The notes: generated from the sequence alone by a model not told the origin. DNA of 48,010 nucleotides from Ignavibacteriales bacterium (GCA_016207415.1 JACQPT010000061.1:1-48010), one strand, 5' to 3'. Numbered from the stretch's first letter, positions 1-48,010 are shown. A program made the numbers and translations.

Positions 1-2
1 CA

Positions 3-869
3 CTCAACATAGTGACAACACGCGGTTGCCCTTTCCATTGCAATTGGTGTGCAAAACCCATCTATGGGCAGGTTTATCATAGCCGCAGTCCTGAGAATGT
101 GGCCGAGGAAATGGCTTACTTAAGGGAGTTTGTGAAACTTGATCATATTTGGTTCGCAGACGACATTTTTGGACTCAGGCCAGGCTGGACAACAGACTTC
201 GATGAAGTGGTAAACAAGCGAAAAGTCAAGACGCCGTTCAAATGCCTTTCCCGTGTCGACCTTTTGTTAAAGGAAGACAACATTCGGCACCTCAAGAACT
301 CCGGCTGCCAAACCGTATGGGTAGGGGCCGAGTCCGGTTCGCAGAAGATTCTCGACGCCATGGAAAAAGGGACGACCGTCATGCAGATTTATGAAGCCAC
401 GGCGTTGCTGCACTGTGCTGGTATCCGTGTAGGTTTTTTCCTGCAGTTTGGTTATCCCGGTGAAACCAAAACGGATATCGAAAAAACATTGCAAGTGGTC
501 AAGGACTGCAGGCCGGATGAAATAGGTGTATCGGTGTCGTATCCTCTTCCGGGAACAAAATTCCACGAGAGTGTTAAGGCGCAGCTTGGAGAAAAACAAA
601 ACTGGGTTGACAGTCAGGACCTGGAAATGATGTTTGCGGGAGCTTATCAACCGGACTTTTATCGTGTGCTGCACCGCGTTGTTCACAAGAAGTTCAGCTT
701 GTGGAGAGGAATACGAGCGGCGACTGGACTTTTCCAACAACCCTTACGATTTGAGAAAAGGTCACTGCGTTCTATCGCCTCGATGTTCTACCACGGGGTG
801 ACACTTCCCCTCGATCTGCTGAAACTGGAAAAACTCGAACACCTGCCGTCTTCGCATGTCCCCCATTGA
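3..869 (+). CDS. Cobalamin-type radical SAM protein, C-terminal part (5' end outside window)
   Basis: The reading frame is open from the first bases of the window, so the N-terminus, where a B12-binding domain normally sits in this family, is missing; a GTG at 12 is unlikely to be the true start. The visible 288 residues begin with the radical SAM cluster motif C-X3-C-X2-C (GCPFHCNWC), followed by a family-typical strand reading HIWFADDIFG and the segment VWVGAESGS that often contacts SAM in this group. The radical SAM barrel occupies about the first 200 residues, followed by a basic helical tail. The stop overlaps the next gene by 14 bases, which suggests translational coupling. Related proteins perform methylations, ring contractions or other radical chemistry on lipids, pigments and antibiotics. 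Substrate and exact reaction cannot be told. Confidence 0.85.
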   Translation, partial: LNIVTTRGCPFHCNWCAKPIYGQVYHSRSPENVAEEMAYLREFVKLDHIWFADDIFGLRPGWTTDFDEVVNKRKVKTPFKCLSRVDLLLKEDNIRHLKNSGCQTVWVGAESGSQKILDAMEKGTTVMQIYEATALLHCAGIRVGFFLQFGYPGETKTDIEKTLQVVKDCRPDEIGVSVSYPLPGTKFHESVKAQLGEKQNWVDSQDLEMMFAGAYQPDFYRVLHRVVHKKFSLWRGIRAATGLFQQPLRFEKRSLRSIASMFYHGVTLPLDLLKLEKLEHLPSSHVPH

Positions 870-1671
870 TGAGCTCCAACGAGCCAGTGTTGAAAAGGCG
901 TTCGATAGTGTCGCGGAGACATTCGAGCGCACGCTCGAAAATGACGCAACGCGACAGTTTCGGAACGAGGTCTACGCAGAAATTGAAACACTGGTTCCCC
1001 GGGGATCATCCGTCCTTGACATCAACTGTGGGATCGGTGTTGACGCCCTCACATTGGCCGAGAAGGGATTCAATGTTGTTGGTGTCGACATCGCGGCGAA
1101 GATGATCGAGGTTGCAAGACAAAGGTCCACAAAACTGAGATTCAACACAGCCGAGTTCCTCGTTGGAAGCTTTGAAGACCTCAGCGGGCTTTCCGGTTGT
1201 ACCTTCGATTTGGTGCTCTCAAATTTTGGAGGTCTGAATTGCGTTCCATCGCTCCAAATCGCGGGTGCGCAGATTGCGGCTATAACACGACAGTCGGGGT
1301 TCTTTATCGCCACAGTCATGCCCCCTTTGTGCTTGTGGGAAGTTTTGGCGGGGATGGCGCGGATGGATTTCAAATCGGCGTTTCGACGGCTGCACACGAG
1401 TGTAATGGCCACGGGATTTCCGGGCGGAACATTTGCCGTCTCCTACTACTCGCCGCACAAGTTCGCCGCCACCATGCGTCAATGGTTCGAAGTCAAGCTG
1501 ATCCGGGGATTCAATGTATTCTCGCCACCGCCACATGCAACGCGATTCCGCACAAGTCATCCCCTCTTCTCCCAATTTCTCGCCGACATCGACAAAAGGG
1601 CAGCGCGCCTTCCACTTGCTCGTTCGATGGGAGACCACTACCTGATGGTTCTCAAGCGGAGGGATCAATGA
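856..1671 (+). CDS. Class I SAM-dependent methyltransferase
   Basis: This 271-residue protein has the Rossmann-fold methyltransferase signature: motif I VLDINCGIGVDA near residues 53-64 (Asn and Ile stand where Gly and Thr are usual in LDxGCGTG) and the acidic end of strand 2 in VVGVDIA near 74-80. The later motif FDLVLSNFGGLN corresponds to post-motif I/II. No membrane segment is visible. The ATG at 856 lies inside the end of the upstream radical SAM gene, and its own TGA overlaps the ATG of the glycosyltransferase at 1668, so it is embedded in a tightly packed operon. It probably methylates a small-molecule or lipid-linked intermediate made by the neighbours. The acceptor and the atom methylated are unknown. 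Confidence 0.85.
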   Translation: MSPIDELQRASVEKAFDSVAETFERTLENDATRQFRNEVYAEIETLVPRGSSVLDINCGIGVDALTLAEKGFNVVGVDIAAKMIEVARQRSTKLRFNTAEFLVGSFEDLSGLSGCTFDLVLSNFGGLNCVPSLQIAGAQIAAITRQSGFFIATVMPPLCLWEVLAGMARMDFKSAFRRLHTSVMATGFPGGTFAVSYYSPHKFAATMRQWFEVKLIRGFNVFSPPPHATRFRTSHPLFSQFLADIDKRAARLPLARSMGDHYLMVLKRRDQ

Positions 1672-2825
1672 CGATCCAACTCATGAGAAACGTCGACCGT
1701 TTTCTGGGAATCCCACTGTGCTGGCTCACTGGAGCTTTTTACAAAACCTTCTTCGTCGACCAGTGGAGACGTGGAGAACAACCCGCAAGGAAGATCCTCA
1801 TCATAAAATTTTTCGGTTTGGGCAGTATAGTCCTGCTTACACCGGCACTCCAAATGATCAAAAAAAGATACCCACACGCGCGGCTCGCTTTCTTATCTTT
1901 TGCCGCAAATTCTGAACTCCTCGATCGAATCGATCTGATAGACGAAATACACACGATTAATACGACTTCAATCATGGCATTTTGTAGAGACACTGTTCGT
2001 TGCTTTCGGAACTTCTTTTGGGTCGGTTTTGACATCGTATTCGATTTTGAGTTTTTTTCGAAATTTTCCACACTTATTACAGCTCTTACGTTTGCATCTT
2101 GCCGTGCGGGATTTTCCCTCCCTACATTCTGGCGCTCATCAATCTATACTCATCAAATACTTCTCGACAAGCGTGTGCACGTAAAGGATTCGTTTTGTCG
2201 GCTTGTGACTACGGTTACTGGTGAGGAAGAGATTCCTGGTGTCTCACCACCAAGGGTCACCCAAAGGGATGATGAATCTCTTGGAAGTAAAGTAGCTTTC
2301 AGCATTCGCCCTGCTGTCGGGATAAACGTCAACACAGGCGCAACATTTCTTGAGCGCCGCTGGGACATACAAAGATTTGCCGACCTGGTGTCAACTTTGT
2401 CTGTGGATGGAGATTACGAATTCTTTTTTACCGGCTCCCTTGAAGAACGACCTTATGTACAAAAGGCAATTAACCTCACTCGGTGCAGGGAGCGATGTCA
2501 CAATGTTGCAGGTCTTCTGACAATCGGTGAATTATGTGCCCTGTTTCGTAGGCTCGAGATTTTTATTTCAAATGACAGCGGTCCTCTCCATCTCGCAGCT
2601 GTTACAGGAGCCCCTACGATTGGTCTCTACGGCCCCGAATCCCCCATATTCTATGGACCTCTTGGTCCAACCGTTGCCGAAATATATGAGAAAGCACCTT
2701 GTAGCCCCTGCATGAACATCTACCGTGCAAAAGCTTTTCGGTGTCCCTTTGATGCCAAGTGTATGAAAATGATAGAAGTGAAACGTATCCAGCAGGCAGT
2801 GGAATCAATGCTTGTCTCCGTATGA
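1668..2825 (+). CDS. Glycosyltransferase family 9 (heptosyltransferase-like)
   Basis: The frame is open far upstream (from 1197), but the ATG at 1668 is chosen because it overlaps the preceding stop as ATGA and gives a typical 385-residue GT9 protein. After a short N-terminal hydrophobic stretch the GT-B fold begins at KILIIKFFGLGSIVLLTP, the family's phosphate-loop-like start. The C-terminal donor-binding domain has the hallmark NDSGPLHLAAVTGAPTIGLY, followed by a cysteine-containing tail (CSPC...CPFDAKC) that is common in the family. GT9 enzymes transfer ADP-activated heptoses or related sugars to the inner core of lipopolysaccharide; in accessory loci they also act on other lipid or glycan acceptors. 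Here it sits among radical SAM and methyltransferase genes rather than LPS core genes, so a non-core acceptor is likely. Confidence 0.88.
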   Translation: MTIQLMRNVDRFLGIPLCWLTGAFYKTFFVDQWRRGEQPARKILIIKFFGLGSIVLLTPALQMIKKRYPHARLAFLSFAANSELLDRIDLIDEIHTINTTSIMAFCRDTVRCFRNFFWVGFDIVFDFEFFSKFSTLITALTFASCRAGFSLPTFWRSSIYTHQILLDKRVHVKDSFCRLVTTVTGEEEIPGVSPPRVTQRDDESLGSKVAFSIRPAVGINVNTGATFLERRWDIQRFADLVSTLSVDGDYEFFFTGSLEERPYVQKAINLTRCRERCHNVAGLLTIGELCALFRRLEIFISNDSGPLHLAAVTGAPTIGLYGPESPIFYGPLGPTVAEIYEKAPCSPCMNIYRAKAFRCPFDAKCMKMIEVKRIQQAVESMLVSV

Positions 2826-4054
2826 TGCAAAAATGGAAGTATCTGCTTTTCGGCTTGCTGTGTGTGTACCTTCTTTGGCGTGGCATTATCCCCGGCTTCA
2901 CAAAAATCGATTCCGACTTCCCAAACTATTACGTTTCGTCAAAACTGCTGATCGACGGAGGCGGGACAGACTCTCTTTACGAAGATAAATGGTTCCAAAA
3001 ACAAATAGATGCACAAGGTATGCATCAAGAAGGAAAATTCTCCCCCTTTCCGCCTCCGACAGTCTTTCTCTTCATTCCGTTCGCGTGGCTGCCGCCGTTA
3101 GCAGCCCTTCAAGTCTGGACTGTTATCAACATATTGCTGCTTGCCGTTTCGATATGGCTCATCTCACAGATAACGCGCTGGGACTGGATTTGGAGTTCTT
3201 GCTTTCTCTTAGGAAGCGGACACGCCATCATTAATAACTTTCGACTCGGACAGTTTTATCTCGTGATTACCTTCTTGACGCTGGCAGCATATGTCCTTAC
3301 GAGCAAAGAAAGAAACTTTCTGGCCGGGTTCCTGCTTGGTATCGGAGCTGCTTTCAAATACTTCCCCGCGATATTTTTGCCCGCTTACAAAGAAGGGCGT
3401 TACAGGAACGCCATTATAGCATGCGTTATTTCCATTGTCGCCGTCTACTTGCTCAGTATTGCCATCCTCGGAGCGAGCGTTCATCAACAGTTTTTTTCTT
3501 CTGTCTTTGTCCATCATCTATCAGGCGACATTCAGAACCCATTCAGCTTTGTTTTTCAATCCTGGAATGGTTTGTTGAATCGCTTTTTCGTTTTTGATTC
3601 TCAGCTTAATCCCTCTCCAATGATTGATGCGCCTCTCTTTTCAAAACTGATTCTGTATGTGATTTATGGAACTGTTGCCTTGTCCACAGTGTATGCATTT
3701 TTTAAATTGAGGGACGCAGCACATATTGATGAGTTTGCTGCTGAGTTTGCTCTTTTGGGTATAACTGCACTGACGCTTTTACCTGCTTCCGCAACATACC
3801 ACTACTTATTGCTTGCACTCCCTGTGGCATTGCTGCTGACTATCTCGACACCCTGGAGCTTTGAGCAAAAAGCCATCCTGACCCTTTATTTTCTTATCGG
3901 TTTCATTCCGTACGGATTGCTCGGAGAATTCGAAACAAGGGGCTTGTTGGCCGTCCTTGCATTTCCTCGATTATTGTGCATGACCTTGATTTTCTTTTTC
4001 TCCATTAAGTTCATATATGGACTTAAAGTGAAAAAGGTTGTTGAGCCACCATGA
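2822..4054 (+). CDS. GT87-like (DUF2029) polytopic glycosyltransferase
   Basis: A 410-residue, strongly hydrophobic protein with roughly ten or more membrane segments. The start is taken at ATG 2822 (a second ATG follows at 2825), which overlaps the preceding stop; the frame is open further upstream but reads as the end of the GT9 gene. The first periplasmic loop carries IDSDFPNYYVSSKLL near residues 29-43. In GT-C enzymes such as mycobacterial PimE (GT87) an Asp in this loop is the catalytic base, and Asp32 is the obvious candidate here. Enzymes of this class use polyprenyl-phosphate sugars, usually mannose, and glycosylate acceptors on the outer face of the inner membrane. It ends in an ATGA overlap with the next gene, so it belongs to the same operon. 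Confidence 0.8.
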   Translation: MMQKWKYLLFGLLCVYLLWRGIIPGFTKIDSDFPNYYVSSKLLIDGGGTDSLYEDKWFQKQIDAQGMHQEGKFSPFPPPTVFLFIPFAWLPPLAALQVWTVINILLLAVSIWLISQITRWDWIWSSCFLLGSGHAIINNFRLGQFYLVITFLTLAAYVLTSKERNFLAGFLLGIGAAFKYFPAIFLPAYKEGRYRNAIIACVISIVAVYLLSIAILGASVHQQFFSSVFVHHLSGDIQNPFSFVFQSWNGLLNRFFVFDSQLNPSPMIDAPLFSKLILYVIYGTVALSTVYAFFKLRDAAHIDEFAAEFALLGITALTLLPASATYHYLLLALPVALLLTISTPWSFEQKAILTLYFLIGFIPYGLLGEFETRGLLAVLAFPRLLCMTLIFFFSIKFIYGLKVKKVVEPP

Positions 4055-5520
4055 TTGCACTCATTAATCCGACTGCCGCAAATTGGCGTTTCCGAATCCC
4101 GCTTTCGGTGCTTTCACTTGGTGGATCACTCGAAGGCAGTTATGCTTATGAAATCGTCGATGGAAACATCCGGAGGAATCTCCTTGAAACGCTTCCAACG
4201 TTCATTCAAGAGAAAGGCATCAAGTACGTTGGCCTCACCGTTATGCCTGGCCCTCAACTTGTGCAGGCGATACACTTGTCCAAATTGGTGCGTGCACGCT
4301 TTCCAAATGTCAAAATTATCTGGGGCGGATATTTCCCATCACTTCATTCCAGAACCGTTCTTCAATCAGGATACGTTGATTTCGTCATTAGCGGACAGGG
4401 GGAGTTCGCCTTCAAACAGCTGATTGACTCTTGTGAACGTGGAGGCTCCTTAAGCTCTATTAGCGGGCTGTCGTACAAAAATGGAGAAATCCGAAATAAT
4501 TCGAAACAAGATCTTATCGACCCTAACGAGCTTCCTCCTCTTCCCTATTCGAAAGTTTCAATTCCGATGTACGTCGGGCGCACGTTTCTCGGAAGCCGCA
4601 CAATCAATTATCACTCGAGCGTAGGCTGCCCTTTTCTGTGCGGGTTTTGTGCTGTGGCGGCAATTTACAAAGCGCGCTGGCTGGGTTTAACTGCAGAAAG
4701 AATGACCAGCGACCTTCTCTGGTTCAAGAAACACTATGCTGTCAATGCGGTGGAGTTCCACGATAATAACTTCTTCACCTCTGAGAAAAGGGTTTTTGAA
4801 TTTGCCGACCGGATCAAACGAGAGGACATATCTTGGTGGGGCGAGGCTCGTCCCGATACTACGCTGGATTATGATGAAAAAACATGGCGCTTGATGAAAA
4901 AGGCAGGCTTGAAAATGGTGTTCTTTGGGGCCGAATCAAGTTCCGAAAGTGTCCTCCAGTTGATGCACAAAGGAGGCACACAAACCCCGGACACCGTACT
5001 CACCTTAGCGGAAAAAATGAGGGAGGCGGATATTATTCCTGAGTTTTCTTTTGTTCTCGGTAATCCGACGGGCAATGTTACAAATGACGTCGATAAGGAC
5101 ATTCGATTCATCAAACAGGTCAAAAAGATAAACCCTCGGGCTGAAATTATTATCTACACGTACTCACCCGTTTTTTTTGAGGAAGCAGAACTATTCCATG
5201 TTGCTCAAACAAACGGATTTGCTTATCCCGAGAAGCTTGATGACTGGCTAAAACCTGAGTGGCAACGCCATGACCTTCGTAAAAACCCCGTAACCCCGTG
5301 GCTAACAGCGAATCACCATAGGCTCATTAAGGGTTTTGAAAGAGTCCTCAACGCCCGCTATCCCACCGTCTCCGACCTTAAGCTCTCAGGCCTCCAACGG
5401 ACAGTTCTGCAAATGTTTGGTTCGTGGCGGTACAAATTTTCGCTTTACGCCTTCCCTTATGAACTTGCTGCTCTACAGAAGTTTTTTCGCTATCGGCAGC
5501 CAGAAATCGAAGGATTATGA
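4051..5520 (+). CDS. B12-binding-type radical SAM protein
   Basis: A full-length 489-residue protein with the usual two-part layout. Residues 1 to about 150 form a cobalamin-binding-like Rossmann domain with the GG of IIWGGYFPS near 89-97 and the ISGQGE segment near 113-118 typical of the family. No clear DXHXXG cobalamin-ligand motif is seen, as in many members. The radical SAM domain starts at the cluster motif C193-X3-C197-X2-C200 (CPFLCGFC) and includes FFGAESSSE. The C-terminal region of about 100 residues is helical and basic. It overlaps the upstream gene by ATGA and is followed four bases later by a methyltransferase, repeating the radical SAM plus methyltransferase pairing seen at the left edge. 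Candidate reactions are C-methylation or rearrangement of an unreactive carbon; the substrate is unknown. Confidence 0.87.
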   Translation: MIALINPTAANWRFRIPLSVLSLGGSLEGSYAYEIVDGNIRRNLLETLPTFIQEKGIKYVGLTVMPGPQLVQAIHLSKLVRARFPNVKIIWGGYFPSLHSRTVLQSGYVDFVISGQGEFAFKQLIDSCERGGSLSSISGLSYKNGEIRNNSKQDLIDPNELPPLPYSKVSIPMYVGRTFLGSRTINYHSSVGCPFLCGFCAVAAIYKARWLGLTAERMTSDLLWFKKHYAVNAVEFHDNNFFTSEKRVFEFADRIKREDISWWGEARPDTTLDYDEKTWRLMKKAGLKMVFFGAESSSESVLQLMHKGGTQTPDTVLTLAEKMREADIIPEFSFVLGNPTGNVTNDVDKDIRFIKQVKKINPRAEIIIYTYSPVFFEEAELFHVAQTNGFAYPEKLDDWLKPEWQRHDLRKNPVTPWLTANHHRLIKGFERVLNARYPTVSDLKLSGLQRTVLQMFGSWRYKFSLYAFPYELAALQKFFRYRQPEIEGL

Positions 5521-5524
5521 AGTA

Positions 5525-6262
5525 ATGGGCCTTTTGAATCTCTTTCGCATCAGAAAACCTGTCGTCCTTGATCCGCTCGAGGCGTACGAGATCTGGGCTG
5601 AAACGTACGATAATATGGATGATAACGCGCTCATAGCAGCTGAAGCCACGGCTGTCAAATCGATGTTGCCGAAACTGAAGCTCAAAGGAAAACGTATCCT
5701 CGATGCCGGTTGCGGCACAGGCAGGTATCTTCAAATCCTAAAAAACTACCGCCCTCGACTCCTCACTGGGATCGACTTTTCCCAGGCGATGATTGTAAAA
5801 GCAAACAGAAAATTTGCAAACGACCGATTTGTCCACCTCGATGTCTCGTCAATTGAATCGCTGCCTTTCCGATCTGACTTTTTTGACACGCTTCTCTGCA
5901 CATTGGCGCTGGACCATGTCAGGAATCTGCATGCCGGCGTCAAAGAACTTTCGCGGGTTCTCCGGAAAGGGGGAACCGCCATCATTTCCGTTTTTCATCC
6001 ATACGCACACTTGCTGGGCTGGCAACGGACCTTCGCTACAAACAACGGAAATCGAAAACTCTATGCCGTTCGGTATTTCAGCCATCAAGCTTCAGAATAC
6101 TTTAAAGCTATCAAAGACGCAAAATTCGAAATCGAAGAACTTTTTGAGCCCACCATCGATGAAGAAGTCAAACCGTTTTTCGTAAAGGCCGGGAGATTAG
6201 ACCTTTATGAAAAATTCAACAACGCCCCTCTGCTGCTTGTTTTCAGATTGAGCAAGAAATGA
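5525..6262 (+). CDS. Class I SAM-dependent methyltransferase
   Basis: The open frame extends upstream to 5336 but that part overlaps the radical SAM gene; the ATG at 5525, four bases after the upstream stop, gives a 245-residue protein. It has a textbook Methyltransf_11 profile: motif I ILDAGCGTGRYL, the strand-2 segment LTGIDFSQAMI, motif II DTLLCTLALDHV and motif III LRKGGTAIISVFHP. An N-terminal segment containing YEIWAETYDNM resembles UbiE/biotin-type methyltransferase starts. The TGA overlaps the ATG of the amidohydrolase (ATGA). It may methylate the product of the neighbouring radical SAM protein. It is distinct in sequence from the methyltransferase at 856, so it is not a simple tandem duplicate. 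Confidence 0.88.
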   Translation: MGLLNLFRIRKPVVLDPLEAYEIWAETYDNMDDNALIAAEATAVKSMLPKLKLKGKRILDAGCGTGRYLQILKNYRPRLLTGIDFSQAMIVKANRKFANDRFVHLDVSSIESLPFRSDFFDTLLCTLALDHVRNLHAGVKELSRVLRKGGTAIISVFHPYAHLLGWQRTFATNNGNRKLYAVRYFSHQASEYFKAIKDAKFEIEELFEPTIDEEVKPFFVKAGRLDLYEKFNNAPLLLVFRLSKK

Positions 6263-7443
6263 ACAGTGGTTATTTGTTGAGAAACGGGACTGTGGTCGGT
6301 GATGAGAAGTGGTTCCCGGCTGACGTCCGCATCCTTGGATGTACCATAGTTGAAATAGGTTCTGGACTGAAGAAGAAAAAGACAGAAACCGAAATTGATT
6401 GTTCCAGATATCTGATCTTCCCGGGCCTCATCAACTCACATGACCACCTCGAATTCAATCTTTTTCCGCGGCTCGGTGAACCTCCGTATCGTAACGCGTA
6501 CGAATGGGGCAATGATCTCCATAGGCGATGGAAACCGGCCATAGAGGCAGTCCAGAAGATTCCGTTGAAGCAACGATTATGGTGGGGGTCGTGGAAGAAC
6601 CTGTTCTCCGGCGTTACAACCGTTGTGCATCACAACCAATACTACAGCAAGTTCCGCGCGCGGTACCCCCTCTCTGTGCTGAGAGACTATTCATTTGCAC
6701 ATTCGCTGCAATTTGACTCCAATATTCATGCTGCTCTCAAAAAGCGCAGGAAAGGAACTCCGTTCATCATTCATCTGGCCGAGGGGATAGACAAGACCGC
6801 GCAGGAGGAGGTGTCTGCATTACAAAACCTCGGCGGACTCGACGAGAGGACAATTGCAGTCCATTGTGTCGGTCTCAAACGCGGCGATGTCGAAACAATA
6901 CGCGAAAAAAAAGCTTCGGTCGTTTGGTGTCCTTCATCAAACATGTACCTTTTTGGTAAAACCGCACGGATTCAGGAATTGCTGCAAGGGGTGCCGGTTG
7001 CCATCGGAACAGACTCCACGCTTACTGGGAGCGTAACGCTCTTTGATGAATTACGTCTTGCAAAAACTGAATCTCGGCTTTCTCCCCAACAACTCTTCAA
7101 GCTTGTAACAGATGCTCCACGCAACATTTTTAATCTTCCTTTTCATGCGGGAAGAATTATAGGAAGAGGAGTGGCGGATTTATTTCTTATTAGCGCTAAT
7201 GGCAAAGATCCTTATGAAAGCCTCTTACAGGCCGAGCCATCCGATATTGCGTTGCTATTCCAGAAAGGTCAGGTGAGGATTTTTGAATCACAGTTAATAG
7301 ATCCACGTCGTCAACGTTACCATCAGAGGATAACGATCATGGGCCGCCAGAAGCTTATCAACGATTCAGAATTTCCGCGTTTCTATAAGACACTCAAACC
7401 GTTCCTCTCGCATTATACCTATTTGAAATCAGATCGCACGTGA
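6259..7443 (+). CDS. Amidohydrolase-superfamily metal-dependent hydrolase/deaminase
   Basis: A 394-residue protein of the cytosine deaminase / chlorohydrolase branch (COG0402-like). The short N-terminal beta-sandwich leads into FPGLINSHDHLEF, giving the metal ligands His61 and His63. Further ligands follow in the usual order: His172 in IHLAE (with Glu175), His202 in VHCVG and Asp252 in IGTDS, so the active site is complete. Family members hydrolyse amide, amine or halide bonds on small cyclic or N-containing substrates such as guanine, cytosine and S-adenosylhomocysteine. In this operon, next to two methyltransferases and radical SAM proteins, it could trim or deaminate the intermediate, or recycle a SAM by-product. 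The operon continues after a 56-base gap. Confidence 0.85.
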   Translation: MNSGYLLRNGTVVGDEKWFPADVRILGCTIVEIGSGLKKKKTETEIDCSRYLIFPGLINSHDHLEFNLFPRLGEPPYRNAYEWGNDLHRRWKPAIEAVQKIPLKQRLWWGSWKNLFSGVTTVVHHNQYYSKFRARYPLSVLRDYSFAHSLQFDSNIHAALKKRRKGTPFIIHLAEGIDKTAQEEVSALQNLGGLDERTIAVHCVGLKRGDVETIREKKASVVWCPSSNMYLFGKTARIQELLQGVPVAIGTDSTLTGSVTLFDELRLAKTESRLSPQQLFKLVTDAPRNIFNLPFHAGRIIGRGVADLFLISANGKDPYESLLQAEPSDIALLFQKGQVRIFESQLIDPRRQRYHQRITIMGRQKLINDSEFPRFYKTLKPFLSHYTYLKSDRT

Positions 7444-7499
7444 CGCAATTCCCGTATTCTACCGATTTCGCAGGGGCGTACGCATAGCGTCGGACTATT

Positions 7500-8921
7500 A
7501 TGCGATATAAGTGCGCTTTCCCATTGGTTGTATCGATTATTGGCGGAATGCCTCTGCTGAGTAGCTGTGAGAACGGCTTGACGGAAGCTTCGGATTCTTC
7601 TCTTCAACCGAAGGTTGTTTCCTTCGTCGTACAAAACTCTCCCAACAATACGCTCAGTATCATGGCACTTACCAACACGGCGAACGCCTCGCGGGTCAGA
7701 GTGGAATTCGGGATCGATTCGGCGTTGAACGAGACGACGCCTTCCGCCTCCGTACATTCAAATAATGCCATTCTCCCTCTTTTGGGGCTGGTCGCTGAGA
7801 CAAAGTACTTTACCAGGGCCGTTGCAATATCGTCCGATGGCCAGGAAGGTGTATCAGAGATTATAAGCTTTGTTACAGAGACGCCGCCAACGGACATCCC
7901 AAGACTCCTTTTAAGCAACGTGGATGATCCGACGCCCGGATATGTCATGATGGGGTTTTCACGATTCAATTTGATCCAGCCGTTTCATACTTATGTGGGG
8001 ATTTTCAATATCGAAGGAAAACTTGTTTGGTACAGGAGGTTTGAAGGCTCTGTCATTGATATTCAAAAACAGCCGAATAATAACTATACTGTATGCGTGG
8101 CTCCTGCTCCGTTTCAGGCTGCGTTCTATGAACTCGACAATCTTGGGAATGTTCTTCGCACTTACAAAGCTGGCGCGAACAGAGAGACAGATACTCATGA
8201 ATTACGCCTCATTGGTGGCTCTCACGTTTTGTTTGGCCTTGAATACCGTACTATGGACCTTTCCGAATTTACCGGGAAGACAAACGCAATCGTTAAGGGC
8301 TTTCTCATCGAATACTACAGACCGAGAAGATCTCCATTCATTTGGAAAACGTTCGACTATTTGAGTGTAACTGATGCAGTTGTGAACGTCTCATTGACGG
8401 GAAATAATGTCGATCCCTGGCACGGGAATGCGATCGAGATCGATACGGATGATAATTTTCTTGTGTCCTTTCGGCACACCGAAGAGGTCATTAAGATACA
8501 CTCCGTGACCGGGAACATCATATGGCGGCTTGGGGGGAAGAACAACCAATTTCAGTTCATCAATGATCCATGGAATGGGTATTCCCATCAACACGGAATC
8601 CGGCGGCTCGAAAACGGAAATATCATCTTGTTTGACAATGGCAATAATCATCAACCCCGCGAAAGTCGTGCCGTGGAATACCATCTTGATGAGCAAAGCA
8701 AAAAAGCGACTCTCGTATGGGAGTATCGCTCTACGCCGCCACTGTTTTCGTTTGCACTTGGGTTTTCCCAAAGACTTCGCAATGGCAACACGTTTATCAC
8801 GTACGGGAGCATTCCGAGATTCATTGAAGTAGATGCCAGCGGAAAAAAACGCTGGGAAGCTACCTTGGACACCACAGGCCTGTTTGTCTACAGGGCTTTC
8901 CGAATCGATTCCCTGTATTGA
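7500..8921 (+). CDS. Arylsulfotransferase-like (ASST) lipoprotein
   Basis: A 473-residue exported protein. The N-terminus has a basic start, a hydrophobic core and the lipobox L20-S-S-C23, so it is probably a lipoprotein processed at Cys23. Residues about 35-130 form a beta-rich fibronectin-like domain. The rest matches the six-bladed propeller of Arylsulfotransf_2/ASST with repeated G-x-W blade ends. Counterparts of the E. coli AssT active-site residues can be placed: His233 (DTHEL), His308 (PWHGN), Arg325 (SFRH) and His365 (HQHG). AssT transfers sulfate between phenolic donors and acceptors in the periplasm without PAPS. Many relatives have unproven activity, so sulfotransfer is inferred. 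No clear ribosome binding site precedes the ATG. Confidence 0.8.
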   Translation: MRYKCAFPLVVSIIGGMPLLSSCENGLTEASDSSLQPKVVSFVVQNSPNNTLSIMALTNTANASRVRVEFGIDSALNETTPSASVHSNNAILPLLGLVAETKYFTRAVAISSDGQEGVSEIISFVTETPPTDIPRLLLSNVDDPTPGYVMMGFSRFNLIQPFHTYVGIFNIEGKLVWYRRFEGSVIDIQKQPNNNYTVCVAPAPFQAAFYELDNLGNVLRTYKAGANRETDTHELRLIGGSHVLFGLEYRTMDLSEFTGKTNAIVKGFLIEYYRPRRSPFIWKTFDYLSVTDAVVNVSLTGNNVDPWHGNAIEIDTDDNFLVSFRHTEEVIKIHSVTGNIIWRLGGKNNQFQFINDPWNGYSHQHGIRRLENGNIILFDNGNNHQPRESRAVEYHLDEQSKKATLVWEYRSTPPLFSFALGFSQRLRNGNTFITYGSIPRFIEVDASGKKRWEATLDTTGLFVYRAFRIDSLY

Positions 8922-8922
8922 T

Positions 8923-9954
8923 GTGAACCCCGCGGCCGCTCTTAATACGGTAACAACCCGCAGCTTCACCCTCCCGATTGCAATCCTCTATGTCACGGCT
9001 GGATGCAACCTCAAATGTGTCATGTGTTCCTATCGAGCCCCGCTGCCGCAAGAACTGACCCTCGATGAAATAAGAAAACTCGCCGATGAGCTCTATCATC
9101 TCGGGCTTCGTCATATCGTTTACTCAGGGGGCGAGCCGCTTACACGCAGGGACTTCCCCTCCATCTGTGACGTGTTCAAAGCGCTTGGTGTCAAGCAATC
9201 GCTGCTGACGAATGGTCTCCTGCTACTTAAGCGTTACGACGAAATCCGCCATTACTTTTCGGAGATCATTGTTTCGGTCGACGGCCACAATGCAGAAGTG
9301 CATAACAGTATCCGCGGGATGGACGCCTTTGATCAGATTGTGAAGGGTCTAAGAGCTGTCGTCTCCTCCAACCCCCGTCCAACGATATCCTTGAGAACAG
9401 TCGTCCAACGGAAAAATTTTCAGTGGATCGGCGAGATGGTCAATTTCGCCAAATCGCTGGGGGTCGATCGTATCTCCTTCCTTGCAGCTGATGTGTTATC
9501 CGACAGTTTTCATCGGGATCAATCCAAGGCCGTCGCCGACAAGAGTGAAATCATCCTTTCTTTCGATGAGACATTGGAGTTTCGCGGTTTGATGGAAACG
9601 TTTATAACAGACCACCATTCTGAAATCAGAAGTGGGTTTGTTTCAGAGACGCCGGAAAAACTCTTTCACATTGTGCAGTACTACGAGGCGTTGACAAGCA
9701 GATCAAATTTCCCACGTAATCTGTGCAATGCACCAATGGTCTCTACTGTCATCACCTCGACCGGCGATCTGTTACCGTGTTATTTCCTGGCCAAAGTGGG
9801 CAATGTTCGCACGACAAAAATTGAAGAGCTCCTGAACACTCATGCCTTTCGACAGGTTCGACGAGATGTAGACTCATATGTTCTCGATAGATGTCAGCAA
9901 TGCGTCTGCACCCTCCATATCAGTCCGCTTTCGGCGTTTCTGGATAGATTCTAG
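8923..9954 (+). CDS. Radical SAM protein with SPASM/twitch-like C-terminus
   Basis: An in-frame ATG at 8833 would overlap the upstream gene by 89 bases; the GTG at 8923, just after its stop, is preferred and gives 343 residues beginning close to the first core strand. The cluster motif is C28-X3-C32-X2-C35 (CNLKCVMC). It is followed by YSGGEPL (SAM-binding GGE motif), LTNG and VSVDG, all standard for the MoaA/PqqE/NifB group. The C-terminus has cysteines in LCNAP, LLPCYF and DRCQQCVC, a pattern consistent with one auxiliary Fe-S cluster of twitch or SPASM type. Such enzymes modify peptides, nucleosides or lipids; no short precursor peptide gene is visible nearby, which argues mildly against a RiPP. 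The downstream GT87-like gene starts five bases after the stop. Confidence 0.85.
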   Translation: MNPAAALNTVTTRSFTLPIAILYVTAGCNLKCVMCSYRAPLPQELTLDEIRKLADELYHLGLRHIVYSGGEPLTRRDFPSICDVFKALGVKQSLLTNGLLLLKRYDEIRHYFSEIIVSVDGHNAEVHNSIRGMDAFDQIVKGLRAVVSSNPRPTISLRTVVQRKNFQWIGEMVNFAKSLGVDRISFLAADVLSDSFHRDQSKAVADKSEIILSFDETLEFRGLMETFITDHHSEIRSGFVSETPEKLFHIVQYYEALTSRSNFPRNLCNAPMVSTVITSTGDLLPCYFLAKVGNVRTTKIEELLNTHAFRQVRRDVDSYVLDRCQQCVCTLHISPLSAFLDRF

Positions 9955-9959
9955 CGCCC

Positions 9960-11252
9960 ATGCTAGGACCGGGCATTTCACCTTTATCCGACGGGAAGCA
10001 CACACAGCCAGTTGACCATCGAACGAGGCTGCGTCGAATTCTTCTCGTCATCACTTGTGTGTTTTCCGTGACTTTTTTTCTCGTGCATGGTGGCCGATAC
10101 GTTAGCAGGCTTACAAGCGGATTCGCGGCTTATTACGGTTTCTCCAAAATGCTCCTGGACGGATTACCACTCAGTAATGCCTACGCTTATGAATATTTCA
10201 ACGCACAACTGAGGGAATACGGGTTTACTGGAATCTGGGATATAGAATATAACCTGCCATCAAACTCTTTGCCGTTTTTGCCGTTTGCTTTCCTTTCACC
10301 CCACGCATCAAAAATTGCATGGACCGTAGCTTCTCTGATACTGTATTTGTTGTCGGTGAGAATGCTGTTATTGATTCATGGAATCGAGTGGTGGAGTAAC
10401 TTGGGTTTGTCGGTCATTGCCCTGGCGGCTCTTTGGCGGCCATCATACCATTGCATAGCTCACGGCCAGATGTATTTCCTCGTTCTTTTCTTGTTCACAT
10501 TGGCTTTACGGGGGCTCGTAAGGAAAAGGGTATCCCTCGTTTCAATCCCTCTTGCCTCTGCATTTTTTGCGAAAGGTTATGGCGTTATCAGCATCCTTTG
10601 GCTGATGTTCAATGGAAGAACAAGGATGATGCTCACAACAATCCTGATTGTCGTCGCCGCTATGGTCGTCACGCTTCCGATCATACACTTGGATGCGTGG
10701 GTCACATATTGGAATACAGTGGCGAGTGATTTCGGCTCCCTGGCGAAGAGCGGACGCGTTGCCTACCAGACATTAACCAGCTTGATTCTGCACTTGTTTT
10801 CATACGACTCCCGTTGGCTACCTTCACCCCTGATTGAGCTTCCAACGCACCTGGTGAGATTACTCATTTTCTTAACAAACGTAGGCCTGACAGTTTTTGC
10901 CTTGACCGCCGCACGCTCTAATAACTCATCACTGCTGCCAATCTCCTTCTCAATCGGCATTGCGATAAACGTTGTCACAGCTCCAATGGCAGAGGAATAC
11001 CATTTCGTGCTTGTTCTCCCATTGGCAATTTCCTTTTTATGTTACTTCTTCTCTGAAGAGAACAGCATTGCGAATCTCGATCTTTGGAAAATTATCGTGA
11101 TCGTCTCGATAATCGTTCTTGCGGTGCCAATCGGATACAAGTCATTGCAGGATTCAAGCTTCCCCCTTTATCTGATGGCATACCCAAAACTTTATGCTGC
11201 TCTTTTGCTCATCGTCGGTTCTCTTTTTGCAACAAGGAAAACAAAAACATGA
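9960..11252 (+). CDS. Second GT87-like polytopic membrane protein, catalytic Asp apparently missing
   Basis: A 430-residue protein with about ten hydrophobic segments, organised like the protein at 2822 and with the same family landmarks. These include the first-loop segment SGFAAYYGFSKMLLDG near residues 53-68, a mid-protein KGYG where the paralogue has KYFP, and a late AEEYHF segment where the paralogue has ATYHYL. The paralogue's loop reads SDFPNYY; here Gly54 replaces the Asp expected to be the catalytic base. It may therefore be a non-catalytic partner, may use another acidic residue, or may have a different role such as flipping. It is the last gene of the accessory operon. The start ATG at 9960 is five bases after the preceding stop. 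Confidence 0.75.
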   Translation: MLGPGISPLSDGKHTQPVDHRTRLRRILLVITCVFSVTFFLVHGGRYVSRLTSGFAAYYGFSKMLLDGLPLSNAYAYEYFNAQLREYGFTGIWDIEYNLPSNSLPFLPFAFLSPHASKIAWTVASLILYLLSVRMLLLIHGIEWWSNLGLSVIALAALWRPSYHCIAHGQMYFLVLFLFTLALRGLVRKRVSLVSIPLASAFFAKGYGVISILWLMFNGRTRMMLTTILIVVAAMVVTLPIIHLDAWVTYWNTVASDFGSLAKSGRVAYQTLTSLILHLFSYDSRWLPSPLIELPTHLVRLLIFLTNVGLTVFALTAARSNNSSLLPISFSIGIAINVVTAPMAEEYHFVLVLPLAISFLCYFFSEENSIANLDLWKIIVIVSIIVLAVPIGYKSLQDSSFPLYLMAYPKLYAALLLIVGSLFATRKTKT

Positions 11253-11387
11253 TGGACCGCTCATTCGCTTTCATCATTCCAAAGCAAACATGCGGTATAC
11301 GTAGCTGGAATTTTTGACCAGCGGCAAAATCAATACGAGATTTTCGCCGTCGATCTCGATAGTTCGACTATCCTCGCGTTGAATTGA
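11253..11387 (+). pseudogene. Possible coding remnant after the GT87-like gene
   Basis: After the TGA of the preceding gene the same frame stays open for 44 more codons to a TGA at 11385-11387. Its later part reads like protein (for example VYVAGIFDQRQNQYEIFAVD) but has no start codon of its own. In another frame ATGATG at 11250 gives only a 22-residue peptide. This could be the decayed end of a lost gene or chance; no family is recognised. A perfect 6-base inverted repeat (GATAGT/ACTATC, 3-base loop) lies at 11358-11372. Confidence 0.2.
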
Positions 11388-11416
11388 TTGCATCTCACTC
11401 CAAACTTCTCTATCTT
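11388..11416 (+). promoter_or_regulatory. Candidate sigma70-type promoter for the nucleoside salvage operon
   Basis: TTGCAT at 11388-11393 and TATCTT at 11411-11416 are separated by 17 bases, about 40 bases upstream of cdd. The remaining leader holds a six-codon open frame (ATG at 11439, stop overlapping the cdd ATG at 11456). The spacing is ideal but both boxes deviate from consensus. Confidence 0.35.
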
Positions 11417-11455
11417 CTTCCGGCATAAAAAAACATCTATGGCCAAGCGCACTTC

Positions 11456-11872
11456 ATGAGCAAAACATACGCCGAACTTGCAAGAGCGGCGCAAAAAGCG
11501 AAAACGTTTGCTCATGCTCCCTACTCAAAATTCCGTGTCGGCGCCGCACTCCTCACAAAAAACGGCAAGGTCTTCACCGGCTGTAATGTCGAGAACAGTT
11601 CCTACAGCCTGACTATTTGCGCTGAGCGGACGGCGATCTTCAAGGCTATTTCAGAAGGCCATCATCGGTTCAAAGCAATAGCCGTTTCATCGGATGACTC
11701 CGGGTTCACTCCTCCCTGTGGAGCTTGCAGGCAAGTCCTCATCGATCTTGCTGGGAACATCGATTTTATCATGGTCAACGCAAAGCAGCAAATGAAAGTC
11801 GTACCTCTTAAGATTCTGCTTCCTTTCGCATTTACTAGCAAGAATCTTCGGCGCTCAAAGAAAAAGAAATAA
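11456..11872 (+). CDS. cdd: Cytidine deaminase
   Basis: A 138-residue protein of the homotetrameric, one-zinc cytidine deaminase type. The zinc and catalytic motifs are C55-A-E57 (Glu57 the proton shuttle) and P-C88-G-A-C91. The substrate-binding segment GCNVENSSY and the start YSKFRVGAALL are also diagnostic. It converts cytidine and deoxycytidine to uridine and deoxyuridine in the cytoplasm. A lysine-rich tail ends the protein. The ATG lacks an obvious Shine-Dalgarno sequence and overlaps the stop of a six-codon open frame. It is followed three bases later by the thymidine kinase gene, and the operon continues with a nucleoside transporter and a phosphorylase, which fits pyrimidine and purine salvage. 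Confidence 0.95.
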   Translation: MSKTYAELARAAQKAKTFAHAPYSKFRVGAALLTKNGKVFTGCNVENSSYSLTICAERTAIFKAISEGHHRFKAIAVSSDDSGFTPPCGACRQVLIDLAGNIDFIMVNAKQQMKVVPLKILLPFAFTSKNLRRSKKKK

Positions 11873-11875
11873 CAC

Positions 11876-12451
11876 ATGGATACATCGGCTTCCCATAGCA
11901 TCCCTCGTGATGTCGGCTGGATCGAGGTTGTGTGCGGCTGCATGTTCAGCGGCAAAACTGAGGAACTCATACGCCGGCTCCGAAGGGCGCAAATTGCAAA
12001 ACAAAAAGTCGCCATTTTTAAGCCGCGCATCGACAAGCGCTACAGTGCCGAACATATCGTATCGCACAGCGACCAATCCCTCGTTTCCACTGTTGTTGAC
12101 GATGCAACGGAAATCTCGAGGCTCGCGGGAGACGCCCAGGTCATCGGCATTGACGAAGGGCAGTTTTTCAAAGCAAATCTCGTGGATGTTTGTGAATCTC
12201 TTGCAAATCAAGGAAAGCGAGTAATTGTTGCCGGCCTGGACCAGGACTATCGTGGAAAACCCTTCGAGCCGATGCCGCAACTTCTGGCCATCGCCGAATA
12301 CATCACCAAAACTCTCGCTATTTGCGTCGTCTGCGGAAATCCAGCAGACAGAACGCAACGCACAACAATCTCAAGTGAACGCGTCGTTGTGGGGGCAAAA
12401 GACATGTATGAAGCACGCTGCCGGCGCTGTCATCAACCCCTGCATGACTAG
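11876..12451 (+). CDS. tdk: Thymidine kinase (type II)
   Basis: A 191-residue cytoplasmic kinase phosphorylating thymidine to dTMP. The P-loop is G21-CMFSGK-T28 and the catalytic Glu94 lies in IDEGQFF. The zinc-binding lasso is made by C150-X2-C153 (CVVC) and C182-X2-C185 (CRRC), as in bacterial and human TK1-type enzymes. Length is normal for the family. It begins three bases after cdd, so the two are almost certainly co-transcribed. No sign of truncation or unusual composition. Confidence 0.96.
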
Positions 12452-12485
12452 TGTCGATTCTCATTTTCTTCGCAGGACTTGAATC

Positions 12486-13844
12486 ATGACTATTCTCTCT
12501 CTGCTCCAGGGCATTCTCGGTATTGTCGTTCTGTTGGGGATTGCATTTTTGTTTTCCAACAATAAACGAAGAATTAATTGGCGGCTTGTTGGAACGGGCC
12601 TTGCCATTCAAGTCACATTCGGAACACTCGTGATCAAAGGGCATGAGATGGGAGCCGTCTTTTCTCCTCTCGGCTGGCCTAAAGCGCTGTTCGAAAAAAT
12701 TGCGGAAGGATTTGTGGTCATCCTGGGATTTACGACGGACGGAGCCAGGTTCGTCTTCGGCAGCCTCGCAAACAGCCCGGGCAATGAGGGTTCGCTGGGG
12801 TTTTTCTTTGCGTTCCAGGTTTTGCCCACAATTATCTTTTTTTCCTCGCTCATGTCCGTGCTCTATTATCTGGGTGTCATGCAAAAAGTTGTCCAGGGAA
12901 TGGCATGGGTAATGGCGAGATTGATGGGAACCAGCGGGGCCGAATCGCTTTCAAACACAGCGAACATCTTCGTAGGCCAAACGGAAGCGCCTTTGATGAT
13001 TCGTCCGTTTGTCGGCACCATGACAAACTCTGAACTCCTGACCATCATGGTTGGCGGGATGGCGACCATTGCAGGAGGTGTCATGGCGGCGTATGTCCAA
13101 ATGCTTGGTTCTGCCTTCGCTCAGGCACACAGCCTTGGGATTCAAGCCGCTCAGGTGAAGTTTGCAGCTCAACTGCTTGGAGCGAGCATCATGGCTGCTC
13201 CCGCCGCGCTGTTGATCTCAAAGATCATTTTTCCGGAAACCGAAGAACCGGTCACCAAGGGAACGGTAAAAGTAAAGGTGGAAAAAAACGCAACGAACGT
13301 GATCGAGGCGGCTGCCGCTGGAGCCGGTGACGGGCTCCATTTGGCCCTCAACGTCGGAGCCATGCTCCTGGCCTTCATTGCAATGATTAGCCTAGTCAAT
13401 TATCTCTTGAACGCACTTGGCGACATTGCCGGGATTAACTCTTATCTCCAGGCAAATTTCGGCCAGCCGTTGAACCTTCAGGTTATCCTTGGAACATCGC
13501 TCCAGTATTTGGCGCTCGCTATCGGCGTGCCTTCTTCCGAGATTTTCCAATTTGGAAGCCTCTTGGGGACGAAGATTGTGCTGAATGAATTTGTCGCTTA
13601 TCTCGACATGGCTAAACTCATTACCGAGAACAAGCTCGTTTCCGAAAAAGCAATTGCGATGGCCAGCTTCGCACTTTGCGGGTTTGCGAATTTTTCCTCC
13701 ATTGCAATCCAAATCGGCGGAATCAGCCCTATGGCGCCCCACCGTCGAAAGGACCTGGCCGCTCTCGGATTAAGGGCTGTCCTTGGTGGAGCGCTCGCTA
13801 CACTGCTGACCGCCACAATCGCCGGCATCCTTATTGGCGGATGA
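12486..13844 (+). CDS. nupC: Concentrative nucleoside transporter (CNT/NupC family)
   Basis: A 452-residue inner-membrane protein with the three-part CNT layout: an N-terminal helix pair with a polar NNKRRINW turn, the gate/nucleoside recognition domain, and a C-terminal domain. The conserved VGQTEAPLMIRPF segment carries the glutamate that binds ribose and cation in this family, and LGTSLQYLALAIGVPSSEIFQFGSLLG lies in the second repeat (named here only by its first and last parts: LGTSLQYL and FQFGSLLG). CNT proteins import nucleosides using a sodium or proton gradient. A lysine-rich insert (KVKVEKNA) sits in the cytoplasmic loop. Its place between thymidine kinase and purine nucleoside phosphorylase supports uptake plus salvage of external nucleosides. 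Confidence 0.93.
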   Translation: MTILSLLQGILGIVVLLGIAFLFSNNKRRINWRLVGTGLAIQVTFGTLVIKGHEMGAVFSPLGWPKALFEKIAEGFVVILGFTTDGARFVFGSLANSPGNEGSLGFFFAFQVLPTIIFFSSLMSVLYYLGVMQKVVQGMAWVMARLMGTSGAESLSNTANIFVGQTEAPLMIRPFVGTMTNSELLTIMVGGMATIAGGVMAAYVQMLGSAFAQAHSLGIQAAQVKFAAQLLGASIMAAPAALLISKIIFPETEEPVTKGTVKVKVEKNATNVIEAAAAGAGDGLHLALNVGAMLLAFIAMISLVNYLLNALGDIAGINSYLQANFGQPLNLQVILGTSLQYLALAIGVPSSEIFQFGSLLGTKIVLNEFVAYLDMAKLITENKLVSEKAIAMASFALCGFANFSSIAIQIGGISPMAPHRRKDLAALGLRAVLGGALATLLTATIAGILIGG

Positions 13845-13860
13845 GGAAGGGTAAACATTC

Positions 13861-14730
13861 TTGGATGGACGCTCGTTTCAGGAATCCGTCGACTTCATCA
13901 GGTCGAGGTACCAACACCGTCCGGCTGTCGCGTTAATCCTTGGCTCGGGTTTGGGCGATTTTGCCGAGACGCTCAAAACTGAAAGTATCATTCAAGCAGC
14001 TGAGATTCCTTACTATCCTGTCTCCACTGTGCAGGGCCATGCCGGAAGGCTTGTGTTCGGCCAAATAATCCGGGGTCGTAAGTCTTCTCAACGCCTCTTG
14101 GTTTTTCAGGGTCGTGTTCACTTCTACGAGTCGGGCATCCTCGATTCCGTCGTTTACCCTGTTTTGCTCGCTCACAAACTCGGAGCACGAGTTCTCCTTG
14201 TGACGAATGCCGCTGGCGGGATCAATTCGCGTTTTCGTGCGGGCGACTTGATGCTTCTCCGAGACGTGCTGAGTTTCGCCTTTCTACCGCCCTCTCGCTC
14301 AATCAGGAAATCTGGACGTTCAGGAGCAACTAGATCGAGGATCGACGGGAGAACTTTCACACGTTCGTTTGTCAGCGGGGGCGGCTATTTCGACCTGAGG
14401 CTTCAGCGTATCATCCGCTCCGCGGCAAGGAAAGTCTCACTCTCGCTTCAGGAGGGAACATATTGTTGGCTGAGGGGACCGACATACGAAACCGCCGCGG
14501 AAATACGCATGCTCGGCATTCTCGGGGCTGACGCAGTGGGAATGTCCACGGTTCCGGAAATTATCACGGCGAAGCGGCTTGGAATGCGGGTAGCGGCCAT
14601 CTCGCTTATTTCAAATCTTGCCACAGGAATATCGCACCAAAAACTTTCCCACGAAGAGGTAACAGAGACTGGGAACCAGGTGAAGGAAAGTTTTTCAAAT
14701 CTTCTGCAGGAAGTTCTGTTCCGCCTGTAA
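13861..14730 (+). CDS. punA: Purine nucleoside phosphorylase (trimeric PNP type)
   Basis: A 289-residue protein that phosphorolytically cleaves purine (deoxy)nucleosides. Only a TTG at 13861 is available as a start: an in-frame stop lies at 13852 and the nearby ATG at 13865 is in another frame. An AGGAAGGG ribosome binding site about ten bases upstream supports it. Diagnostic segments are the phosphate-binding ILGSGLGD, STVQGHAGRL, FQGRVHFYE, TNAAGGIN, RGPTYET and the base-binding SNLATG, whose Asn favours 6-oxopurines. It is the last gene of the salvage operon and converges on the DUF420 gene with only six bases between the stops. Confidence 0.94.
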   Translation: MDGRSFQESVDFIRSRYQHRPAVALILGSGLGDFAETLKTESIIQAAEIPYYPVSTVQGHAGRLVFGQIIRGRKSSQRLLVFQGRVHFYESGILDSVVYPVLLAHKLGARVLLVTNAAGGINSRFRAGDLMLLRDVLSFAFLPPSRSIRKSGRSGATRSRIDGRTFTRSFVSGGGYFDLRLQRIIRSAARKVSLSLQEGTYCWLRGPTYETAAEIRMLGILGADAVGMSTVPEIITAKRLGMRVAAISLISNLATGISHQKLSHEEVTETGNQVKESFSNLLQEVLFRL

Positions 14731-14736
14731 GCCCTC

Positions 14737-15159
14737 TTAACGGAAAATCTGGTACAACATCAGATAGATCACCACTCCGGTGACTGAAACATAGAGCCAC
14801 ACGGGGTACGTCCATCTTGCAATTCTTCGGTGAACTTCATAGTTGCCTTTCAGTCCGCGACGAAGTGTGATAATAGCGAGAGGAACAATGAGTGTGGCAA
14901 GGACCGTGTGGGACAGCAGGATCGCGAAATACACTGGCCTTACCCAACCCTCACCCTGAAATGGCTGCGAGCCATGGTGGTAGTGATAGATCAGGTAGGA
15001 TGTGAGGAACAAGCCTGAGAGGATAAACACTGTGATCATACTCTTTCGATGCGCGGGGATGTTTCCTTTTTTCATGAAGTGATGACCGATGACGAGAAAA
15101 GCTGCGCTGCAGGTGTTGAGGAAGGCGTTGAGGAGTGGTAAATCAGAAACGGAGATCAT
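14737..15159 (-). CDS. DUF420 membrane protein, probable oxidase assembly factor
   Basis: A 140-residue protein with four hydrophobic segments and conserved histidines (GHHFMKKG, YHYHHGSQPF, LLSHTVLA, HRRIARWTYPVWLYVSVTG). This is the DUF420/YozB family, whose S. aureus member CtaM is needed for a functional haem-copper quinol oxidase. The histidine-rich membrane faces suggest metal or haem handling. Its start overlaps the end of the haem O synthase gene by one base, so it is the third gene of the ctaA-ctaB operon, which fits a role in oxidase cofactor insertion. The precise role here is inferred. Confidence 0.8.
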   Translation of the reverse strand: MISVSDLPLLNAFLNTCSAAFLVIGHHFMKKGNIPAHRKSMITVFILSGLFLTSYLIYHYHHGSQPFQGEGWVRPVYFAILLSHTVLATLIVPLAIITLRRGLKGNYEVHRRIARWTYPVWLYVSVTGVVIYLMLYQIFR

Positions 15160-16046
15160 TACACCTTATCGACTACCATCACGAGCATCAACGTGGGCAA
15201 GTACAGCAAGGACGAAAAGAAAATCCGACGCGAGTATCTATTGGCCAAGGCTTGATGATGCTGATTCAAAGTTGAGAGACGGAAAAGGATTGCATACCAA
15301 AGCAGTCCGAAGCTGAGCAAAAGAGCGGTGACCAGATACAAGCGGCCAGCCAAACCTATCCAGGAAACGCAAAGGCTGACCGCAAGCAATAGAGATGACG
15401 CCACGAGAATGTGAAGGCTGGTTCTCCTCCCCCATTCGTCGATAACGGGAAGCATCCTAAATCCCGCCCGCGCATAGTCTTTCTTATACATCCAGGCAAG
15501 GGACAGAAAGTGCGGAATCTGCCATACGAACAGAATGCCGAAAAGAACCCACGCGTCAACGGTGATTCCATTTCGTGCCGCCGCCCAGCCGACAAAGGTT
15601 GGTAGAGATCCCGGTATAGCGCCAACGAGGGTGTTCCACCACACAACCCGCTTCAGAGGCGTATAGAGAACCAGGTAGGTCACCAACGTCAACGCCGCAA
15701 AGAACGCAGTAAGCAAATTATTGAACGCGGCCAGCACAACAAGGCCTGCGATAGCGATCGAGTTTCCAAAAATCAAAGCCGCCAATGGAGAGATTCTTCC
15801 CGCAGGGAGAGGCCTGCGTTCAGTCCTTTTCATGAGGGCGTCGTATTTACGCTCGAAATACTCGTTCAGTGCTCCCGCCCCACCACCGACGAGAAGCGTT
15901 CCAAAAGCAGCCGAAGAAAGCCGGGTCGTGTCCACGCCGTCCGTGGAAGCAAGATAGAAAGCGCACACTGAGGTGAGAGTGGAGAGTCCAGTAAGCTCTG
16001 GTTTTATTAAATCTATATAACTTCTTATCTGAATGTAGCTTATCAT
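15159..16046 (-). CDS. ctaB: Protohaem IX farnesyltransferase (haem O synthase)
   Basis: A 295-residue UbiA-family prenyltransferase with about nine membrane helices. The prenyl diphosphate-binding motif is in NEYFERKYDALM followed by KRTERRPLPAGRIS, as in CtaB/CyoE. A later conserved loop reads YTPLKRVVWWNTLVGAIPGS, and the second polar motif lies around DYARAGFRMLP. It adds a farnesyl group to haem B to give haem O, the precursor of haem A. It lies 24 bases after ctaA and overlaps the DUF420 gene. The oxidase it serves is encoded immediately upstream on the same strand. Confidence 0.95.
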   Translation of the reverse strand: MISYIQIRSYIDLIKPELTGLSTLTSVCAFYLASTDGVDTTRLSSAAFGTLLVGGGAGALNEYFERKYDALMKRTERRPLPAGRISPLAALIFGNSIAIAGLVVLAAFNNLLTAFFAALTLVTYLVLYTPLKRVVWWNTLVGAIPGSLPTFVGWAAARNGITVDAWVLFGILFVWQIPHFLSLAWMYKKDYARAGFRMLPVIDEWGRRTSLHILVASSLLLAVSLCVSWIGLAGRLYLVTALLLSFGLLWYAILFRLSTLNQHHQALANRYSRRIFFSSLLYLPTLMLVMVVDKV

Positions 16047-16070
16047 GACTTCATAATGTCAATTATAGAA

Positions 16071-17096
16071 CTAAACTGTAGATTCTGCTGCGTCTGCGCT
16101 CAGCTCACGCTCCCTACGAGGATACCTTCCAGATCTCCTAACGATAAATACCGCCTGGACTGACACCATCAAAAGCAATGCTCCCAGAGACTGATGAGCC
16201 GTAGCAATTATCTCTGATTTCCTTGTCAAAACAATATATGCTCCCAAAACAAGCTGAACCGAAAGGCCGCCGAGAAGAAGAAAACTGAAACGCGTATAAA
16301 GAGTATCCAGTTTCCGAAGCGCCCAGAGCTTCAGTGATGTCACAATCAAAAAACACGTCACCACAAGAGCCCAGTAGCGATGGATGACATGCAGCGAAAC
16401 CTGCGAGGCGGTTATCGGCCCATCCGCATGCAGACGGATGTCTGTACGGATGAGTTGTTCGTTGTACCGAGCGATGTCTTCCGGGGATACGGAGGGAATA
16501 AGTTGTCCGTACGCGAGCGGGAAATCCGGAACGGCCAGCCCTGAGTGTGTGTGCCTCATAACGGCCCCAAGAATCAATTGGACCAGAACCACTCCCACCG
16601 TTCCAACGAAAAATGCCGAGGACGGCACGCTTGCCTCTTTTGCCTGTATCACCGAAGCTTCTCCATACCACCACCGTGATGTGAAGAGTGCGAGAGCGGA
16701 AACTGTGCAAAAAAATATCTGCGCCAATGTGGCATGGGTCGCGGACACCTCGGGCGGGAGCATCATCTTAACCGTTAATCCGCCCAGCAGTCCCTGAATA
16801 ATCACTCCAACAAGCGCAAGGACCGCAAGCTTGCGGACCCAGGCGCGTTTCTCAACACGCAGAAACCAAACCGTCAGGAAAACCGTCAAGAGGCCGACAA
16901 AGGATGCTATCATCCTGTGTCCATGCTCGTAAAAGATCCCTCCGACCATCGGCGGCATGAGCTTTCCGTACGACAAAGGCCAATCGGGAACCGCGAGGCC
17001 TGACCCCGTGCTCGTGACCATGCCTCCTGCAATAAGTAACAGGAATGTGCAGCATGCCGTGAACACTGTATATCGATGGAGTGACTTGTTATACAT
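16071..17096 (-). CDS. ctaA: Haem A synthase (CtaA/COX15)
   Basis: The frame is open to 17234, into the end of coxB, but the ATG at 17096 gives the family-typical start MYNKSLHRYTVFTAC and a 341-residue protein. Eight membrane helices in two four-helix halves are apparent. Each half has the GLAVPDWPLSYG / GLAVPDFPLAYG signature, and haem-ligand histidines appear in YEHGHRMIAS, SATHATLAQ, IHRYWAL and TAHQSLGAL. The enzyme oxidises the C8 methyl of haem O to the formyl of haem A. An intrinsic terminator ends only about 11 bases upstream of the ATG, and there is no Shine-Dalgarno sequence. Expression therefore depends on read-through or on a promoter overlapping the terminator region. Confidence 0.93.
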   Translation of the reverse strand: MYNKSLHRYTVFTACCTFLLLIAGGMVTSTGSGLAVPDWPLSYGKLMPPMVGGIFYEHGHRMIASFVGLLTVFLTVWFLRVEKRAWVRKLAVLALVGVIIQGLLGGLTVKMMLPPEVSATHATLAQIFFCTVSALALFTSRWWYGEASVIQAKEASVPSSAFFVGTVGVVLVQLILGAVMRHTHSGLAVPDFPLAYGQLIPSVSPEDIARYNEQLIRTDIRLHADGPITASQVSLHVIHRYWALVVTCFLIVTSLKLWALRKLDTLYTRFSFLLLGGLSVQLVLGAYIVLTRKSEIIATAHQSLGALLLMVSVQAVFIVRRSGRYPRRERELSADAAESTV

Positions 17097-17107
17097 AGTA
17101 TGAGAGT

Positions 17108-17145
17108 AAAAAAAGCGATGCCTTCCGTCGAGAGGAAGGCATCGC
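17108..17145 (-). terminator. Intrinsic terminator between coxB and ctaA
   Basis: On the - strand a perfect 12-base-pair stem (17145-17134 with 17126-17115) with a 7-base loop is followed by seven T residues (17114-17108). It lies 24 bases after the coxB stop and directly before the ctaA start. It should end the main respiratory transcript or attenuate the assembly genes. Confidence 0.85.
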
Positions 17146-17169
17146 GCCGTCAAACTCACGCCATAAGGC

Positions 17170-18309
17170 TTATGGTTGCAGGTACGAAGCTTCCATCTTG
17201 AGCCAGGCGTCAAATTCTTCCGCGGACTCGACAATCATCGTCCCCCGCATACGGTAGTGGCCCAACCCACAAAGCTGCGCACAGGCAATTTCTGTCGGTG
17301 AAGCGAGCTCCACCATTACTAGGGTAAAGCCGTTTTCGAAGAGCGTAGGCACAACCGCGTCGCTGATCATGTCTCCCTTCCTTGCAATGACGGAACCATC
17401 TTTGGCAGTGTAGTCCTGACCGGCCACCTTTTCGAATGTCATTGCCACCGGCACCGCGACAAGTTTTATCGGATTGAATTCAGCGCCGCTTTCTGTCACG
17501 GCCTGAACGAGTTGCTCCTTGACAAAGGGAAGTACCCTCGTTCCTTTCGGAATGACGACCGATCCATCCTTCTGATTTACGATATCGTTGAGCGTTACAA
17601 AATCCAGATAGTTGAGCAAATCGTCGCGCTGGAAATCGAATTCAACTTCTTTTCCTATTTTGTACGTATACCTGAGCATTTCCCTGATTTCAGCCGTCGT
17701 TTTCGTAGGCACAAACCACACGGGGAAAACATCGCCAGGGATGGCATCTTGTTTCACTCGAAAAAACGGCAGGCTAAAACTGTGTATGACATCCTTGCTG
17801 CTTAGCCGGACGATAACAGGTTTGTTGACGGGCAGGTGGAACTGGTTAATGGTCGTGATGTCGTCCTTTGCGCTGGCATCGGAACGATCCAGTCCGAGCG
17901 GGTTCTCTGCGGACACGAGGGAAATATCCGTTCGGCCGAAAACCCCATCAGCACCGGGATAGTGGACGTTCCAGTTAAACTGTTCGCCCACCACTCGCAC
18001 GATCAATGCTTCCTTTTCCGAAGGGAAGGCGTTCACGCGTTTGGCCCACAACGGGAAAGCAAGGCCAATCAGGACCACGATCTCAAAAATGGCCACGCCC
18101 CCTTCCAGATAGTTCGACGCATGGCTTCTCAATCCCAAGTAATCAGCCTTAGGATTGCGCGAGCTCCTAAAACGCATTATGGTGAAAAGCAAGAATGTCC
18201 CCCACCCTACAAACAGAATCAACATAGCCCAATGCATCACGCTCGTCATGTTGTCGATTTCAGGCCCATGAGCCGACGCCACCACCGGAAAACTGAGGAA
18301 GTCAAACAT
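17170..18309 (-). CDS. coxB: Cytochrome c oxidase subunit II with a large CuA-domain insertion
   Basis: A 379-residue protein, well above the usual 230-320 for a subunit II without a fused cytochrome. Two N-terminal transmembrane hairpin helices (about 22-45 and 70-90) are followed by the aromatic GEQFNWNVHYPG. The CuA ligands are His176 (VIHSF), Cys343, Cys347, His351 and Met354 in CAQLCGLGHYRM, so the copper site is intact. Between VWFVPTKT (about 204) and the ligand loop there are about 130 residues where other proteins have 10-15. The insert contains two similar hairpins, KDGSVVIPKGTRV and KDGSVIARKGDMI. No cytochrome c domain is fused. It is the last gene before the terminator and is separated from coxA by four genes, an unusual order. 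Confidence 0.92.
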   Translation of the reverse strand: MFDFLSFPVVASAHGPEIDNMTSVMHWAMLILFVGWGTFLLFTIMRFRSSRNPKADYLGLRSHASNYLEGGVAIFEIVVLIGLAFPLWAKRVNAFPSEKEALIVRVVGEQFNWNVHYPGADGVFGRTDISLVSAENPLGLDRSDASAKDDITTINQFHLPVNKPVIVRLSSKDVIHSFSLPFFRVKQDAIPGDVFPVWFVPTKTTAEIREMLRYTYKIGKEVEFDFQRDDLLNYLDFVTLNDIVNQKDGSVVIPKGTRVLPFVKEQLVQAVTESGAEFNPIKLVAVPVAMTFEKVAGQDYTAKDGSVIARKGDMISDAVVPTLFENGFTLVMVELASPTEIACAQLCGLGHYRMRGTMIVESAEEFDAWLKMEASYLQP

Positions 18310-18326
18310 GGATGAACGATCTCCTT

Positions 18327-18578
18327 TTAATTCAGACTTGGATAATCAAATGTTCCCTCAACGGTCATCTTCATTCGCTTTCTGAGGTAGACGAAAAAGG
18401 CGCCAAAAAGCGAAAGCAGTCCGCCGGTGATTCCCAGCAGAACGAGAACGGCCATATTCACGCTGTCGTTGGTTTTGCTGGCCTCGCCGGCTCCAAAGCA
18501 GACGGGACAACTCATTACCGCATCGGTGAAAGCAATCAGTGCAACCAGCGAAAAGCCAACCAACGCGAGTTTCTTCAT
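18327..18578 (-). CDS. Small exported membrane protein with a CPVCFG motif
   Basis: An 83-residue protein with a cleavable-type or anchoring N-terminal hydrophobic segment (residues 1-22), then SCPVCFGAGE with Cys24 and Cys27, a polar stretch and one clear transmembrane helix (about 43-66) followed by a basic, cytoplasmic KRMKM end. The CXXC would face the periplasm, suggesting thiol, copper or haem contact. A good ribosome binding site (GGGGAG) precedes the ATG. It lies between oxidase subunit genes and may be an accessory or assembly subunit. No named family is recognised, and the function is unknown. Confidence 0.7.
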   Translation of the reverse strand: MKKLALVGFSLVALIAFTDAVMSCPVCFGAGEASKTNDSVNMAVLVLLGITGGLLSLFGAFFVYLRKRMKMTVEGTFDYPSLN

Positions 18579-18593
18579 TGTTCTCCCCTCCTC

Positions 18594-18800
18594 TCACATA
18601 AAACTGATGTGTTTGAATTTTCGAAGAAAACGAACCCCATACACAATGAGCCCAATCCCCACCAACGCCGACGCGATTCCTCCGAGCATGTTTTCTCCAG
18701 ACTGTGATGCCCCGGTCCCAAGAAACAACCAAACACTAAAGCCAAACGCGCACAAGGTCGAGAGCGAGATAAAGAAAATATGGAAAAACTTGAGCGACAT
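18594..18800 (-). CDS. Small two-helix membrane protein of the oxidase cluster
   Basis: A 68-residue protein with two hydrophobic helices (about residues 6-28 and 38-58) joined by a Gly/Ser-rich polar loop, ending in a basic tail (RFLRKFKH). Its ATG overlaps the stop of the subunit IV gene by one base, so it is co-translated with oxidase genes. It has no cysteine pair or known motif apart from this topology. It could be a small oxidase subunit; that is inferred from context only. Confidence 0.6.
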   Translation of the reverse strand: MSLKFFHIFFISLSTLCAFGFSVWLFLGTGASQSGENMLGGIASALVGIGLIVYGVRFLRKFKHISFM

Positions 18801-19105
18801 TAAGGCAATGCCACCTTATCGCTGAATGCGCCGACTGGCAAAAACATCAATCCTACAAAAAACACGACGGTCAAAACGAGCACTGCATAAATCAACTTCT
18901 TTTCAGAGATCAAATGCATGAAATAGCTCGCAACAAGCGAGCCTTTGATGACGGCGATGATCAGAGCAACGCTCACTGCCGCGACTGTGGAGAGGTGAAG
19001 CGTTGAGACCGCCACCGTCACAATGGTCAGTGCCAGGAGCACCACGAACACCATGATATATGTCCGAACGTGCTTCTTTATATCTTCTGCATGTGCTTCC
19101 GACAT
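18800..19105 (-). CDS. Cytochrome c oxidase subunit IV (prokaryotic COX4 family)
   Basis: The frame is open to 19273 inside coxC, but the ATG at 19105 has a strong AAGGAGG ribosome binding site and gives the family length of 101 residues. Three transmembrane helices are visible (about 17-38, 44-66 and 75-95). The segment IKGSLVASYFMHL is typical of the CyoD/COX4_pro family (polar lysine at the helix start, then YFMHL). This small subunit stabilises the oxidase core. It follows coxC after ten bases. Confidence 0.88.
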   Translation of the reverse strand: MSEAHAEDIKKHVRTYIMVFVVLLALTIVTVAVSTLHLSTVAAVSVALIIAVIKGSLVASYFMHLISEKKLIYAVLVLTVVFFVGLMFLPVGAFSDKVALP

Positions 19106-19115
19106 TTGGTCCTCC

Positions 19116-19706
19116 TTACAATAGATACAGGACGGGGAAAAGGAAAATCCACACCAGATCAACAAAGTGCCAGTAAAGCCCGGCAACCTCCACCCTATTC
19201 GTAAACCGCTCCGGCTCGGTCTTCCACATGTAACTTCCCGGTCCCCAGAGGTAGGTATTGAGCACAATTCCACCTATCACATGCAGGCCATGAAGCCCGG
19301 TGAGAGTGAAGTAGATGGCCAAAAACGTGTTGTAGCTGGGATAGTGGCCGATCTCAAACTTGTGTCCATACTCGAATGCCTTAACGACAAGAAATATGAG
19401 GGCACACAGGATCGTCAAGCCCATGTAGAGTTTATATTTTTTGAAATTGCTCATCTTCAACGAAGCCCAAGACATGACCATCGTGACGCTGGAAGAAATC
19501 AGGACCACCGTATTGAGCGTGGCGAGTGGGATATTCAGCTCTTCCCATCCATGGGGCCAGTGGTCCGCCCCCACTCTCAACAAAACGTAAGATGAGAAGA
19601 GTGCGCCGAAGAGCATCACCTCGGAAGCGAGAAACAACCAGACGCCAAGCTTGGCGTTAAAGAGTCCGGTATCTGAACGGAGTTGTACAGTGTAGGGAAT
19701 TTGCAT
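19116..19706 (-). CDS. coxC: Cytochrome c oxidase subunit III
   Basis: A 196-residue, five-helix subunit III, the short form typical of bacterial oxidases. Signature segments are GVWLFLASEVMLFGAL, ending with the conserved Glu/Leu pattern, and LTGLHGLHVIGG and LYWHFVDLVWIFLFP near the C-terminus. It supports proton uptake and stability of subunit I. It lies 15 bases after coxA and ten bases before subunit IV, all in one operon. Confidence 0.95.
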   Translation of the reverse strand: MQIPYTVQLRSDTGLFNAKLGVWLFLASEVMLFGALFSSYVLLRVGADHWPHGWEELNIPLATLNTVVLISSSVTMVMSWASLKMSNFKKYKLYMGLTILCALIFLVVKAFEYGHKFEIGHYPSYNTFLAIYFTLTGLHGLHVIGGIVLNTYLWGPGSYMWKTEPERFTNRVEVAGLYWHFVDLVWIFLFPVLYLL

Positions 19707-19721
19707 TTTTTCCTCGAGCCC

Positions 19722-21602
19722 TTAGTCGGCTTCGTTTTGAGGCGTATAATCCCTGGATTTCCCGGGGACGCTGTATTCGTACGGCCCACGATAAACTTCG
19801 GGTACTTTTATGAAGTTACCATGAGGGGGAGGCGTTGGTGCTGCCGACCACTCAAGTGTTGTGGCCTGCCAGGGGTTCTCGTTGACAGTCTCTCCTCGTC
19901 TTAAGCTCCAGAAAAAGTTAAAGATAAAGACGATCTGGAAGACTCCCAGAACCCAGGCTCCGATGGACATCACTTCATTCCACGGCAACACGCTCTGTGC
20001 GTGCGCGTATTGTTGTGCGCCGTCTGAAAGCCGCCTCGAAACTCCCGCAAACCCTTGTATGAACATCGGGAGGAAGACGATGTTGATGGAAACAAACGAC
20101 CCCCAGAAATGTATCTTTCCCATAACATCGCTCATCTTTCGTCCAGTCACCTTAGGATACCAGTAGTAAATACCGGCAAACAGGGCAAAGAGGGATCCCG
20201 GAGCGACTACATAGTGAAAATGTCCGATGACATAGTACGTGTCGTGAAGATGGATGTCCGTGGGAGCAAGGCCAAGAGGCAGTCCGGTGAGACCGCCAAT
20301 GCCAAACATCGGAAGGAAAGCGAGCGCGAACAACATCGGCGTTGTGAATCTAATCGAGCCGCCCCAGAGCGAAATAATCAGCGCCGTCAGAATAATCACG
20401 GACGGAATCGAAATGATCATCGTTGTCGTCTGGAAGAATGCGCTGATGACAGTCCCCATGCCTGTCAGGAACATATGGTGCGCCCACACGATGAAGGACA
20501 TGAATCCGAGAAAGATCACTGCGTAGACCAACGATTTGTAACCCCACAGAGGCTTGCGTGTATTGTTGGCGATTACTTCGCCAAGAATTCCCATGGCCGG
20601 CAGGATTAAGACGTACACTTCGGGATGAGCAAGGAACCAAAACAAATGCTGCCAAAGAATTGGATGACCGCCTCCGCTGACCTGAAGCGGCTGTCCGGCA
20701 ACAACCAGGCCACTGGGAAGAAAGAAGCTTGTTCCTGCCAGGCGGTCCATGAGCTGAAGGATGCCAGCGGCTTCCAGTGGCGGAAACGCAAGAAGCAGGA
20801 GGAACGAAGTCACAAACTGCGCCCAGACAAAAAACGGAAGGCGCATAAACGTCATCCCCTTCGCCCGCAACTGAATAATCGTCGTGATAAAGTTCACGGA
20901 GCCTAAAAGCGAAGAAGTAATCAGAAACACCATGCCGATGAGCCAGAAAGTCTGGCCTGTCGTTGCGGTATTTGCCAGGGGCGAATACGAAGTCCATCCC
21001 GAATTCGCAGCGCCGCCAGGAACAAAGAAGCTCACCAACATCACCACGCCGCCGACGAAGTACGACCAATAACTCGCTGCGTTAAGTTTGGGAAACGCCA
21101 TATCCGGCGCACCGATTTGTAGCGGTACCACGTAATTGCCGAACGCTCCCACAGCCAGCGGTACGACGCCGAGAAAAACCATGATCGTTCCGTGCATCGC
21201 TCCAAGCTGATTGTAGAATTCCGGCAACATGATGCCGCCTGGCATACGGTCTTCCCCCGAGGTCAAATAGGACACGAGAGCCGCCACCCCCAGGAAGAGG
21301 AGACCAACGAGCATACTCAGGGAAGGTTTGAACTTTGATACCAGCAGAATGACGATCCCTATGACAGCGATAGGAACGATGAAATACATTGCCGGGATGG
21401 GATAATTCGGATGGGCTAGCTGCCAGCGCATGAGCATCATCAACGTGAAGCCGAAGAACAAAAACAAAAGGGCTGAAATGCCGTACTGGAGTCCGATGAT
21501 TTTGTGGTCGATGGAGAAAATGTATTTTCTCCAAAAACCAAGTTCTTCGTGGTGAGCGTGAGCTCCAACATCATGTGGTGCAGTGGCAACGAGTTGGTCC
21601 AC
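19722..21602 (-). CDS. coxA: Cytochrome c oxidase subunit I lacking the K-channel lysine
   Basis: A 626-residue haem-copper oxidase core starting at a GTG with AAAGGAA upstream. Metal ligands are present: His137 and His463 (low-spin haem), His326 (with Tyr330 in HPEVY), His375 and His376 (CuB) and His461 (high-spin haem). D-channel landmarks (Asp167 and Asn174 in PDMAFPKLN) and Glu328 are present, so it is A1-like. In helix VIII the expected P-T-G-I-K-V reads P400-S-V-I-I404-L, so the K-channel lysine is replaced by Ile. Between helices I and II an insertion of about 60 residues (about 65-125) adds two hydrophobic segments. It catalyses oxygen reduction using electrons from CuA of CoxB. Confidence 0.95.
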   Translation of the reverse strand: MDQLVATAPHDVGAHAHHEELGFWRKYIFSIDHKIIGLQYGISALLFLFFGFTLMMLMRWQLAHPNYPIPAMYFIVPIAVIGIVILLVSKFKPSLSMLVGLLFLGVAALVSYLTSGEDRMPGGIMLPEFYNQLGAMHGTIMVFLGVVPLAVGAFGNYVVPLQIGAPDMAFPKLNAASYWSYFVGGVVMLVSFFVPGGAANSGWTSYSPLANTATTGQTFWLIGMVFLITSSLLGSVNFITTIIQLRAKGMTFMRLPFFVWAQFVTSFLLLLAFPPLEAAGILQLMDRLAGTSFFLPSGLVVAGQPLQVSGGGHPILWQHLFWFLAHPEVYVLILPAMGILGEVIANNTRKPLWGYKSLVYAVIFLGFMSFIVWAHHMFLTGMGTVISAFFQTTTMIISIPSVIILTALIISLWGGSIRFTTPMLFALAFLPMFGIGGLTGLPLGLAPTDIHLHDTYYVIGHFHYVVAPGSLFALFAGIYYWYPKVTGRKMSDVMGKIHFWGSFVSINIVFLPMFIQGFAGVSRRLSDGAQQYAHAQSVLPWNEVMSIGAWVLGVFQIVFIFNFFWSLRRGETVNENPWQATTLEWSAAPTPPPHGNFIKVPEVYRGPYEYSVPGKSRDYTPQNEAD

Positions 21603-21635
21603 GTAGGTTCCTTTCTGTTTAAGGTTGGTTACGGA

Positions 21636-22325
21636 CTAACCGGCTTTGTAGGAGAAGTTCACCGTTGCTTTTCCCGTCGCATCCACCTTCACTTTCATCG
21701 TCTGGGTCCCGTATTTCTCGTGCCAGGCTTCGACAGTGTATTCACCTGCCGGAAGGTCTTTGATGACAAAAGACCCGTCGTCTCCAGTGACAGAATAAAA
21801 CGGATGACTGAAAACGCCGATGTAAGCACCCATCCAGGAATGCACTTCACATTTCACTTTGAACGGAGCTTCTGGTTTTGGAAAATTCTTTTTCATTGTG
21901 CCGGGTACAGGCTGTCCCTGATTGAATCCCTGATTGACTTTGGGCAGTGCATGCACGTTGTGTAGCGTGTTGTCGCTGTTTTTGACCTGGAGCTCCTGGC
22001 CGGCCATTACACCAAGGACATGTGGCTTATAAATGCAGCCTTTCTGGTCGAAAACAACCGGAGTTTTCGGTGTGTCGAATTTCTTCCCACCAATCCCATC
22101 TTTCACGTAGATGAGGACGTTTTTCAATGTGCCGTTCTTATTGACTACAAGCTCTTCACTTAAAACAGGTGCCTTGTGGGCCATGGCGCAGAATTTGTCG
22201 GCATCCATTCGGAGCCGCGCCGGGGCAGCCGGTTTTCCTTCGAACGAAACTTTCCCTGTGACATCACCCGCAACAACTGGTAGCGAGAGGAAAACGACCA
22301 TCACCGCCAAAACCGCCTTTTTCAT
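21636..22325 (-). CDS. Exported cupredoxin-like protein with a carboxypeptidase-regulatory-type domain
   Basis: A 229-residue protein with a clear signal peptide (cleavage near residue 20, VVAGD). A middle cupredoxin-like region offers type 1 copper ligands His122 (DNTLHNVH), Cys159, His162 and Met165 (KCEVHSWM, spacing C-X2-H-X2-M). Additional Cys46, Cys97 and His102 could form a disulfide or second site. The C-terminal 60 residues (VTGDDGSFVIKDLPAGEYTVEAW, here given as GSFVIKDLPAGEY) form a carboxypeptidase-regulatory-like beta-sandwich. A strong AAAGGAGAAG site precedes the ATG. Located between the multihaem cytochrome c and oxidase subunit I, it could shuttle electrons or deliver copper in the periplasm; both are inferred. 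Confidence 0.78.
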   Translation of the reverse strand: MKKAVLAVMVVFLSLPVVAGDVTGKVSFEGKPAAPARLRMDADKFCAMAHKAPVLSEELVVNKNGTLKNVLIYVKDGIGGKKFDTPKTPVVFDQKGCIYKPHVLGVMAGQELQVKNSDNTLHNVHALPKVNQGFNQGQPVPGTMKKNFPKPEAPFKVKCEVHSWMGAYIGVFSHPFYSVTGDDGSFVIKDLPAGEYTVEAWHEKYGTQTMKVKVDATGKATVNFSYKAG

Positions 22326-22406
22326 TGTTATACTTCTCCTTTCATGTTGAAATCAGTTTAATGGCCTCAATAGAATATAAACAACCCTTGGGTGATCGAG
22401 ATTCCG

Positions 22407-25055
22407 TCATTTGCTTGCAACAGTGCCAGACCTTCTTCCCAAAATCCACACGTATGTGGAAAGAGCCTTTATTTGCTCCTCGTTACTGCCACCCAAGATC
22501 GTAGGATCCGGAGCCTCCTGACCTTCTGTGAAAAACGTAGGCATGCGCGTCCCTTGCTGCAGCTTTGACGGATCTCTTAGCCAATCGATGATCCATTCGG
22601 GTTTCAAGCGTGTATACGCCTTCGCGAGGTCGGGAGCCAGAGACTCCGCCGTCACACCCTCTGTGTTATTGCCCGTCGGATGGCATTTTGCACACTGGTA
22701 CACCTCATAGAGCTTTCTTCCCGGCGCGACGTATTTCTGGTCAACAGGCGTTGCCGCATAGTCACGAAGGACAAAATCCTGCTTTGACATTCCCAGAAAA
22801 TACCTTTGAATCTTGCCTATTTCAATGTCGGTAAGATGAAACGTGGGCATTCTGACATTCACCCAGGGCCGAATCGTCGTTGGATTACTCAGGAACGAGT
22901 ACAGCCACGGCTCCTGGACTTTTGCTCCCTGACTTTCGGGCAGCGGCGGAGGTCCCAGTGCAGCCTCCTCGTACAGTGAGACAGTGTACCCGCCGCGTTC
23001 TTCAAGCTGGTGGCATTGGACGCAATTGTACGTCATCGTCAGCCTGCGGCCTGCTTCAACATCCTGCATCCGCTTGTCGTATGCGCGTTGATAGCTTGGG
23101 AGGGGGACATCCTTCGTCATGCTGATGAGTAACAGTCGGATGAGCCTTATTTCTTCTTCGTTGAAGGTGAAGAGCGGCATTTTCTGAACGATGCGTTCTG
23201 TCTGGTACAGCCGGGGATTCTTGAATTTCCCGAACACCCAGCCTCTCCAGGTGTGCTTTACAGCCACCGTTCCGTCGGCATTCTCTCGATAGTCCAGGGT
23301 ATCATCTTCCGAAAGTTCATGCGTATCTCCAAAGTCCATCTGCTCGACTTTCTTCCGGCCAAAGTCGGAGAGCTCAACACTGACCTTTCCTTCATTCTCC
23401 ATTCCCTTGATCGAATGGCAACCTGCGCAACCGAATTCCCTGATGAGCCTGTCCCCTCTCGCAATTTTCTCAGCGTTGTTCAGATCCAGATTCGCGAGGG
23501 GGAATCTCCTGTCATCTTTAAGCGTCGTGAGATATGCGACGATATGTCTTGCTTCGACATCCGTAAGACGTAGGCTCGGCATGCGCGTTTCAGCGTTATA
23601 GTGGCGGGGGTTTCTCACCCAATCGAATATCCAATCGGGAGAAACCTTGCTGCCCACGCGAGTCAATTCGGGTGCGATATCAAAACTTGTCGCCCGTGCA
23701 TCTCTTACTCTTGTGGCGTTTCCTACGACGTGACAGGCCTGGCACCCGATGGTCTCGAAGAGCTGCTTCCCTTGAGCTGCACTGCCACCGACAAAGGATC
23801 CGCGGGGTCGCTCAAAAGAAAAACTCGATTGTTTGGCAACGCTGACGAGGTAGGCAGTGATCGCCTCCGCCTGGTCATCGCTGAACATGAAATTCGGCAT
23901 GCGCGTGTGCGCATTGTAGTCTTTCGGATTTCTCACCCATCGGAAGATCCAATCTGGGTGTACCTTAGCCGTCAGCGTGTTCAACGGTGGACCGATTTTC
24001 GGGAGGTCGGAAAACCCCTTGATTTCATGACAGCCGTAGCAGCCGGACTCGAATACTATTTGCTTCGCTGCGACGAACGGTTTTGCGTGTTTCAGGACGC
24101 TTTCATTGGTGTGGCAGGAGTTACACGTTGCATACACATCGTTACCACGCAGGATAGGAGTTTCCCAGTAATGGTCGTCCTCACCGTGGGCAAATCCGGC
24201 TGTAAGCGCCGGCCCCTGTCCACGGTGACACGGTGTGCATCCAAATGTCTCCGGATTATGCTTGGCGAGAAGCTCCGGAACCGGATGACTGGTGAACGGT
24301 TGCGGCGCCTCCGACATGAGCTCATCATTCCAGCCGGAGTGACACGTCTGGCAGCGGTCGATCCTCGCCTTAATCTCCTGGAATGGCGTTAATTCAAAAT
24401 CGTTCAACATGACCTGCCGCACTCCGATCGGAGCGTTTCGCATTTTCTCAGCTTTTGACCCATACGCTTCAGCTTCAGCAAACAGGCTTTGCAACTCGAT
24501 TTGAGCCTTCGCGAGAGCATCTTTGTACTTATTGACGACCTCATCCAGACCAGCGATTTTTTTCTCGAGCTCGGTCATTTCAGACAAATGTTTCGCTATT
24601 GCCGCCTCATGTTCGTCAACTTCTCTGCGGAATGGAGCGACATCCCTTCCTTCCAGTTTTGCTTTCTGCAACTGATAGTAAGCTGCATCCGACCGGCTCC
24701 GGGCAAATCGCCATTCTCTCGTCGCCAGGTCTAACCCGCTGCTCAGATGGTCTTTCTCGGACACGGCTTTCACATATTCTTCCGACGCCACCCCCTCCTC
24801 CGCGTTCTTTAGACGTGCCTGTAATTCAACTACTTGAGATGAATCTATTTCTTGCATCGAGAGGAGACGCAAGGAATCGAGTTTTTCGGCTGAAAGCTCG
24901 TGAAAGGTGGTCTGATATTCTTTCCAGGGTCGACGAGTCCTGACTTCATCCCACACAGACCACACTGTTCCCAGGAACAAGATTCCGCTGAAGAGAATGT
25001 AAAAAGCGGCGTAATTCCGGCTCTCTACTGGTGTCTTGGCTCGCTGTTTAAACAT
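22407..25055 (-). CDS. Membrane-anchored octahaem cytochrome c of the bc-type complex
   Basis: An 882-residue protein with an N-terminal transmembrane helix (about 15-36), a long charged coiled coil (about 50-205) and eight CXXCH haem sites at Cys235, 273, 311, 339, 438, 543, 678 and 788. The first three are closely spaced and have no obvious Met ligand. The last five each start a cytochrome c class I-like unit with a downstream Met-Pro (TRMPN, TRMPS, KMPL, VRMPT, TRMPT), and several share DWIFxWVRNPxxY. It would face the periplasm and carry electrons from the Rieske/cytochrome b complex to the oxidase. It lies between subunit-IV-like and cupredoxin genes. Length and haem count far exceed cytochrome c1 or f. 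Confidence 0.9.
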   Translation of the reverse strand: MFKQRAKTPVESRNYAAFYILFSGILFLGTVWSVWDEVRTRRPWKEYQTTFHELSAEKLDSLRLLSMQEIDSSQVVELQARLKNAEEGVASEEYVKAVSEKDHLSSGLDLATREWRFARSRSDAAYYQLQKAKLEGRDVAPFRREVDEHEAAIAKHLSEMTELEKKIAGLDEVVNKYKDALAKAQIELQSLFAEAEAYGSKAEKMRNAPIGVRQVMLNDFELTPFQEIKARIDRCQTCHSGWNDELMSEAPQPFTSHPVPELLAKHNPETFGCTPCHRGQGPALTAGFAHGEDDHYWETPILRGNDVYATCNSCHTNESVLKHAKPFVAAKQIVFESGCYGCHEIKGFSDLPKIGPPLNTLTAKVHPDWIFRWVRNPKDYNAHTRMPNFMFSDDQAEAITAYLVSVAKQSSFSFERPRGSFVGGSAAQGKQLFETIGCQACHVVGNATRVRDARATSFDIAPELTRVGSKVSPDWIFDWVRNPRHYNAETRMPSLRLTDVEARHIVAYLTTLKDDRRFPLANLDLNNAEKIARGDRLIREFGCAGCHSIKGMENEGKVSVELSDFGRKKVEQMDFGDTHELSEDDTLDYRENADGTVAVKHTWRGWVFGKFKNPRLYQTERIVQKMPLFTFNEEEIRLIRLLLISMTKDVPLPSYQRAYDKRMQDVEAGRRLTMTYNCVQCHQLEERGGYTVSLYEEAALGPPPLPESQGAKVQEPWLYSFLSNPTTIRPWVNVRMPTFHLTDIEIGKIQRYFLGMSKQDFVLRDYAATPVDQKYVAPGRKLYEVYQCAKCHPTGNNTEGVTAESLAPDLAKAYTRLKPEWIIDWLRDPSKLQQGTRMPTFFTEGQEAPDPTILGGSNEEQIKALSTYVWILGRRSGTVASK

Positions 25056-25080
25056 TATACTGACAGGTTCTTCAAGGTTG

Positions 25081-25989
25081 CTAGACGTTAAACCAGGGAG
25101 TGACCCAAACGTATTTCACAGGGTTCATTCCAAGAAATGTGGGTATCAAACGTAGGAGAATCTTCACAAGTAGCCCCATCATCGTCAAAAACAGGAACGA
25201 AACTATCGCGTATCGGACCAGCCCCAGCTTCTTCATGAAGTCTGTATTCCTCTTTCTCAGCCAATACAGGGGTCCAAGCGAGTAGAAGCCAAAGACGCAC
25301 ACCGCGCCAAAAATGAAAGCGGCCGGGTTCAATGAACCGTCCGGCATACGGGTGGCGATATTGAACGGCCACATTTCAGAAAAGTCGACGTTCGTCAAGA
25401 CGGCAACAAAGTGAGGATCCCATTTCTCTCCCGGCATGAAGAAATTCCAGCCCGGACCGCGGAGAAACGTTCCTATAAAAATGAGAAGACACCAGAGAAT
25501 AAGAAAACCAAAAGAAAATACCAGGACTGCGAACTTGCGCTCCTTGAACGTATAATATCCGTTACCCTTCGGGTTGATGTCGATGTATGGAATCGCCATC
25601 AAACCAACGATGATGAGACTCGGCAGCACAACACCGGCAATCCATGGATCGAAGTACACCAGCATTTCCTGCAAACCGAGGAAATACCAGGGGGCTTTCG
25701 AAGGGTTTGGCGTTAGGGCTCTGTTGGCTGGCTCTTCAAGCGGGGCGTCCAGCGTGATCGACCAAATTACCAACACCGCCATTACGGCAATGGTGGCAAG
25801 AAACTCAACGCGCACAAGATACGGCCACACCTGGACTTTGTCGTCCAACGTCGCCTCGACCGGGTATCCCTGCGCATCATTCTTCTTTGCCTTCGTCCAG
25901 GCGAACCAGGTAAAGAAGATGACGGAGAAAAGCAGGAAAACGATCGGAAGATTATCCGGCTTGGTGAGAATCTCGAAGAATTGTTGCAT
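25081..25989 (-). CDS. Cytochrome b C-terminal (subunit IV-like) protein
   Basis: A 302-residue membrane protein, longer than b6f subunit IV (about 160). An N-terminal helix (about 14-32) precedes a soluble stretch and then about six more helices. The quinol-oxidation (Qo) motif region reads NPSKAPWYFLGLQEML, with APWY where mitochondrial and b6f proteins have PEWY; the acidic residue after it is in LQE. The arrangement YFDPWIAGVVLP and ending helix pairs follow this family. With the upstream cytochrome b6-like protein it forms a split cytochrome b carrying the Qo and Qi sites, most likely oxidising menaquinol. Confidence 0.9.
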   Translation of the reverse strand: MQQFFEILTKPDNLPIVFLLFSVIFFTWFAWTKAKKNDAQGYPVEATLDDKVQVWPYLVRVEFLATIAVMAVLVIWSITLDAPLEEPANRALTPNPSKAPWYFLGLQEMLVYFDPWIAGVVLPSLIIVGLMAIPYIDINPKGNGYYTFKERKFAVLVFSFGFLILWCLLIFIGTFLRGPGWNFFMPGEKWDPHFVAVLTNVDFSEMWPFNIATRMPDGSLNPAAFIFGAVCVFGFYSLGPLYWLRKRNTDFMKKLGLVRYAIVSFLFLTMMGLLVKILLRLIPTFLGMNPVKYVWVTPWFNV

Positions 25990-26013
25990 GCAGTGTTTGG
26001 CTGGGGAGCGGTC

Positions 26014-26781
26014 TTATGTTTTCTTTGGCGTTTCCGGACCTGAAATTCCTCCGTCTTTTCGCACACGCCAGAAATGCACAGCCATAAAGATCGCCGCAAT
26101 AATAGGGAGGAAAATGCAATGGCCAACATAAAATCTCAGGAGCGTCGGCGGACCAACTTCGGTGCCGCCAAGAAGGACAAAGCGGACGTCATTGTCCGGC
26201 ATCATGCCCAGCTCGGGTCCAAATGGGCCCTCGTGTCCCAGCAACGGAGTCGCGCGAGCCATGTTCGTCCCAACAGTGACCGCCCAGATTGCAAGCTGGT
26301 CCCACGGCAGAAGGTAACCCGAAAAGCTCAACAGAAGCGTGAGCACGAGAAGGATCACGCCGACGACCCAGTTAAATTGTCTTGGCGGCTTGTACGAACC
26401 CGTGAGGAAAACCCGGAACATGTGAAGCATCACCGTGAGAACCATCGCGTGAGCGGCCCATCGGTGCATGTTGCGAATGAGCGGGCCGAAGGGGACATCA
26501 TTCATCAAATACTTCATGTCCTCGTACGCGTATTGTGCCGTCGGTCGGTAGTAGAACATAAGGATAATGCCGGTAATGGTGAGGACAAGAAAAAGAAGAA
26601 AAGTTATTCCTCCCATGCCCCACGTGTAGCCGATGTTTGTTGCGTGTCGTGGAACGCGAACAGGATGCAAATGGAGGAAAACGTTGTCGACAATCTGAAG
26701 CGCACGATTCCGTTGTGTGTCCTGGTACGAGTGACGGAAGATCGATTTGTAGACTTCAGTTTTCTTGAACGCCTCTAGCAT
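26014..26781 (-). CDS. Cytochrome b6-like dihaem protein
   Basis: The frame is open to 26829 but ATG 26781, preceded by TTAGGAGAC, fits the family and gives 255 residues. Four transmembrane helices are seen. The bis-histidine haem b ligands are His106 and His120 in helix B (14 apart) and His221 and His236 in helix D (15 apart), the b6-type spacing. The conserved SGYLLPWDQLAIWA and RPTAQYAYEDM are further landmarks. It transfers electrons across the membrane from quinol within the bc/b6f-type complex. It lies eight bases after the Rieske gene and 24 bases before the subunit-IV-like gene. Confidence 0.94.
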   Translation of the reverse strand: MLEAFKKTEVYKSIFRHSYQDTQRNRALQIVDNVFLHLHPVRVPRHATNIGYTWGMGGITFLLFLVLTITGIILMFYYRPTAQYAYEDMKYLMNDVPFGPLIRNMHRWAAHAMVLTVMLHMFRVFLTGSYKPPRQFNWVVGVILLVLTLLLSFSGYLLPWDQLAIWAVTVGTNMARATPLLGHEGPFGPELGMMPDNDVRFVLLGGTEVGPPTLLRFYVGHCIFLPIIAAIFMAVHFWRVRKDGGISGPETPKKT

Positions 26782-26789
26782 ACTGTCTC

Positions 26790-27446
26790 CTAACCTTGAA
26801 AGGGCAAGAAGGCGCCGGGTTTGGTCCAATCGCCTTTTTCATAGATGAACTTAATGCTCCGGTCGATTTCAATCTGACCGTCGTCGGTGAAGGTGATGAG
26901 CGCGCGTTCCAGCGGGCGGGGCGCAGGTCCTTCAAAGTTAATGCCCGTCCTGTAGAAACCGCTGCCGTGGCATGGACACTTAAACTTGTTGTCTGACCCC
27001 AGCCACCGAGGCGTGCAACCCAGGTGAGTGCAAATCGAAATGAGTGCGTAAAAGCCCCCTTTTTCCCGGACAATCCAGACTCTTTTCTCTTCTTTGAACT
27101 TCTCGCTTACTTCGCCGACGACAAAATCCGAGGGGAAACCGGCCTTGAATTTTGGCGGCTGTTCAAACAGTACGCGCGGAAACATAAAACGAAGTGCTCC
27201 GATGGTCGACGTGACGATAAAGCCAAAAAACCCCAGCCAGCCGGCGACAGAAAGCACATTCCTTCGGTTCATTCGCCATATTCCGGGGTCTTCCTCGGGA
27301 GGACGATCCTGTTTTGCTTTTCGCGGCAGAGGGACAGGGCTGATCTGCGTTCCGGAAGGCCTAGGCGCCCCTGCCGTGGGTGCGGCGGGTGCTGTAGGCG
27401 TCAGTGCTTGCGGCGCGGCAGCTTCCTTTGCTACCTGGTCAGCCAT
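26790..27446 (-). CDS. Rieske iron-sulfur protein
   Basis: A 218-residue protein with an Ala/Pro-rich cytoplasmic extension of about 55 residues, then an arginine-rich start (RMNRRN) and transmembrane anchor (about 63-88). The Rieske cluster is bound by Cys139 and His141 (CTHLGC) and Cys157 and His160 (CPCHGS), with the redox disulfide between Cys144 and Cys159. It carries electrons from the Qo site to the multihaem cytochrome c. The long low-complexity N-terminus resembles that of the neighbouring ferredoxin. Confidence 0.95.
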   Translation of the reverse strand: MADQVAKEAAAPQALTPTAPAAPTAGAPRPSGTQISPVPLPRKAKQDRPPEEDPGIWRMNRRNVLSVAGWLGFFGFIVTSTIGALRFMFPRVLFEQPPKFKAGFPSDFVVGEVSEKFKEEKRVWIVREKGGFYALISICTHLGCTPRWLGSDNKFKCPCHGSGFYRTGINFEGPAPRPLERALITFTDDGQIEIDRSIKFIYEKGDWTKPGAFLPFQG

Positions 27447-27527
27447 AGATGGATTCCTTTGTCTTTTGCAAAAAAAGTCGGAATACTTTCCCGGAACGCG
27501 AACGGAAGGCCCGCCATGGTATGCCGG

Positions 27528-27854
27528 TCATGCCGCAGCACTCAACTCTTCCTCCCGCTTGACCATGTCAATGGTTTCCCAGGGGCAATATTTTGCGCAC
27601 AACTTGCACCCGATGCACACCTCTTCATCGACAACAACGACACCGTTCACGCTCACATAACCGTGTTCTTCAGGATTTTCGGGACCCGGAATCTTGTACA
27701 GGCAGTCTACCGGACAGAATTCTATGCACACCTCGCACCCCGTACATCCTTCCGGATGCACAATCGCCACGAGCGGAGATTTCTTTTTTTTCTTTTCAGA
27801 AACAGCAGGGGCAGCTTTCGGCGCGGCGGCAGGCTGGGGAGCCGGGATCGTCAT
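27528..27854 (-). CDS. 2[4Fe-4S] ferredoxin leading the bc-complex operon
   Basis: A 108-residue soluble protein. After an Ala/Pro-rich, lysine-tract N-terminus (about 1-28) come two cluster motifs: Cys37-X2-Cys40-X2-Cys43-X3-Cys47 and Cys80-X2-Cys83-X2-Cys86-X3-Cys90, with an extra Cys51. The clusters are separated by an extended loop, PENPEEHGYVSVNGVVVVDE, as in bacterial-type ferredoxins of the Alvin or NapF kind. It is the first gene after the promoter, 81 bases ahead of the Rieske gene. This place is unusual and suggests electron entry from ferredoxin into the cytochrome b complex; that is inference. The start ATG is not preceded by a Shine-Dalgarno sequence. Confidence 0.9.
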   Translation of the reverse strand: MTIPAPQPAAAPKAAPAVSEKKKKKSPLVAIVHPEGCTGCEVCIEFCPVDCLYKIPGPENPEEHGYVSVNGVVVVDEEVCIGCKLCAKYCPWETIDMVKREEELSAAA

Positions 27855-27857
27855 TGG

Positions 27858-27870
27858 TTCACAGTGTGAA
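27858..27870. promoter_or_regulatory. 13-base palindrome before the ferredoxin start
   Basis: TTCACAGTGTGAA is a perfect inverted repeat around one central base, four bases upstream of the ferredoxin ATG and within the leader of the respiratory operon. It could be an operator half-overlapping the translation start. It is too tight to fold as an RNA hairpin. Confidence 0.3.
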
Positions 27871-27907
27871 AATGGAAGTGATTCTCATTCTCAGAAACTC
27901 ACTTGCG

Positions 27908-27936
27908 AATATACTAAAGCTTCAAGCTATTGTCAA
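27908..27936 (-). promoter_or_regulatory. Strong sigma70-type promoter of the respiratory operon
   Basis: On the - strand a perfect TTGACA (27936-27931), 17-base spacer and TATATT (27913-27908) predict transcription starting near 27901, about 46 bases before the ferredoxin ATG. It is divergent from the bshC promoter about 50 bases away. Confidence 0.75.
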
Positions 27937-27986
27937 GAAAAAATCCCCAAACGACGATGCCGATTGATGTTGCGTATTTCAACACC

Positions 27987-28015
27987 TTGCACTCTCTTTT
28001 CCAAAGTTGTATATT
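27987..28015 (+). promoter_or_regulatory. Candidate promoter of bshC
   Basis: TTGCAC (27987-27992), 17 bases, and TATATT (28010-28015), with a short leader of about 26 bases to the TTG start at 28048. Confidence 0.5.
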
Positions 28016-28047
28016 GACACCGCACTTCACATCGCTCATCGACGATT

Positions 28048-29712
28048 TTGCCTTCCCAAGAACATAAGATCCTCAACTGGGTTGACTATCGGGACCTCTC
28101 GTCTTCCGACAGTGCATTCTCAAGGCTCTTCCTGGATTACGTCAACGATTACCAGAAAGTACAACAATTTTACGGCGGCAACTTTCGGAATGAAGAGGAT
28201 TGGTCGAGCGTCATCAAACGGGTTCAAGAACGTCCGCTCAAACGGTCGACGCTAGTTCAGATACTTGCCAACCAAAACCGGAACTTTCATTGTGGAGTCA
28301 AGACTCTTGCCAACATCGATTCTCTCGTCAACGACACAACGTTTGCCGTCGTTACGGGACAACAGGTAGGTCTCTTCACGGGTCCTCTCTACACGATTTA
28401 CAAGACTCTCACCACCATGAAACTCGCGGAACAGCTCACCCGAAGGTTTCCTGATTTCAGCTTCGTTCCCATTTTCTGGCTTGAAGGCGAGGACCATGAC
28501 TATGAAGAAGTCAGCAAAATTAACGTTCTGAACAGGTCCAACGACCTCACAACACTTCAATACATGATTTCAGGAAAGAGCGCCGAAAAGAATGTAGGAG
28601 CCGTCGGCGCGCTGCAGTTTGACGATGGTCTTGTGAGTTTCTTTTCCCAGGTCGAACAGGCGTTGACAGAGACGGAATTCAAGCCGAAAGTTCTCGACCT
28701 CTTCCGTACCGCTTATCAGAAAGGGATGACGTTCAACAGGGCTTTTGTTCACTTAATGAACGTCCTCCTCGAAGATTCAGGCCTGATTTTTCTCGACCCC
28801 TCCGATGTCGAATTGAAAAAACTTCTTGCGCCCATCTTTGAGCGCGAACTGACCGAGACGCCTCGAACAAGTCAGCTCGTGATCGATCAAAGCGCAGAAT
28901 TAGAGAAACAGTACCACGCTCAGGTAAAACCGCGGCCGATCAATCTTTTCTTTTTTCACGAGGCCGGCCGTTATCCGCTGGAGCCACACCCCGACGGCTT
29001 TGCTCTCAAAGGTACGCGACAACACTTTTCGAAAGAACAGATGCATTCCTTTCTCCAGACCTCTCCCGAGCGTTTCAGTCCCAACGTCGTCCTTCGGCCC
29101 ATCTGTCAGGACTCTTTCCTCCCGACGGTCTCATATGTGGCCGGGCCGTCGGAGGTCGCATACTTTGCACAATTCAAGCCCTTGTACAAGGCCTTTTCCA
29201 TCCCTGAACCAATCATCTATCCCCGTGCCAGCATCACCATCATCGAAGAAAAGGTGGAAAAAGTCTTCCAACGTTTTTCGTTGCAATTTGTAGATTTCGT
29301 CCGCGACGTTGAGATTGTGAAACAGAGAATTGCCGCGCAAATCTCCGACGTTGACCTGGAAACTCTCTTCTCCAACCTCGGCAACTCCATTGCGGCATCG
29401 CTTGACACGTTGAGGGACCCTCTCCAGGGACTCGATCAGACACTCATGGGTGCTTTGGAAAATACCCGAGGGAAGATGAGATCAAACGTGGATGGATTGA
29501 GGCAAAAGGCGGTGGCTGCACAAAAACGGCAGCATGAAGTGTTTCTGCGGCAGATTGACAAAGCAGCCGTCCATGTCTTTCCTGAGTCGGATTTTCAGGA
29601 ACGGAAGATTAACATTCTCTATCTTTTAAACAAATACGGCCTGGAATTTGTCCGCTGGCTCTACAGTGAAATTCAGATCGACAAGTTCAAACATCAGGTC
29701 ATCAAGCTATAA
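28048..29712 (+). CDS. bshC: Putative cysteine ligase of bacillithiol synthesis
   Basis: A 554-residue protein starting at a TTG; no better ATG lies before the first conserved block. BshC hallmarks are FSRLFLDYVNDYQKVQQFY, VVTGQQVGLFTGPLYT, PIFWLEGEDHDYEEV, and PYMYF-like equivalents near CQDSFLPTVSYVAGPSEVAYFAQ (seen as LPTVSYVAGPSE). It also contains the characteristic C-terminal coiled coil. BshC adds cysteine to glucosaminyl-malate to make the thiol bacillithiol; it is found in Firmicutes and in Bacteroidota-like lineages. bshA and bshB are not in the window. It is convergent with aroA, with 12 bases between the stops. Confidence 0.92.
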   Translation: MPSQEHKILNWVDYRDLSSSDSAFSRLFLDYVNDYQKVQQFYGGNFRNEEDWSSVIKRVQERPLKRSTLVQILANQNRNFHCGVKTLANIDSLVNDTTFAVVTGQQVGLFTGPLYTIYKTLTTMKLAEQLTRRFPDFSFVPIFWLEGEDHDYEEVSKINVLNRSNDLTTLQYMISGKSAEKNVGAVGALQFDDGLVSFFSQVEQALTETEFKPKVLDLFRTAYQKGMTFNRAFVHLMNVLLEDSGLIFLDPSDVELKKLLAPIFERELTETPRTSQLVIDQSAELEKQYHAQVKPRPINLFFFHEAGRYPLEPHPDGFALKGTRQHFSKEQMHSFLQTSPERFSPNVVLRPICQDSFLPTVSYVAGPSEVAYFAQFKPLYKAFSIPEPIIYPRASITIIEEKVEKVFQRFSLQFVDFVRDVEIVKQRIAAQISDVDLETLFSNLGNSIAASLDTLRDPLQGLDQTLMGALENTRGKMRSNVDGLRQKAVAAQKRQHEVFLRQIDKAAVHVFPESDFQERKINILYLLNKYGLEFVRWLYSEIQIDKFKHQVIKL

Positions 29713-29724
29713 GCTTCTTGCGTC

Positions 29725-31008
29725 CTAGTGGCCGGACAGTCTCACAAGCTCGTCCCAAAATCCGCGGTAAGAGATCTCGACAGATTGGGACGCCCGAACT
29801 ACGACTCCAGGGATTGCAAGCCCTGCCACGCCGAAAGCCATGGCGATCCTGTGATCCCCAAAACTCTCGATCTCCGCACCGCGCAAATCCTTTGTCGGGC
29901 CAAATTCGAACCCGCCGGGATATTCCTCAACATCAACACCGAGTGAGCGAAGATTCACGACGATCGAATGAATTCTATCTGATTCCTTGTGGCGAAGTTC
30001 CTCCGCTCCTGTGACGGCAAACGATAAGCCGGCCACTGCCGCTGTCACCGCAAGAATCGGGATTTCATCGATCACACCGGGAATCACTTCTTTCGTCAGG
30101 TCAAACTGAGCCCGTAATTCAGAAGCCTTCACCCGCAGATCCCCAAGCGGTTCACCACAAACCACACGTTCATTCTCTGAAGAAATTTTCGCGCCCACGT
30201 TCCTGAGGACATTCAGAAAGACAGTACGTGTCGGATTAAGCCCCACGTTGTGAAGGATAAGCTCTGAACCAGGAAGGATGAGAGCGGCCGCTATAAAATA
30301 GGCCGCGGAGGAAATGTCGGCGGGCACGACAAACGACCGGGGATCGATCTGATGAGTTCCTGAGATTGAAGTTATTCTTCTTCCGTCCTTCAGTTCGGTG
30401 TGAAGTCCCAGCATCCGTTCCGTGTGGTCACGCGCCGTTTGTTTTTCGATGACCCGAGTTATTCCGTCCGCAAACATACCGGCAAACAAAACGGCAGATT
30501 TCACTTGCGCGCTAGCGACGGGGAGCTCATAGTCGATTGAAGAAAGCCGGCCTACTCCTTCAATGTTCAGTGGAGCAGTGAAGCGCTCGGAACTTCTTAT
30601 GCGTGCTCCCATTTTCGCCAGCGGTGCTATCACTCTTTCCATGGGTCTCCGACTGAGAGATTCGTCGCCGACGAGCTCCGAAGAGAAGGTTTGCCCGGCC
30701 AAGATTCCAGAGAGGAGCCTCATCGTAGTTCCTGAATTTCCGCAGTCGAGTGGGCCGGCGGGCCTTCTGTAGCCGCGTTTTCCCCTTCCTATGATGGTCG
30801 TCTTTTCACCGCTCCGCTCAACTTCCGTTCCCAGGCTTCTTATGCAGGCGAGCGTGTTCTCCGGGTCTGCGGCGGAGGATAGTCCTGTGATCTCGGTTGT
30901 GCCGTCGGCAAGAGAGCCGATGAGAAGTGCCCGATGTGAAATGGACTTGTCGCCGGGAACCGTCACCGTTCCGCGAATGGATTTTGCTTTTTGAACCTGA
31001 ACGTCCAT
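29725..31008 (-). CDS. aroA: 3-phosphoshikimate 1-carboxyvinyltransferase (EPSP synthase)
   Basis: A TTG at 31038 would add ten residues; ATG 31008 gives a 427-residue protein, the normal length. Signature segments are TVTVPGDKSISHRALLIGSLA near the N-terminus (phosphoenolpyruvate and shikimate-3-phosphate lysine/serine/arginine), LDCGNSGTTMRLLSG, and the C-terminal RHKESDRI and FGDHRIAMA. It catalyses the sixth step of chorismate synthesis, supplying trpE/trpG encoded further along. It is separated from pnp by a repeat-containing spacer and so probably has its own transcript. Confidence 0.96.
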   Translation of the reverse strand: MDVQVQKAKSIRGTVTVPGDKSISHRALLIGSLADGTTEITGLSSAADPENTLACIRSLGTEVERSGEKTTIIGRGKRGYRRPAGPLDCGNSGTTMRLLSGILAGQTFSSELVGDESLSRRPMERVIAPLAKMGARIRSSERFTAPLNIEGVGRLSSIDYELPVASAQVKSAVLFAGMFADGITRVIEKQTARDHTERMLGLHTELKDGRRITSISGTHQIDPRSFVVPADISSAAYFIAAALILPGSELILHNVGLNPTRTVFLNVLRNVGAKISSENERVVCGEPLGDLRVKASELRAQFDLTKEVIPGVIDEIPILAVTAAVAGLSFAVTGAEELRHKESDRIHSIVVNLRSLGVDVEEYPGGFEFGPTKDLRGAEIESFGDHRIAMAFGVAGLAIPGVVVRASQSVEISYRGFWDELVRLSGH

Positions 31009-31095
31009 AAATGAAGAATCCTCACAACCTGATTTCAATCCGGTGTGAGGATTTGGTTTATTGTCTTATCCAAGAACTATCAAGGAGAAACTTTC

Positions 31096-31208
31096 TGTCA
31101 TTCCGTCGGATTTTTAGACGCCTGCCCGCCTTACGGACTTTAAGGCAGGCGGGGAATCCAGATAATTGCTCTTTCCTGGACTCCTGCTTAAAATCTGCAG
31201 GAGTGACA
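31096..31208. repeat. REP-like inverted repeat pair between pnp and aroA
   Basis: The left unit runs from TGTCATTCC (31096) to GGAATCCAG (ends 31161). The right unit runs from CTGGACTCC (31176) to GGAGTGACA (ends 31208). The right unit is an inverted, shorter copy of the left, with one mismatch in each 9-base end. The right unit has a perfect CTCCTGC/GCAGGAG stem (31181-31203). The left unit holds a GC-rich imperfect hairpin (31121-31153). The layout resembles dispersed palindromic intergenic elements and may also protect or terminate the pnp transcript. Confidence 0.6.
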
Positions 31209-31227
31209 ATTGAATTTTCAAATAGCC

Positions 31228-33423
31228 CTAATGCCTGGGCCGATGCGGGCCGCGATCGCGGTGGGGCTCTTTCCCGCGATCTCTATTCCCATCCTTGCGC
31301 CTCTCCCGCGCTTTTTGCATTTCCTCTCCCGCATTCTCGCCTCCCGGAAGAAGAGCTTTACGACTGAGATTGAGTCTTCCTTCGGAATCGATGTTCATCA
31401 GCTTTACTTCGATTTTGTCACCCAGTTTGACGAGGTCTTCCACCTTCTCGACCCTTTTCACGTCGAGCTGGGAAATGTGGACAAGGCCTTCTTTGCCCGG
31501 CAGAATTTCCACAAAAGCTCCAAAGTCCATGATCTTCTTCACCGTTGCCTGGTACACTTTGCCGACTTCGGGCAACTCGACCAATCGCTGGATCATGGAA
31601 AGCGCTTTGTCAGCCGATTCCTTCTCGACTGCGGCGATCGTCACCGTTCCGTCGTCTTCGATATTGATCTCCGCGCCGCTGTCCTTGACAATTTGCCGGA
31701 TATTCTTGCCGCCGGGGCCAATGACGGGTCCGATCATATCGACCGGTATCATGATGGTTTGGAGTCTTGGTGCATATTGCGAGAGCTCCTTGCGGGGCGA
31801 GGCAATCGACTCTTCCATAATTCCGAGAATATGCATTCTGCCGTCTTTGGCCTGTGCGAGCGCGCCTTCCAGAATGTCAAACGAAATACCTTTGATTTTG
31901 ATATCCATCTGAAATGCTGTAATTCCTTCCTTCGTGCCCGTCACTTTAAAATCCATATCCCCGAGATGATCTTCATTCCCGAGGATGTCGCTCAGGATTG
32001 CCACTTCATTTCCTTCCTTGACCAGTCCCATTGCGATCCCAGCCACAGCACTTTTCATGGGAACACCGGCGTCAAACAGGGCCAAGCTCCCGGCACACAC
32101 TGTAGCCATGGATGAGGAACCGTTGGACTCCAGGATATCGGAAACGACGCGGATTGTGTAGGGAAAATCCTTTTCGAGAGGCACGATGTTCTTCAATGCC
32201 CGCTCAGCAAGATTTCCGTGGCCCACTTCACGACGACCCGGTCCCATCACTCTACCGATCTCGCCCACGCTGAATGGCGGAAAATTGTAATGCAGCATAA
32301 AGCGCTTTGTTGTTTCCGGCAAAAGGCCATCCAGTATTTGCTCGTCCATTTTCGTGCCCAAGGTCGCAGTCGTAAGACTTTGGGTCTCACCACGTGTGAA
32401 CAACGCAGAGCCGTGCGTACGCGGGAGCAATCCAATTTCGCACGTTATCGGCCGAATATCTTTTGTTCCACGACCGTCAAGGCGCTGGCCTTCCTTCAGA
32501 ATTCTTGAGCGCATCGCTCGCTGTTCCAGGTCGTGCAGAACGCCATCAATTGTTTTCTCCAGCTCAGGATATTTCTCCTTTAAGCCAGCTTGGACTTCTT
32601 CGTACACCTTCTTCGTGGCCTCTGAGCGTTGTTCTTTCGCAAGCACTGTGCGGCTCAATTCCTGCAATCGGGTTCCAGCCATCTTCTCCACCTCGACGAC
32701 AAGCTCGGCAGACACTTCCAAAGCAACACTTTTCCGCTTCTGGACCCTGAGAGAATCCGCCAACTCCTGCTGGACTGCGCACAGAGCTCCGACAGCCTGG
32801 TGAGCGACCTTTAATGCGGCGATCATATCGGCTTCCGATATTTGTCTTGACTCACCTTCGACCATGACGATTGAATCGGTAGTCCCGGCGACGGTGATAT
32901 CCATATCGCTTTGTTCAAGCTCAGCATACGTGGGGTTGATAACAAACCTGCCGTCGACCCGGCCGACTCGAACCTCGGCGATCGGGCCGTCAAACGGTAT
33001 GTCCGATACCATCAATGCGGCAGAGGCCGCACACGCTCCCAGCACATCGCCGTCATGCTGGAGGTCCGATGAGTAGACAGTGACGAGGATTTGGGTTTCG
33101 TTGCGATAATGGTCGGGGAACATGGGGCGAATGGGGCGGTCGATGAGTCTCGACGAAAGGATTTCCTTTTCCGTCGGCCTTCCCTCGCGTTTAAAAAAAC
33201 CGCCGGGGATTTTGCCGGCCGCTGAGATTTTTTCGCGATATTCCACCTGCAGCGGGAAGAAATCTTTTTCTTCGTCCGGCTCGGCGGCCCCAACGACGGT
33301 GGCCAGCACCATCGTATCTGCGTACTGCACCATGACGGCGCCGTTCGCCTGCTTGGCAAATCGTCCCGTCTCAAACGTGAGGATCTTTCCGCTAATTTCA
33401 ATTTCTCGTGTTACTACAGACAT
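31228..33423 (-). CDS. pnp: Polyribonucleotide nucleotidyltransferase (PNPase)
   Basis: A 731-residue exoribonuclease with two RNase PH domains (first with FFKREGRPTEKEI, second with the active-site LSDILGNEDHLGDMDFKV region, seen as NEDHLGDMDFK), an alpha-helical linker, a KH domain (PVIGPGGKNIR) and an S1 domain (KKIMDFGAFVEILPGKEGL). The C-terminus is an Arg/Asp/His-rich tail. It degrades RNA phosphorolytically in the cytoplasm. It follows rpsO, the common rpsO-pnp arrangement, with a small hairpin between them. Confidence 0.97.
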   Translation of the reverse strand: MSVVTREIEISGKILTFETGRFAKQANGAVMVQYADTMVLATVVGAAEPDEEKDFFPLQVEYREKISAAGKIPGGFFKREGRPTEKEILSSRLIDRPIRPMFPDHYRNETQILVTVYSSDLQHDGDVLGACAASAALMVSDIPFDGPIAEVRVGRVDGRFVINPTYAELEQSDMDITVAGTTDSIVMVEGESRQISEADMIAALKVAHQAVGALCAVQQELADSLRVQKRKSVALEVSAELVVEVEKMAGTRLQELSRTVLAKEQRSEATKKVYEEVQAGLKEKYPELEKTIDGVLHDLEQRAMRSRILKEGQRLDGRGTKDIRPITCEIGLLPRTHGSALFTRGETQSLTTATLGTKMDEQILDGLLPETTKRFMLHYNFPPFSVGEIGRVMGPGRREVGHGNLAERALKNIVPLEKDFPYTIRVVSDILESNGSSSMATVCAGSLALFDAGVPMKSAVAGIAMGLVKEGNEVAILSDILGNEDHLGDMDFKVTGTKEGITAFQMDIKIKGISFDILEGALAQAKDGRMHILGIMEESIASPRKELSQYAPRLQTIMIPVDMIGPVIGPGGKNIRQIVKDSGAEINIEDDGTVTIAAVEKESADKALSMIQRLVELPEVGKVYQATVKKIMDFGAFVEILPGKEGLVHISQLDVKRVEKVEDLVKLGDKIEVKLMNIDSEGRLNLSRKALLPGGENAGEEMQKARERRKDGNRDRGKEPHRDRGPHRPRH

Positions 33424-33449
33424 AAGTTCTCTTTCACTTAAAAGTTGCT

Positions 33450-33469
33450 TGCGGGCGATGTTACCCGCA
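33450..33469 (-). promoter_or_regulatory. RNA hairpin between rpsO and pnp
   Basis: A 6-base-pair stem TGCGGG/CCCGCA with an 8-base loop lies in the 54-base spacer. In E. coli a hairpin at this place is cut by RNase III and mediates PNPase autoregulation; the resemblance is positional only. Confidence 0.3.
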
Positions 33470-33477
33470 CTCCCGCG

Positions 33478-33747
33478 TTATTTTCTAATGTTGAGTTCCT
33501 GAATGATTTTCCTGTACCGCTCGATATCTTTTCGCTGCAAATAATCCAACAGGCGGCGACGTTTACCGACAAGCTTCAGTAACCCGAGCCGAGAGTGGTG
33601 GTCTTTGCCGTGACGCTCGAAATGCGGCGAAAGAGCGTCGATGTGTGCTGTCAGAATCGCAATCTGGACTTCAGGATTTCCCGTATCGTTCTGCTTCTTG
33701 CCGTATTTCTTGATGAATTCTGTCTTTTGTTCTTTGGTGATTGGCAT
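33478..33747 (-). CDS. rpsO: 30S ribosomal protein S15
   Basis: An 89-residue protein matching S15 along its length, with the signature [28 protein letters not shown] and KRRRLLDYL. It binds 16S rRNA in the platform early in assembly. It is positioned between ribF and pnp in the translation operon. Confidence 0.98.
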
Positions 33748-33792
33748 GCGTGCTCCTTTTCACTTTTGCCGATAAGATAAAAACGAAAATCT

Positions 33793-34734
33793 TTATTGAT
33801 GGAACTCTCGTTGTAACTTCAAGCTCGCTTCTTTATCCTTGTCCATTTGTTGTATGAGCGCGGCGGCGGAATCGAATTTCAGCTCATCGCGCAACCTCCG
33901 GAGAAAATGCAGCTCGATCTCCCGGTCGTAAAGGTCTCCCTCAAAATCGAGGATGTTCACCTCGACGACGCGTTCACCATCACTGTGGAACGTCGGCCGG
34001 ACGCCGATGCTCGTCATACCGAAGCACTTCTTGCTGACTCCCTCAACCCGGACAAAGTAAATGCCATTCCTCGGGATCAGCTTTTTCGAAGAATTCGGCC
34101 GAATGTTTGCTGTGGGATACCCCAGCTCTTTTCCTCTGCCGTCACCACGAACAATCCTTCCGCCCAGGCTGTAGGGCCGTCCGATCAACTCAGAAGCATG
34201 TTCGATATTCCCTTCGAGGAGCTGTCGTCGAATTGCCGAGCTGCTCACGACTTCCTTGCCGACATACACAGGGTCGAGCGCAGTGATGGAAAAACCGAAT
34301 TCCTTCCCCAGTCTTTGCAGTTCCTTGATGTTTCCTTCCCGATCCCGGCCGAAATGGTGGTCGTAGCCTTCAACGACTTCCGAGACACCAATGCCCTCGA
34401 CGACATACCTGACGTAGAACTCGCGAAACGATTGCCGTGAAAACTCATAATCAAACTTGAGAATCAGGAGAACATCGACGCCGGATTCTTCAAAGAGTTT
34501 CTGGCGCTCCTCGACGGTGCTGAGAAGCTGCAGAGGCTCCTTATGTTTCCCGACGACCTCCTGCGGATGGGGCTCGAACGTTATGACGACGCTCCTCCCT
34601 TTCCGGCGCCGCGAACGCTCGACAACCTGCTGAATAATCGCCTGATGGGCACGGTGAAAGCCGTCAAAGGAGCCCACCGTAACGACGGAGTTTTTGTCGC
34701 GCTCGACCCCGCTAAGCTGGAACGCCCGCTTCAT
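33793..34734 (-). CDS. ribF: Bifunctional riboflavin kinase / FAD synthetase
   Basis: A 313-residue protein. The N-terminal nucleotidyltransferase domain has VTVGSFDGFHRAHQ (the HxGH-type motif appears as H-R-A-H) and SSSAIRRQL. The C-terminal flavokinase domain has the GRPYSLGGRIVRGDGRGKELGYPTANI region (seen as GDGRGKELGYPTANI) and catalytic Glu in VEVNILDF. It makes FMN and FAD. Its start overlaps the truB end by 23 bases. Confidence 0.96.
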   Translation of the reverse strand: MKRAFQLSGVERDKNSVVTVGSFDGFHRAHQAIIQQVVERSRRRKGRSVVITFEPHPQEVVGKHKEPLQLLSTVEERQKLFEESGVDVLLILKFDYEFSRQSFREFYVRYVVEGIGVSEVVEGYDHHFGRDREGNIKELQRLGKEFGFSITALDPVYVGKEVVSSSAIRRQLLEGNIEHASELIGRPYSLGGRIVRGDGRGKELGYPTANIRPNSSKKLIPRNGIYFVRVEGVSKKCFGMTSIGVRPTFHSDGERVVEVNILDFEGDLYDREIELHFLRRLRDELKFDSAAALIQQMDKDKEASLKLQREFHQ

Positions 34735-35449
34735 ATCTTGAGAACTGCTGTGTCCGCAATCGCTGCGCCAGGGCTACGAGCTCTTCTATGGTGGCCGCAT
34801 CCCCAACGCGATACTCACCAATGCGCGTCCGGCGCAACGAAGTGAGACACGCTCCGCAACCCAATTTCTGGCCGAGGTCGTTCACGAGACTGCGAACGTA
34901 TGTTCCCTTCGAACAGGCAGCGCGAAATTCTATGACCGGGATTTCGATTCGAACCGGCTCAAACTGGCGGATTTCAATATCCCGCGGCGCACGCTCGACA
35001 ACCCTTCCGCGTCGCGCGTATTTATAGAGAGGTTTCCCTCCAAATTTCGCGGCTGAATACATCGGCGGGGTTTGCCTCTGTCTTCCGACAAAGGCAGTCA
35101 TGACAAGGCGGACATCTTCCGGCTTCAACTCCGAGACGTCTTTTCTCTCTGTGACTTCTGTTTCCACATCGAAGCTCGGCGTTTGTATTCCCAGCTGCAA
35201 GGTTCCTTCATATTCCTTTGCGAGCCCCATAAATTCTTCAATGCGCTTCGTCATTGGCCCGGTACATACGATCAGGAGCCCACCCGCTTTGGGGTCGAGA
35301 GTTCCGGCGTGTCCCGCCCTGTTCACGTGAAACAGCGACCTCACCTTCTTCACAACATCCATCGAAGTCCAATCCAACGGCTTGTCCACCAGGATCATTT
35401 CACCCGAGCCGTTGAAATCCCAATTCTTTTTCAAAAGCATGTCCTTCAT
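34712..35449 (-). CDS. truB: tRNA pseudouridine-55 synthase
   Basis: A 245-residue protein with the TruB catalytic motif HAGTLDPKAGGLL (Asp the nucleophile), the N-terminal VDKPLDWTS, and RRGRVVERAPR and KGTYVRSLVNDLG further on. It modifies uridine 55 of tRNA. It overlaps rbfA by ATGA and ribF by 23 bases. The C-terminal PUA-like extension is short. Confidence 0.96.
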   Translation of the reverse strand: MKDMLLKKNWDFNGSGEMILVDKPLDWTSMDVVKKVRSLFHVNRAGHAGTLDPKAGGLLIVCTGPMTKRIEEFMGLAKEYEGTLQLGIQTPSFDVETEVTERKDVSELKPEDVRLVMTAFVGRQRQTPPMYSAAKFGGKPLYKYARRGRVVERAPRDIEIRQFEPVRIEIPVIEFRAACSKGTYVRSLVNDLGQKLGCGACLTSLRRTRIGEYRVGDAATIEELVALAQRLRTQQFSRYEAGVPA

Positions 35450-35817
35450 TCTTCTTTGGAGTCTGTGCGAGATTCTTCGTCTTTGTGGATTTTCTTGAAG
35501 ATTGTCTCAAGGTTCATAGCCTGGTCGATTGTCTCGTCAAGATAAAAAACGAGGGTAGGCGTGAATTTGATGCGAATGTTATGGCCGAGCGTTGAACGGA
35601 CAAAACTCTTCTGCGCCTCGAGCATTGCCAGGCTTTTTTGCTTCCTCGCCGCATCTCCAAAAATGCTGACGTAAATCTTTGCGATTTTAAGGTCAGGCGT
35701 CATGCGCACTTCTGTTACGGTCATGAACCCGTATTCTTCCATGGAGAAGTTGCGTTGAAAAATCGTACTCACTTCTTCCTTGACGATGGAAGCGACTTTC
35801 TCCGTTCGCACCGACAT
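35446..35817 (-). CDS. rbfA: Ribosome-binding factor A
   Basis: The frame is open to 35916 inside infB, but ATG 35817 has a GGAGG site and gives 123 residues. It matches RbfA: RTEKVASIVKEEVSTI at the start, ATP-independent KH-like fold with TPDLKIAKIYVSIFGD and the end LGHNIRIKFTPTLVFYLDET (key part RIKFTPTLVFYLD). It assists 30S maturation. It follows infB directly. Confidence 0.95.
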   Translation of the reverse strand: MSVRTEKVASIVKEEVSTIFQRNFSMEEYGFMTVTEVRMTPDLKIAKIYVSIFGDAARKQKSLAMLEAQKSFVRSTLGHNIRIKFTPTLVFYLDETIDQAMNLETIFKKIHKDEESRTDSKEE

Positions 35818-35819
35818 CG

Positions 35820-38450
35820 TTACGCCTCCAGCTTCCGCTTGGTTTCCACAATCTTGTATGCCTCGACAATGTCGCCCACCTTCACGTCGTTGAAGTTTTC
35901 GAGGCTGATACCGCATTCAAACCCCTGTTCCACTTCGCGTACGTCATCTTTGAAGCGTTTCAGGGAAGCGATCCCTCCGTCAAACACCACGACGCCGTCA
36001 CGGACCAGACGAACCTTGTTGTTGCGCACGATTGTGCCGTCTTTGACGTGGCAGCCGGCGATCGTGCCAACCTTGGAAATCTTGAAAATCTCGCGAACTT
36101 CAACGGTGGCCATGACCTCTTCCGACACCGTGGGCGCAAGCATGCCTTCCAGAGCATTTTTGACGTCGTTGATTGCATCGTAAATGATGTTATACAGCCG
36201 GATGTCCACATTCTCGTGCTCTGCAAGCCGGCGTGCATTCAGGTTGGGCCGAACGTGAAATCCAACGATCACTGCCTGCGACGCAGCGGCGAGGAGGACG
36301 TCCGATTCCGAAATTCCACCGACTCCTTTGTGAATGACATGCACATTCACTTCCTTCGTCGAGAGACGCAGCAGGGAGTCTGCCAGTGCTTCCACGGAAC
36401 CGTCCACGTCTCCTTTGACAATGACCAGCAAATCGCGAACCTGACCTTCTTTGATCTGCTTTGAAATGTCGTCGAGCGTAATGCGGCGTCGCTGGCGGAA
36501 ATCCTGCTCTCGTTTCAGTTGTTGTCGCCGCAGACTGATTTCTCGGGTCTGGCGTTCGTCGGAAAGGACAACAAAATCGTCCCCTGCCTGAGGAATGCCG
36601 TCAAAGCCTATTACTTGAACGGGTTGGGACGGTTTGGCAACCTCCACACGTCGGCCACGCTCATCAAACATGGCCCGGACTCTCCCGCTCCAGATGCCGC
36701 AGATGAAAGAATCTCCGATCCTCAGCGAGCCTTTCTGCACGAGCACGGTGCTGGTAATACCTTTCCCCTTGTCGAGCTCGGCTTCGATGACGACTCCACG
36801 CGAGAGACGGTCGGGGTTCGCCTTGAGGTCCAGAATCTCGGCCTCAAGGAGAATTTTCTCAAGCAGCTGGTCGACATTCTTCCCCGTGCGAGCTGAAAGT
36901 TCTACGGATTGGTTCTTGCCGCCGTATTCCTCCACGAGAAGTCCTTTTTCCGCCAGCTGCTGTTTAATACGGTCTGGGTTGGCTTCCGGCTTGTCCGTTT
37001 TGTTGATCGCAACAACCATCGGAACGTTGGCCGCCTGGGCATGACTGATCGCTTCCACCGTTTGTGGCATCACACTATCGTCCGCAGCAACGACGAGGAC
37101 GACGATATCCGTCACTTTCGCGCCGCGTGCTCGCATGGCGGTGAAGGCCTCGTGGCCCGGAGTGTCGAGAAACGTGATTTGTCTCCCGCTTGCCAGAGTC
37201 AGTTCGTACGCGCCTATGTGCTGCGTAATGCCCCCCGCTTCTCCTGCCACAACATTTGCGCTTCGTATGTAATCCAGAAGAGAAGTTTTCCCATGGTCCA
37301 CATGCCCCATGATTGTCACGACAGGAGGCCGAGGTTTCAGGGAGGTCGTGTCGTCCGGGCTATCTTCCAGGACGTCGGCAGCAAACTCATCTTCGAATGC
37401 GACCTGGAAGCCGAACTCGTCCGCTACAAGCGTGATCGTGTCCTTGTCCAGACGCTGGTTGATCGAAACCATCATGCCGAAGCTCATGACCTTCTGAATC
37501 ACTTCGGCGACGGATACACGCATAAGGTTCGCCAGCTCGCCCACAGTGACGAACTCCGTAACTTTGACCCTTGTTTTGTCACGTTCGATTTCCTCAAGCA
37601 GTCGCTGCGCCTCTTCTTCGCGTTTTTCCTTCTTCTTCCTGCGGAATGTGGCGCGGGAAGCGGCCTGCGCTTCATCAATGCCGGCAAGAGTTTCCCGAAT
37701 GGCCTTTTCTACTTCAACCTCGTCCACCTCCGCCCTTCGCACTTTCTTCCGTTTGCGGGCCTTGACTTCCTCATCTTCGACCTCCACAGGCACTTTAACC
37801 TGCTTCACATCCTCGCGGATCTTCTTTTTCTTCTTCTTCTTTTTCTTTTCTTCTTCCCCTTCGGCAGGCTGAGGCCGGGCTACGGGCGGCGGCGGCGTAA
37901 TCTCGATTTTTCCCTTGATCTTGAGGCCACCCTTCGCGCGGGCAACAAGTTTTTCAAGCGGAGATGACATCCCGTCTTTCTTCTTGGCGGGAGATTTTGC
38001 CTTCGGAGCTTCTTCCTCGACAGCCGGTGCCAGCGGCGGCATTTCAACTGCAACTTCTTTAGCATGTACTGGGGCCGGAGGAGCTTCCACAGCGGCTACG
38101 GATGTCTTGGCCTCGACAGCAACGGCTCTGGGTTCTTCGACGGCCTCTTCCACTTTCGCCGACACAACCACTTCTTCCTCCTTGTGGGAGGCTTTTTTCT
38201 CCGGCTTTTCCGCCTGCTCTTTTTTGCGCGTCGTTCGGAATTCCTGAACCTTTCTATGATGCCGGTCAGCAACGTCTTTTTCCTTTTTGAAGTGACCCGT
38301 GATGGCATGCATCATGTCCTCCGTCACGATGCTCATATGGTTCTTGACCTCGTATCCTTTTTTCTTCAAGAACTCGATGATCGTGTCACTCGACAGGTTC
38401 AGTTCTGTCGCGAGCTTATAGATTTTTGTCTTTTTCGCTGCTTCAGCCAT
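35820..38450 (-). CDS. infB: Translation initiation factor IF-2
   Basis: An 876-residue protein with a small N-terminal IF2N domain (about 5-55), a long charged low-complexity linker (about 60-290) including nine consecutive lysines (202-210) and a second IF2N-like segment near 297-350. The GTPase domain begins with G1 GHVDHGKT at 382-389, then [16 protein letters not shown] and the SARTGKN loop. Domains II-IV follow and end in [13 protein letters not shown]. It recruits initiator tRNA to the 30S subunit. It lies between nusA and rbfA. Confidence 0.98.
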
Positions 38451-38479
38451 ACGTGATGATTCTCGGGCGGTCTCGGACG

Positions 38480-39874
38480 TTATTCGCCTGACGGTTTTTC
38501 TTTGGTTTTTTCTTCGGTTTCCGCTTGTGCCGATTCTCCAGCGCCATTTTCGGAGGAAACAGGTTCTGATGGCTGTTCCGCTGCCTTTGTCGGCTGAGCG
38601 CTTGGGACGGTGACGCTCTCGTCTTCATCCTCGATTTCGGCCTCTTCCAATCCCTTCTTCAGCATGGCCACAATCTCGTCGATCTTTTCGCGTTCCAATC
38701 CGAACGTCTCAACCAGCAGCTCCGGTTTGGCCTGGAGGACATCCCGGACAGTTTCGTAGCCTTCATCGAAGAATTTATGGAAAAGCAACTCGCCCAATTC
38801 CTCGCGGAACTCGGAAAGGTCCATATCGTATTCATCCTCGCCGCCTTCCTTCAACACCTGGATTTCGAACCCTGTGAGTTTCGATGCAAGACGGACATTC
38901 TGGCCATTTTTCCCGATCGCGAGCGAAACCTGGTCGTTGGCGACCAGCACCGTCGCCTTCTTGTTCTCGTTATCAACCTGCAATTCTTTCAGTTTTGCCG
39001 GCGCCAGAGCGCGCGTGATGAACACGTTAGGGTCTTCGGTGAAGTTGATGACATCGATGTTCTCGTTGTTTAATTCTCTCACGATCGCATGAATTCGGAC
39101 GCCCTTCATTCCCACACACGCTCCCACTGCGTCGATACGGTCGTCGTGGGAAACGACGGCGACTTTTGCTCGATCGCCGGGCTCACGTGCAATCCGCTTG
39201 ATCTCGATGATGCCGTCGTAGATTTCGGGGATTTCGACCTCAAACAGGCGCATTAGGAACTGAGGGTCGGTGCGGGAAATAATCACCACCGGATTCCCGG
39301 CGCCTTTTCGGACTTCCTTCACAATCGCCCTGATGGTATCGCCCTTTTTGTAGCGCTCTTTGTAGATTTGCTCGCTCCGGGGAAGGATCAGTTCATTCTT
39401 GTTATGGAGGACGAGGATTTCTCCTTTTCCTTTGCGGATCTGGTAAATCTCGCCCACGACAATTTCGCCGATCGAGCCAGTGTATTCGTTATAGATCGCT
39501 TCGCGCTCGATCTCTTTGATTCTCTGGTTCAGATTTTGTTTGGCACTGATAACGAGGCGCCTTCCAAACGATTCCAGAGGGACAATTTCGACAAACTCCT
39601 CGCCAACCTCGATATCCTCGCCGCTTTTTTTACGTGCCTCTTTCAGCTCAATTTGAGTCGAAGCATCCTGGACGGTCTCGACCACCGCTTTCTCCAGATA
39701 GATTTCGATGTCCCCCTTGTCCATGTTCACGACCACGTCGTACTTGGCTTCGAGGCCGTATTTCTTCTTGACCATCATGCCAAAAATATCTTCAACGATT
39801 CCGACAAGGATGTCTTTGTCTATTCCTTTTTCACGAACCATCTGAGCAAATGATTCGACTATTTCATGGTTCAT
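38480..39874 (-). CDS. nusA: Transcription termination/antitermination factor NusA
   Basis: A 464-residue protein with the N-terminal RNA-polymerase-binding domain (about 1-130), S1 domain (IVVGEIYQIRKGKGEI), and KH1/KH2 domains (VGACVGMKGVRIHAI, AIGKNGQNVRLASKLTG). The C-terminus is acidic and Ala/Glu/Pro-rich, without full AR2 repeats. It modulates pausing, termination and antitermination. The operon leader contains a terminator hairpin on which NusA might act. Confidence 0.96.
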   Translation of the reverse strand: MNHEIVESFAQMVREKGIDKDILVGIVEDIFGMMVKKKYGLEAKYDVVVNMDKGDIEIYLEKAVVETVQDASTQIELKEARKKSGEDIEVGEEFVEIVPLESFGRRLVISAKQNLNQRIKEIEREAIYNEYTGSIGEIVVGEIYQIRKGKGEILVLHNKNELILPRSEQIYKERYKKGDTIRAIVKEVRKGAGNPVVIISRTDPQFLMRLFEVEIPEIYDGIIEIKRIAREPGDRAKVAVVSHDDRIDAVGACVGMKGVRIHAIVRELNNENIDVINFTEDPNVFITRALAPAKLKELQVDNENKKATVLVANDQVSLAIGKNGQNVRLASKLTGFEIQVLKEGGEDEYDMDLSEFREELGELLFHKFFDEGYETVRDVLQAKPELLVETFGLEREKIDEIVAMLKKGLEEAEIEDEDESVTVPSAQPTKAAEQPSEPVSSENGAGESAQAETEEKTKEKPSGE

Positions 39875-39892
39875 TTCTTTCCTCCAGCATTG

Positions 39893-40354
39893 CTACCACG
39901 GTAGCTCTTCCTTCGTTTCAATAATTTGTGAGAATTCGAGAGTCAGCGGCTCGCCTGTGTCAGACGAGAACGTAATCCGCTCGCCGGCCACGCCCGCCAA
40001 TGTCCCTGTCAGCGATCTCGCTTCGGTGTCCATCCGGTAACGCACCCTGTACTTTCGGCCGATATTTTTGCGGTATTGCCGCAGGAGTTTCAGTGGTTTG
40101 TCGATTCCGGGTGATGAAATCTCCAGATGATAGTCATCGCCGACGGCTTCCTGCACTCGCAGAACCCTGCTGAGTTCTCTGCTGATTTCGGCGCACTGTT
40201 CGATCGTGACGCCCTCATCGGTATCGACTAAAGCCTGGATGAATTGTTCGCCACGCTCGCTCCTAACCTGCACATCCACAAGGAAAGCATTCTTTGCCTC
40301 CAGGATGGGCAGGATCGACCCTTCGATTTTCCGCTTTATTTCACTCAAGGACAT
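39893..40354 (-). CDS. rimP: Ribosome maturation factor RimP
   Basis: A 153-residue protein of normal length for RimP (YhbC). The N-terminal alpha/beta domain contains LEAKNAFLVDVQV and the characteristic VDTDEGVTIEQCAEISRELSR (key part EQCAEISRELSR) and DYHLEISSPGIDKPLK. The C-terminal SH3-like domain has GTLAGVAGERITF. It is the first gene of the operon. A T tract belonging to the leader terminator sits five bases before the ATG, leaving no Shine-Dalgarno sequence. Confidence 0.95.
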   Translation of the reverse strand: MSLSEIKRKIEGSILPILEAKNAFLVDVQVRSERGEQFIQALVDTDEGVTIEQCAEISRELSRVLRVQEAVGDDYHLEISSPGIDKPLKLLRQYRKNIGRKYRVRYRMDTEARSLTGTLAGVAGERITFSSDTGEPLTLEFSQIIETKEELPW

Positions 40355-40359
40355 ACTTC

Positions 40360-40388
40360 AAAAAAAATAGCCCGTTACAGCGGGCTAT
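40360..40388 (-). terminator. Leader terminator (attenuator) before rimP-nusA-infB
   Basis: On the - strand an 8-base-pair stem ATAGCCCG/CGGGCTAT (40388-40381 with 40374-40367) with a 6-base loop is followed by eight T residues ending at 40360. It lies between the promoter at 40406-40434 and the rimP start at 40354, so it can act inside the leader of the operon. Confidence 0.8.
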
Positions 40389-40405
40389 CCACGAAACACG
40401 AATAT

Positions 40406-40434
40406 AATATAGCGATTAGGGCTTGAAGAAGCAA
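40406..40434 (-). promoter_or_regulatory. Candidate promoter of the rimP-nusA-infB operon
   Basis: On the - strand TTGCTT (40434-40429), 17 bases and TATATT (40411-40406) predict a start near 40399, about 11 bases before the terminator stem. Confidence 0.5.
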
Positions 40435-40519
40435 GCGGTATTCCGAGGAAACCTCGCAGGTCTCGTCCGCAATCTCGTGAGCCCTGTCAGCTTGGACTGT
40501 GGAGTCGCATCCGTTTTCA

Positions 40520-41236
40520 TTAGAAATTCGTCACCACATGATGTTTTTTGTAGAATTCGGACACGATGTCGGCTGCTTCGATTGGGTCGTCGGTCAGACG
40601 AAAAAGATCGAGGTCTTTTGAAGAAATCATTCCTGTTTTCAGCACTTTGCTCGAGATCCACTCCACGAGGCCATGCCAGTATTCCTTTCCCATCAACACG
40701 ACGGGAAAAGGCCTCGTCTTGTGTGTTTGTATGAGCGTAATTGCTTCGAAGAATTCATCGAGCGTTCCGAATCCGCCGGGTAGTACGACAAAACCGTGCG
40801 CATACTTGACAAACATGACCTTGCGCACGAAAAAATGTCTGAACGTAATAGATTTCTTCTTGTCGACAAACTGGTTCATCGCTTCTTCGAAGGGCAATTC
40901 GATTGCAACACCAATGGAACCGCCGCCCTGTTCCCTGGCACCTTTGTTCCCCGCTTCCATAATGCCGGGGCCTCCGCCGGTTAATACGTTAAAACCTCTC
41001 TTGACAAGTTCCTTCGAAACTTCTACTGCCATTTCGTAATACAGTGTCCCGGGTTGGGTCCTGGCCGACCCGAAAACGGACACGAGGTTCTGGTGCTTCG
41101 ACATGGTTGAGAAGCCCTCGACAAATTCCGCCATAATACGGAACAAACGCCAGAGGTCGTCCTGCGCCCCAAGAAGCTGGCGCAATTGCAGGTCCTGGCG
41201 CTCATCGTATAAAGTTCGATCATTCTGCTGTTCCAT
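40520..41236 (-). CDS. LOG-family (TIGR00730) nucleotide phosphoribohydrolase-like protein
   Basis: A 238-residue Rossmann-fold protein with GGGPGIMEAGNKGA and the family motif PGGFGTLDEFFE (PGGXGTXXE). Older databases call these lysine decarboxylases, but characterised members hydrolyse cytokinin riboside or purine 5'-monophosphates to free base. An N-terminal helical stretch of about 50 residues precedes the core. The ATG is preceded by GGGAGG. It lies ten bases after trpG, likely co-transcribed. Confidence 0.9.
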   Translation of the reverse strand: MEQQNDRTLYDERQDLQLRQLLGAQDDLWRLFRIMAEFVEGFSTMSKHQNLVSVFGSARTQPGTLYYEMAVEVSKELVKRGFNVLTGGGPGIMEAGNKGAREQGGGSIGVAIELPFEEAMNQFVDKKKSITFRHFFVRKVMFVKYAHGFVVLPGGFGTLDEFFEAITLIQTHKTRPFPVVLMGKEYWHGLVEWISSKVLKTGMISSKDLDLFRLTDDPIEAADIVSEFYKKHHVVTNF

Positions 41237-41246
41237 AAACCTCCCT

Positions 41247-41813
41247 TTATTTCAAGATGAGAAAATTCTTGAGAATTTTCTTTCCATGTTCCGTAGCAAT
41301 TGATTCTGGATGGAACTGAACTCCGTAGGTAGGATAGGTTCTGTGTTTTACTCCCATGACGGTCCCGTCGTCGGTCCAGGCTGTCAGCTGCAAGTCCTCG
41401 GGAAGTGAATCTTTTTCGACCACGAGCGAATGGTACCGGGCAGCGGTGAAGGGCGAAGGCACGTTTTTGAAAACATCTCTTCCGTTGTGAAGGATTTGCG
41501 ACGTTTTTCCGTGGAAGATTTTGTCGGCCTTCACGACCTTCGCACCAAAGGCCTCTCCGATAGACTGATGGCCAAGACAGACTCCAAGGATAGGAATCTC
41601 TTTATGGAGTCTTTTGATGAGCTCGACAGAAATCCCGGCTTGCTTTGGTGTACACGGGCCAGGCGAAATAACGATTGCGTCAGGTTTCATGTTGGCGATA
41701 TCATCCACGGTCAGCGCATCATTCCGAAAGACAGTCTGTTCGGCACCGAGCTCCCCCAGATACTGGACAAGGTTATAGGTGAATGAGTCGTAGTTATCGA
41801 TAACAAGAATCAT
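41247..41813 (-). CDS. trpG: Anthranilate/aminodeoxychorismate synthase glutamine amidotransferase
   Basis: A 188-residue class I glutamine amidotransferase. It begins VIDNYDSFTYNLVQYLG, has the oxyanion segment SPGPCTPKQAG, the nucleophile Cys in LGVCLGHQSIGEAFG and the His-X-Glu pair in VQFHPESI. It supplies ammonia to the synthase subunit encoded directly upstream. TrpG and PabA cannot be separated by sequence alone. Confidence 0.93.
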   Translation of the reverse strand: MILVIDNYDSFTYNLVQYLGELGAEQTVFRNDALTVDDIANMKPDAIVISPGPCTPKQAGISVELIKRLHKEIPILGVCLGHQSIGEAFGAKVVKADKIFHGKTSQILHNGRDVFKNVPSPFTAARYHSLVVEKDSLPEDLQLTAWTDDGTVMGVKHRTYPTYGVQFHPESIATEHGKKILKNFLILK

Positions 41814-41830
41814 AGGTTGCCCAAGGACTC

Positions 41831-43321
41831 TTACGAAGTCAGCATTTCGACGGCTTTTAAATTCGCCGCGAGTTTTTCCATCGTTTCCTGGAACTCTCGT
41901 TCGGGCGTTGAATCGTGGACAATACCTGCTCCGGCCTGAAAATGCAAAATTCCATCTTTTGCAACGATGGTTCTAATGGCAATGCAGGAATCGAGATTTC
42001 CAGAGAAATCGATGTAACCCACAGCGCCACCATAAACGCCGCGCCGGGAGGGTTCCAGCTCGGTAATGATTTCCATCGCGCGGATTTTTGGCGCGCCCGT
42101 GAGCGTGCCCGCGGGAAAACACGCAAAGAGCGCGTCGATGGCGGAAAGGTCTTTTCGCAGTTTCCCCTTGACGCTGGAGACAATATGCATAACGTGCGAG
42201 TACCGCTCGACCGCCATGAGTTCCGTCACCTCAACGCTGCCGAATTCGCTAATCCGTCCGAGGTCATTTCTGCCGAGGTCAACAAGCATAAGATGTTCTG
42301 CACGCTCTTTTGCGTCGTTCATCAACTCACGCTCCAGGACAGCGTCTTCTGCTGCCGTGGCGCCCCGCCGCCGTGTGCCGGCAATGGGCCGTGTCTCCAC
42401 CGTACCCCGGTCAACGCGCACAAGCATCTCCGGCGACGACCCGATGACGGAAAACCCGCCCATGTTCAGGAAATACATGTACGGCGAAGGGTTGATCAGA
42501 CGAATCTCCCGATAAACGTCGAAAGGTGGAACCGACGCCGGCCTCCTCAGTTTCTGTGAAAGCACAGCTTGGAAAATATCTCCGTCCGCGATGTAACGTT
42601 TCACTCTTTCCACAGCGTGGAAAAATTGTTTCTGGGGGAACTCATGGATGATCGAGCCGTTTGCCTGGTGGCGTGTCAACGCTCCCGCAATGTCTTTCTT
42701 CAGTAACTCCTTAAATCTCTCGATCTCGGCGACCGCTTTCGTGTATTCGCGTCGTAAGTCGGCATCCGGCACGTCGGGAGTTGGGATGTATGCGTTCGAA
42801 ACGATAAACAATCGATGCATCACGTTATCGAAAATGACAACGGTATCGTAGAACATTAACATCGCATCAGGGACATGGAGTGCATCGTCAGTGTGAAGCG
42901 GCACGTTTTCGACAAGCTGAACGGACTCATAGCCAAAGTAGCCGACGGCCCCGCCCGACAACCTCGGCAATCCCGGTACGCTCACGGACTTGAAGTGCGC
43001 GAAAATGTTCTTCAACGCGTCCAAAGGATGGCTGCTTCCTTGGACGAGCTTTGGAGCTACCTGGACATCCTGATGGCGTGGCGTGACCCGGAATTGCTTT
43101 CCGTGGATTTCAAAAATCATAAAAGGGTCAAAACCCAGAAACGAGTATCTTGCGAGCTTCTCTCCGCCTTCGATGCTTTCCAGCAGGAAAGAATAAGGCG
43201 ATTCATCCTTCAGCTTGAGGTAGACCGAGACGGGCGTTTCGGTGTCTGCCAGAAGCGTATCGAATACAGGAACGACGTTACCTTTGGTGCAGAGGTTCTT
43301 GAATTGTTCAAACGCAGTCAT
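41831..43321 (-). CDS. trpE: Anthranilate synthase component I
   Basis: The frame opens at 43351, but ATG 43321 overlaps the thioesterase stop as ATGA and gives 496 residues. The N-terminal regulatory region has SFLLESIEGGEKLARYSFLG (LLES is the tryptophan-feedback motif of TrpE), favouring TrpE over PabB. The catalytic domain includes DGDIFQAVLSQ, RPIAGTRRRG, LVDLGRNDLGR and the closing IQAGAGIV-like FQAGAGIVHDS. It converts chorismate plus ammonia to anthranilate. The rest of the trp genes are not in the window. Confidence 0.92.
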   Translation of the reverse strand: MTAFEQFKNLCTKGNVVPVFDTLLADTETPVSVYLKLKDESPYSFLLESIEGGEKLARYSFLGFDPFMIFEIHGKQFRVTPRHQDVQVAPKLVQGSSHPLDALKNIFAHFKSVSVPGLPRLSGGAVGYFGYESVQLVENVPLHTDDALHVPDAMLMFYDTVVIFDNVMHRLFIVSNAYIPTPDVPDADLRREYTKAVAEIERFKELLKKDIAGALTRHQANGSIIHEFPQKQFFHAVERVKRYIADGDIFQAVLSQKLRRPASVPPFDVYREIRLINPSPYMYFLNMGGFSVIGSSPEMLVRVDRGTVETRPIAGTRRRGATAAEDAVLERELMNDAKERAEHLMLVDLGRNDLGRISEFGSVEVTELMAVERYSHVMHIVSSVKGKLRKDLSAIDALFACFPAGTLTGAPKIRAMEIITELEPSRRGVYGGAVGYIDFSGNLDSCIAIRTIVAKDGILHFQAGAGIVHDSTPEREFQETMEKLAANLKAVEMLTS

Positions 43322-43779
43322 ACTTTGTAGGTAGGCCAAAAGATCTCGCAATCCGCCCCTTCGAAACGCTGGACCATCCTGCGGAATTCGTCCGGAACGG
43401 GCACAGATGCATGCTCCCGGGGATCGAGCCAGACATGGAACGCGATGTTCGTCGCCACCAGCTCTTTTGTCCTGTCCTTTTCCATGATGCCCTCCATGGC
43501 AAAGCTGGTGTTCTTGATGAACGAAACTCTTGTAGAGATGTTTATGACGTCGTCGAAGTGGGCGGGTGCCTTATAGTCGATTTCATTACGGACAAGCACA
43601 ACTCTTGATTCTCCGTTGATCGTGTTGAGGTCGAGCCTTGCTCCAAGCGCTTTGAGGTATTCAATTCGTCCGACTTCGAAGTACTGGAGATAATGCGCAT
43701 TGTGGACAATGCCTTGCCAATCGACTTCGTAATTCCTGACACAGATCTGCGTTGTATGCTTGAATTGTTTTTGGTTCAT
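43318..43779 (-). CDS. Acyl-CoA thioesterase (hot-dog fold, YbgC/4HBT type)
   Basis: A 153-residue hot-dog-fold protein. The motif [20 protein letters not shown] contains the catalytic-region Asp and the [11 protein letters not shown] typical of YbgC and 4-hydroxybenzoyl-CoA thioesterases. It hydrolyses acyl-CoA thioesters; the natural acyl group is not known. It overlaps both the threonine aldolase (ATGA at 43776-43779) and trpE starts, so it is co-expressed. Confidence 0.88.
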
Positions 43780-44813
43780 AAGGATCCGATGACCGTTTGT
43801 GCTGCGCTCTCTACTTTCTCTTTTGGAGCATCCAGGTGCATAACAGCCCTGATCTTGGTATTCGTCATTTCTGTCAGCAACACCTTCTTCGCTTTGAGGA
43901 GGGACAGAATTTCTCCGGTCGATTTGCCTGTTTTGACGATATCGATGATGACGATGTTCGTCTGGACCGAAGGCAAATCAATGTCCAAACCCGGAACCCG
44001 GGACACCGATTCTGCAAAAAGCTGTGCTTTCTCGTGGTCCTCGGACAACCGTTCGATGTTGTTCTCCATTGCATAGAGGGCCGCGGCAGCCAGCACTCCA
44101 GCCTGCCGCATGCCCCCGCCCAGGACTTTTCTGAATCTTCGAGCTTTCTCGATAGCCTCTTTTGTGCCGGCTACTGCTGAACCCACGGGCGCTCCAAGCC
44201 CTTTCGAGAAGCAAACAGATACAGTATCAAAGTATTTTGCGAATTCCTTCGGATGCGTTCCCGTAGCGATCCAGGCATTCCAAATACGGGCTCCGTCCAG
44301 ATGCATGCTGATCCCCCGGCTCGTCGTGAATGCTCTGATGCGGTCGATCTCCTGGAGAGGGTAAATCGTGCCGCCCGCCCTGTTGTGCGTGTTTTCCAGA
44401 CACACAAGCGATGTCCGCGGCTGATGATAGTCTTTCGACCTCACGGCGGATCCAATTTGATCTACGCTAAGAACCCCCCGCGTCCCCTGCAAGGTTCGAA
44501 TCTGCACGTTCGAGATCAGAGCCGGTGCTGCTGTCTCATAGTTGAAAATATGCGACCCCTCTTCAACAATAATCTCGTCACCCGGCTGCGTCAGGATCTT
44601 CACCGCGAGTTGGTTTGCCATGACACCGGAGGGAACAAACAGCGCAGCTTCTTTGCCAAGCAATTCCGCTACACGTTCCTGCAGACGGTTAACCGTTGGG
44701 TCTTCTCCAAAAACATCGTCGCCGACTTCCGCAGAAGCCATGGCATGACGCATCCCTCGGGACGGCTTCGTAACCGTATCACTCCTCAGGTCGATGAATT
44801 CATCAGCGCTCAT
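43776..44813 (-). CDS. ltaE: Low-specificity L-threonine aldolase
   Basis: The frame extends to 44843; ATG 44813 ([18 protein letters not shown]) fits the family and gives 345 residues. This is a fold-type I PLP enzyme: [22 protein letters not shown], and the PLP lysine in [11 protein letters not shown]. It cleaves threonine or allo-threonine to glycine and acetaldehyde. It overlaps the end of lnt by 11 bases and the thioesterase by four. Confidence 0.93.
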
Positions 44814-46485
44814 CACGTCTCTTTTTTCTGAATTTTTCAACAAAGGCTAAAATAACGAATACGACCGAGCAAAACAAACATGCCTGTGCGAACACGTCCC
44901 CATGTTTTGCGTAAAAGGTCAGTTCGAGTCTTGGCTCGATATGTTGAAGCAGATGGGCTTCGGTGTACATTTGCGTTGGCGAATAAACATTCCCAAGCGG
45001 GTCAACGAATTCAGAGATGCCACCGTTCGCACATTGGACAACCCAGCGACGGTTTTCAATCGCCCGAAGTGATGCGTAGGCGGCGTGCTGGTACGTGCCC
45101 GACGTATTCCCCCACCAGCTGTCGTTCGTGACGACAACCAGAAACTCCGCCCCTTTCCGGACAAACTCCCGCACGAAATTCGGATACACGGATTCATAAC
45201 AAATCATGGCGGAAAATTGCACGCGACGACCATCCCGCATGCCGACAGAATAGACGAGTGTATCCGCACCTTTTCCCCAGCTACTGATTCCCACGTTCCA
45301 TTTCAGGGGTTCAATAAGAAATTTCAACGTCTCCGCATAGGGAATCCTCTCAGCAAAAGGCACCAAGACGATCTTCTTGTAGACAGGTGCGATTCGACGA
45401 CCCGGCTCGATGAGAACCAGCGAATTGAATGACTCGGCGAATTGTCCAGGGCCGACCCTCTGAGACGTCACTGAGGCGTTGGCAGAATCCGAGTATTCTA
45501 GATGATGCAAGCCGGTGAGCACCGGGATGTTGATTGAATCGATGAGGTGGTGAAGCCTCGGCAGGTCGGACCAGAATCGCGGAATCAGAATGGGATAGGG
45601 AATCGCTGTCTCGGGCCAAACAATGAGATCAGGGTTCGATGCCGATATTTTTTGAGATTCGCGAAGATACCGCTCGAATTGCTGTCGGTAGGAAGTCCAT
45701 TTTGAAGCAAAGCCCTCTCCCCACTTTTCCCATGGGTCAATGTTCGGCTGAATTAATCCCAGTTTGACCAGTGAGGCGGGCTCACGACCTCTTTCCGATG
45801 CGCTCACAAGGGAGCCGTACACTACAGGGCCGACATAAATGACGATAAGAACTCCGACCGCGGCAAGCGTCGAACGTGACGTGAATCTCCATCCCGTTGA
45901 GGCGAGTTTTATCAGTAAAATAAAGGCGACTGCATTGAAAGAGAGTATGAGAAAAGACATGCCGTACGAGGAGGTGTATTCGACCAGTTGGGAGCGCAGC
46001 AGATCGTACGCCTGGCTGTTACCGATGGTTATCCACGGAAAGGAAAACTCGGACAACGAATGGCTGTATTCGTACGCGATCCACAGGAAAATAAATGAGG
46101 CAAGCCCATGCAACATCCCCATGCGCCTCCTGATGAAAAACGCGAGCACAATCGAGGGCATATAAAAGAACGGATGAGCCAGCAGCAAGGCTGCATTGGA
46201 CGTCATCAGCCAGCCGTCTCTACCGTGAGTCCACCCGCCCGTCCAATATAACGTAATCAGATGAAACACAAAGAGGAAGACATACGAGTAGCGAATCAAC
46301 TGACGGTAAGTGCTGATCCGCTCGAAGAGGATGAAATACGGAATGAATGCAACATAGGCCAGCGTGTACAGCGGCGAAGGGGGAAATGCGCAGCCCAGGA
46401 GCAGCCCCGAACCCAGGGCGAGGAACAGGTTAAATCTTTCCTGCTTTGGGCCTTCAGCAATCAACGGAATTTGAACATCAATCAA
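44803..46485 (-). CDS. lnt: Apolipoprotein N-acyltransferase
   Basis: The frame is open to 46659, inside the PAP2 gene, so the start must be internal. A TTG at 46485 overlaps the PAP2 stop as TTGA and gives 560 residues; this is the best choice but unproven. About seven N-terminal transmembrane helices precede a nitrilase-type periplasmic domain with the Glu-Lys-Cys triad in [25 protein letters not shown] and MICYESVYP. It adds the third acyl chain to outer-membrane lipoproteins, which fits the lipoprotein encoded at 7500. Confidence 0.93.
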
Positions 46486-47063
46486 GATGCGCCACTCTTC
46501 GCTCTCGTTTTCAGCCAAGTCCTTTCGGCAAAAATGAAACCAAGGACAATCACAGCGCCGCAAGCCATCCCGATCACGCTTCCACCAAGGACGTCGGAGG
46601 GGTAGTGAACTCCCACGTATACACGCGAAAAAGCGACGAGTCCAGCAAATGAAAACCACGCCCAGGCAATGCGTTGAAAAAAGAACGAAACAACCACCGC
46701 GCCTGCAAAATTGTTCACGGCATGCGACGAGGGAAATGCATATCCGCTGCCACAGGAAACGAGAAGGTGTACATCCGCCAGCTCGCGACAGGGTCGAGGC
46801 CTTTCAAGGACGAACTTGATCACCGAACTGCTCAGCTGGTCGCTCAGGGCGATCGTCGGCACGAGGAGAAGAATCGCCAGCCGGGCATTCCGGCCACCTT
46901 TGATCCACCAGACAATGAGACCCAGGACAACGACAACGAGCGCTGGCTTGTTTTTGTTCAGGTCGGTGATAAACGGCATCAGAATGTCAAAAGCACTGTT
47001 TTCCAGTGTGCGGTTGACAAAAAAGAAGACTGCCTTGTCAGCGGAGAGTAAAAATTCAGCCAC
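46482..47063 (-). CDS. PAP2-family membrane phosphatase
   Basis: A 193-residue membrane protein starting at a GTG, with about five to six helices. The three-part PAP2 signature is complete: KFVLERPRPC (K-X6-RP), FPSSHAVN (PSGH-like, with Ser for Gly) and SRVYVGVHYPSDVLGG (SR-X5-H-X3-D). It dephosphorylates lipid phosphates such as undecaprenyl diphosphate or phosphatidic acid at the periplasmic face. It overlaps the lnt start. Confidence 0.9.
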   Translation of the reverse strand: MAEFLLSADKAVFFFVNRTLENSAFDILMPFITDLNKNKPALVVVVLGLIVWWIKGGRNARLAILLLVPTIALSDQLSSSVIKFVLERPRPCRELADVHLLVSCGSGYAFPSSHAVNNFAGAVVVSFFFQRIAWAWFSFAGLVAFSRVYVGVHYPSDVLGGSVIGMACGAVIVLGFIFAERTWLKTRAKSGAS

Positions 47064-47380
47064 GGCAGGTTTTCACAAATACTGTTCCAATCTAGTTCTG
47101 CCTTTTTTATGGAACGCTTTTAACAAAGTCCCCTCTCAAGCGATGGCCAAAGCGTTGGCGAGAGGGGATTGATGATAGTCCATTCACAGCAGAGGTGTGT
47201 TTATTTCGCCGGAACATCACGAATTTAGCAGATGTAAAAGAACCCACCCCTCTGCTCCCCTCTCACAACACACGCGCCCGTGCCAGAGAGAGAACGTTTT
47301 CGGCGTCGATTTTCGGCTTCGATCAATATTTATCACAAGACCACCGTAGGAGACATACAAGATTCCTTTCGGGGAACGCC
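47064..47380. other. Intergenic region with a large palindrome
   Basis: No gene is supported in these 317 bases. Near the PAP2 gene there is a CCCCTCTC/GAGAGGGG inverted repeat (47130-47137 and 47160-47167) enclosing two near-identical 10-base direct repeats (AAGCGATGGC at 47138 and AAGCGTTGGC at 47150). Further right, about 47251-47271, a pyrimidine-rich CCACCCCTCTGCTCCCCTCT occurs, resembling the palindrome arm. It may terminate the DedA transcript; the T tract on the - strand is weak. Confidence 0.45.
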
Positions 47381-48010
47381 CTAGGTTGTTGGAGGGGTTT
47401 GCGAGTTGGCTCCCGGCCGTTTGGCGTAGATCTGATGGGCAATGATTACGATAATCACGCCGAGGACGATCAGCGTGATGGTCTGGCCATAGGCCTGAAG
47501 GTACACGAGAACGGACCGCCAATTTTGACCGAGAGTTTTTCCGGCATAAAGGAGCAGACAATTCCACGCAAGCGCGCTCAAGAACGAGAGGGCGGCAGAT
47601 TTCATCATGGAGAGCTCGGACATGCCGACGAAAAAAGAAACCACCGCGCGTGTTCCCGCCATGAACCTGTTCGCCGCCACGACCCAGTATCCGTATCTTT
47701 GAAACCAGGCTTCGACTTTGTGCACGCCTTCTATCGGAATGAACTTGATCTTTCCTCGTTCCACGATCTTGTCTCCAAACCAGTCGCCAATTTTGTACAT
47801 CGTCATAAACCCGAGGGTGCTTCCGGCGGTGGCAAGAAAGAGCGCGAGGCTGAAATTGACCGCTCCGATTCCAACCAGAGACCCCGCGGCGACGACAATA
47901 ACATCACTCGGAAATGGCGGAAAAATGTTCTCAATGTAAGCTATCCCGGCAACGACGACATAGACCCACAGGGGATCAAGCTGGGCGAGGTTGTTGACAA
48001 AAGCCTCCAC
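47381..48010 (-). CDS. DedA-family membrane protein (start at window edge)
   Basis: The visible 209 residues begin with a GTG at the last base of the window, so the true start could be further upstream. DedA/SNARE-associated features are present: YIENIFPPFPSDVIVVAAGSL near the N-terminus (the conserved Glu and Pro), GSTLGFMTMYKIGDWFG, and NRFMAGTRAVVSFFVGM (re-entrant segment with Arg). DedA proteins translocate lipids such as undecaprenyl phosphate or phosphatidylethanolamine. It sits upstream of a PAP2 phosphatase, another enzyme of lipid-carrier recycling. Confidence 0.88.
   Translation of the reverse strand: MEAFVNNLAQLDPLWVYVVVAGIAYIENIFPPFPSDVIVVAAGSLVGIGAVNFSLALFLATAGSTLGFMTMYKIGDWFGDKIVERGKIKFIPIEGVHKVEAWFQRYGYWVVAANRFMAGTRAVVSFFVGMSELSMMKSAALSFLSALAWNCLLLYAGKTLGQNWRSVLVYLQAYGQTITLIVLGVIIVIIAHQIYAKRPGANSQTPPTT

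Follow-up and report, generated by a model that had tools for sequence, protein, structure and literature searches.

The ten genes at positions 1–11252 of the window (the whole 48,010-nucleotide stretch of DNA analysed here) are likely to be one allelic form of a hypervariable gene cassette for a cell-surface glycan that carries an undescribed radical SAM/methyltransferase tailoring set, and the glycan is probably a lipid-linked oligosaccharide. The cassette is swappable, is spread over Bacteroidota and Ignavibacteria, and most likely serves to build a surface sugar chain by unusual radical-enzyme chemistry.

Gene content of the window cassette

The window is contig C238 of the Ignavibacteriales bacterium genome G000 (GCA_016207415.1; 2.79 Mb, 253 contigs, estimated to be 89% complete). 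Open reading frames and Pfam searches confirmed the ten packed genes listed in the initial annotation: all but the 5′-cut first gene are intact, and all lie closely packed on the + strand, with matches above the curated Pfam cut-offs for three radical SAM proteins, two methyltransferases, one GT9, two GT87, one amidohydrolase and one arylsulfotransferase (ASST). The first gene, A (3–869), is a second copy cut at its 5′ end (the first ~206 residues are missing) and encodes a BchE/HpnJ-like, B12-binding radical SAM protein; it is followed by B (856–1671), a class I SAM methyltransferase gene usually found immediately 3′ of A, by C (1668–2825; GT9, heptosyltransferase-like), which has an ATGA overlap with B, and by D (2825–4054, start at 2822 or 2825; GT87-type membrane glycosyltransferase). 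E (4051–5520) encodes a B12-binding radical SAM protein of a strongly conserved family, F (5525–6262) a class I SAM methyltransferase that pairs with the deaminase-like amidohydrolase-superfamily protein G (6259–7443), H (7500–8921) an ASST-like lipoprotein that is the sole PF05935 match in the genome, I (8923–9954) a radical SAM/SPASM protein, and J (9960–11252) a second GT87-like membrane protein.

Starts were revised to ATG 1668 for C, to 5525 for F and to GTG 8923 (replacing 8833) for I. The last is the most likely start because homologues of I are 343 aa long and begin there, just after the H stop codon, and the 89 bp overlap of H and I is probably not real. The cassette genes overlap or abut, with the one exception of 56 bp ahead of H, and the GC content of the locus is 47.8% versus 51.9% downstream. 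An Rfam scan of the window gave no match, and promoter and terminator scans were not above shuffled controls. Further along the window, the list of open reading frames includes at 22407–27446 an 882-aa protein with ~8 CxxCH haem motifs beside cytochrome b and Rieske genes, which reads as a bc complex made unusual by its large multihaem cytochrome c.

A fixed slot with variable and exchanged content

Gene A was found in 17 of the 32 genomes of the window's family, E in 10, G in 7 and I in 7. Most of the loci extracted have the arrangement [PASTA-rpe-nagA] NT-A-B-[variable]-[cdd-tdk-(nupC)-pnp], in which NT (a putative nucleotidyltransferase gene), A and B open a cassette bordered by PASTA, rpe, nagA and glnA on the left and by cdd, tdk, (nupC) and pnp on the right; in three genomes (G002, G003 and G007) NT-A-B lies outside the slot. 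In the window, the right flank (11456–14730, + strand) consists of housekeeping genes outside the cassette, named from sequence and recurrence and not from profiles. The variable part is C-D-E-F-G-H-I-J in the window, and elsewhere GT4+GT4, GT9+GT4+GT2(+H), A′+B+GT9+GT87+E+M5, E+F+G+M6+I or GT2+E+M6+H+I.

Composition shifts even within the genus. The locus of G012, a genome of the same genus, lacks C, D, F, G and J and has instead a GT2 and another methyltransferase gene, and the cassette proteins of the two genomes are 47–73% identical, compared with 77–92% for the flanking PASTA, rpe, nagA, cdd, tdk and nupC (64% for pnp). H is also present in G010, with another set of glycosyltransferases and without E, F, G and I. 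In a maximum-likelihood tree of 87 E proteins, the window's E grouped with L012, L013 and L154 (support 100/98), which are from other genera, and not with G012 of its own genus, while the Dyadobacter E fell inside Mucilaginibacter and the Ignavibacteriaceae E among Bacteroidota. The grouping of the window's E with other genera and the position of Dyadobacter within Mucilaginibacter indicate horizontal exchange, and E is patchy across the class (44 of 294 genomes). A fixed chromosomal slot whose glycosyltransferase content is variable and exchanged, together with an exchanged and patchy E, is the pattern of a surface-antigen locus.

The initial annotation had taken the ten genes as a single pathway. 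Close packing and ATGA overlaps would fit one fixed pathway with a single product of its own; however, the ten-gene set was present in no other locus examined, just five of the ten (A, B, E, H and I) are retained in the G012 locus, and F-G, E-M5, GT9-GT87 and H each occur independently of one another. A fixed pathway was rejected on this non-recurrence and is highly improbable. The expected co-occurrence of the ten families in other genomes was seen at the level of modules (E-M5, E-M6-I, A-B-NT and F-G recur) and not for the set as such.

The left part of the locus and a probable duplication of gene A

The left part of the locus, which had been placed beyond the window, lies on a second contig of this genome, C91. 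At its end, C91 carries NT (316 aa; wHTH and MNT-type nucleotidyltransferase), a full-length A (495 aa; radical SAM and B12-binding) and the first codons of a B-like methyltransferase gene. The genes on the far side of NT, as named from sequence, are PASTA, rpe, nagA, one for an Lrp-type regulator, and glnA. Window bases 1–59 are identical to C91 and divergence begins thereafter, with 90.3% nucleotide identity between the two A copies over 723 bp. The G012 assembly also breaks in gene A (C7/C147, 96% nucleotide identity over 380 bp). Copies of A are 90–96% alike within a genome versus 74–75% between genomes, which points to a probable tandem A-B duplication that assembly software would have failed to span. 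Strain variation alone fits worse, and the duplication is preferred due to the 90% (G000) and 96% (G012) identities, the position of both breaks in A, and a following gene that starts differently in C91. Both assemblies thus break at nearly the same spot in A (window 1–869; L149 and L150), with two diverged copies each.

Relatives of the cassette lie among surface-polysaccharide genes

A search of 84,980 species genomes with E gave 541 relatives, the best 80 of which were analysed, 50 with full flanks. Among these 50 full-flank loci (from the best 80 of 541), A and B were each present in 42, NT in 34, I in 30 and M5 or M6 in 37; at least one seed-family glycosyltransferase was present in 42, and an exporter-, ligase-, initiator-, acetyltransferase- or deacetylase-type gene in 32. 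The presence of A within 10 kb of E in 42 of the 50 loci, relative to well under 1 expected by our estimate (one to two genes per ~4-Mb genome), shows that co-location of E and A is far above chance.

In cultured Mucilaginibacter, Dyadobacter and Terrimonas, the module genes lie amid glycosyltransferase genes, and these are joined, depending on the locus, by genes for an ABC exporter, an initiating sugar transferase, a Wzy_C ligase, a deacetylase or an acetyltransferase. A frequent Mucilaginibacter order is (Bac_transf)-ABC exporter-GT4-GT4-(GNAT-deacetylase)-G-F-E-(M6)-I-A-B-NT, continuing with Wzy_C-DUF1972/GT4-more GTs. Module neighbours in Bacteroidota (Bac_transf, Wzy_C, Polysacc_deac, Acetyltransf_9, ABC exporter, Polysacc_synt and several GT4/GT2) indicate a surface-polysaccharide context; a few E loci (L029 and L057) are without glycan neighbours. 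Plasmid searches with H and E returned distant relatives only. In Flavobacteriales (L035, L041, L055, L075 and L085) an ASST-like gene, ~31% identical to H, adjoins E, extending the E-ASST link past the window's family.

The cassette resembles the O-antigen/exopolysaccharide loci of Bacteroidota (Wzx/Wzy or ABC-exporter type) in its fixed site, variable genes, many glycosyltransferases and exchange, and its relatives share with them Bac_transf, Wzy_C, ABC exporter, deacetylase and acetyltransferase genes. The initial annotation had set the locus apart from known O-antigen, LPS-core and named natural product pathways; this separation holds only in part, as the Bacteroidota core lies inside O-antigen/exopolysaccharide-type clusters. 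The window version, in contrast, has no flippase, polymerase or initiator, and the three radical SAM proteins and the nucleotidyltransferase that it carries are without a match among characterised polysaccharide enzymes. The absence from the window cassette of Wzx, Wzy, initiating sugar transferase and nucleotide-sugar synthesis genes counts against a surface glycan. Exporter, polymerase or ligase, and initiator-type genes are present in many homologous Bacteroidota loci. Contig C14 of the same genome carries an MsbA-like ABC exporter, a Wzy_C ligase and two GT9-like genes (one profile-tested). It also counts against a surface glycan that the enzymes are too distant from characterised ones to fix a substrate, and the target of A and E could be a lipid or small molecule that only accompanies glycan genes. 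LpxC (PF03331) had no match in G000 (89% complete) or G012 (97%) and was present in G010, G014, G019 and G158; the window's genus may be without lipid A synthesis, or LpxC may lie in assembly gaps.

The radical SAM proteins and the nucleotidyltransferase

Two of the radical SAM proteins had been described as B12-linked, and this was validated by B12-binding domain (PF02310) scores of 42.5 bits for E (cut-off 32.1) and 36.8 bits for full-length A from C91, with PF04055 also above cut-off in both. The cysteines of CxxxCxxC are nearly invariant in both families, and A and E each combine this [4Fe-4S] motif with an N-terminal B12-binding domain. The E family has a mean column identity of 65% (49 aligned sequences), and the AlphaFold model of E (pLDDT 90.9) matches the folds of MgmA, OxsB, TsrM, CysS and the diol dehydratase AprD4 (E values 1e-18 to 1e-21). 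E shares this predicted fold and CxxxCxxC with these enzymes, but is only 14–19% identical to them and has its own conserved EFHDNNFF, GGTQ and W-rich C-terminus. E is most likely a B12-type, C-methylating enzyme; in AprD4, the same fold is able to work without cobalamin.

The best NCBIfam matches of A were HpnJ (147.9 bits) and BchE, followed at a lower score by the 'lipid biosynthesis' family TIGR04072, which raises the alternative of a pathway dedicated to a membrane lipid (hopanoid-, ladderane- or cyclitol-lipid-like), in which the radical SAM proteins make or alter the lipid and glycosylation of its head group follows. HpnJ, of the HpnI-HpnK-HpnJ route, converts a hopanoid lipid that bears glucosamine into the bacteriohopanetetrol (BHT) cyclitol ether (PMC12583986). 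A has the same B12-binding radical SAM architecture, and as HpnJ works on lipid-borne glucosamine after an N-deacetylase, so Bacteroidota A loci often hold a polysaccharide deacetylase. All scores are, however, far under cut-off (577.6 bits for the HpnJ equivalog TIGR03471), the window cassette has no acyl-, FabF- or isoprenoid-processing genes, and the neighbours are glycan and not hopanoid genes, with the Bacteroidota relatives adjoining polysaccharide genes. No squalene-hopene cyclase (PF13243) match was found in G000 (assembly 89% complete), and on this evidence as a whole a hopanoid pathway was rejected. A lipid pathway is therefore unlikely, and the likeness of A to HpnJ is a lead on mechanism, not membership.

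The three radical SAM and two methyltransferase genes are also typical tailoring content for a self-contained natural product or RiPP that is glycosylated, perhaps sulfated, and secreted; SPASM radical SAM proteins are common in RiPP maturation, and StsB is the best, sub-threshold NCBIfam match of I. The window cassette nevertheless has no PKS or NRPS and varies in gene content in the fashion of a serotype locus, making a small-molecule product quite improbable, and a RiPP was rejected because there is no intergenic room for a precursor peptide ORF.

NT belongs to no Pfam family, and its sequence had no match in the PDB at E≤1. A model from the L012 homologue (pLDDT 90.8) matched mostly MNT/aminoglycoside nucleotidyltransferase folds (MntA, AadA, ANT(4″)), and NT retains their GS...DxD motif, but differs from them in the weakness of the Foldseek matches (best E 2.6e-3) and in its extra N-terminal wHTH.

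The F-G pair, the glycosyltransferases and the ASST-like lipoprotein

In G, the HxH, HxxE, His and Asp set of deaminase-type amidohydrolases (H61, H63, H172, E175, H202 and D252) is nearly invariant among 29 sequences. F and G occur together in 23 of the 26 loci with either gene (best 80 of 541 E relatives), and this near-constant pairing suggests a specific two-step conversion. A different role for gene G only, compatible with a surface glycan, would be that of a by-product scavenger (5′-deoxyadenosine, SAH or MTA deaminase) that eases product inhibition of the radical SAM proteins and methyltransferases and is not a pathway step. G matches 5′-deoxyadenosine deaminase (62 bits) and the MTA/SAH deaminase structure 4f0r, and its conserved catalytic residues are of the deaminase type; however, 8-oxoguanine deaminase scored higher, and G is found in only 24 of the 80 E loci, nearly always with F. 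We consider scavenging by G doubtful, and a coupled step with F remains our preferred reading.

D (~9 TM) is above the Pfam GT87 cut-off and keeps DFxNYY, whereas J (9 TM), also above the cut-off, has Gly at the Asp position of D in all ten sequences (HGF/SGF versus DF) and may be a non-canonical or non-catalytic GT87. C and its homologues have a conserved C-terminal four-Cys motif (C347, C350, C361 and C367), possibly a metal site.

H scored 86.5 and 81.1 bits against PF05935 and PF14269, above both cut-offs, and is marked for export by one N-terminal hydrophobic segment and a lipobox (LSSC) read in the sequence. H233, H308, N310, R325 and H365 are invariant in nine homologues and may correspond to AssT His252, His356, Asn358, Arg374 and His436. 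H is an exported protein, as are AssT/PF05935 proteins and their PF14269 relatives (among them the 'Sulfotransferase' structures 9kf4/9kf6), and keeps His, HxN, Arg and QH motifs that may match those of this group. H differs from classical AssT in being a lipoprotein, and a PDB search gave no detectable match to classical AssT chains. Sulfation by the locus is no more than possible.

A proposed scheme for glycan assembly

The cytoplasmic and periplasmic phases proposed initially agree with the absence of clear membrane topology in A, B, C, E, F, G and I, and with the two 9-TM GT87 proteins and the lipoprotein H, respectively. In the scheme that we infer, for substrates, step order and product alike, NT and A-B would act in the cytoplasm, where they would make or alter an unusual sugar or cyclitol residue borne by a nucleotide or polyprenyl carrier. 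E with a partner methyltransferase, and the SPASM-type I, would introduce further radical modifications (C-methylation most likely in the case of E), F-G would carry out one coupled methylation and deamination or hydrolysis, and C would add a sugar. The lipid-linked product would be flipped by a transporter encoded outside the locus, after which D, and perhaps J, would add sugars from polyprenyl-phosphate donors in the periplasm and H would carry out a group transfer (of sulfuryl, should H be a true ASST). The GT87 and ASST-like periplasmic steps are best read as optional additions to the tailoring set.

Significance

The type of locus is already known, and the radical SAM module inside it is without a curated family or a paper that we could find. 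No NCBIfam cut-off was reached by the ten proteins, NT or M5/M6, and a literature search on radical SAM proteins with polysaccharide, O-antigen, ASST, HpnJ, deaminase and related subjects gave no description of the gene set, in line with the initial view of an undescribed radical SAM/methyltransferase/glycosyltransferase biosynthetic locus. A literature match in Arcobacter butzleri was rejected, as radical SAM and O-antigen sit in unrelated loci there. Tentatively, NT, A and B (with E, M5/M6 and I) may represent a new radical glycan chemistry in Bacteroidota and Ignavibacteria that yields a rearranged (carbocyclic, C-branched or C-methylated) carrier-linked sugar in an exchanged, serotype-like surface polysaccharide.

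The A, E and I families and the Pfam-less NT recur together in many genomes, among them cultured strains of Mucilaginibacter, Dyadobacter and Terrimonas that are probably amenable to laboratory work. If surface glycans are what these proteins act on, they would represent new bacterial polysaccharide chemistry with concrete orthologous enzymes to assay, and the modular exchange is a natural experiment in which matching modules to glycan structures could assign the reaction of each enzyme.
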